A stretch of DNA of 35,236 nt, taken from positions 1 through 35,236 of the forward strand of contig DYLG01000008.1 in the NCBI GenBank assembly GCA_020722215.1. The letters are read 5' to 3'. Positions within the stretch are counted from its first letter, which is position 1; each line of letters opens with the position of its first letter. A model generated the notes under the pieces. The model was given only the letters and a program-made list of their open reading frames with translations. It did not search any database and was not told the DNA's origin. This document shows positions 1-35,236 of this stretch, in pieces. The stretch is from Desulfomonile tiedjei. GTDB taxonomy: Bacteria; Desulfobacterota; Desulfomonilia; Desulfomonilales; Desulfomonilaceae. The position numbers and the translations under genes were made by a program.

Positions 1-1
1 G

Positions 2-637
2 GAAACCGGAATCATTGTCAAGATCGAATACGGGGGGACCGGTAAGCTTCTGGCCAGGATGAAGGCCACGGGGGAGGGCGATGTGTTCGTTCCCGGGTCC
101 CATTTCGATGTGGACAAACTCAGGGAAGAGGGCGGGATCTTGGCGTCTTATCCCGTGGTCCTTCATACGCCGGTGATTGCCGTGTGGAACAAGACGACGA
201 AGACGATAGATAAGCTCGCCGATCTGGCAACCCCCGGAGTCAGGGTTGGGCTGGGCGATCCGCAGGCCATGGCGCTCGGCCGCACCGCAGAAGAGATTCT
301 TCGCAAGTCGGGCATGGCGGAACGGATACTCCCCAACGTCGCGGTTCGTGCTGCGACGGTCAAACAGCTTGCGCTGTACGTGGCCCGCGGCGATGTGGAC
401 GCAGCCATTATAGCGCGGGCGGACGCGATCCAGTTTCGGGATTCAGTGAAGATGATCGAGGTTGATAAGAGCTGGTATAAGCCGGACGTCATCACTGCGG
501 CGGTTTTGAAGGCTTCTCGCAACCCCGAGGATGCACGTAAGCTGGCGACTTTCCTGAGCACGGCGTCTGCTGTGAAGGTTTTCAATAAGTTCGGCTTCTT
601 GCCCCTGGATTCGCAGCAAAGTACTTTGGAGTGGTAG
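2..637 (+). CDS. modA: Molybdate/tungstate ABC transporter, periplasmic binding protein (5' truncated)
   Basis: The reading frame is open from base 2, so the true start and signal peptide lie outside the window. The visible 212 residues begin in the conserved N-terminal part (YGGTGKLLARM, then GDVFVPGS), which matches the part of ModA/WtpA-type proteins that surrounds the oxyanion pocket. The second lobe carries VARGDVDAAIIARADA, the usual place for the other pocket residues. The role would be capture of molybdate or tungstate in the periplasm for delivery to the permease encoded next. The sequence does not decide between Mo and W. The 3' end overlaps a possible GTG start of the permease, which suggests one transcript and coupled translation. 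The family call rests on motif recognition and on the permease and ATPase that follow. Confidence 0.8.
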   Translation, partial: ETGIIVKIEYGGTGKLLARMKATGEGDVFVPGSHFDVDKLREEGGILASYPVVLHTPVIAVWNKTTKTIDKLADLATPGVRVGLGDPQAMALGRTAEEILRKSGMAERILPNVAVRAATVKQLALYVARGDVDAAIIARADAIQFRDSVKMIEVDKSWYKPDVITAAVLKASRNPEDARKLATFLSTASAVKVFNKFGFLPLDSQQSTLEW

Positions 638-1422
638 TTGGACAAGTTGGATCGGATATTTGTGATATGCTTGCGCTCGTCGTTGTGTTCGTCGTAGGCG
701 TTCTCGCAGCACTGGTTTCCCAGGCGTCCGGTCCGGAATTGCTTTCCGCATTGCGATCATCCGAGACCATGTTTGCTCTCAGGTTGTCGCTGACGTTGTC
801 AGTAGCAGCGGTTCTTGTAGGCTCATTGGTGGGAGTACCCGCGGCATACTTCCTGGCGAGGCGCGAATTCCGCGGCAAGGGGGTATTCGACACGTTGCTG
901 GATGTTCCGCTTGTCATGCCCCCGTTGGTTGCGGGCGTGGGGCTACTCTTCTTGCTGGGGCGAGGCATGCTGGGAGGACCGCTGGCCCAATGGGGGATTC
1001 ATCTGGTTCTATCGCCGTGGGGAGCGCTAATAGCTCAGACTTTTGTGGCGACGCCGATCGTCATCAGGAGTGCCAAAGCCGCGTTCGAGTCTGTGAACCC
1101 CGGGTATGAGGCTGCGGCCATGACGTTGGGACTGAGCCCCTGGAAGGTTTTCGTGAAGATCAACCTTCCGTTGGCAGGTCGAAGCATTGCGTCCGGGATG
1201 ATCCTGGCGTGGGGACGTGCGCTCGGAGAATTCGGAGCAACGCTGATGGTGGCCGGCGCCACGCGCTTTCGCACAGAAACCCTGCCCATAGCGGTGTACT
1301 TGAACGTTTCCAGCGGGCAGTTAGGCGTCGCGGTCGCTTGCGCGCTCGTGCTGGTAGGCACGGCGTTTTTTCTGCTGCTTGCGCTTAGGCTTGTGCAGCA
1401 TAAGGGCCATGTCGGACTCTAG
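631..1422 (+). CDS. modB: Molybdate/tungstate ABC transporter permease
   Basis: This is an integral inner-membrane permease of 263 residues with about five or six hydrophobic segments, typical of ModB/WtpB (CysTW) permeases. The cytoplasmic EAA-loop region is clear (EAAAMTLGLSPWKVF, then GRALGEFGATLMVAG); this loop contacts the ATPase. The GTG at 631 overlaps the upstream stop by 7 bases. An in-frame ATG at 667 begins directly at the first membrane helix and is an equally good start. Neither has a strong ribosome binding site. It sits between the binding protein and the ATPase in the standard modABC order. Confidence 0.85.
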   Translation: MVVGQVGSDICDMLALVVVFVVGVLAALVSQASGPELLSALRSSETMFALRLSLTLSVAAVLVGSLVGVPAAYFLARREFRGKGVFDTLLDVPLVMPPLVAGVGLLFLLGRGMLGGPLAQWGIHLVLSPWGALIAQTFVATPIVIRSAKAAFESVNPGYEAAAMTLGLSPWKVFVKINLPLAGRSIASGMILAWGRALGEFGATLMVAGATRFRTETLPIAVYLNVSSGQLGVAVACALVLVGTAFFLLLALRLVQHKGHVGL

Positions 1423-1437
1423 TACGAGGAGGTGATC

Positions 1438-2478
1438 GTGTCTGAAATCGAGATCATCGGCGTGCGCAACCGGTTTTTGAAAGACGTTCGACTACGGGTG
1501 TCCGAGGGCAAGACCTTTGTTATCGTAGGTCCTTCGGGCGCAGGTAAGACCAGCCTTCTCAGGGCAATCGCCGGACTTGAGCCTCATGAGGGGACTATCA
1601 TCGTGGACGGTCGAGAGATTCAGCGCCTCCCGCCACATTTGCGGGAAATCGGCTATGTTAGCCAAGATCTTGATCTATTTCCTCACCTGACCTTGGAGGG
1701 GAACCTGATTATCGCGATGAATCGCCTCCGTGTGACTTGGAACCGAAAGAAACAACGAGCGCGGGAGCTCATGGAGCTTCTGCGTATAGTGCCGCTGGCC
1801 GAGCGGTATCCCTCTGCACTTAGCGGCGGAGAGAAGCAGCGGGCTGCGTTGGCACGTGTCCTGGCATCCGAACCCAAAATTCTTCTGCTTGACGAACCGC
1901 TGAGCAAGCTCGATTTCCGAACCGCTCGCTATCTTCGCTCCGAGTTACTGTCCCTTCTAAACCGGCTTCGGGTCACCGCGATCTTCGTGACCCACAACAT
2001 GGAGGAAGCTCGCGAAATGGGGGACGACCTTGCCGTAATGACCGAGGGAACGCTCACTCACACAGGTTCGCCGGCTGAATTGCGGCTCACAGATTCGTGT
2101 CCGGGGGATTCGTTCCTCGAGAGGCCCAACATTCTCTGCCCAGTGCACAAGGAATTCTCCGGGAACGGTATTGTCAAGATCACATGGGCCGGCTCCCGCT
2201 GGTACGTCCCCGACGAGGGGCGCGAGTTTACACATGTTGCGGTCAGTCCCAGTCGTATCGACATCGGTCCGAAGCCTCCGCAGGGCCCGTCTATCAATCG
2301 GTTCACAGCCACCGTGAGTTCGGTGCACCATTCCGACGACTCGGTTCGCTTAACGGTCCACGTGAACGGAGAAGCCCTCCGGGTGGAGATCACGGGTGAA
2401 CGGGCACAATGGTTGAGACCGGTCCCTGGAGACGTGGTGCACGGTCTGGTGAGGTTGACGGCATTCGAGATCATGTGA
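1438..2478 (+). CDS. modC: Molybdate/tungstate ABC transporter ATP-binding protein
   Basis: This is the cytoplasmic ATPase that powers the transporter. It has Walker A GPSGAGKTS, signature LSGGEKQRAAL, Walker B ILLLDEPLSKLD and the H-loop VTHNMEEA. After about residue 230 there is an extra domain ending in VSSVHHSDDSVRLTVHVNG, which resembles the TOBE-like regulatory domain that binds oxyanion in ModC/WtpC proteins. The start is chosen at GTG 1438 because a complete AGGAGGTGATC-type Shine-Dalgarno sequence (1427-1437) lies just before it. The GTG at 1432 is inside that site. At 346 residues it has the usual length for ModC-type ATPases with a C-terminal domain. Confidence 0.88.
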   Translation: MSEIEIIGVRNRFLKDVRLRVSEGKTFVIVGPSGAGKTSLLRAIAGLEPHEGTIIVDGREIQRLPPHLREIGYVSQDLDLFPHLTLEGNLIIAMNRLRVTWNRKKQRARELMELLRIVPLAERYPSALSGGEKQRAALARVLASEPKILLLDEPLSKLDFRTARYLRSELLSLLNRLRVTAIFVTHNMEEAREMGDDLAVMTEGTLTHTGSPAELRLTDSCPGDSFLERPNILCPVHKEFSGNGIVKITWAGSRWYVPDEGREFTHVAVSPSRIDIGPKPPQGPSINRFTATVSSVHHSDDSVRLTVHVNGEALRVEITGERAQWLRPVPGDVVHGLVRLTAFEIM

Positions 2479-2542
2479 AATGATGATCAGGCGTTACGTG
2501 CAAAGGTTTTGCTTATACATACATTAAGAAAGGAAGAGCGGC

Positions 2543-3265
2543 ATGGACTTCTTCGATATCATGAGATCCGAGTTGCTTAAGATGATTGACGAAAACGACT
2601 GGCACGACGCGCCCGTTCGCGTGAAGGTCAAAACGCTCACTCCTGAGGAAGCGATCGGGAATCCCGAGCACGACGACTATCCTCTGGTCAAAGGGCGAGA
2701 ACGCATGATGGAAGCGGATTTCGAGGGAGCCAGAGGACAAGCTTTCACCGATCAGTTCGGCAAATTCGACGGCGCCATGAGCATGGTCGCTGAGCTGCCG
2801 CTTGAAAACTCGTTCCAACGCGCGGTCTTAATCGCTACGCTTAATGCCGTAATGAGCCGATTGGGGCTCTGCGAGCGCACAGTGCATTGCCGGGACGATG
2901 AGCCGCCCCGGTGTGCGCAAGAACTCGTGAACTTCATGAGGTCTCGGTACGGCAATCCCAAAATCGCAATGGTCGGCCTGCAGCCTCGGATGTTGGAGCA
3001 TCTGAGCAAACGCCTTGAAGTTCGCGTCACCGACCTTGATGAAGATAATATCGGCACGGAAAAATTCGGCGTGTGCATCGGCGGACCGGAAGAGACAGAA
3101 GCGAACCTGCAATGGTGCGACGTGGCTCTTATAACGGGGAGTGCACTGTGCAATGCAACGCTCCAGGACATGATAGGATACAAGCCAACAGTAGTCTTCG
3201 GCGTCACGGTTGCCGGTCCGGCCAAATCCCTCAATCTCGACAGATTCTGTCCGCTGGGACGCTGA
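2543..3265 (+). CDS. DUF364 (putative heavy-metal chelation) protein
   Basis: This cytoplasmic protein of 240 residues matches the DUF364 family (Pfam PF04016, with its DUF4213 N-terminal part). The C-terminal half has VGLQPRMLEHL, VTDLDEDNIG, DVALITGSALCNATLQDM and VFGVTVAGPAKSLNLDRFCP, the family's Rossmann-like pattern. The family is associated with metal or metal-cofactor handling, but no reaction is established. A good ribosome binding site (AAGGAAGAG) precedes the ATG. It follows modC by 64 bases, so it probably shares the transporter's transcript and may act on the imported metal. That role is inferred from position only. It has several cysteines in the C-terminal half. Confidence 0.75.
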   Translation: MDFFDIMRSELLKMIDENDWHDAPVRVKVKTLTPEEAIGNPEHDDYPLVKGRERMMEADFEGARGQAFTDQFGKFDGAMSMVAELPLENSFQRAVLIATLNAVMSRLGLCERTVHCRDDEPPRCAQELVNFMRSRYGNPKIAMVGLQPRMLEHLSKRLEVRVTDLDEDNIGTEKFGVCIGGPEETEANLQWCDVALITGSALCNATLQDMIGYKPTVVFGVTVAGPAKSLNLDRFCPLGR

Positions 3266-3342
3266 GTCGGCTCCCCGTACGGACGGGCGGCAAGGCAATC
3301 AGACTGATAACCGCAATTGAAAAAGCCAATAGTTTTTTCAAG

Positions 3343-3369
3343 GGCCATGGAAAATGGAAAACCATGGCC
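3343..3369 (+). terminator. Hairpin after the modABC-DUF364 unit, weak terminator candidate
   Basis: A perfect 8-bp stem (GGCCATGG at 3343-3350 with CCATGGCC at 3362-3369) with an 11-base A-rich loop lies 78 bases after the DUF364 stop. A pyrimidine-rich stretch (CTCTCCTTTC) follows, but not a clean T-run. It could end the upstream transcript or be a regulatory palindrome. Confidence 0.35.
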
Positions 3370-3497
3370 TCTCTCCTTTCAACGTCAGGCACGAGATTTC
3401 CGAAAGATTGCCGGAACAGTCAAGCCGATCAACTCCTTTCCGGCGTCGATGCCCACAGGGTTTCTCGATTGTCCCTGATTACATCGTTATAATGGAT

Positions 3498-3530
3498 TTG
3501 ACACATAGAGTCCGTCTATGGCATTATACT
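3498..3530 (+). promoter_or_regulatory. Possible sigma70-like promoter elements in the 555-base gap before yedE
   Basis: An exact TTGACA (3498-3503) is followed by TATACT (3525-3530), but the 21-base spacer is longer than the usual 17. A perfect TATAAT also occurs just upstream at 3488-3493 without a well-spaced -35. The gap 3266-3820 holds no convincing gene, and a promoter for the yedE group is expected here. The exact site is uncertain. Confidence 0.25.
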
Positions 3531-3820
3531 GCTCAGGGATTTCTCGGCAATCAGAAGGCAGTCACGCGCAGTGAATCAGCGGCTTCATGCCTACTGGGCG
3601 AGTCCTTGGGAACGGCTGACCTCCGCCGGGATCACGGCCACGTGGATCCGCTTTTCCCGGTCCGGTTTACGTGCTTGGGAATTCACGCTCACAGCTCTGG
3701 GGCAGGATGCATCGAGATGTGGTTGGCTCAATGCGGTGGTTACTTCGCTGGAAAGGCCGCCGAGGGATCTCCTGATCTAGGCGCTCGTTACGGTCTGAGT
3801 TGAAGGAGGGTTTCACGAGT

Positions 3821-4909
3821 ATGAAAAACGTGTTTGCCACTCGATGGGGCATAATTGTTGTGGGAGCGGTCATCGGGGTTTTGGCCGCTCTGCTTCAGAA
3901 GTTCGGCAATCCCGGAAACATGGGGATCTGCGTGGCCTGTTTTGAGCGGGACATTGCGGGCGCCTTGGGATTGCACCGAGCCGAGGTAGTGCAATATCTG
4001 AGGCCTGAGATTCCGGGATTCGTTCTCGGCGCATTCCTTTCCTCTCTGCTTGTAGGTGACTTCAAGCCTCGCGCCGGGTCCAGTCCCCTGGCCCGGTTCC
4101 TGCTCGGTATGTGTGCGATGATCGGCGCTCTTGTCTTTCTTGGGTGCCCTTGGCGAGCGCTTCTTCGTCTGGCCGGAGGGGACGGCAACGCGCTGTTTGG
4201 ACTGGTCGGACTCGTCACGGGCGTCGGAATCGGAACCATATTCTTTCGATATGGTTACAGCCTCGGGCGTACGTATCGGCAGGGTTGGGGAGTGGGATTG
4301 CTTATGCCGATTGTCATGGCCGGGCTGTTGGTCTTGGTTTTCATTTTTCCTCAGACTGAGGGGCAGCCCCAAAACGGGGTTCTCTTTTACAGCGTCAAAG
4401 GACCGGGGTCGCAGCATGCGGCTCTCGCCATCTCCCTCATAGTTGGTCTGGGAGTGGGGGCTATTGCACAGCGAAGCCGTTTCTGCACCATGGGAGCGCT
4501 GAGAGATTTGATCCTTTTCAATCATTGGCATCTCTTTTCGGGTTTTCTTGCGCTTTTGATCTTTGCCTGGATCACAAACATCATCTTGGGTCAGTTCCAC
4601 CCCGGATTCGTCGGGCAGCCTGTGGCACACACGCAGAGCTTCTGGAACTTTGCCGGCATGTTGGTCGCCGGCCTGGCCTTTGCGCTGGCAGGAGGATGTC
4701 CGGGCAGGCAGCTCTTCATGTCAGGAGAGGGTGACGGAGACGCCGGCATTTTCGTTTTCGGAATGATCATGGGAGCGGCATTTGCTCACAACTTCGGACT
4801 TGCCTCGTCGCCAAACGGCATTGGTCCGCACGGAATCGCTGCCGTTGCGGTTTGTCTGATTGTGTGCTTGTGTATAGGATTCACCAACCTTAAGAAGATC
4901 GGCGAGTGA
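3821..4909 (+). CDS. yedE: YedE family membrane transporter (putative selenium/sulfur transporter)
   Basis: This polytopic inner-membrane protein of 362 residues belongs to the YeeE/YedE family. It is hydrophobic throughout, with about 9-10 helices. It carries the family's cysteine signatures: GICVACFERDIAG, FLGCPWRALLRLAGGDGNA, QRSRFCTMGALRD and LAGGCPGRQLFMSGEGDGDA. The two GCP-R motifs are thiol sites thought to pass thiosulfate or reduced sulfur/selenium species. The length and the neighbours (TusA-like, DUF3343) match the selenium-associated YedE subfamily rather than the short sulfur YeeE. The ATG at 3821 is chosen because of AAGGAGG at 3803-3809. A TTG at 3800 would place the ribosome binding site inside the gene. 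Confidence 0.85.
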   Translation: MKNVFATRWGIIVVGAVIGVLAALLQKFGNPGNMGICVACFERDIAGALGLHRAEVVQYLRPEIPGFVLGAFLSSLLVGDFKPRAGSSPLARFLLGMCAMIGALVFLGCPWRALLRLAGGDGNALFGLVGLVTGVGIGTIFFRYGYSLGRTYRQGWGVGLLMPIVMAGLLVLVFIFPQTEGQPQNGVLFYSVKGPGSQHAALAISLIVGLGVGAIAQRSRFCTMGALRDLILFNHWHLFSGFLALLIFAWITNIILGQFHPGFVGQPVAHTQSFWNFAGMLVAGLAFALAGGCPGRQLFMSGEGDGDAGIFVFGMIMGAAFAHNFGLASSPNGIGPHGIAAVAVCLIVCLCIGFTNLKKIGE

Positions 4910-4920
4910 GGAGAGGAACT

Positions 4921-5136
4921 ATGGCGGAGATTGTTGATGCAAGAGGGCTGTCATGCCCGCAACCCGTATTGATGACTCTGACGAAGATCAAGGAGTTGTC
5001 GTCCGGAGAATTCGAAGTCGTGGTGGACAATGAAGTGAGCCGTGAAAATGTGAGCCGCGCAGCTACCAATGCGGGTTGGCAATTGGCGCAGGAAAGGGAG
5101 GAGAACGAGGAATTTCACCTCGTGTTCAAGCGTTGA
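4921..5136 (+). CDS. TusA/SirA-like sulfur (selenium) carrier protein
   Basis: This small cytoplasmic protein of 71 residues has the TusA signature GLSCPQPVL near residue 10; the cysteine of this CPxP motif carries persulfide or perselenide in the family. The fold length is standard for TusA. It starts 11 bases after yedE with a good ribosome binding site (GAGGAGAGG). It is a TusA domain only, without the DsrE-like half present in YedF. Next to YedE and the DUF3343 protein, it most likely accepts sulfur or selenium entering through the transporter. The specific substrate is inferred. Confidence 0.85.
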   Translation: MAEIVDARGLSCPQPVLMTLTKIKELSSGEFEVVVDNEVSRENVSRAATNAGWQLAQEREENEEFHLVFKR

Positions 5137-5705
5137 GAACACTGCTCAAAAAGATCTACCGATTCTTGGTCAAGTCGAAAGACGGCGAGAAATCCCTTGA
5201 CAGGACTCTTTCGGCAAGGGGCATTCTCATCTTCAATCACACAAGCGAGGTGATTAAGGCGGAGGGGCTTCTGAAAAGGGCCGGCCTCGATATTCAGATC
5301 AAGGGCCCTCCGCCCGAAGTTCAAACCGGTTGCGATATGGCGATCGAGTTCCCGCTTATTGCCCAGCTTCTGGTCTCCCAGATCCTTAAGGACGCGGGCC
5401 TGGCGCCTCTACAAGTTCTTCCGCTCCAAGACTTGCTTCTTGAGCCGGTTAGCCTCTACAACATTAAGGATTTTGGCGGCTTCTTGATGGTCCGCGCCGC
5501 AAACATGAAGATAACCGTGGCCAAGCGCGATTTCCGAATCGTCAACGTATCCGGCGGGGGCTGTCCCGACGTGCCTTTTCTCGCGGAGAGGCTTGTAGGA
5601 AAGACTTTGCCGGAAGCCCCGGAACCCGGCGAACTCGGCAGCACGTTGTGCGGATACGCCTTGCAGATGGCGTACGATGAGCTGAAACGCCAATGTCGTT
5701 GCTGA
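5133..5705 (+). CDS. DUF3343 (putative Se/S carrier-like) protein with unknown C-terminal domain
   Basis: The N-terminal part (about residues 20-85) matches DUF3343/PF11823, renamed a putative Se/S carrier: GILIFNHTSEVIKAEGLL and VQTGCDMAIEFPL with the conserved cysteine. The roughly 110 residues that follow are not part of that domain and I do not recognise them. They contain two further cysteine motifs, GGGCPDVPFLAERL and GSTLCGYALQMAYDEL. The start is taken as TTG 5133, which overlaps the TusA stop (TTGA) and would allow coupled translation. A longer frame reaches to 5076 inside tusA and is less likely. The gene lies between the TusA-like and kinase-fold genes, overlapping both. Confidence 0.7.
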   Translation: MRTLLKKIYRFLVKSKDGEKSLDRTLSARGILIFNHTSEVIKAEGLLKRAGLDIQIKGPPPEVQTGCDMAIEFPLIAQLLVSQILKDAGLAPLQVLPLQDLLLEPVSLYNIKDFGGFLMVRAANMKITVAKRDFRIVNVSGGGCPDVPFLAERLVGKTLPEAPEPGELGSTLCGYALQMAYDELKRQCRC

Positions 5706-6577
5706 TTGTCGGAACAATCCCTTATGACGGGTTCCCTCTTCTGGAAGGGCGATGCTCGTTTGAAAGCGGCGTGCTCGCTGTAGGCGGTCATCCTATCGCC
5801 GTATCTCGGGGCACGCCCGCCCTCATCTCGGCTGCCGTAATTGCGGCTCAAGTTCTTCAGATCGATCCGCCGAGAGCAATGCTTGCCGGCGATACGGGAA
5901 AGGGGCAAGGCAGTGAAAAGATCTACCGCCGGCTCGTGAAGATTATCCCGGAGCTACCGGACACGTTACTCGTATTCCATTACCTTCAGCCCGACATCGA
6001 CTGGCATAATCGAATCCTTTTGAGGATCGAGGAACTCCCCAAGCGTCCTACGCTTGTGGCGGATGCCGGATACATGTATGTGGCCAAGATGAGCGGGTTC
6101 GCTGACTCGTACGACCTGTTTACTCCCGACATCGGCGAGCTGGCCTTCCTCGCGGACAAGTCGGCTCCGCATCCGTTTTACACCCGCGGATTCTTGCTTC
6201 AAGACGAAGACAAGGCGGAGGAACTCGTTCAGCGAGCCTACAAGCACCAAAACGCGGCCCGATATTTGCTGGTCAAAGGAAAATGCGACCTCGTCGCCAG
6301 TGCTGAAGGAATTCTGGCCAGGATCTGCGAACCCTGCGTAGAGGCCATGGAGCCTATCGGCGGCACCGGGGACACCGTCACGGGAATAGCGGCTGCGCTT
6401 ATACAAAGCAACAGGCCCATCGCCGAAGCCGCTGCCCTTGCAGCCAGGGCAAACCGTCTTCTCGGTTTTTTGAGCAAACCTACGCCTGCCTTCTCAATAT
6501 CCGAACTTCTTCCTTCACTGCCAAATGCTATTGCCATGGCACTCCAGGATGCGGGACCTACGGACACGGATTCGTGA
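5693..6577 (+). CDS. Ribokinase-fold protein related to the YjeF C-terminal domain
   Basis: This protein of 294 residues has the hallmarks of the ribokinase/NAD(P)H-hydrate dehydratase superfamily: an acidic segment LVADAGYMYVAKMSG, a PDIGELAFLAD motif where dehydratases have PHPGE-L, and the anion-hole motif GGTGDTVTGIAAALI. Family members bind ATP or ADP and act on sugar-like or hydrated-nucleotide substrates. The actual substrate here is unknown. It starts 13 bases inside the DUF3343 gene, so the two are very likely co-translated. Its fixed place in a YedE-TusA-DUF3343 set suggests a role in the same selenium/sulfur pathway rather than general NADHX repair. That is inference from position. 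Confidence 0.65.
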   Translation: MSLLIVGTIPYDGFPLLEGRCSFESGVLAVGGHPIAVSRGTPALISAAVIAAQVLQIDPPRAMLAGDTGKGQGSEKIYRRLVKIIPELPDTLLVFHYLQPDIDWHNRILLRIEELPKRPTLVADAGYMYVAKMSGFADSYDLFTPDIGELAFLADKSAPHPFYTRGFLLQDEDKAEELVQRAYKHQNAARYLLVKGKCDLVASAEGILARICEPCVEAMEPIGGTGDTVTGIAAALIQSNRPIAEAAALAARANRLLGFLSKPTPAFSISELLPSLPNAIAMALQDAGPTDTDS

Positions 6578-6736
6578 ACCCGCACGTTTGCTGAAAACCC
6601 GTCCCGGAAGCCGCGGCCCCTTGGCAACGTATCTTGATCCCGTCCGCGGTTTCCCTTCGAATGGCTTTGTGGCATCATGGGGGAGTTTTCCGGCAGCCAC
6701 CCGTAGGAAAGTCCTCTATCGTCATGGAGACCGCTC

Positions 6737-8029
6737 ATGTCGCTGAAAGGCTCGTTCTCCGTTCCGGGAGACAAATCCATATCGCACCGCGTTGCCCTGT
6801 TTTCACTCCTTGCCGAAGGAGAATGCATCGCGAGCAACATGTCCTCTGCCGAGGACGTTCAGTCAAGCCTCCGTGCGGCAGCATTGCTGGGAGCGAAAAT
6901 CCGTCGTGTCGGCGATCGGGTGAACATCGTGGCCGCGGGCGGCAGAATCATTGATGAGGCCCAAGTGGACTGCGGCAACTCCGGAACCACCTTACGGCTG
7001 CTAATGGGCATTCTGGCAGGCATTCCCGGGGCTTTTCTGCTCGATGGAGACGCTTCGCTTCGGCTCCGCCCCATGGAGCGGGTGGCAGCGCCGCTCAGGC
7101 GGATGGGTGCGATGGTGGAATGCCGCTCAGGCACGTGCCCTGTGCAGGTTATGGGCGGGGTCCTCACCGGGATCGACTATGAACTGCCCGTGGCCAGCGC
7201 ACAGCTCAAGAGCGCTGTTCTGCTCGCGGGAATTCAGGCTGAGGGCGCCACTTACGTGCGGGAACCCGTCCCAAGCCGGGATCATACCGAGCGCCTCCTG
7301 ACGGCTTGGGGAGGCCGCGTCTCCCGGCACGCCAATCGCCTGGAGGTCCGGCATTCGACGCTTCGCATGCCCGAATCCTTCACCGTCCCGGGCGATATCT
7401 CCTCAGCCGCGTTTTTCCTCTGCGCGGCGGCGATTATGCCCGGCTCAGATGTGCTTGCCGAAGAGGTGCTGCTTAATCCCACCAGGTCGGGATTCCCTGA
7501 CGTGCTCAAGCGCATGGGAGCAGACATCGAAATCTCGCAGGCAGGCGAATCCCCTGAGCCGTGGGGCAGCGTGAGAGCCCGGTTCTCACCCAGGTTGAAC
7601 GCGTGCACCATTGACGCTCACGAGATCCCGCTTCTTGTGGACGAGGCGCCTGTGCTGGCGCTCGTAGCAACCCAGGCCCACGGCAGGACTGTGTTCGAGG
7701 GGGTAGGCGAATTAAGGCTCAAGGAATCGGATCGCCTCGAAGCCATTGCGAGCCAGTTGAGCCTGATGGGCGCACAAATCGCCGCGCATGGAGACACGCT
7801 CGTTGTGGAAGGCCCGACCGCCCTCAAAGCGCCGGACAGGCTCGACTCCTACGGAGATCACCGCATCGCGATGACGTTGAGACTGGCGGGTCTCCTGGCG
7901 GAAGCCAACCCTTTGATTGATCGTGAAGAAAGCACAGCCATCTCTTATCCACAGTTTCATGAGACGCTGGAAAGACTGCTGCGGGGCGGGGGTGGCGACA
8001 TACGTGGATTGGGGGAGGCAAGTTGTTAA
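6737..8029 (+). CDS. aroA: 3-phosphoshikimate 1-carboxyvinyltransferase (EPSP synthase)
   Basis: AroA transfers enolpyruvyl from PEP to shikimate-3-phosphate in the sixth step of chorismate synthesis in the cytoplasm. The 430-residue protein has all family blocks in order: VPGDKSISHR near the N-terminus, DCGNSGTTLRLLMG, RPMERVAAPLRRMGA, SAQLKSAVLLAG, PSRDHTERLL, VPGDISSAAFFL, LKESDRLEAI and DSYGDHRIAMTL. The lysine of GDKS and the KESDR region are PEP-binding. The length is normal and nothing is missing. It follows the kinase-fold gene by 159 bases with GGAG before the ATG, so it may or may not share that transcript. No other aro gene is in the window. Confidence 0.97.
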   Translation: MSLKGSFSVPGDKSISHRVALFSLLAEGECIASNMSSAEDVQSSLRAAALLGAKIRRVGDRVNIVAAGGRIIDEAQVDCGNSGTTLRLLMGILAGIPGAFLLDGDASLRLRPMERVAAPLRRMGAMVECRSGTCPVQVMGGVLTGIDYELPVASAQLKSAVLLAGIQAEGATYVREPVPSRDHTERLLTAWGGRVSRHANRLEVRHSTLRMPESFTVPGDISSAAFFLCAAAIMPGSDVLAEEVLLNPTRSGFPDVLKRMGADIEISQAGESPEPWGSVRARFSPRLNACTIDAHEIPLLVDEAPVLALVATQAHGRTVFEGVGELRLKESDRLEAIASQLSLMGAQIAAHGDTLVVEGPTALKAPDRLDSYGDHRIAMTLRLAGLLAEANPLIDREESTAISYPQFHETLERLLRGGGGDIRGLGEASC

Positions 8030-8065
8030 GAAATTCGTTTCACAAATAGGGTCGCGTATCCGGTA

Positions 8066-8085
8066 GGGCGACCGGCTGGTCGCCC
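8066..8085. repeat. Intergenic palindrome family A (GGGCGACC...GGTCGCCC)
   Basis: A perfect 8-bp stem with a 4-base loop (GGCT) lies 36 bases after the aroA stop. A related palindrome (AGGGGCG...CGCCCCT) occurs at 33461-33484 after the fadB-like gene. The recurrence after unrelated genes points to a dispersed repeat family that may also act as an RNA hairpin at transcript ends. Confidence 0.6.
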
Positions 8086-8205
8086 CCACATTGCGTCGGT
8101 TTCAATCAAACGGTGTGACCCGTGGCAGCCCAACGTTGTCGTTGACCCGGGCGGTGCGCGGCTGATATACTCAATTCCGTGCTATTACGTCTTTTCATGC
8201 AACGT

Positions 8206-8223
8206 GCCGGCTTTCCAGCCGGG
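8206..8223. repeat. Intergenic palindrome family B (CCGGCT-TTCC-AGCCGG)
   Basis: A 6-bp stem around a TTCC loop lies shortly before the exported protein gene. The same architecture, with a different stem, occurs at 27970-27987 (GCAGGCT-TTCC-AGCCTGC). The shared CTTTCCAG core suggests one dispersed family. Confidence 0.5.
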
Positions 8224-8279
8224 AGGGGGTTCATCGGAGGGGGCGTGGCTGCCGGTGGCGGTTACCTGGAGGTTGGCCC

Positions 8280-9209
8280 GTGAAACGGTTTCTTGTCGTG
8301 TTGTTGGCCGCTGCGACGGTGTGGGTTTCCTGCGGAGTCACCTTTGCCGATGGGTTCCTTGGGAGCATGGCGCCATCGAACATCGGATTTCTTCCTATCT
8401 TCGGTCCTGGCGGTATTCGAGGCGCCCGGTGTGAACCGGGGTGGGGTATCCTGGGCAAGCCCCAGGTGTATTTGGGCCGGCTCGAACAGTCGGTGGGGAG
8501 CACTTGGACGCTTGAGCGCAGCAATTCCATCGCCACGGCTTCCTGGCCGCTGAGAGGCTATTGGCTGGGAGCGACCACGGAACTTGCCCCTATAGACAAT
8601 GTTGGTCTTCTCGTTGCCGGGTCCATTTTTTTCCCTCAGCGGGAAGCCGGAACATGGCGCCCGGAACCAGGGGGCGCCGTATACGATTTTCGGATTCCTT
8701 CGCATGACTGGTGGTCGCTGGACGGCCTTGCCAGAATTCGGGTCGCCGGCGGGTTCGACGCCCTGGCAGGCTTTAGGTGGGATCATACCAGCGTAAGAGT
8801 GGACTACGTTGACAATACCTCGGACGACTATATTCTCAACGCGTATTTGCCGCTCATCGGGATGCAGCTTGATCAGCGGTTTTTCAGGGGCTCTTTGCTT
8901 TTTCGCGTCGTAGGGACGCCGCTGCTTGCCGGGCGGATGAGGTATCACTATTGGGATCGGGTCGGCTATGCAGAGTTCGGGGACTTTGACGTGAGTAAAG
9001 GCTATTTCGCGGAAGTCTTTGCGCATTATTCTCTTAAACTCAGCAGTGATGTAAATGCAGGAGCTTTCGCAAAATGGAATTCTCTGCACGTGAAAACAGC
9101 CGAAGAAAACTTGTTGGGGTCAATCGACGACCCTGTGTCGTGGGCAGTTGATATCCGCTCCTGGACGATCGGCTTGAACCTGTCGGTCGGGTTTTATAGT
9201 CCGATATAG
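8280..9209 (+). CDS. Exported protein of unknown function, outer-membrane-barrel-like
   Basis: The protein is 309 residues with a clear signal peptide (KRFLVVLLAAATVWVS, cleavage probably after TFA-DG). The mature part is rich in aromatic and alternating hydrophobic residues, such as VDYVDNTSDDYILNAYLPL and WTIGLNLSVGFYSPI at the end. That pattern suggests an antiparallel beta-barrel in the outer membrane. I do not recognise a named family. The start is GTG 8280, with GGAGG at 8268-8272 giving ideal spacing. It stands alone on the + strand between aroA and the convergent ATPase genes, with repeats in the leader, so context gives no functional clue. Confidence 0.65.
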   Translation: MKRFLVVLLAAATVWVSCGVTFADGFLGSMAPSNIGFLPIFGPGGIRGARCEPGWGILGKPQVYLGRLEQSVGSTWTLERSNSIATASWPLRGYWLGATTELAPIDNVGLLVAGSIFFPQREAGTWRPEPGGAVYDFRIPSHDWWSLDGLARIRVAGGFDALAGFRWDHTSVRVDYVDNTSDDYILNAYLPLIGMQLDQRFFRGSLLFRVVGTPLLAGRMRYHYWDRVGYAEFGDFDVSKGYFAEVFAHYSLKLSSDVNAGAFAKWNSLHVKTAEENLLGSIDDPVSWAVDIRSWTIGLNLSVGFYSPI

Positions 9210-9347
9210 GAGAGTTACGCAAGGTGGCAATCTGGCGCAGTGATATCAATGAGTTAGCAGGCACTTTTCAAAACTGCTCGAGAGGGCCGACCAAATATGC
9301 TTGACTGGCTATCCGAACTGGCCCAGGACGCCGCACTGCAATTAGTC

Positions 9348-10163
9348 TCAAGGCCTGCGGACTAGCAACTCTTTCAGTCGAAGACTCAGCGGGTGATTGA
9401 CAATGATGTTTCTGCCCTGCGGGTCCTCTATAAGCCTTCGCAAAATGTACTCATCCCAACCGTCCTTATTGGTTTTCATATCTCCACGGACTTGGCTGAC
9501 ATATCGTGGCGCCGGCCTCATCCGTTGGACACTTAGAATCGCTGGTGCCAATACCCTTTGATCCGGCTGACGCTCGTGAGGGTCGCCCCAGCCCCGCGTG
9601 GGCCAATCCCGAGGAGTCTTCCTCAATCCCAAAGCTCTTTTCACGGAGCGTTCGTCCTGGACCAACAGGGACTCAAACATCGGCTCCATGCAAACCGGCA
9701 AGATCATCCCGTGTTCAAGTATGGGTGGGCCCAAGCGGGCGCCGGGTTGGGCGCGAGCAGCCAGCTCCCTGAACCGTCTCTGCGCCTTTTCCCTCCACAA
9801 ATCCGGTAGAACGCGTGATTGTGCAAGGAAACGGTACAACGCAACGGTCTCGTTCCATCTACAATATTCGCTGGCGGGGCCCCAAGCCGGCACAAGATCC
9901 CACGCAACCAAGGCAGCATCAAACGGGTCTTGATTCAATTTCCGGACCAGTATTTGGTCAAAGCTCTCCCCGGCCCCGACCGGCCGTGGAAGTTCTGGAT
10001 TCATTGACACAAGGTGCTTCTTGGAAATGGGATGGATTTTATGAAAGGGGGGAAAGCTCAAAGCGGACGCTAAGGTCCCATTCCATAGTCTTTCGAGTGG
10101 ATCAGATCTGACGCACGGATATTCGCTTCCCTCGACGAACAACACCACTCTAAGCCTGCACAT
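9348..10163 (-). CDS. TOPRIM/DUF4276-like partner of the adjacent AAA ATPase
   Basis: The protein is 271 residues. The N-terminal strand ends in a glutamate (RVVLFVEGSE, E11), a second strand carries an aspartate (FDAALVAWDLVPAW, D89), and a later motif MEPMFESLLVQD resembles the E-FE-LL segment of DUF4276 and RloB proteins. This layout fits a TOPRIM-like metal-binding nuclease fold, but the match is by eye and the acidic set is not perfect. Its ATG shares one base with the stop of the ATPase gene (TGATG), so the two are translationally coupled. ATPase plus TOPRIM pairs are typical of OLD-like and PARIS-like defence systems. The biological target is unknown. Confidence 0.55.
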   Translation of the reverse strand: MCRLRVVLFVEGSEYPCVRSDPLERLWNGTLASALSFPPFHKIHPISKKHLVSMNPELPRPVGAGESFDQILVRKLNQDPFDAALVAWDLVPAWGPASEYCRWNETVALYRFLAQSRVLPDLWREKAQRRFRELAARAQPGARLGPPILEHGMILPVCMEPMFESLLVQDERSVKRALGLRKTPRDWPTRGWGDPHERQPDQRVLAPAILSVQRMRPAPRYVSQVRGDMKTNKDGWDEYILRRLIEDPQGRNIIVNHPLSLRLKELLVRRP

Positions 10164-11374
10164 CAGTCCACCTCGTTCGCGTATATCGTGCCAGCAGGAA
10201 CCGAGGGGTCGTAGGCCATAACCGTTGGAAGAGACGAAAACTGTTCGTAAATGGTGTCCCCGTCCACCCGCCTGACGCGCAAGATTGATTCAATTGGAAC
10301 GTGGTCTAGGAGCCAAGGGGAATGGGTGGTGAGGACAACCTGGGTGCCGCGATCAGCCGCAGATTGAAGATGCCGCAAGACTCTAATCACTACCTTAGGG
10401 TCGAGACCATTTTCAATTTCCTCGATGCAAAGGAGAGATGGGGCCGGTTCGTGAACGAGCAAGGCAAGAATCGCCGTGACGCGACGCGTCCCTTCAGAGA
10501 GCATCCAGGCCGGGATAGGGAACTGGTAACGGCCGCTTCTTCCCCGATAAGGCATCCGCTCAAGAAGACTATAGTGCACCCTGGCATCTCTGCCGAACTC
10601 AGTTTTCAGGACTTCAACGTCCCTTATCCCCGGCATGATTTCGCGGAGATTAAGGACCAGTTCGCGCTTCTGCTCCGGGGTGAGATCGTTGAGTAGAGCC
10701 GGCAGGTTCTGTCCCTCCTCGTCCAACAAAGGGTCAAACGAACGCTTCTTGGCAGATGAGCCTTGCGCAAGTCTTGCAGGACTAAGGCGCAAGAATACCG
10801 CGCGCGACCAAAAACTCGAAAGAAAGCCGATTGCTGGACGCCGCACAGTGGATTCCGCCGACGTCGCCCAGATTAGAGCTAACCTGTCCGGTTCCCGAAA
10901 GACAAGGTGTTTCTCTGTGCCTTCAGTGGAGTGCACCAACCGCTCCCCTCGACTCTGTGTCTTTATAAAGGTGGACGCCGGCCGGCCTCTATCGCTTAGG
11001 GTCACCAGTTCCTCGGTCGCGATGAAGGGATTTCCTTGCTGATCTTCCACCTTCAAACGATATCGGACTGCCGGGCTGTAGTTCCTCGAACCCCAAACCA
11101 GCGTAATTTGGAAGTACGGCGCCTCAGTCCTAGACCGTAGGTTGATCAAGTCCTGTACGCCGAAATAGCGGTCGCTGGCATCGCGCGCGTCACGCCTTAT
11201 TGTGTTGTCGACCCATTGAAGCGCCTCAATCAGAGTACTCTTGCCGCTGCCGTTCGCACCGATGACAACGTTAAAGGATTGCATCGGAATCGGTTCTGGT
11301 CTGAACGCTGCTTTGAAACGCTCTATGGTCACTTTGGACAAGTACCTATGTTCGTGGTTGGGAAAACTATTCAT
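10163..11374 (-). CDS. AAA (ABC-type, AAA_21/RecF-like) ATPase
   Basis: The protein is 403 residues. It has Walker A IGANGSGKSTLIEAL near residue 38, an ABC-like signature region MLSEGTRRVTAILALL, Walker B SLLCIEEIENGLDP and the switch histidine VLTTHSPWLL. This is the compact SMC/RecF-type ATPase head found in OLD-family and many defence ATPases, with a short helical insertion instead of a long coiled coil. A GGAGT site precedes the ATG. The gene overlaps the TOPRIM-like gene after it by one base. A second, different ATPase of the same superfamily lies 264 bases upstream on the same strand. Confidence 0.85.
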   Translation of the reverse strand: MNSFPNHEHRYLSKVTIERFKAAFRPEPIPMQSFNVVIGANGSGKSTLIEALQWVDNTIRRDARDASDRYFGVQDLINLRSRTEAPYFQITLVWGSRNYSPAVRYRLKVEDQQGNPFIATEELVTLSDRGRPASTFIKTQSRGERLVHSTEGTEKHLVFREPDRLALIWATSAESTVRRPAIGFLSSFWSRAVFLRLSPARLAQGSSAKKRSFDPLLDEEGQNLPALLNDLTPEQKRELVLNLREIMPGIRDVEVLKTEFGRDARVHYSLLERMPYRGRSGRYQFPIPAWMLSEGTRRVTAILALLVHEPAPSLLCIEEIENGLDPKVVIRVLRHLQSAADRGTQVVLTTHSPWLLDHVPIESILRVRRVDGDTIYEQFSSLPTVMAYDPSVPAGTIYANEVD

Positions 11375-11512
11375 GAGGACTCCCTTGACGCAAAAAGGGT
11401 ACGGCTGGTAACATCGTCGGTTGGAAGCGGACAGCCGGTCTCAGGGGTGCGCGCATCCGGTTCCCCCGTTAGTGTGCAACAAAAGCGTAGCAAAATCAAA
11501 GTTTTTATTAAT

Positions 11513-11641
11513 TCATATTGTGCCTGCGACTTTGGGAAAGTGGACTTCGTCTTGTTTACAGAAGAAACAAGTTGGGCTTTCCGCTAGCGCCAGCAAAGCG
11601 TCAGATTCTTCCACCAGAACTTGTACATGTTCCACTGTCAT
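11513..11641 (-). pseudogene. Remnant of a DUF4276-type partner gene after the second ATPase
   Basis: A 42-codon frame starts at ATG 11641, overlapping the ATPase stop as ATGA. This is the usual arrangement of ATPase-DUF4276 pairs. Its first dozen residues ([12 protein letters not shown]) look like the start of a DUF4276 protein. The rest, up to the TGA at 11513, does not, and no continuation is seen in other frames down to 11375. The simplest reading is that most of the partner gene was deleted. It could instead be a genuine small ORF. Confidence 0.5.
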
Positions 11642-12897
11642 CGCTGCCGCCCCTTATCCCCAGGCCCCGTAGCGCCGGACAGTGGGTCGCCCCCAAGCCC
11701 CAAATGCCCTTCAAGCCATAGATACCCCATGGTCGCCCCCTCCCTGACGAATTGAGGAATTCCCTCGATGTCCGATGCCCGCTCGGTTTGCGTGAAGCCC
11801 CTTTCGTCTCGGTACAGAACGCGAATCTGTTCAGGCCTGAAGGAGTTCAGAAGGAAAGGCGAATGGGTTGTGACTAAGAGTTGAGATTTCTCACCCGCGG
11901 CGCCGCATTCCTCGGCAAGCTCGGGGAGCAGGCGTGGATGAAGGTAGTTCTCCGGTTCCTCGATGCCGATGAACTGCGGCGGCTCCGGATCGTACAGCAC
12001 CGTGAGGTACGCGAGCATTTTGAGCGTTCCATCGGAAGCAAACCTCGAAAGAACGGGCCGCTTGAAGGGGGCATCCTTGATTTGAAGCAGAAGCCGCCCG
12101 TCAGGCATGGGCTCGGCCTCCACTCGCTCAAGGCCCGGAACTCGGCGCTGTAACACCTCGATGATCTTTTCCAGCCTTTCACTGTGTTGTTCCTTCAAGT
12201 ACTGGATGACGTTGGGCAGGTTGTCCCCGGTCTTCGTTAGCCGCTCCTGCGGCCCTGCTTCGGGCTGACGCCGCGCATCGTCAATGGAGAGGTAAGAGAC
12301 GTACCAGTCTGTTATGAACTCCCGAAGCGCCGCAACCCTCGGGTGTTCGGCAAACCGACCCAGCGTATTGACTGCGATGAGGTCGGGTGAGCGCAGGGGA
12401 ATGTCCACTCGCTTGTCCTTCTCGTCCGGCATCTCGCCGCTGACCGCCCTCCCTTGTCCTTCCCGGTACTCAAGAAAACGAAAGGGCCTTCCCCTCTGGC
12501 CGCGGCGCCACTGCATCCACTCTTCAACCACCACGGGGGCCTTTGCTTTTTCGTCGATAGCAAGGTGATACGTGATTAACGGCAGACTGGGTTTTTCCCT
12601 GTACTGGATCTCGATTTTGACAGGGCCTTCCTCGCCTCGTGTCTTCAGTTCTCGCTCCCGGCCTCGGCGATCCCAGGCATGACGCAATCCATACTGAAAA
12701 CACTCGGACAGGAAGTTGAAGACATCGAATACGGTTGATTTGCCGCTCCCGTTAGGACCGACGAGGACCATTACAGGGGTGATCTTCGAGAATAAGACCT
12801 CACGCAAAGCGCGATAATTTCTGACCCGCAGAGTTTCAATGCGCGCCGGGCCTGAAGACCGGAGCTGATCAGGAGGTTTTTTCTTACGCTTTTCCAT
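11638..12897 (-). CDS. AAA (ABC-type, AAA_21) ATPase, probably without its partner
   Basis: The protein is 419 residues with an unusual basic leader ([10 protein letters not shown]). It then has [17 protein letters not shown], Walker [17 protein letters not shown], a signature region [16 protein letters not shown], Walker [14 protein letters not shown] and [12 protein letters not shown]. This is the subfamily commonly encoded directly before a DUF4276 gene. Here the partner is reduced to a 42-codon remnant overlapping the stop codon. The ATPase itself looks intact, so it may be a recent orphan or may work with the neighbouring ATPase-TOPRIM pair. The ribosome binding site is weak. Confidence 0.85.
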
Positions 12898-13023
12898 ATC
12901 GGATCACCCTTTCAACGATGCTGCAAAGCTGTACTGTCCGGAGGCCCTTTGCTTGGTACTCCATCTCGTAAATACGGTAGCGGCTGCGGGAGGCCCGGCG
13001 TTCGTGCCGGTCTCCTGTCTAAT

Positions 13024-13042
13024 GACCGGCAAGATGCCGGTC
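13024..13042. repeat. Intergenic palindrome family C (GACCGGCA-AGA-TGCCGGTC)
   Basis: A perfect 8-bp stem with a 3-base loop lies 106 bases beyond the serpin stop, in the 250-base gap between the serpin and ATPase genes. A partial extra copy (GTGCCGGTCTCC) stands just before it. No gene is seen in this gap. Confidence 0.55.
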
Positions 13043-13147
13043 CTACCGTCAAAGGCCATTGGCGGGGAGCCCTTACTGATCAGAATACCCGACCGTATTC
13101 ACGCAACGGACCACTGAGTATGCCGTCTCCGCAATCACGGAACCCTA

Positions 13148-14377
13148 CTACGGCCTGGGATCGCTCACCCGTCCGATGAACAGTATGTTCTTGGTGGCCT
13201 TGTCCCGAATGAGGAACACAAACGGACGATCCGCGTGGAATTCCTCTACGCGCGTCTCCCTTGCAGCGAATTTCACCACCGCGGCAGTGGCTGCGGCAGC
13301 CTCGGTTCCTTCTTCGTTGACGTCCACGAATGCCTGATGCACCACTTCGCCGACAAAAAGGTTCTTCCCGCCGTCAATGCCGGAGAAATCAGCGGGAGGC
13401 AGCGACAAAGCCTTTGCCATTCCCATCGCCCTCAGGGAATCGGCCAGTAGAAAGCTTCTTGTTATCTTGAATCTGGGAAGGGACACATCCACGGTCGTGA
13501 GAGAAAGCTTGTCGAGCCATCCGGCGAGATTCTCCGCAGTGAGGGACTGCTCCAAGGCCGGCAACCCGTCGCGCTTTCCGGGGAGGAGAATCACCATGAA
13601 CAAGCTTTCCCCCGCGTAAGGGATTTCAAGAACCTGAAACGATTCGGTCTTGGAGTATTTGAAACGCCGCTTTTCATGCATCATGGGAACAGTCGCCTTG
13701 TTCCCGTCCGCAAGAGTGAACTCCCCGTCCTTGGTGGCTTCCTTGTTGAACGGCCGCGCCCACTTTCCCTTGAAATAGATGGCGTTGGCCATGACCATCC
13801 GCGTCAAACGGTCGATGACGCCTTTTTGAAGAAGATCCTTGATCTTGTCCTTGGTCTGCTCCTCAACCCACAAGTTGATGGCTTGCCGCGCAGACTCGGG
13901 ATCCGAAGCGAAATCCACCGAGGCTATCCTGGCTGCGTAATCCGTTTGTGCCAGTTGAAGGTACGCCGGAAGCACCGGGTAGGCTTTGGCGATCCAAACG
14001 GAATTGGCAACAGCCAGATCTATGGCCCCTTCCGCGCCGGTCCTCGCGTTCAGCTCCTTGGTGAGGGCTGCAAAGGCTTTGTGTAGCGCAGCGTCCTTCA
14101 GGCCGAAATGAAGAACCTTTTCCATCTCTGCCGCAGTCTCGCCACGGGCCCCAGCGTAAACAAGCGCCAAAGTGCAGGACACGCTGTACGGCGACAGAAA
14201 GAGATTGCCCTCGTTCGCCTTGAGACTGGCGTAAAGGTCGAGTGCAAATAGGTTGTTCGACTGAACCAAAGCGTTGATATCATCGGAACCTGCAAATGAA
14301 TTGAATCCCGTGCCACAGCTCAGGAGCAATCCCATCATAAGCGCGAGCGTCACGAAAAGTCCTCTGTTTCTTGACAT
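13148..14377 (-). CDS. Serpin-family protease inhibitor, predicted lipoprotein
   Basis: The protein is 409 residues, the normal serpin length. Serpin blocks are clear: NLFLSPYSVSCTLALVYAGA, VMANAIYFKGKWARPF, a shutter/breach region ending VVHQAFVDVNEEGTEAAA, and FHADRPFVFLIRDKATKNI. The hinge GTEAAAAT (about residues 357-364) has the small residues required for insertion of the reactive loop, so inhibition by trapping is expected. The N-terminus is a signal peptide ending in a lipobox-like LLSC (C21), which suggests membrane anchoring. The start is ATG 14377 with AAGGAGA upstream; the frame extends further upstream but overlaps the OmpA gene. It is the last of six packed genes that include two caspase-like proteases. 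Confidence 0.93.
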   Translation of the reverse strand: MSRNRGLFVTLALMMGLLLSCGTGFNSFAGSDDINALVQSNNLFALDLYASLKANEGNLFLSPYSVSCTLALVYAGARGETAAEMEKVLHFGLKDAALHKAFAALTKELNARTGAEGAIDLAVANSVWIAKAYPVLPAYLQLAQTDYAARIASVDFASDPESARQAINLWVEEQTKDKIKDLLQKGVIDRLTRMVMANAIYFKGKWARPFNKEATKDGEFTLADGNKATVPMMHEKRRFKYSKTESFQVLEIPYAGESLFMVILLPGKRDGLPALEQSLTAENLAGWLDKLSLTTVDVSLPRFKITRSFLLADSLRAMGMAKALSLPPADFSGIDGGKNLFVGEVVHQAFVDVNEEGTEAAAATAAVVKFAARETRVEEFHADRPFVFLIRDKATKNILFIGRVSDPRP

Positions 14378-14406
14378 CTTTGTCTCCTTGATGATGTGAA
14401 GCGGAC

Positions 14407-15387
14407 TCACTTTGAGCATGCGGGAGGCACACCGTATTGTACGGTTATGTCCTTGGGGTCCACATGGGCTCCCGCATTCCAGATGACAACTCGGCGGTTG
14501 AACTTGTCCACCGTCGACCACTTGTCCCTGGCGTGCTCTTTTCTTGCCATTGCAGGGCTGGAGAGTCCGTAGCTGACCGGAACAAGGGTCACCTGCTCGA
14601 TTCCCCAGCGTTTCTTGAGATAATCGACTACGGCAGCGGCACGTCTTTGGCCCAGCCCGCAATTGTAGTTTGCTTCCCCCGTCTCGTCCGTGTGCCCCTC
14701 AATCATTATGCATTGGCCCTGAAAGCCTTTGCTCTGAAGGGCTTCTCCAATGGCGTCGAGATGCTTTCTTGCCTCTTGGCTCAACTCTGTGCCATCGAAG
14801 CTGAAATATACCTCGATACGGTTGAGCTTGGGCCTGAGGTTTCTGGACACGGCCTTGTCAATGGTCAAGACTTCCTTGACGGACGCTGGTGAGTACATCG
14901 TTGAGAAGATGCTTTCAGCCGTTCGGAGGAGGTCCTCGTCGAGCTGTTTGTTCCGTGCCTGAGTCAGAGCTCTGTAGATGTTCATGTGGATCAAGGCCTT
15001 TTCCGACTTGCCTTTCTCACGGTAGATTTTGCCGATAAGCAGGTTCGTTTGTGCGAGATCGTCCACGGACCTCTGAAGCATTACCCCTCGGAACCTGTTG
15101 GCCTGCCGAAGCCAGTGCAATGCTCGTTCATTGTCGTTCCTGTCCAGGTAAAGCCTTGCCAACTGATAATAGCCCTGGCAATGGTTCCCATGTTCGGGAC
15201 AAGTCTTGAAAGCAAGCTCCATGAGTTCCATCCTCTTTTCGGGCGATGCCTCCTTCAGAGCCCTTTCGAAGATCTCTTGAGCTTTGAGATAATCTTCGTC
15301 CGAACAACCTGCGCCGGCCGGTCCCGAACACAGGAATACTCCGAGAACGGCTATCGGCACTAACAAGGATTGAATTATACGGTTCAT
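14407..15387 (-). CDS. Exported TPR-OmpA family protein
   Basis: The protein is 326 residues with a signal peptide (cleavage likely near GPAGA-GC). TPR-like helices follow (GYYQLARLYLDRNDNERALHWL, about residues 75-95). A C-terminal OmpA domain has IEVYFSFDGTELSQEAR, IEGHTDETGEANYNCGLGQRR and VSYGLSSP. The D and R residues of this domain bind peptidoglycan in the family. It lies 10 bases after the second caspase gene and 29 bases before the serpin. It probably tethers or organises the other products at the cell wall; that role is inferred from the operon. Confidence 0.85.
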   Translation of the reverse strand: MNRIIQSLLVPIAVLGVFLCSGPAGAGCSDEDYLKAQEIFERALKEASPEKRMELMELAFKTCPEHGNHCQGYYQLARLYLDRNDNERALHWLRQANRFRGVMLQRSVDDLAQTNLLIGKIYREKGKSEKALIHMNIYRALTQARNKQLDEDLLRTAESIFSTMYSPASVKEVLTIDKAVSRNLRPKLNRIEVYFSFDGTELSQEARKHLDAIGEALQSKGFQGQCIMIEGHTDETGEANYNCGLGQRRAAAVVDYLKKRWGIEQVTLVPVSYGLSSPAMARKEHARDKWSTVDKFNRRVVIWNAGAHVDPKDITVQYGVPPACSK

Positions 15388-15397
15388 GAGTCACCCG

Positions 15398-17191
15398 TCA
15401 TCTGCTTGATGCAAACGATTTGAGCCACCAGACTCTTGATATCCAGTCCCCCTTCGGCTTACCGGAATCGGTAAGCTCCTTCCAGAGCATCTCGATGAAG
15501 TCGGATTGATCGGTTAGCCAGTCTCGTTTCTCGTCGCCGATCTCGTCCTTGGACCACAATCGCGCAAGCGACTCCAAGGGCCGATCGCTGAGAATGGCAT
15601 ATATCATCTCCTTGCCGAAAGGTGCATGAACGGACACGCAATAGTCTTCCCCAATTGCCGCGTAAGTGCCGGAACCGGCCTTTGGGGCTACCCCGTCGCG
15701 TCCCGGATAGAGAGGATGGATCACCCCTGTAGTGTCCACGTTGAACATATAGAGGTATCCGGGTGTTTGGGCTTTCGCCCGGAAAAGCAGAGCGTCTCCT
15801 CTGACCACCTCGCCCTTGGTTCTCGGCGGATTTCCCTTCACTTCGTGGTCGAGATCCAGGGCCATCCGAGTGTTCGCGTTACGGAGGGAAGACATGCAGA
15901 GCTGAACGTACAAGGCTCTGATATCCTTCATAATACTGCTTAGGGCCGTGTCAAGAGACGGCGCCTCGTGCGACTCCCAAGTGCCTGAAGAGTCGGACAG
16001 CCTGGCCACGTACTTGGAACCGGACTTGTCCACTTCGATCATGCAGGAAGCCTTAGAGCTGTCGTCAACCCAAGCGAGGGGAGGAATCTTTGAGCTAAGT
16101 GCATACTTGATCTTCTCCCGTTCTTCGCTGGAAATGGCCGCTTCGGTCTTCAGATGACAGAAGATTCGATCCGGCCGCCGAAGCTGCCCCTTCTCGCCGC
16201 GGGTTCCTGCGGCAAACACCTCGCCCTCAAGAGATTTGGGCAGGAAATGATGCTGAGGCATCTGGGCATGATCGTCTCTTGCGATCTCGTCGGAGAGGAA
16301 CTTGGCCAGTTCCCCATAGGATATCTTGCCGTCATGGTCCAGGTCGGCCTTGCCTGCCAGGCCGTTAATGAGATACCAGGTGAAGACGCTATGCACGCCC
16401 GTGGGCTCCTTCTCGAACATGATGATCGCGGCGGGTTGGGAATCCTCCGATGCGGTGAACACAGCGGTCTGAGCCCCATTCACTTCCAGGTCGCCTCCGA
16501 TGTTGGTGTTCTCTCGGATCACGGCTTTCTTTCCTGCCAACCTAGGGGTCCATGGACTCTTGTAGTAGGCTTGGGAGCCTGGCGTCTTGTACTGAACCAG
16601 GCGAGTATTCACATTCTTGTACACGGAACCCGAATGACACGAGTCGCTGATGAAAACAACCTTTCGGCCATTCATCCGTTTGAAAAGCTCACCGATTTCA
16701 TCGTCCAGGATGAAGTTCTTGGCTCCGTTGAGAGTGAAGGCGGACTGCGGTCGCCCCTGGAAATCCTTGGCAACCTTGCCGCTGAGCAACTTCGCGTCCC
16801 AGGTCATGAGAGCTTCGTCCAGGCCGTCCTGCACCTCGTCGCCGTTTTCGTCCCAGATCTGTATTCCGTGGCCGCTGAAATAGAACAGCGCGGTGTCTCC
16901 AGGCTGGGTTCCGTTCAGAAGCCATTCCTGGAAAACGCTCAAGATTTTCTCTTTGGTAGCCTCCTTGTCAATGAGTGTCTTGATCTCATCGGGTGAAAAC
17001 GCGCCATTCTTGATCAGAGCCTCTCGAAACAGGCGCACATCTTCCCTCACGCCTTTCAGAGAGTTACCCGGCTCCTCGTATTCCTCCAGCCCCACAAGGA
17101 GGGCCCTTCGGGCACTCAGTGCAGGGGCCGCGGCAGCGGCCATGAGCGCCACCGCGACCAGCACGATCGTGAGAAGCCGGAGCCCTGTCAT
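15398..17191 (-). CDS. Exported caspase-like protease (peptidase C14/orthocaspase) with EF-hand-like loop and DUF4384
   Basis: The protein is 597 residues with a signal peptide (LTIVLVAVALMAAAAAPALSA). The caspase domain has the catalytic histidine in FYFSGHG (about H108) and cysteine in FISDSCHSGS (about C185). The acidic segment DGLDEALM lies between them. The DSC-HSG form, with Asp two residues before Cys, is the metacaspase/orthocaspase type, which cuts after Arg or Lys. An EF-hand-like loop DLDHDGKISYGEL follows at about 283-295, suggesting calcium binding. A DUF4384 domain (DALLFRAKAQTPGYLYMFNV) lies near residues 462-542. The start ATG 17191 is one base beyond the upstream stop (TGACATG), indicating coupled translation. 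A longer frame to 17245 overlaps that gene. Confidence 0.9.
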   Translation of the reverse strand: MTGLRLLTIVLVAVALMAAAAAPALSARRALLVGLEEYEEPGNSLKGVREDVRLFREALIKNGAFSPDEIKTLIDKEATKEKILSVFQEWLLNGTQPGDTALFYFSGHGIQIWDENGDEVQDGLDEALMTWDAKLLSGKVAKDFQGRPQSAFTLNGAKNFILDDEIGELFKRMNGRKVVFISDSCHSGSVYKNVNTRLVQYKTPGSQAYYKSPWTPRLAGKKAVIRENTNIGGDLEVNGAQTAVFTASEDSQPAAIIMFEKEPTGVHSVFTWYLINGLAGKADLDHDGKISYGELAKFLSDEIARDDHAQMPQHHFLPKSLEGEVFAAGTRGEKGQLRRPDRIFCHLKTEAAISSEEREKIKYALSSKIPPLAWVDDSSKASCMIEVDKSGSKYVARLSDSSGTWESHEAPSLDTALSSIMKDIRALYVQLCMSSLRNANTRMALDLDHEVKGNPPRTKGEVVRGDALLFRAKAQTPGYLYMFNVDTTGVIHPLYPGRDGVAPKAGSGTYAAIGEDYCVSVHAPFGKEMIYAILSDRPLESLARLWSKDEIGDEKRDWLTDQSDFIEMLWKELTDSGKPKGDWISRVWWLKSFASSR

Positions 17192-17192
17192 G

Positions 17193-18218
17193 TCAACGGC
17201 ATCTGCCGGCCCATTGATAGCCTTTGAGCTCCAGTATCTCGCCATTCTTTACCTCCACCCTGCGGTTGAGCTGACGGCCGTCGGGCGTGTCGTTGTCCGC
17301 CACGGGTCGGCCCTCTCCGAAGCTGCGGGGCACGAGCATGCGGGGATGGATATCCCATTTTTCAGCCAAGTATCTGATCACGCTCCTCGCCCGCTCGTAA
17401 CCGAGCCGGCAGTTTGCGTCGTCAGGGCCAACGGCGTCGGTGTGGCCATCGATATAAAAGGTTCCTATTCTGCGAAGGGCAGAGGAACTGAGAGCCATGC
17501 CCAGCTCGTCCAACTGTCGCATGGAACTTTGTGTGAGCCGTGCCGATCCCGACTCGAACAGGATGTTGTGGAAAACAACAGCGGGGACGTCTTCGTCCTC
17601 ATACCTGTATCGTCCTCTACGACGCCCCTGCGAATCGTCATCCTGGTATCGGGAATAGCCTGGCGAATCGTCGTCATGACGCCGGCCTCTTCGATCCCCT
17701 GAGAGGGAACGCACTATCACGTCCTTCGGAACAAGGTTGGACGGACCTTTCGCTTCCAGAGCAGGCGGAGGAACGGCCTTTGCCAGTTGATGATATTCCT
17801 CCAGCGCTTTGCGGTCGTCAGAGTGGGAAAGCGCAGCTTCATAGTACATGATGGCGAGTTTCTTGTCGTCCTTCTTTGCCAGCTTTCGGGCCGCTTGGAT
17901 CATCAAGGGACACGTTTTCTTAGGATCGGCCTTGAGTGCTGACTGAAAGTGCTTGAGAGCATCCGAGGGTTTGTCCGCTTTCAGCGCTTTTTCCGCCAGA
18001 TCAAGGGCCGCTGATGGATCCTTTTTTTCAGGACAGAGCGATGCGGCCTCTGCCAGCAATTCCTTCTTCACCTCTTCGGGCATCTTGTCCGAGGCTGCCA
18101 CATGCTTTCGTATGGCGTCGGCTCTGTCGCAGTCCGAGGCCGAAGCTGCCGGCCCGAAGGCCGGCATCAGCATTAGCAGTGCCAGACATGCCGCCCCTAA
18201 TGCGTAGCTTCGTGTCAT
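17193..18218 (-). CDS. Exported TPR-OmpA family protein with charged linker
   Basis: The protein is 341 residues. A signal peptide (YALGAACLALLMLMPAFGP) is followed by helical TPR-like repeats (SDALKHFQSALKADPKKTC, IMYYEAALSHSDDRKALEEY). Then comes a strongly charged, low-complexity linker of alternating Arg and Asp (RRGRRHDDD, DDDSQGRRRGRYRYEDED). The C-terminal OmpA domain has HNILFESGSARLTQSSM, FYIDGHTDAVGPDDANC and LVPRSFGEGRPVADN, the peptidoglycan-binding fold. It overlaps the upstream DUF4384 gene by four bases (ATGA) and is one base from the next caspase gene. It is a paralogue in architecture of the second OmpA protein of the operon, not a recent copy. Confidence 0.87.
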   Translation of the reverse strand: MTRSYALGAACLALLMLMPAFGPAASASDCDRADAIRKHVAASDKMPEEVKKELLAEAASLCPEKKDPSAALDLAEKALKADKPSDALKHFQSALKADPKKTCPLMIQAARKLAKKDDKKLAIMYYEAALSHSDDRKALEEYHQLAKAVPPPALEAKGPSNLVPKDVIVRSLSGDRRGRRHDDDSPGYSRYQDDDSQGRRRGRYRYEDEDVPAVVFHNILFESGSARLTQSSMRQLDELGMALSSSALRRIGTFYIDGHTDAVGPDDANCRLGYERARSVIRYLAEKWDIHPRMLVPRSFGEGRPVADNDTPDGRQLNRRVEVKNGEILELKGYQWAGRCR

Positions 18219-19288
18219 GGCAGCACCTTGAAGGTAGTCTTGGTTCTGATATACTCTTCGTCGGGCATATCCTGCAGTTGCACTTCGATGTCCTTATCGA
18301 TGGTTTCCGCTTTTTCATCCCATGGCTGATAGCAATACTTGTCCCAGTCGTACGCTCCGCTGTAAATATGGTACTTGTGAGACATGACCACAGCCTTGAT
18401 CATTTCCTTTCCCGGAGGACCCTGCACCCTGAAAAGGAACTCGTCTTCGGGAACCGCGGGGATTTCTACCACCTCACCGCCTTTAATGAAATTGTCCTTC
18501 TGGTAGCGGTTGGGGAAAATGATCCGCACCTTGCCGCTGGTCCCGTAATCCACGAGGTTGAGATAGCAGTCCCGTTCGGAATAGAAGAAGAAACTCACCG
18601 GCGCCCCGGGCTTGTATGACTTCCGATCGGTCCAGAGTTTGACGATCCAATCGCCACGCTCCCTTTCGCCGATCCTTCTGTCGTCATCCTCCCCGGGCTC
18701 GCAACGCCGAACGATAGTGAAGTTCGTCTCTGCCTCGGTCCAGCCCTTGGCATCCTGCTTCCTCAATTCGACGGCAAGGTCCTTGACCGCCTTGACCGGA
18801 TCTCTCAGCTCAGGGAAGGGCCCTTTACCGTATAGGAGGGCTTCATCCGGGAAGCAGCGGAAAGGTTTGAGCGTCCCGATGGCCTTTATGTAGTTCACGC
18901 CTTCGGGCCCTCTCACCTTGAAAACGAAATCGGAACCCTTCACGGGGATGCGGTACTTCTTGCCTGCTTTCACTTTGTTATCTTTGTGCCGCTTGTTGGG
19001 GAAGATCACATGGACTTTCCCGCTGGTTCCGATGTCGATGATAGTCAGATACGCGTCCTGACTGGACGTGAAAGTGAACTCCGCCTCTTCGCCTATGCAG
19101 AATTTGCCGGACCTTGAGGCAGGTTTGATGGAAATGGTGAAATCCGGGTTGTCAGATCGAATCCGGGAAAGGTCTTCCACCACTATGTCCTTGGGATCAC
19201 CCTCCTCTTTGGCAAAGGCCGCGCCCGCAAGGATCACCGTGCAGATGGCCGCCAGCACCAGAAACAAGTGCAGAAATCTCTTTTTCAT
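18215..19288 (-). CDS. Exported protein with two DUF4384 domains
   Basis: The protein is 357 residues. A signal peptide (FLHLFLVLAAICTVILAGAAFA) is followed by two copies of the same domain. Copy one has EAEFTFTSSQDAYLTIIDIG, TSGKVHVIFPNKRHKDN and DFVFKVRGPEGVNYIKAI. Copy two has APVSFFFYSERDCYLNLVDY, GTSGKVRIIFPNRYQKDN and EFLFRVQGPPGKEMIKAV. The same fold sits at the N-terminus of the first caspase and the C-terminus of the second. DUF4384 has no established biochemical role. Here it may be an adaptor that recognises other operon members. A good AAAGGAG site precedes ATG 19288, 21 bases after the first caspase gene. Confidence 0.85.
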   Translation of the reverse strand: MKKRFLHLFLVLAAICTVILAGAAFAKEEGDPKDIVVEDLSRIRSDNPDFTISIKPASRSGKFCIGEEAEFTFTSSQDAYLTIIDIGTSGKVHVIFPNKRHKDNKVKAGKKYRIPVKGSDFVFKVRGPEGVNYIKAIGTLKPFRCFPDEALLYGKGPFPELRDPVKAVKDLAVELRKQDAKGWTEAETNFTIVRRCEPGEDDDRRIGERERGDWIVKLWTDRKSYKPGAPVSFFFYSERDCYLNLVDYGTSGKVRIIFPNRYQKDNFIKGGEVVEIPAVPEDEFLFRVQGPPGKEMIKAVVMSHKYHIYSGAYDWDKYCYQPWDEKAETIDKDIEVQLQDMPDEEYIRTKTTFKVLP

Positions 19289-19309
19289 ATCTTGTCGCTC
19301 CTTTCTTGT

Positions 19310-20728
19310 TCAAAACTTGATGTCGGTTGCAAGACCGTATTCGTCCGAGAGTTGAGGGTTTTGCCTTGAGGGCGCTTCAACGGTTTCCTGCGAAACCCTG
19401 GAGCGCGCCGCGTTGAAGGCCCCTGCCAGGTCTATTCCGCCTCTTGTATTGTTCAACAACCAGTAGGTGAACAGGCCGCTCTTCTTGGAACGGTCCTCAT
19501 AGGAAGTTTCCACGTCAGCACACGCGGCGAGCAGCGTGTCTTTGAACTGGCCGAACTCTCCCTTAGTCAAGGGGGACCTGGCGCCTTTTGCCGAGAGACG
19601 GCACTCCTTCATCTGGCTTTCAGTGAGCAACGGCAGGTACTTGGATACCAGGTTGCCCCCGAGTTGCTTGTGAACCGTGCCGCTATGGCATGAATCCACC
19701 ACCATGACTCGCCTCTTTGCAGGGACCTCTTTCATCATGTCGGCGAACTCGTCGTCGATCAGCAGGATTCTGTTCAGATCCGGATCGTCCCCTCGAAGCT
19801 CACCCTTGCTATGGTAGCAAATGAGCGCTTCATCCATGCCGTCTTCTTCGTCTCTTGCGCCCGTGTCTTTCACCTGGGTTCCATGTCCGCTGAAGTATAT
19901 GAAGACAAGATCTTCAGGTTTGGTTTCCCGGGCCAACCATTGGATGGCCTCTTGAAACCGGGCTTTGGTGGCGTCCTGATCAAGAAGCAGCACCACATTC
20001 TGCCGGGGAACCTTCAGGAGATTCCCTATCATCCCGCTGAACCCCCTGGCATCATCCGAGCAGAACCGAAGATTCCCGGTGGGCGCGCCCACAGCCAGTA
20101 CAAAGATTCTGTCGCTAGTGATCTCTCCACCCGTACTCACATTTCCCACAGCGAGCCTCACTTCGGCCGTTCCCCAGGACACGTTGCCGCCAAGATCGTC
20201 GCATCTTCGGGACGCCTCTACCACCAGGTCCTTCAGTTGGCCTGAGTAAGACTTGAATCCGTTCCGGTATTCGCCGAATTCTTCTTCCCTGAGAATTCTG
20301 TCTTTCTCAGAGGTGGCGTAGGCCATGATTCGCTCGATTCCCTCGGGCCCGGAGACTTTGAAACTGAACCTGTCCCTGCTCGATGGAAATGAATAGCGCT
20401 CCCGCGCCCGTACGAAATTGTCCGAACCGGAGAACTGGTTCGGCCAAAGTCGCGTGATCTTACCGGAAGTGCCTATGTCCAGCAAGGTGAGATAGCAATC
20501 CCTGTCGGCCTCGAAGTAGACGGTGACCGTATCTCCGGGGCGGACACGCGTCTTGTCCACGGAAAGCCGAATTCCCACTTTGTTGGCGCCGTGGGCGTTG
20601 ACCGGCAACACTTCAATATCCTTGTGAAAGGTGAGTGTCACCTTATCCGCCGCGCTCGCACCTGGCGGCAGCACCAACAACAGCGCCGCCAGAAAGAACG
20701 CGGGCATCAAATATCGCTGCAAAAACAT
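19310..20728 (-). CDS. Exported caspase-like protease (peptidase C14/orthocaspase) with N-terminal DUF4384
   Basis: The protein is 472 residues with a signal peptide (FFLAALLLVLPPGASA). DUF4384 occupies about residues 50-140 (VTVYFEADRDCYLTLLDIG, SGKITRLWPNQFSGSDNF). The caspase domain spans about 205-470, with histidine in VFIYFSGHG (H282), the acidic segment EEDGMDEALICYH, and cysteine in VMVVDSCHSGT (C347). Both catalytic residues are present, so it should be active. D345 before the DSC-HSG cysteine suggests basic P1 specificity, as in metacaspases. A strong AAGGAGGT site precedes the ATG. It is the first gene of the six-gene unit; the 431-base leader before it could contain its promoter. 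Confidence 0.9.
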   Translation of the reverse strand: MFLQRYLMPAFFLAALLLVLPPGASAADKVTLTFHKDIEVLPVNAHGANKVGIRLSVDKTRVRPGDTVTVYFEADRDCYLTLLDIGTSGKITRLWPNQFSGSDNFVRARERYSFPSSRDRFSFKVSGPEGIERIMAYATSEKDRILREEEFGEYRNGFKSYSGQLKDLVVEASRRCDDLGGNVSWGTAEVRLAVGNVSTGGEITSDRIFVLAVGAPTGNLRFCSDDARGFSGMIGNLLKVPRQNVVLLLDQDATKARFQEAIQWLARETKPEDLVFIYFSGHGTQVKDTGARDEEDGMDEALICYHSKGELRGDDPDLNRILLIDDEFADMMKEVPAKRRVMVVDSCHSGTVHKQLGGNLVSKYLPLLTESQMKECRLSAKGARSPLTKGEFGQFKDTLLAACADVETSYEDRSKKSGLFTYWLLNNTRGGIDLAGAFNAARSRVSQETVEAPSRQNPQLSDEYGLATDIKF

Positions 20729-20779
20729 TCTCGACCTCCTTGATTTCCGTTCTTGACTCTAGACAAGCTGACTAGACCA

Positions 20780-20794
20780 CATCCGAACCGGATG
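20780..20794 (-). other. Small hairpin in the leader of the caspase operon
   Basis: CATCCG at 20780-20785 pairs with CGGATG at 20789-20794 around a 3-base loop, about 50 bases upstream of the first caspase start. The wider 20729-21159 gap holds no supported gene. It contains this hairpin, a T/A-rich stretch near 20970-21000 and the palindrome at 21051. I could not identify an ECF-type promoter by eye. Confidence 0.35.
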
Positions 20795-21050
20795 AGTCTC
20801 CGGGCTGACACAAGGCTTCGATAGACCCGGCCTTGCTGCGCGGATTGGCCGGTTGCTCTCTTATTTCCCGCCGAATCCGATCCCCCCTTTCGGGTCGTTA
20901 GTGTGGGCCGGCTGAACGCCCCTGTCATGTTAGTCGCGGCCCGGAGGAAAATATGACGCGCTCCGTGGAAAAAAAATCATATCGAACAAAAAACGCATGA
21001 ACGTCGGCTGTACGGCTACTTAGGGAATCAATGCCCCATTCGCCAGGTTG

Positions 21051-21073
21051 AGGGCGGGTTTGAAACCCGCCCT
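21051..21073. repeat. Intergenic palindrome family D (AGGGCGGGTTT-G-AAACCCGCCCT)
   Basis: A perfect 11-bp inverted repeat around a single base lies between the anti-sigma gene and the caspase operon. On the - strand it sits directly after the anti-sigma stop (21160), so it could fold as a strong hairpin separating the two transcripts. Confidence 0.6.
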
Positions 21074-21159
21074 TACCACCAAATCGGAATGTTATCTTGG
21101 CAACGAACGTAGGTCCGGGGGTGCGTCTTCGTGCGGATGGATTTGCATAAAATTGGTCT

Positions 21160-22203
21160 TCATCGGAAATCCGCTTCCATGAGGAGTTCCGAGCCCGCGG
21201 CAGAGATTCTCGATGGGAGGTCCTCCAGCTTCAAGCGGGTCTGCAGGATCATGCTGATGCGGGTCTTCGCTTGCGGGCGAAAAACGCTCCCGTTAAGCTT
21301 GTACCCGTCCGGCGATTTGAGAACTTCGAACAACAGAAGGTAGTTGGCTCCGGACTTTGTCAATACCAGGTCGGCAAATTCCGAGATGTCGGCGGACTCC
21401 TTTGCTTCAGCCAGGGCCTGCTTCATTTCGGCCGGGGGAATGAAACGGTATATTGTGCTGAGATTTCGGGGCAGGTCCAGGTTTTCGTAGATCCTGTCCA
21501 GTTCCGCTTGCGAGAGTACTGAGTCTGCGGGAATCATCAGCACCAGGGCCACCTTATTGAGCGCACCGGGTTGGTGCGGCCTGTCGCCCGGCGTTTTGGT
21601 GATTTCCGAAGGGGCTATCTTCCACATTGCGTCGCTGAGGACCGGTCTCAGTGATTTGTCGACCGGCCGCTGCGGGAGCAGCACCACCACAAGCAGCGCG
21701 GCAACTACAGCCCCGAGCGCCATGGAGGGGATGTGCAGGGCAGCGGTCAATTTCTGAAGAAAGCCCGGTTGCGGTTGCAGCTCCGGTTTCTCTTTGAGAC
21801 CGTATTCCCTGGCGACTTCCGCGCGAATAAGGGCCTTTTCCTCCAACGAGGGCTCTGCCTTTACCGGCGCCAGGTCCTCTTCGTGCAGCTCACGGACAAT
21901 TCTCACGAACTCTCGGCAGCCTTCACAGATGTCGAGGTGGTCCGCCACTGAGGCGTCCCGGGCTTCGCCGGTGGCGAATTCCATTAGGGCCTCTTCAGTT
22001 GGACACTTTTCGAAGGCCGGCGCCAGTTCGTCCTTGTGTTGTTTAAGGAAGTTGTCCAGGAGCATGAGGTATTTCAGTTCCTCTCTGCACTCCGTGCATT
22101 CCTGGAGATGCCGGTCGACTTCGGCCATGTCAGCGGGGAAGTCTTCAGGTGACAGCGCCATAGCCAGCTTTTCCGCCACATCGTGTCTCTTGCATTCAGT
22201 CAT
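21160..22203 (-). CDS. Zinc-finger transmembrane anti-sigma factor
   Basis: The protein is 347 residues from ATG 22203. The N-terminal cytoplasmic part has two zinc-binding anti-sigma motifs of the H-x3-C-x2-C type: HLQECTECREEL and HLDICEGCREFV. A single membrane helix (SMALGAVVAALLVVVLL) follows near residue 170. The C-terminal 150 residues would be periplasmic and show no family I recognise. The gene overlaps the sigma gene end by eight bases, the usual pairing. Expected action: hold the ECF sigma inactive until an envelope signal releases it. Its position before the exported caspase operon suggests that operon as a target. Confidence 0.85.
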   Translation of the reverse strand: MTECKRHDVAEKLAMALSPEDFPADMAEVDRHLQECTECREELKYLMLLDNFLKQHKDELAPAFEKCPTEEALMEFATGEARDASVADHLDICEGCREFVRIVRELHEEDLAPVKAEPSLEEKALIRAEVAREYGLKEKPELQPQPGFLQKLTAALHIPSMALGAVVAALLVVVLLPQRPVDKSLRPVLSDAMWKIAPSEITKTPGDRPHQPGALNKVALVLMIPADSVLSQAELDRIYENLDLPRNLSTIYRFIPPAEMKQALAEAKESADISEFADLVLTKSGANYLLLFEVLKSPDGYKLNGSVFRPQAKTRISMILQTRLKLEDLPSRISAAGSELLMEADFR

Positions 22204-22810
22204 TTTCCCTCGCCCCCTGAAGCTGTCGGAGAAGTTGCACAAGGCATCTTCTCATGTTGACGATTACGGTGTTTTCCTTCTCACCTGTCTCGTCGGCTAT
22301 CTCCCGAAAGGAGAAGTCCCGGAAATATCTGTATTGGATCAGTTCTCGGCACCGGTCTCCGAGTTTGGCCAGGGCCGTCCTCACGGCCATGACGCTTTCC
22401 CGGCCAAGCAGCGCTCTGTCAGGCATGCAGATCGAATCGGCCCGCAACAGAACCCTCGACGCTTCATGGTCCACGTCGGTGGGGTTGATTGCGACGTGGA
22501 CAAAATCGGCGCCTCTCTTGAGCGCCTTCCGGTGTCTGAGGCGGGCTATGCACTTGCACACCGCGATCTTGTGCACGAATGTGTTCAACTGTGACCTGAA
22601 CTCAAATCCCTTAAGCGAAGTGATGACCTCGATCATTATGTCCTGCACCAGCTCCTGTTGCTCTGCGCGGTCAAAGCCCCACTTCTTCCATGCAGCCACG
22701 GACACGATCGTTCCCTGATGGAACCGAAAGAATTCATCCCAGGCCTGCTTATCCCCGTCGAGACACCGTTGTACCAACGATCTTTCGTCTCTGCCGGACC
22801 CGATTCTCAT
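22196..22810 (-). CDS. ECF-type RNA polymerase sigma factor
   Basis: The protein is 204 residues. Region 2 is present (LVQRCLDGDKQAWDEFFRFH, ELVQDIMIEVITSLKGFEFR, FVHKIAVCKCIARLRHRK), as is region 4 (LAKLGDRCRELIQYRYFRDF, SFREIADETGEKENTVIVNM), with no sigma-70 regions 1 or 3. It would bind core RNA polymerase and direct it to a small regulon, often including its own operon. GGAAG precedes the ATG. It sits 103 bases after the DUF3160-like gene and overlaps its anti-sigma factor. The -35 and -10 specificity cannot be read from the sequence. Confidence 0.92.
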   Translation of the reverse strand: MRIGSGRDERSLVQRCLDGDKQAWDEFFRFHQGTIVSVAAWKKWGFDRAEQQELVQDIMIEVITSLKGFEFRSQLNTFVHKIAVCKCIARLRHRKALKRGADFVHVAINPTDVDHEASRVLLRADSICMPDRALLGRESVMAVRTALAKLGDRCRELIQYRYFRDFSFREIADETGEKENTVIVNMRRCLVQLLRQLQGAREND

Positions 22811-22913
22811 CTCGTCACTTCCTTGCGTCCCACTACTCGGCCGCTGCCGCCTCGATGAACGCCACGCGTTTATTCAGCGCTAATTGCGCGTTCGTGGGTG
22901 ACCCGGCATTCCG

Positions 22914-24650
22914 TCATTCTTCTCCGCGGGCAGCCGGTAAGGGTACTATTGACGGCAGCTTGTCCAGACTGCCCTCGAGTATTCGCTTGCGCCACGCAAG
23001 ATTGTTCAGCGGCCCGTCGGAGCCCGGCATGATGATGTCGCCCCAGGTTTCGAAGAAAATTGCGGTGAGTCCGTTCACCTTCCCTTGTACGCCCTCGACG
23101 CTATAGGCAGCCACGAAGGGCGCAATGGCCCATTGGTAATAGAAAACCTTGCCGGACGGGTCCTTCACCCGAAATACGTCCACCGTGACTGCGACGGGCC
23201 GCTGCAGATGGGTGACGACCGGGCCGTGGCTCTTCCAAAGGTCGCTGCCCGTTACCAGCGGCTCGCCCTTGGCTGCCAGTTCCGCGAAGGCTTCCAAAGT
23301 CGGGCCGATGTCTTGGATGCTGCAATCTTTGACGAATTCCTTTGGGGCCAATTTATCCACAAATTGCCATGCGTTGGTCATGACTTTGGCGGCATCTGCC
23401 AGAGCAAGCAGATACTTCTCCGAATCCGGTTCGAAGTAGAGTTTAACTCCGTCCGGTATCTGAGGAGCGGCTTCGGCCGATTTCCTCACGAAGGTCGACG
23501 TCTTGGCCATCAGAGCCGTCTGTTCGGCAAGCCCGGTGAGAGAAGCCGCGTAGAAGTTCTTGCGGAAAGGATTCGTTCTCCAGCCGTCCGCGCCGACGGA
23601 TATGGCTTTCAGGGTGACATGGTAGTAGTCCTTGCCAGTGGATTTGACGGCGCCTACGTCAAGTCCTGCAATCATTGGTTTCTTCGTTTTCAGGCCGACC
23701 AAAAGCTGGTCGAATCGCAGTATTTCGGCGATCCGCTCTCTGGTTGTATCGTCCTTGATCATAGCCTTCTTGATCCGGTCGATAACCAGGGCATGCACCG
23801 TGAACCGCTCGCCGAATGGCTGTATCCCAAGGCCCGTTTCAGGATTTATGCGAGGTATTCCGATCTTCTTGGCCCATTTCTTGACCGATTCCTTGTCCAG
23901 CTTGCCGCCCTTGATGATTTTTGGGAGGCTCAAGAACGTGGGCAGGTCCGGCGCTCCGTTCACCCGAGAATAGAACACATGGATGAGACGCCAGTATTGA
24001 ACGAGTTTCTTGTTCTTGGGATCGGAAAAGAGTTTGTGCACCGCCAACGCGGTCTCAAAAGGGAAAAGCATTTCCTTGGGAAACGGAAACATCCGCTCGT
24101 TGATCGCCACATTAATGGTGGCTTTGGAAAGGAATTGCATGGCACGGAAGTAGTTTTCCAGCTCCTTGGAGTCCGTGTAATGTCCTCTGGGACTGAACAT
24201 GGGGTTGGATTTAATCGCTTCAGCCTGTTTGACCACCTCGTCGGGAAGCTCTATCCCCGGATTCTCCGTCAGCAGAATTAGCGGAATCCCGAAAAGACGG
24301 ACAATTTGAGGATTCTTGGATGCCTTGACCAACCCTTTTAAAGTATCGGCAAGCACTGGGATGAGGACGTTCTCTTCAATCCGCTTCTGGTTCTCCTGGG
24401 AGACACCTTTCATGATCTGGAAGAGGTACGAGTTGGTGAGCATGACGGATTTCCCGTCTATAAGTTGCTGGTTAACCCAATCTTTTGAGGCAGGGTCGAT
24501 TGCGGAAATGACCTTGGGCTGGACAATTTTGGAACCGGGCTGAGGCCGCGCGATTGTCTTTGCCGCATCCGCAGGCCCAATAACCACGCTGCCGAACAGC
24601 CAAACTACCACAGTTGCCATTGCGCCGTATGGCGGTCGCCAAATTCTCAT
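22914..24650 (-). CDS. Exported DUF3160-like protein of unknown function
   Basis: The protein is 578 residues. The start ATG 24650 is chosen because GGAGG precedes it at good spacing; an upstream start at 24701 lacks this. A signal peptide-like segment (MATVVVWLFGSVVIGPADA) leads into a long, mostly helical protein. Segments such as HYTDSKELENYFRAMQFLSK and LVQYWRLIHVFYSRVNG resemble the DUF3160 family, an exported family of unknown role. I am moderately sure of that assignment. It is upstream of and co-directional with the sigma/anti-sigma pair, so it may belong to the same regulon as the caspase genes. Confidence 0.6.
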   Translation of the reverse strand: MRIWRPPYGAMATVVVWLFGSVVIGPADAAKTIARPQPGSKIVQPKVISAIDPASKDWVNQQLIDGKSVMLTNSYLFQIMKGVSQENQKRIEENVLIPVLADTLKGLVKASKNPQIVRLFGIPLILLTENPGIELPDEVVKQAEAIKSNPMFSPRGHYTDSKELENYFRAMQFLSKATINVAINERMFPFPKEMLFPFETALAVHKLFSDPKNKKLVQYWRLIHVFYSRVNGAPDLPTFLSLPKIIKGGKLDKESVKKWAKKIGIPRINPETGLGIQPFGERFTVHALVIDRIKKAMIKDDTTRERIAEILRFDQLLVGLKTKKPMIAGLDVGAVKSTGKDYYHVTLKAISVGADGWRTNPFRKNFYAASLTGLAEQTALMAKTSTFVRKSAEAAPQIPDGVKLYFEPDSEKYLLALADAAKVMTNAWQFVDKLAPKEFVKDCSIQDIGPTLEAFAELAAKGEPLVTGSDLWKSHGPVVTHLQRPVAVTVDVFRVKDPSGKVFYYQWAIAPFVAAYSVEGVQGKVNGLTAIFFETWGDIIMPGSDGPLNNLAWRKRILEGSLDKLPSIVPLPAARGEE

Positions 24651-25570
24651 GTTAACCTCCATGACCAAGAGGTCATAAGGAAGGATCAGAATCCTTGTCA
24701 ATCCAGTCCGTGGCTTCGCCCCGGATCACTCGCGAACCGGATGAAACGCTGCCGGTTCCATTGCCTGCCCGGCTTGGGACGCCGGGCCTGAGCCGCCTCG
24801 GTCATCTCAAGGCCGGACTCATTACCATTAGTGGAGAAACAGGAACCACATGTGACACGCCTGACCTGAATTTTTTTTGAACCCCAATAGAGCGATTCTG
24901 AGGGATCGTTTGAAACGGGAGCGTCTTATCCGTGACATTCAATTTCTTTGATCGCCGCGAAGAAGATCGAGCAGGAGCGTTCCAAGCAGGCCTAGGAGCC
25001 TCTTGCGAAACCTCCTCAATGTCGAGGATCGTGCCGCCCGGGTAGCCCGGACGCTGCCGCGTCCCGGTTCCGAAGGAACAGGAGGTCTGAGCCGGCAATC
25101 GAGTTGCTTCGGCAAATTGGCTCTGACACATGGTCCTGGACAATATGAGTCCTGCCGCTTGGCGGCCTGAACGTATAACGTCCAAGCTACCCGGATCTCT
25201 TCGATTGCCCTCGTGCCACGATTCGAGCATTATCAACGGTTGCGAGACACTCTCCTAGGTCGTGGCGCCACCGAACGCGGCGTTTTGCAGTAGGACACGT
25301 CCCGGACAAAACGGCAAACCTCCGCCCCAAGTCACGCTGGGATGCCCCATGACCTGTGAGCCCTTTCCGGTTCGCCTCTCCCCCAATGACATGGCCCCTC
25401 CCCAACAGCCTAAATTTGCTCGTTTATGCTTGATGACAGTCCCGAAACCCTTCCCGTCATCTCCTGCGAGCAGGACGGAGCAAGCCTGTTCCAAGACTGC
25501 TACGCCCCATTGGTCTCCCGACATTATGCGCCGGTCCGATTGTAGCCGAGCGAGGCCGGGAAATCAACGG
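24651..25570. other. 920-base gap without a supported gene, containing repeat family E
   Basis: Open frames here are short, overlap on both strands and lack ribosome binding sites or recognisable motifs. Two related repeats occur. The first is at about 25036-25080 (GGGTAGCCCGGACG...). The second, in inverse orientation, is at about 25151-25195 (core ACGTATAACGT). They match the copy at about 29657-29700 (GGACGTTATACGTCC). The gap probably holds the promoter of the DUF3160 gene, but none was identified. Confidence 0.5.
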
Positions 25571-25912
25571 TCAAATGAGGCCCACTTTGCGGGCAACAAT
25601 CGTAACAACGCTGATGACAATGGCCGCAAGGATCGACCATCCGAAGGACCTCACGTGCAGGCCGGAAACGAGCCTTGCTGTCAGATGGAAGACTATGCCG
25701 TTGATCACGAGCAGGAACAGGCCGAAGGTAATCAGGGTCAAGGGAAATCCGAGAAACTCCAATATCGGCTTGACCAGCACGTTGAGCAGGCCCAGCACCG
25801 CGGCGGCCACAATTGCGGCCCCTATGCTCCGCACGTACACGCCGGGCAGGATGTATGCCGCCAGCAATATGGCTACGGTGATCACTATCCAACTTATGAT
25901 AAGGCCGATCAT
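25571..25912 (-). CDS. Small four-helix membrane protein, phage holin 4_2 (PF04020) family
   Basis: The protein is 113 residues and almost entirely membrane helices: MIGLIISWIVITVAILLAAY, IGAAIVAAAVLGLLNVLVKP, LITFGLFLLVINGIVF and FGWSILAAIVISVVTIV. The helix-loop pattern with NVLVKPILEFLGFPLTLITF is diagnostic of the PF04020 family. Despite the name, these are common chromosomal proteins in bacteria, and no phage genes are near. AAAGGAG precedes the ATG. It follows the acyl-CoA dehydrogenase gene by 57 bases on the same strand. The function is unknown. Confidence 0.85.
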   Translation of the reverse strand: MIGLIISWIVITVAILLAAYILPGVYVRSIGAAIVAAAVLGLLNVLVKPILEFLGFPLTLITFGLFLLVINGIVFHLTARLVSGLHVRSFGWSILAAIVISVVTIVARKVGLI

Positions 25913-25969
25913 ATTGACTAATCTCCTTTCCGAGTCTGTTCCCCGGCGGTTCTGGGCGAACCACCCGGA

Positions 25970-27829
25970 TCAGAACAATCCGAACGACTGCTTGGGGATC
26001 TCCACCGGGGAAAGGTCCCCGGTCATCATGGATTGGGCCTTGCCGCCCGCCAGAGACAGTATCGAATCGGCAAAGAACCGTGCTGAAGCGAGTTTGCCCC
26101 TGTAGAAGGCCGCGTCCCTACTGGACAGGAAGACCTCTTTCTTCTGATCGTCGGTTTCCGCACCGGCTTCCTTGTAGATTTGCTCCAGCTTCTCGTCGGC
26201 AATGGCCGCCTGCCACAGGAGCATCGAGCCCACCACCACATCGCCGAAAAGCCCCAGGTAAGTCGTGGCATTGAGCACTGGAGTCAGGGGATCTCCGGAC
26301 ATGCCCTTTTGGGCAAAGTAAACTGTCGCTTCAATCAGTTTGGAGCGCGCTTCGTCCACTTTGCGCGCTGTTTCCTTGAGGCGAGAGTTGTCCTTTACGC
26401 CCGCAAGATGCCCATCCATCTCTTCGAGAAACGACCTGAACAGAGCGCCCTGATTTAGGGGCAGCTTGCGTCCCACGAGGTCCAAGGCCTGGATCGCATT
26501 GGTCCCTTCATAGATGGAGGTGATCTTGATATCTCTGAGGAATTGTTCCACAGGGTACTCCGAGCAGAAGCCGTATCCTCCGTGTGTCTGAACCGCCAGT
26601 TCCGCGACCCTGAAACCCATGTCAGAGCACCATGCCTTGCAAACCGGAATCAAGAGGTCCAGCAGACCCTGGTATTTCGCTGCGGCTTCCTTGGTTTGCG
26701 CGATTCTTGTCCTATCCTCGCAGGATGCAGCGAAGTAGAGCAGGCATCGCATTCCTTCGGTCACGCTCTTCATCCACAGCAACATGCGCCTTACGTCCGG
26801 ATGGTCGATTATGGGTATCTTGGCCGCGGCCGGGTCTCTCATTTGGCGAAAATCCGGGCCTTGAGCGCGCTCGTTGGCGTACCTCAGAGCGTGCATGTAC
26901 GCGCCGCTTGCAAGCGCGAGCCCCTGAACTCCCACGGCCAGCCTCGCGTCGTTGATCAGGTGGAACATTATTTTCATGCCCTGGTTTTCTTCGCCGACAA
27001 GGAACCCTTTGCAGTTCCCCTTTTCCCCGAAGTTCAACGCGCAAGTTGCGGATCCGTGAATCCCGAGCTTCCTCTCCACTGCCGCGGTGATGACGTCATT
27101 GTCCACCAGCGCGCCGTTTTCGACTCTCTTCTTGGGCACGATGAAGATGCTTGTCCCCTTGGTACCGGCCGGCGCTCCTTCCACGCGAGCGAGGACCATG
27201 TGTACGATGTTATCCACGAGGTCATGGTCGCCGGATGTAATAAAGATCTTGTTGCCCACGATGGAATATGACCCATCGGGATTTTTCACGGCCTTGGTCC
27301 TGAGGGCGCCGACGTCGCTGCCCGCATGGGGTTCGGTCAGGCACATGGCGCCGCCCCATTCGCCGGTGTACATTTTGTCCATGTATGTGCGGCGCTGCTC
27401 TTCGGCGCCGAAGACCTCGATCAACCGGGCCGCTCCCAAGGCAAGGCCCGGGTAGGCCATGAAAGCAAGATTCGCGGCCACGAAGTTCTCCATTGCAGCA
27501 GCATACAGCGTAATAGGGGCGCCCTGTCCGCCGTGCTCGGGGGACACGGAGAGCGAGGGCCATGCTCCATCGCGGTACAACGCGTAAACCTTGTGAAAAG
27601 ACTGTGGCACTCTCACCCGGCCGTTTTCCAGCCTTACGCCCACGCGGTCGCCGTCCGCGTTGGCCGGCCAGAGTTCATTTTCCGCGAGTTTCTGCGCGGC
27701 CTCCAACACCATGAGGCACATATCGCGCGAGTAATCCCCGTATTTTTCGGTCTGTGCCAGTTCGTCGATCCTCAATTGCTCGAACAGCACAAACTTCACG
27801 TCACGTTCGTCAACCAAGAGATTGGCCAT
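25970..27829 (-). CDS. Acyl-CoA dehydrogenase, long form with C-terminal extension
   Basis: The protein is 619 residues from ATG 27829 (AGGAGA upstream). It has the FAD-binding signatures MCLTEPHAGSDVGALRTKA and IVGNKIFITSGDH, the C-terminal signature VQTHGGYGFCSEYPVEQF, and the catalytic base glutamate in ITSIYEGTNAIQALDL. About 140 residues continue past the usual end, as in the DmdC-like and related long acyl-CoA dehydrogenases. The reaction is alpha,beta-oxidation of an acyl-CoA to enoyl-CoA, with electrons passed to ETF. The substrate is not decided by the sequence. With the FadB-like gene 3.6 kb away it fits fatty- or aromatic-acid breakdown. It is divergent from the substrate-binding protein gene. 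Confidence 0.9.
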   Translation of the reverse strand: MANLLVDERDVKFVLFEQLRIDELAQTEKYGDYSRDMCLMVLEAAQKLAENELWPANADGDRVGVRLENGRVRVPQSFHKVYALYRDGAWPSLSVSPEHGGQGAPITLYAAAMENFVAANLAFMAYPGLALGAARLIEVFGAEEQRRTYMDKMYTGEWGGAMCLTEPHAGSDVGALRTKAVKNPDGSYSIVGNKIFITSGDHDLVDNIVHMVLARVEGAPAGTKGTSIFIVPKKRVENGALVDNDVITAAVERKLGIHGSATCALNFGEKGNCKGFLVGEENQGMKIMFHLINDARLAVGVQGLALASGAYMHALRYANERAQGPDFRQMRDPAAAKIPIIDHPDVRRMLLWMKSVTEGMRCLLYFAASCEDRTRIAQTKEAAAKYQGLLDLLIPVCKAWCSDMGFRVAELAVQTHGGYGFCSEYPVEQFLRDIKITSIYEGTNAIQALDLVGRKLPLNQGALFRSFLEEMDGHLAGVKDNSRLKETARKVDEARSKLIEATVYFAQKGMSGDPLTPVLNATTYLGLFGDVVVGSMLLWQAAIADEKLEQIYKEAGAETDDQKKEVFLSSRDAAFYRGKLASARFFADSILSLAGGKAQSMMTGDLSPVEIPKQSFGLF

Positions 27830-27969
27830 TTGTAAGTCTCCTGAGCACTCCGCGTCCGATATTAGCAGGATTCCTGCATAATAGCCTAGGCAATAACCGT
27901 GCCGCAAGTAACAAACGAGCCGCACTGCCGGCTTTCTCGTGCGAAACGGAGGCCGCATGCCAATGTGGC

Positions 27970-27987
27970 GCAGGCTTTCCAGCCTGC
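27970..27987. repeat. Intergenic palindrome family B (GCAGGCT-TTCC-AGCCTGC)
   Basis: A perfect 7-bp stem around a TTCC loop lies in the divergent gap 27830-28289 and is related to 8206-8223. The rest of this gap shows no supported gene. A 24-codon frame at 28163 has a possible ribosome binding site but no recognisable product. Confidence 0.6.
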
Positions 27988-28289
27988 GGCTTTTCTAGCG
28001 GCCGCACAACATTTGGCGCAGGGAAAACGTCATGCCGCGCGTTCGGCAACGGGTTATCCCCTCCTGTCCGCTATTGATGCCATGGCATGTTTCTTGCCAA
28101 CCGAAGGCCCGGTTCGGATAATTCTTGGGCTGACCAACCCAAATGAGGTAAAAAGAGAAGACTATGTCGAAGCTGTTCGGAATGGGAAGCCGCGGCCCGA
28201 CCCCGTCTCGCCCAGCGGGGCGGACCGTATCTCTATAGCAAGTGGAACAGGTTTACCTGGGCCACATTTTCCCGTGAATGGAGGAACGG

Positions 28290-29466
28290 ATGAGAAGAAC
28301 AGTCATATTGACGGTTGTGTGCTCTGGCGGCGTTCGCTCTTGCTGCTGCCGCATTCGGAGCGGGGAAGGTGAGAGGGGTCTCTGACACGGAGATCATCAT
28401 CGGTCAGTGGGGACCTCAGACCGGTCCGGCAGCTCTGTGGGGCGCGGTGGGAAGAGCAACCGGCGTTTACTTCGAGCTGATTAATTCGGAGGGGGGCATT
28501 CACGGTAGGAAGATCAAGTACTTCCTCCGGGACGACGCGTACATGCCGGCAAAGACCAAGGCCATAGCAAAGGAATTCATTGACGAAATCGGCGTATTTG
28601 CAGTGGTAGGAGGGGTGGGAACCTCTTGCGGAATGGCGGTGATCGAGGACCTCACCAAGGCGGGCATCCCATGGATCAGCCCTGCTTCGGGCTCTACACA
28701 TTGGGTCAAGCCGTTCAACAAGTACATATTCTCCACATTTCCACAGTACTTCCAGGAGGCTTACGTCCAGACTCAGTATGCCGTCGAGAAGATGGGAAAG
28801 AAGAAGATCGCCTTCTTCTACCAGAACGACGACTACGGCAAGGAAGGCCTTGAGGGCGCCAAGGCGTACCTGAGCGAAAAGGGGTTGCAGCTTGCAGCGG
28901 AAATCCCTGTTGAGGTTCCGGACACGGACCTGAAGTCCCACGCGCTCAAGCTCAAGGAGTCCGGCGCTGAGGTGGTGATCCTGTGGGTGCTTCCCAAGCA
29001 TGCGGCCATCATGATAGGCACATGCAAGGCCCTGGCGTTTTCGCCGCAATTCATGGCAGCCTCCACCCTGTCCGATCCCGAACTGATGTTCACCGTCACA
29101 AAGGGACTTTGGAAGGACGTGATTTACGGGAACTTCGTGAACATGCAGAGCCCGTTGGTCAAAAAGTACAACGACGCGCAGAAGAAGTGGGCCCCGACGG
29201 AGAAATACACGGGCCTTTTCTATCTGGCAGGGTTCTATTTTGCCGAGCCGCTCGTCAAGGGGCTGCAATTGACCGGCAAAGACCTCACGGTGGAATCCTT
29301 CCTCAAGGCCATGGAATCCATTAAGGACTGGAACGATTGGCTTGGATACAACTGCACCTTCACAGCAACAGACCACCAGGGAGTGAAGTCCGTTTATCTT
29401 GAGAAATGCGGCGACAACGGAGCGCGTATCAAGGTCTCGGACTGGTTGGTTTACAAACCAAAGTAG
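28290..29466 (+). CDS. Branched-chain amino acid-type ABC substrate-binding protein, apparent frameshift in the signal peptide
   Basis: The main frame from about 28315 encodes a Leu/Ile/Val-binding family protein of type I periplasmic fold: DTEIIIGQWGPQTGPAALWG, NSEGGIHGRKIKYFLRDD, VVGGVGTSCGMAVIEDL, AFFYQNDDYGKEGLEGAKAY and YTGLFYLAGFYFAEPLVKGL. It would capture a small organic acid or amino acid in the periplasm. The best start is ATG 28290, preceded by GGAGG and encoding MRRTVILTV, but it is one base out of frame with the remainder (LCALAAFALAAAAFGAGK). Joined, they make a normal signal peptide. A TTG at 28315 would give one without its positive end. No transporter permease or ATPase genes are next to it. 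Confidence 0.85.
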
Positions 29467-29479
29467 AATCTTCTCTTGC

Positions 29480-29504
29480 ACCGGCCGTGTCTATCGCGGC
29501 CGGT
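29480..29504 (+). terminator. Hairpin after the substrate-binding protein gene, terminator candidate
   Basis: ACCGGCCG (29480-29487) pairs with CGGCCGGT (29497-29504) around a 9-base loop, 13 bases past the stop codon. No T-run follows, so it is a weak candidate for intrinsic termination. Confidence 0.4.
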
Positions 29505-29564
29505 AGCACCTCAACTTGCCCGGTCTTGTAACCTCCGAGATTTGCATGACAAACCGAAAATCCG

Positions 29565-29629
29565 ACCACCAAGACACAAAGACACCAAGTGAAAGGCTCT
29601 TTGAGTTCTTTGTGTCTTCGTGGTTGATT
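29565..29629. repeat. Inverted repeat family F (ACCACCAAGACACAAAG ... CTTTGTGTCTTCGTGGTT)
   Basis: The left arm at 29565-29581 and the right arm at 29608-29625 pair with one or two mismatches. Right-arm-like copies recur at 33836-33850 (CTCTTTGTGTCTTCG) and, more diverged, at 34000-34023 (TGTCTTCGTG, then GGTTGAT). The repeat is followed by repeat E at 29657-29700. Confidence 0.6.
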
Positions 29630-30714
29630 GTCTTTGTCGGGGCCGCAAGCCGCGTGGGGTAGGCCGGACGTTATACGTCCGGGCCGCGAAGCGGGACGAG
29701 GCATATTCTCGAGGACGGAGGATCAAGGCCAATTCGCCGAAACAACTTGAAACGCACGAAGCTGACCCCGATTTTCTCGAAGCTACAGCGCTGAACATGT
29801 CCGGCCTGCAGTTCGTCCGAAGGCTGGACAGCAAGAGGGTTGTGTTGATTGCGGACACCTGCCGCGCAGGAGGGTTTTCCGTTCAGGGAGCCGGATCGAT
29901 CGGTCGTTCGCTTAATGACATGATCAGCCGGTTCACCGAATCCGAAGGCAAGGTGATCCTCACGTCCTCTCGGTGGGATGAGCTGTCCGTCGAGCCACCG
30001 GAAATGCAAAATGGGGTGTTCACGCACTACCTCCTGAAAGGGCTCAAGGGCGAGGCCGATCTGAACAACGACGGAGTCGTGTCTCTCCAGGAAGTATACG
30101 AATACGTTTACAGCAAGACCAAGGAATACACTTCCGGAAAGCAGCATCCACAGTTGGAGGGCAAAGTTCAGGGGGTTTTCCCGATCTCGCTGACGAGTCT
30201 CTATCCTACCCGCGTATCGAGGCCCGAACGGCCGGCTGCTCTTCCGGCACCCTCTACGTCCGCGCCGGCTCCGGCGGACAAGCCCTCTGATGTGGAAAGA
30301 CTCAGGGCACAGGCCGAGGCAGGCGACGCGGAGGCCCAGTTCAAGTTAGGGGGGTTGTATGAAATAGGCTTCGGTGTTGCCAGGGATACTGTTGCAGCAC
30401 TGGCGTGGTAAAAGCGCGCCGCGGCAAAGGGCCACGAAAATGCCAAGAAGGCAGTTGCCCGATTACAACCGAAGCCTGCGCCAAAGCCCGCATCACAGCT
30501 TGTTGACCCAGTGAAGCAGCTCATGGAGAGAGCCGAGCGCGGCGATGTAGCGGCCCAAAACGACCTGGCTTACCGTTACTATGAGGGGAACGGCGTCGAA
30601 AAGAGCTTTACCAAAGCGGTCATGTGGTACAAGAAGGCAGCCGACCAGGGCCACCAGGAGGCGGCTGCTCGCCTGAAAGGCGCATCTTACCCGGGGGCTG
30701 CTGGAAGAAAATAG
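29620..30714 (+). pseudogene. Broken caspase-Sel1 protein gene
   Basis: A single frame runs from 29620 to 30714, interrupted only by TAA at 30409-30411. The stop falls inside a Sel1 repeat exactly where tyrosine is expected (AALAW-stop-KRAAAKGHE, compare AVMWYKKAADQGHQE in the next repeat), so a Tyr codon became a stop. Recognisable homology starts at about 29761: EATALNMSGLQFVRRL, catalytic cysteine motif VVLIADTCRAGGFS, an EF-hand-like loop DLNNDGVVSLQEV, a Pro/Ala-rich linker, then two Sel1 repeats. The first half of the caspase domain, including the SGHG histidine and any signal peptide, is missing and replaced by intergenic repeats. Both defects point to a dead gene. Confidence 0.75.
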
Positions 30715-30800
30715 GCGTTGGTCCTTGAGGACCGCGACAACAACGGAACTCTTATTAAGGTCTCGGACCGGCTGATCTGCAAACCCAAGTGGGCTTCCGC
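30715..30800 (+). pseudogene. 3' remnant of a second substrate-binding protein gene
   Basis: The translated stretch LEDRDNNGTLIKVSDRLICK matches the end of the intact substrate-binding protein (LEKCGDNGARIKVSDWLVYK) at most positions. The DNA is also alike (AAGGTCTCGGAC in both). Only the last 25 or so codons remain and the stop is lost. It looks like the tail of a tandem paralogue mostly deleted. The following bases up to 31082 hold nothing I can assign. Confidence 0.6.
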
Positions 30801-31082
30801 AATGCCGGCCGTTTCCGCCGCAGCCTGCTTCCAACAAATCAGCTCCCCGACTCAACCGCGCGCCGATCCGTTTCGGCGTCACCCCGCGAATCCGTCCCGC
30901 ATGATCTGCTGTTCCTTCGGGACAACATATTGTTCAACACAGAACGGGATCGAACCCGGTGACAACTGAACCTTGCTTTGGTCACCGCCCCGCCGCAAGC
31001 CGAGGCCGTAGGCACGCATATTGCTTGCCTAAAGGATGCTCGGGTGGGATTGATCCTTTGGCCGCCTTTCGGAACCAAGGCA

Positions 31083-31337
31083 GTGATCCATCTTCAGGAA
31101 AATATGCTTGACAAGAACACCGTGGCCATAGAGGTTGACGGAGTGCTTGACGCGGGAGCGGTCCCCCTGCTCAAAGGGGTGTGCGACCGCCACCTCGGGC
31201 TTGGGAGGGAAGTGCTTGTCAACCTGCGTTCCGTGGTGCACATAACCAGAGAGGGCAGGGTGTTCATCCATCGAATGCGCGGCAGGGTTCGGGTTTCCAA
31301 TTTGCCTGAATTCATGAACCTGGAAACGGACTTCTGA
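31083..31337 (+). CDS. Small STAS-like (anti-sigma-antagonist-type) protein
   Basis: The protein is about 84 residues. The pattern TVAIEVDGVLDAGAVPLLKG, then VLVNLRSVVHITREGRVFIH, follows the beta-alpha layout of STAS domains (a strand, G-LD, a helix, a strand with a residue near the phospho-site, a helix). The usual phosphorylated Ser/Thr would fall at IT in VVHITREG; this is uncertain. The start could be GTG 31083 or ATG 31104; the longer version contains the first strand. It is orphaned, with no kinase or phosphatase nearby. It stands 64 bases before the FadB-like gene, so it may be co-transcribed. Confidence 0.55.
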   Translation: MIHLQENMLDKNTVAIEVDGVLDAGAVPLLKGVCDRHLGLGREVLVNLRSVVHITREGRVFIHRMRGRVRVSNLPEFMNLETDF

Positions 31338-31401
31338 CCGGATTGGCGATCGCTCGGTCGTCCTTATGCCAACCTACGAAAACCTTTTAGGAGATTGGAA
31401 C

Positions 31402-33411
31402 ATGAGCGTTGAGAAAATGTTTCGGATGGAGAAGCGAGACGGAATAGGGGTTGTAACCCTAGACACGCCCGGCGAAGCCATGAACACATGGACGGAGGCG
31501 GCTGTGGATGAGGCCATAGTCCTCCTGGGGGATCTGGAAAAGGCGTCGGACCTTAAGGGCGTGATATTCATTTCGGGCAAACGGGGAAGTTTCCACGCGG
31601 GGGCCAATCTCAACATGTTGGACAGCATGCGAGACAGAGAACGGCTCGTGCGGTTTCTTGACATCTTTATCGACACCTTCAAGAGGCTGGAAGCATTGCC
31701 GTTCCCTGTTGTGGCGGCAATCGACGGCTATTGCCTCGGGGGCGGCCTGGAGTTTGCCCTGAGCTGCACCGCCCGAATCGCAAAGAGCGGCAGGACAACA
31801 CGGTTGGGGCTGCCCGAGTGCACTCTGGGAATATTCCCCGGAGGTGGCGGCACCCAACGTCTGCCCCGGCTGATCGGTATCCCGGCCATTGAACTCGTCC
31901 TGAAAGGCACAGTTCTTTCCGCTGAAAAGGCTTTGGAGATCGGAATAGTTGACAAGGCGGTTCCCGAAGATGCGGACCTCCTCGAAGAAGCGATTAAGTT
32001 CGTCAATGATCTGGCGTCCGGCGCAGTGGTGCTCAAGAGGCCGCAGCACGACTTTTCCCGGATCGACGCCATAGCGGAGATGGCTCGCCAGGGCGTGCTT
32101 AAGGTCACCAAGGGCCGCGAGATCCCCGGCCCGATGCTGGCAATCAAGGCCATGCAGGATGGTCTGAAAGTCCCCCTCAGCGAAGGCCTTGAGATCGAGA
32201 AGAACTACAACGTTGAGGTTGTTCTGTGCAATCAGGCCAAAGGCGGCATCAACACGTTTTTCCTGAAGAAAATGAGCGACAAGCCTCGGTCCATGATGAG
32301 CAAGGGTTTTCGGCCCAGGCCCCTTAACAAGGTTGCAGTGCTGGGATTCGGCGCCATGGGCCGCGGCATAGCAATCGACATCCTGCGCGCGACCCAAATC
32401 CCTGTCGTGGTCAAGGATATTCCCCAGGCCCTGGAGCCCGGCACGGCCTTTGTCCGCAAGATCCTCGACGGAATGGCTCAGAAGAAGAAACTCAAGGGAA
32501 ACGTGGATGATATGATGAAGCGGCTCTCTGTGGTTTCCGACTACGGAGACGAGTTGAAGGACGCTGGCCTGGTCATAGAAGCCGTATTCGAGGACATCAA
32601 GGTGAAAGAGCAGGTTTACCGGGAGATCTGCAGCGTAGTACCCGCCGATTGCATCATCGCGACGAACACTTCTTCCATACCCATGGATCGTATGGCCCCA
32701 TTCGTGACCAATCCCGAAAGGTTCGGCGGCCTTCACTTCTTTTCGCCCGTGTGGCTGATGGAACTCGTGGAGGTCATCAAAGGAGCGAAGACCAGCCAGG
32801 ACACGGTTGACAATCTTCTGAACTTCGCGGCTGAGATCAGAAAGCGCCCCATTGTGTGCAAGGACAATCCCGGCTTCGTGGTCAATGCGATTCTGTTTCC
32901 GTACTTCCAGGCGGCTCTGGAATTCCTCGAGTCAGGCAACAGCATTGAAGCTGTGGACAAGGCATTTACGGATTTCGGTATGCCTGTGGGCCCGATCCGG
33001 CTGACTGACGAGGTTGGCATTGACGTGTGCTACAACGTGATGAAAGGGAGAGGACTTGCGCAGGATACTCTGAAGAACGTCGTCGGAGCGGGACGATTGG
33101 GCCTGAAAAAATCGGGGAAGGGCTTTTTCCTGGAAAACGGCTCCGTGGATCCCGATGTCCTTCCGCTCATCGTTCATAAGGAAAAGCGCGAACTCACCGC
33201 GGAACAAATGCAGACAAGAGTGCTCACGGACATGGTTAAGGTGGCAAAAGACCTGCTGGATCGCGGAATCGTCCAAGATCCCGGAATGATAGACATCGGC
33301 ATGATCTGGGGCACAGGCTTCCCGCCGGACAGGGGCGGCCCTCTAAAATGGGCCGATCTTACCGGGCTGAGCGAAAAGCTCTTCGGAAAGACGTTCTATC
33401 CGGGAAACTGA
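31402..33411 (+). CDS. FadB/FadJ-type enoyl-CoA hydratase / 3-hydroxyacyl-CoA dehydrogenase
   Basis: This is a two-function beta-oxidation enzyme of 669 residues. The N-terminal crotonase domain has AIDGYCLGGGLEFALSC and the second catalytic glutamate region GLPECTLGIFPGGGGTQRLP; it hydrates enoyl-CoA. From about residue 310 comes the NAD-binding dehydrogenase: VAVLGFGAMGRGIAIDIL, IEAVFEDIKVKEQVY, the catalytic histidine in GLHFFSPVWLMELVEV, and NPGFVVNAILFPYFQAALEF. A C-terminal dehydrogenase repeat is at the end (RGGPLKWADLTGL). Start ATG 31402 has AGGAGA upstream; an ATG at 31366 lacks it. The length is slightly under E. coli FadB/FadJ, and all active-site motifs are present. Together with the acyl-CoA dehydrogenase it covers two or three beta-oxidation steps. 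No thiolase is seen. Confidence 0.92.
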   Translation: MSVEKMFRMEKRDGIGVVTLDTPGEAMNTWTEAAVDEAIVLLGDLEKASDLKGVIFISGKRGSFHAGANLNMLDSMRDRERLVRFLDIFIDTFKRLEALPFPVVAAIDGYCLGGGLEFALSCTARIAKSGRTTRLGLPECTLGIFPGGGGTQRLPRLIGIPAIELVLKGTVLSAEKALEIGIVDKAVPEDADLLEEAIKFVNDLASGAVVLKRPQHDFSRIDAIAEMARQGVLKVTKGREIPGPMLAIKAMQDGLKVPLSEGLEIEKNYNVEVVLCNQAKGGINTFFLKKMSDKPRSMMSKGFRPRPLNKVAVLGFGAMGRGIAIDILRATQIPVVVKDIPQALEPGTAFVRKILDGMAQKKKLKGNVDDMMKRLSVVSDYGDELKDAGLVIEAVFEDIKVKEQVYREICSVVPADCIIATNTSSIPMDRMAPFVTNPERFGGLHFFSPVWLMELVEVIKGAKTSQDTVDNLLNFAAEIRKRPIVCKDNPGFVVNAILFPYFQAALEFLESGNSIEAVDKAFTDFGMPVGPIRLTDEVGIDVCYNVMKGRGLAQDTLKNVVGAGRLGLKKSGKGFFLENGSVDPDVLPLIVHKEKRELTAEQMQTRVLTDMVKVAKDLLDRGIVQDPGMIDIGMIWGTGFPPDRGGPLKWADLTGLSEKLFGKTFYPGN

Positions 33412-34105
33412 GGTCCTGACGCAAAACAACCCCGGAGTGCATTTCGTCATGGGCTGTGGTAGGGGCGACCGGCCGGCCGCCCCTATTTCAACCGGCCCGG
33501 CCATCCGAAACCACGAAAACCCCGCAATACTTAATTCGAGGCGGGCTCTAATACTATCGGCAAGAATGCGCTCACTGATTCTGAGCCGACACCCCGGCGA
33601 AAGCCGCGGGGATGTCCCCAATACGTGACCGTATTTGTGAAACAAAGTGCTAAGTCTTTAAATTGTCGTCCGTTTCTGCTGTTGCATGTCTCCAAGCAAG
33701 TTGGCGTAACAGGTGATTCGAGGCTCCTCTCAGCATTGGCCCCATCCGCGGTCGCAGCGGGTTACCACCGAGACTACAGACAGAATTCCAAGTCTTTGGG
33801 AATGCGGATTCTATCAGAGTTGTTTTTCCCTTGAGCTCTTTGTGTCTTCGCGCCTTTGTAGTTTGATTTGCGCCGCCAAAGGATGGTCATGGTGAACTGT
33901 TACATGGAACATTCGTTACTGCACTGAGACGGTGGGCTTCCCGCGATATTTCAGATGGTTACAGACGCGGAAACCACCATCTGGGAAAACGCCGGTTGAT
34001 GTCTTCGTGTCCTTGCGGTTGATAGCTTTTCTCGCGGCCGGTTGAGGCGCCGCGCAAGAAGCGCCACTCCCTTGCATGCTCCACTCCTCGAAAACTCACC
34101 GGCAC
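33412..34105. repeat. 694-base gap with palindrome A and two family F copies
   Basis: No supported gene. Palindrome A lies at 33461-33484 (AGGGGCG...CGCCCCT), 50 bases after the FadB-like stop, with a possible extension ACCGGCC-rich. Family F copies lie at 33836-33850 and 34000-34023. Short frames here have no ribosome binding sites and no recognisable product. Confidence 0.55.
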
Positions 34106-35104
34106 TCACTCGCCTTGGGGGGTGTCAGCCCGGCCGCTGGGAGGTCTCTTGTGAGGATTCTCTTCCAGGTAACGATCTCTGTAATACTCCACAGACTGCG
34201 TCTCCGCTCCCCGAAGCCTTTCCCCCTCTTTCAACGATGCGACAATTGCCCGATTGACCAGAGCAGGCTCATAGTCGGGGTCAAGCTCGATGGCTTTGTC
34301 GTAAGCAGCGAGCGCCCGAGCGTTTTGTCCAAGTTTGGAGTAGCAGATGCCCATGTTGCTGAACGGTTGAGGAGAAGTATCGTTGATTTCGATACTCATC
34401 TTGAAATACCGAATCGCTTCCTCCCAATTCTGCTCTTCCATAAGGGCAAATCCTTGCTCAAAGAGGTCCAATGCTTCCAAGTACTGTTCCACGGTAAGCC
34501 TTTTCGGCAGTAGGCGCATCACATCGTCAAGAAACGTGGTCGCCTTCCAGAAACAATCGCTTTTCGGGTCTCCGAATTGGAGGATTTTGTGATAGGCCCT
34601 CAAGGTATTTGGTATATCCAGCATTTTCTGATGCGTAAGGGCCTTGTTAAAGTAAGCCTCGGTAAAATGGGGGAAAATCCGAACTGCGTTGTCGAAATGG
34701 ACAAGCGCCGCTTCGTATTGCTCCTGCACCGCATAGTAAACGCCCATTGCATACTGAACCAAATGATTGTGCGAATTCTCGACCATTAGTTCATCGAGGG
34801 CCCGCTTGGCTTCGGCGAATCTCCAGTTCTCGAGCAGCTTCAGTGCCTCGTTTACGGCTCTTTCAGTTTCTTCGTTGATTTCGATGATGAACTCGGGGGC
34901 TTTGGGACGATCCTGCTTGGATATTCGGTACTCTTTGAAGGTCGCATAGTGCCTGCAGCCTTCGCAGGCTTCATTCCTGATGGAGGCGCAACAGGGCGGA
35001 CAAATAAGAGCGTTGTTCTGCTCTTTGCAGGCCCGTTTGCCTTTCGCCTTTCCGCACAAAACGCATTTGGTTTTCACGAGACGCCTCTTTTCTTCATAGC
35101 TCAC
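34106..35104 (-). CDS. Zinc-ribbon and TPR repeat protein
   Basis: The protein is about 323-332 residues. The N-terminal 50 residues hold cysteine pairs suited to a zinc ribbon or treble clef: CVLCGKAKGKRAC, LICPPCCASIRNEACEGCRH. The remainder is TPR: FAEAKRALDELMVENSHNH, GVYYAVQEQYEAALVHFDNA, ALMEEQNWEEAIRYFKMSIE and NMGICYSKLGQNARALAAYD, about six repeats ending in a Lys/Pro-rich tail. There is no signal peptide, so it is cytoplasmic. Start GTG 35104 or, with a better ribosome binding site (AAGAGG), GTG 35077. TPRs mediate protein contacts; the partner is unknown. The 132 bases beyond it to the window end show nothing. Confidence 0.8.
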   Translation of the reverse strand: MSYEEKRRLVKTKCVLCGKAKGKRACKEQNNALICPPCCASIRNEACEGCRHYATFKEYRISKQDRPKAPEFIIEINEETERAVNEALKLLENWRFAEAKRALDELMVENSHNHLVQYAMGVYYAVQEQYEAALVHFDNAVRIFPHFTEAYFNKALTHQKMLDIPNTLRAYHKILQFGDPKSDCFWKATTFLDDVMRLLPKRLTVEQYLEALDLFEQGFALMEEQNWEEAIRYFKMSIEINDTSPQPFSNMGICYSKLGQNARALAAYDKAIELDPDYEPALVNRAIVASLKEGERLRGAETQSVEYYRDRYLEENPHKRPPSGRADTPQGE

Positions 35105-35236
35105 CCGGGAGCCCGAGTTCTTTCTTCCCCACGAAGAAAATCCGCAGCCAGACTTTCAAGCCACGACCGGTGCGGTTCCCGAGGATCACCGTACGATACT
35201 CCATGCGAAGAAATTATAGTGTTTCCCGGAAGTTTC

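Follow-up and report, generated by a model that had tools for sequence, protein, structure and literature searches.

The genome of Desulfomonile tiedjei, a sulfate-reducer-like bacterium, contains an operon that combines exported caspase-type proteases with a serpin, and the block, whose existence is confirmed, is both conserved and unusual. It lies in the window analyzed here, i.e., the whole stretch of 35,236 nucleotides from contig DYLG01000008.1, whose source assembly (GCA_020722215.1) amounts to 3.74 Mb and is 82% complete. Serpins have repeatedly joined exported protease modules, and their targets appear to vary by lineage, which corrects the central inference of the first-pass annotation, namely that the serpin inhibits the caspases of its own operon.

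All genes of the block are located on the minus strand. The protease unit consists of six genes, identified from open reading frames, Pfam and NCBIfam models, and the raw sequence, with intergenic gaps of 21, -4, 1, 10, and 29 bp, in agreement with the spacing of -4 to +29 bases described at first pass. Its first gene (19310–20728) encodes a DUF4384-caspase of family C14 with the catalytic residues H282 and C347 and an S1 pocket formed by C223, D226, S280, and D345. This gene is followed by those of an exported double DUF4384 protein devoid of a protease domain (18215–19288; two Pfam domains, 152.8 bits), an OmpA-like protein (17193–18218; 59.8 bits), a second caspase with the reverse C14-DUF4384 arrangement, catalytic H108 and C185, and the S1 Asp pair D51 and D183 (15398–17191), a TPR-OmpA protein (14407–15387; 60.1 bits), and a lipoprotein serpin (13148–14377). 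Both OmpA proteins are cell-wall-binding by family, and every open reading frame of the unit starts with a signal-peptide-like N-terminus, as judged by eye. Upstream of these genes, a second unit begins with an exported DUF3160-family protein (22914–24650; Pfam DUF3160, 39.5 bits for a cut-off of 25) and continues with an ECF sigma factor (22196–22810; TIGR02937, 77 bits) and a membrane anti-sigma factor (21160–22203), which overlaps the sigma gene by 8 nt and contains two HxxxCxxC motifs, one transmembrane segment, and a presumed sensor domain at its C-terminus that matches no known family. Thus, the gene content that the first-pass annotation had read from the sequence was recovered in full, although the zinc-finger model zf-HC2 of Pfam scored just under its cut-off on the anti-sigma factor.

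Other genes of the window deserve mention. Directly downstream of the serpin, the minus strand carries a small gene and a pair of genes for AAA_21/AAA_15 ATPases (9348–12897), and the stretch 11638–12897 matches the PADLOC model HEC-01A with 534 bits, a candidate anti-phage system. A defensive role of the cluster itself was considered and discarded, since the PADLOC hits in it are limited to generic models of caspase and TPR proteins. On the plus strand, an open reading frame at 29620–30411 retains no more of a caspase domain than its C-terminal half (26.8 bits, ADTCRAGG) and is possibly a third caspase, frameshifted or degenerate.

The two caspases of the operon present the motifs SGHG and DSCHSG, and the His/Cys pairs reported at first pass are intact. 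This p20 dyad is that of orthocaspases and type I metacaspase-like C14 peptidases, and the nearest solved relatives of the first caspase are metacaspases (Metacaspase-1, 5e-14). Both enzymes also carry an S1 Asp pair equivalent to Asp95 and Asp211 of TbMC2, namely D226/D345 in the first and D51/D183 in the second. Two S1 Asp residues direct metacaspase cleavage to positions after basic residues (PMC6426788), and Arg/Lys specificity has been reported for orthocaspases (PMC8283722). Since both acidic residues are present, the window caspases are expected to prefer Arg or Lys at P1 and are predicted to be two orthocaspases of the Arg/Lys type. Structure predictions from two-sequence alignments reached a mean pLDDT of 39 for the first caspase and 50 for the anti-sigma factor, both too low for use.

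The serpin, the only one found in the 82% complete assembly, covers Pfam positions 2–370 of 370 (413 bits), a complete fold by profile, and displays the lipobox LLLSCG, as assigned by eye. Its reactive-centre hinge, EEGTEAAAAT, which together with the loop AAVVKFA occupies positions 13265–13315, matches the P17–P9 motif E(E/K/R)GTEAAAA that defines inhibitory serpins (PMC8233489). From this hinge and the full fold, it is predicted to be an inhibitory serpin of MEROPS family I4, in line with the first-pass assignment. SERPINB1 is its closest solved relative (7e-92). The loop after the hinge reads AAVVKFA followed by ARETR, and its sixth and seventh residues, Phe (13268–13270) and Ala (13265–13267), align on Phe343 and Cys344 of SERPINB1. 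In that protein, Phe343 is the P1 residue for chymotrypsin-like proteases and Cys344 the one for elastase-like proteases (PMC11327461). By loop comparison and the SERPINB1 alignment, both residues are candidates for P1, with a register uncertain by one residue. A caspase inhibitor of the CrmA type has Asp at P1, and the window loop contains no Asp; moreover, Phe and Ala occupy the positions at which AtSerpin1-like metacaspase inhibitors would carry Arg or Lys. The alignment of Phe and Ala with the P1 residues of SERPINB1, together with the acidic S1 pockets of the caspases, makes this protein look like an inhibitor of serine proteases rather than of the operon caspases, which are probably not its targets.

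Regarding regulation, the sigma factor contains sigma70 regions 2 and 4 only, i.e., the ECF architecture. The anti-sigma factor shares 33% identity with its counterpart in a relative from another genus (G013), with both Cys motifs kept, and the DUF3160 homologue of that genome (8e-206) is also placed directly before the sigma gene. The distance between the anti-sigma gene and the first caspase, 430 bp, indicates that the sigma genes and the protease genes are probably transcribed separately. An exact 12-mer, TCATCCGGTTCG, occurs on the minus strand at 20784–20795, 56 bp before the first caspase, and again at 24733–24744, 83 bp before the DUF3160 gene, as a possible shared promoter or operator element. 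These are the only two copies in the whole window, and about 0.5% of shuffled pairs share any 12-mer. The element was absent in the relatives checked (G013 and G014), and its presence in both upstream regions is only a hint of a sigma-dependent site; in a consensus scan, promoter-like sites appeared at chance level, and terminator-like sites did not exceed it either. We infer sigma control of the protease operon from the adjacency of the two units and this one repeated 12-mer.

Conservation was evaluated by a class-wide search of 42 genomes with the double DUF4384 protein and the serpins as queries, which located both on one contig in four further genomes (G007, G009, G013, and G014) from three other genera. 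The adjacency of C14, OmpA, DUF4384, and serpin genes, on whose co-conservation the first-pass proposal had been made to depend, therefore extends beyond the window. In G013, the order DUF3160-sigma-anti-sigma-C14-DUF4384-OmpA-C14-OmpA is that of the window, and a divergent serpin stands next door, with a DUF4384-trypsin gene 38 bp beyond it. The arrangement in G014 is sigma-anti-sigma-DUF4384-C14-OmpA-serpin and, 16 bp further, a DUF4384-subtilase. G007 and G009 share OmpA, TPR-CHAT, C14-DUF4384, DUF4384-C14, and serpin genes, plus another large gene of the TPR or TPR-CHAT type; in both, a DUF4384-caspase immediately precedes the serpin. The CHAT dyads of the cluster genes are intact, and G007 has additional sigma/anti-sigma genes at the front, so that homologues of the sigma factor stand at the front of the cluster in three genomes (G013, G014, and G007). 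Apart from its main cluster, G013 encodes a second DUF4384-subtilase (contig C108, L244:2709-4610), which suggests that DUF4384 is an adaptor to which proteases of several folds can be joined interchangeably, as well as a second, longer serpin (contig C48, L115:9377-11125) that lies outside the protease clusters and groups with the serpin of G010.

The serpin is a frequent guest and not a fixed component of the cluster. Two genomes, G001 (94% complete) and G017 (100% complete), keep the cluster without the serpin, which is thus dispensable. Contig ends were rejected as the cause, since genome-wide searches found no serpin at all and the absence is real, subject to completeness; G011 likewise has the cluster, and a divergent serpin is encoded elsewhere in its genome. 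Within the family, five of the eight serpin loci lie inside the cluster, with a binomial probability of about 3e-6, a rough value under generous assumptions that ignores shared ancestry. Outside the family, C14, CHAT, DUF4384, S1, or S8 neighbours were detected with HMMs built here at none of 30 serpin loci flanked in a sample of 395 Desulfobacterota genomes, some of whose contigs end near the gene. When 54 serpin loci drawn from the whole set of prokaryote genomes were examined, such neighbours were found only at L002, on the G013 contig, and at L034, in Nitrospirota.

The class of the latter locus, Thermodesulfovibrionia, was followed up in 200 genomes. Exported C14 and/or CHAT genes occur near four of its six complete serpin loci (L034, L195, L196, and L198), a co-location with a rough chance estimate of 1e-4. 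The serpin and a WD40-caspase are separated by 2 bp in L196, a bare caspase lies 234 bp from the serpin in L198, and a caspase and a CHAT gene are found about 5.6 kb and 2.9 kb away, respectively, in L195. All four cluster serpins carry Lys at P1 (MVTK or MLSK), which suits the caspases next to them; the Arg/Lys P1 of metacaspase-inhibiting serpins was found in Nitrospirota serpins only, although two Thermodesulfovibrionia serpins without caspase or CHAT neighbours also carry Lys/Arg. A serpin–caspase pairing is plausible from these residues in Nitrospirota and unlikely in the window. In three of these clusters (L196:14425-17776, L198:1-1986, and L195:10905-12959), a FlgT_N/TPR protein recurs together with exported genes that belong to no named family, and genes resembling MlaD/ABC lipid transporters, assigned by eye, adjoin L196 and L198.

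In a serpin tree of 95 rows, the cluster serpins fall into three lineages, namely the window and G013 (support 99/89), to which the G014 serpin is weakly attached, G007 and G009 (100/99), and the four Nitrospirota sequences (100/99). The well-supported branches require at least three changes, and a single origin was recovered in 0% of bootstraps. At least three separate recruitments into like neighbourhoods imply that the link is functional and was not inherited once, and this repetition is the strongest evidence for a functional association between serpins and proteases. The passenger model, by which the serpin sits in the operon by chance and its adjacency is meaningless, could draw on the variable position and strand of the serpin among genomes and on the serpins encoded elsewhere in G010, G011, and G013. 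However, it conflicts with these recruitments in two phyla and with both rough chance estimates, and we consider it very improbable; chance adjacency was likewise rejected on the 0/30 count outside the family and the Nitrospirota loci.

On balance, the block is probably a protease module of the cell envelope whose proteases can be exchanged, with a serpin that guards mainly serine proteases and, in some lineages, caspases. The membrane anti-sigma factor would hold the ECF sigma factor until an envelope signal releases it, and the freed sigma would switch on the second operon, all of whose products are exported. DUF4384-fused proteases, which in the window are the two orthocaspases, together with the free DUF4384 protein and the two OmpA-type anchors, would then be placed on the peptidoglycan, resulting in localized extracytoplasmic proteolysis. 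The protease slot may be swapped, with DUF4384 fused to a caspase, a glutamyl-endopeptidase-like protease, or a subtilase in sister genera, and TPR-CHAT proteases may join. The serpin would be the suicide inhibitor of the module through the standard loop-cleavage trap, acting on its serine-protease members or on incoming proteases, with a loop adapted in each lineage: to chymotrypsin- or elastase-like serine proteases, of the cluster type or foreign, in the window; to the adjoining glutamyl endopeptidase in G013; and to Lys-cleaving proteases, including the adjoining caspases, in Nitrospirota. We infer both the pairings of serpins with proteases and the anchoring to the wall, and the specificities are predictions from residues. 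The co-conservation of the serpin supports the part of the first-pass proposal in which a controlled set of extracytoplasmic proteases, equipped with a sigma/anti-sigma pair of its own, is functionally tied to a serpin.

In G013, the protease beside the serpin has as best solved match the Bacillus glutamyl endopeptidase 1p3c (3e-27) and contains the triad motifs TAGHC, DFDFG, and TYGGQSGS, as well as an S1 His in GIHTQGG, as in glutamyl endopeptidases of family S1B, in which His213 has a role in S1 (PMC5508998). The adjoining serpin carries Glu at the sixth loop residue, a position that serves as P1 in SERPINB1 (PMC11327461), and this match with a glutamyl endopeptidase is suggestive. An acidic P1 as a shared caspase-like signature was rejected: Asp or Glu occupies the sixth position in three of five family serpins versus 7 of 88 in the background, but this difference was noticed after the fact, in few sequences, and does not fit caspases with an acidic S1; of these loops, only that of the G013 pair is kept as main evidence. 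Counting against the proposed serine target, a DUF4384-fused serine protease was not found in the 82% complete window genome.

Two other readings deserve consideration. According to the first-pass annotation, the serpin would be a cross-class suicide inhibitor of the operon caspases that prevents premature or stray periplasmic proteolysis, which fits their location in one operon with a 29-bp spacing, the serpins directly after a DUF4384-caspase in G007 and G009, the invariant Lys at P1 beside caspases in Nitrospirota, and the inhibition of metacaspases by plant and algal serpins (PMC10609998). It is nevertheless unlikely for the window, where an acidic S1 pair that calls for Arg/Lys faces a Phe/Ala loop; none of the five family cluster serpins has Lys or Arg at the sixth or seventh loop position, and two of them adjoin DUF4384-fused serine proteases instead. 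Alternatively, the serpin may share the sigma-controlled envelope-stress response as a shield against foreign proteases from predators, competitors, hosts, or protists, leaving the cluster proteases untouched. Its lipoprotein nature, its fast-changing loop (25% identity between the window and G013, versus 50% overall), the lack of a co-encoded protease for most serpins of the phylum, and its dispensability in G001 and G017 agree with such a role. We regard it as rather unlikely, since it would leave unexplained why serpins of three lineages repeatedly came to lie next to exported proteases, and why a Glu residue faces a glutamyl endopeptidase in one of them. A broader proposal, in which exported serpins suicide-inhibit co-encoded orthocaspases in some lineages, most clearly in Thermodesulfovibrionia with their Lys P1 and one pair 2 bp apart, and in which the window is a re-targeted variant, would amount to bacterial extracytoplasmic serpin–caspase circuits and is put forward tentatively, as possible rather than probable.

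Among known systems, staphopain–staphostatin is a bacterial protease–inhibitor operon with a secreted protease, in which staphostatin, a small cytoplasmic protein with a fold other than that of serpins, inhibits its own operon partner. The window block resembles it in co-encoding a secreted protease and an inhibitor, but differs in that an exported serpin takes the place of the inhibitor and the protease partner can change. CrmA, invoked as precedent at first pass, is not the nearest one; serpins that inhibit metacaspases, namely AtSerpin1 with metacaspase 9/1 in plants and CrSERPIN with CrMCA-I in an alga, are closer (PMC10609998). These systems also associate a serpin with an Arg/Lys-specific caspase-fold protease, by suicide inhibition, which is a prediction from the genes here. 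However, they are eukaryotic and lack an operon, whereas the window serpin has no Arg/Lys at P1 and its proteases are exported and sited with wall-anchor genes.

Published orthocaspases, fused to DUF4384, TPR, WD40, or trypsin-like domains, and pseudo-orthocaspases reported with a trypsin-like domain and DUF4384 (PMC6426788, PMC8283722), share with the cluster proteases C14 domains with intact or altered dyads, an acidic S1 pocket, and DUF4384 fusion; a term search of both papers, in which export is not a theme, retrieved no serpin or inhibitor partner. Known prokaryotic serpins, such as miropin, siropins, the B. longum serpin, thermopin, and the group S serpins, are similar in their inhibitory hinge and, mostly, in their export; their physiological partners are mostly unknown or host proteases, their role in free-living prokaryotes has been called enigmatic, and the word operon is absent from their survey (PMC8233489). 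The literature searched, which covered few subscription papers, contains no description of such a cluster. Orthocaspases, mostly discussed in relation to programmed cell death, are placed here in a probable context of envelope proteolysis that includes wall anchors and a sigma factor of its own. The repeatedly evolved linkage of serpins to exported caspase, CHAT, trypsin-like, and subtilisin-like proteases suggests a job for bacterial serpins and provides named candidate targets that turn it into a testable question.
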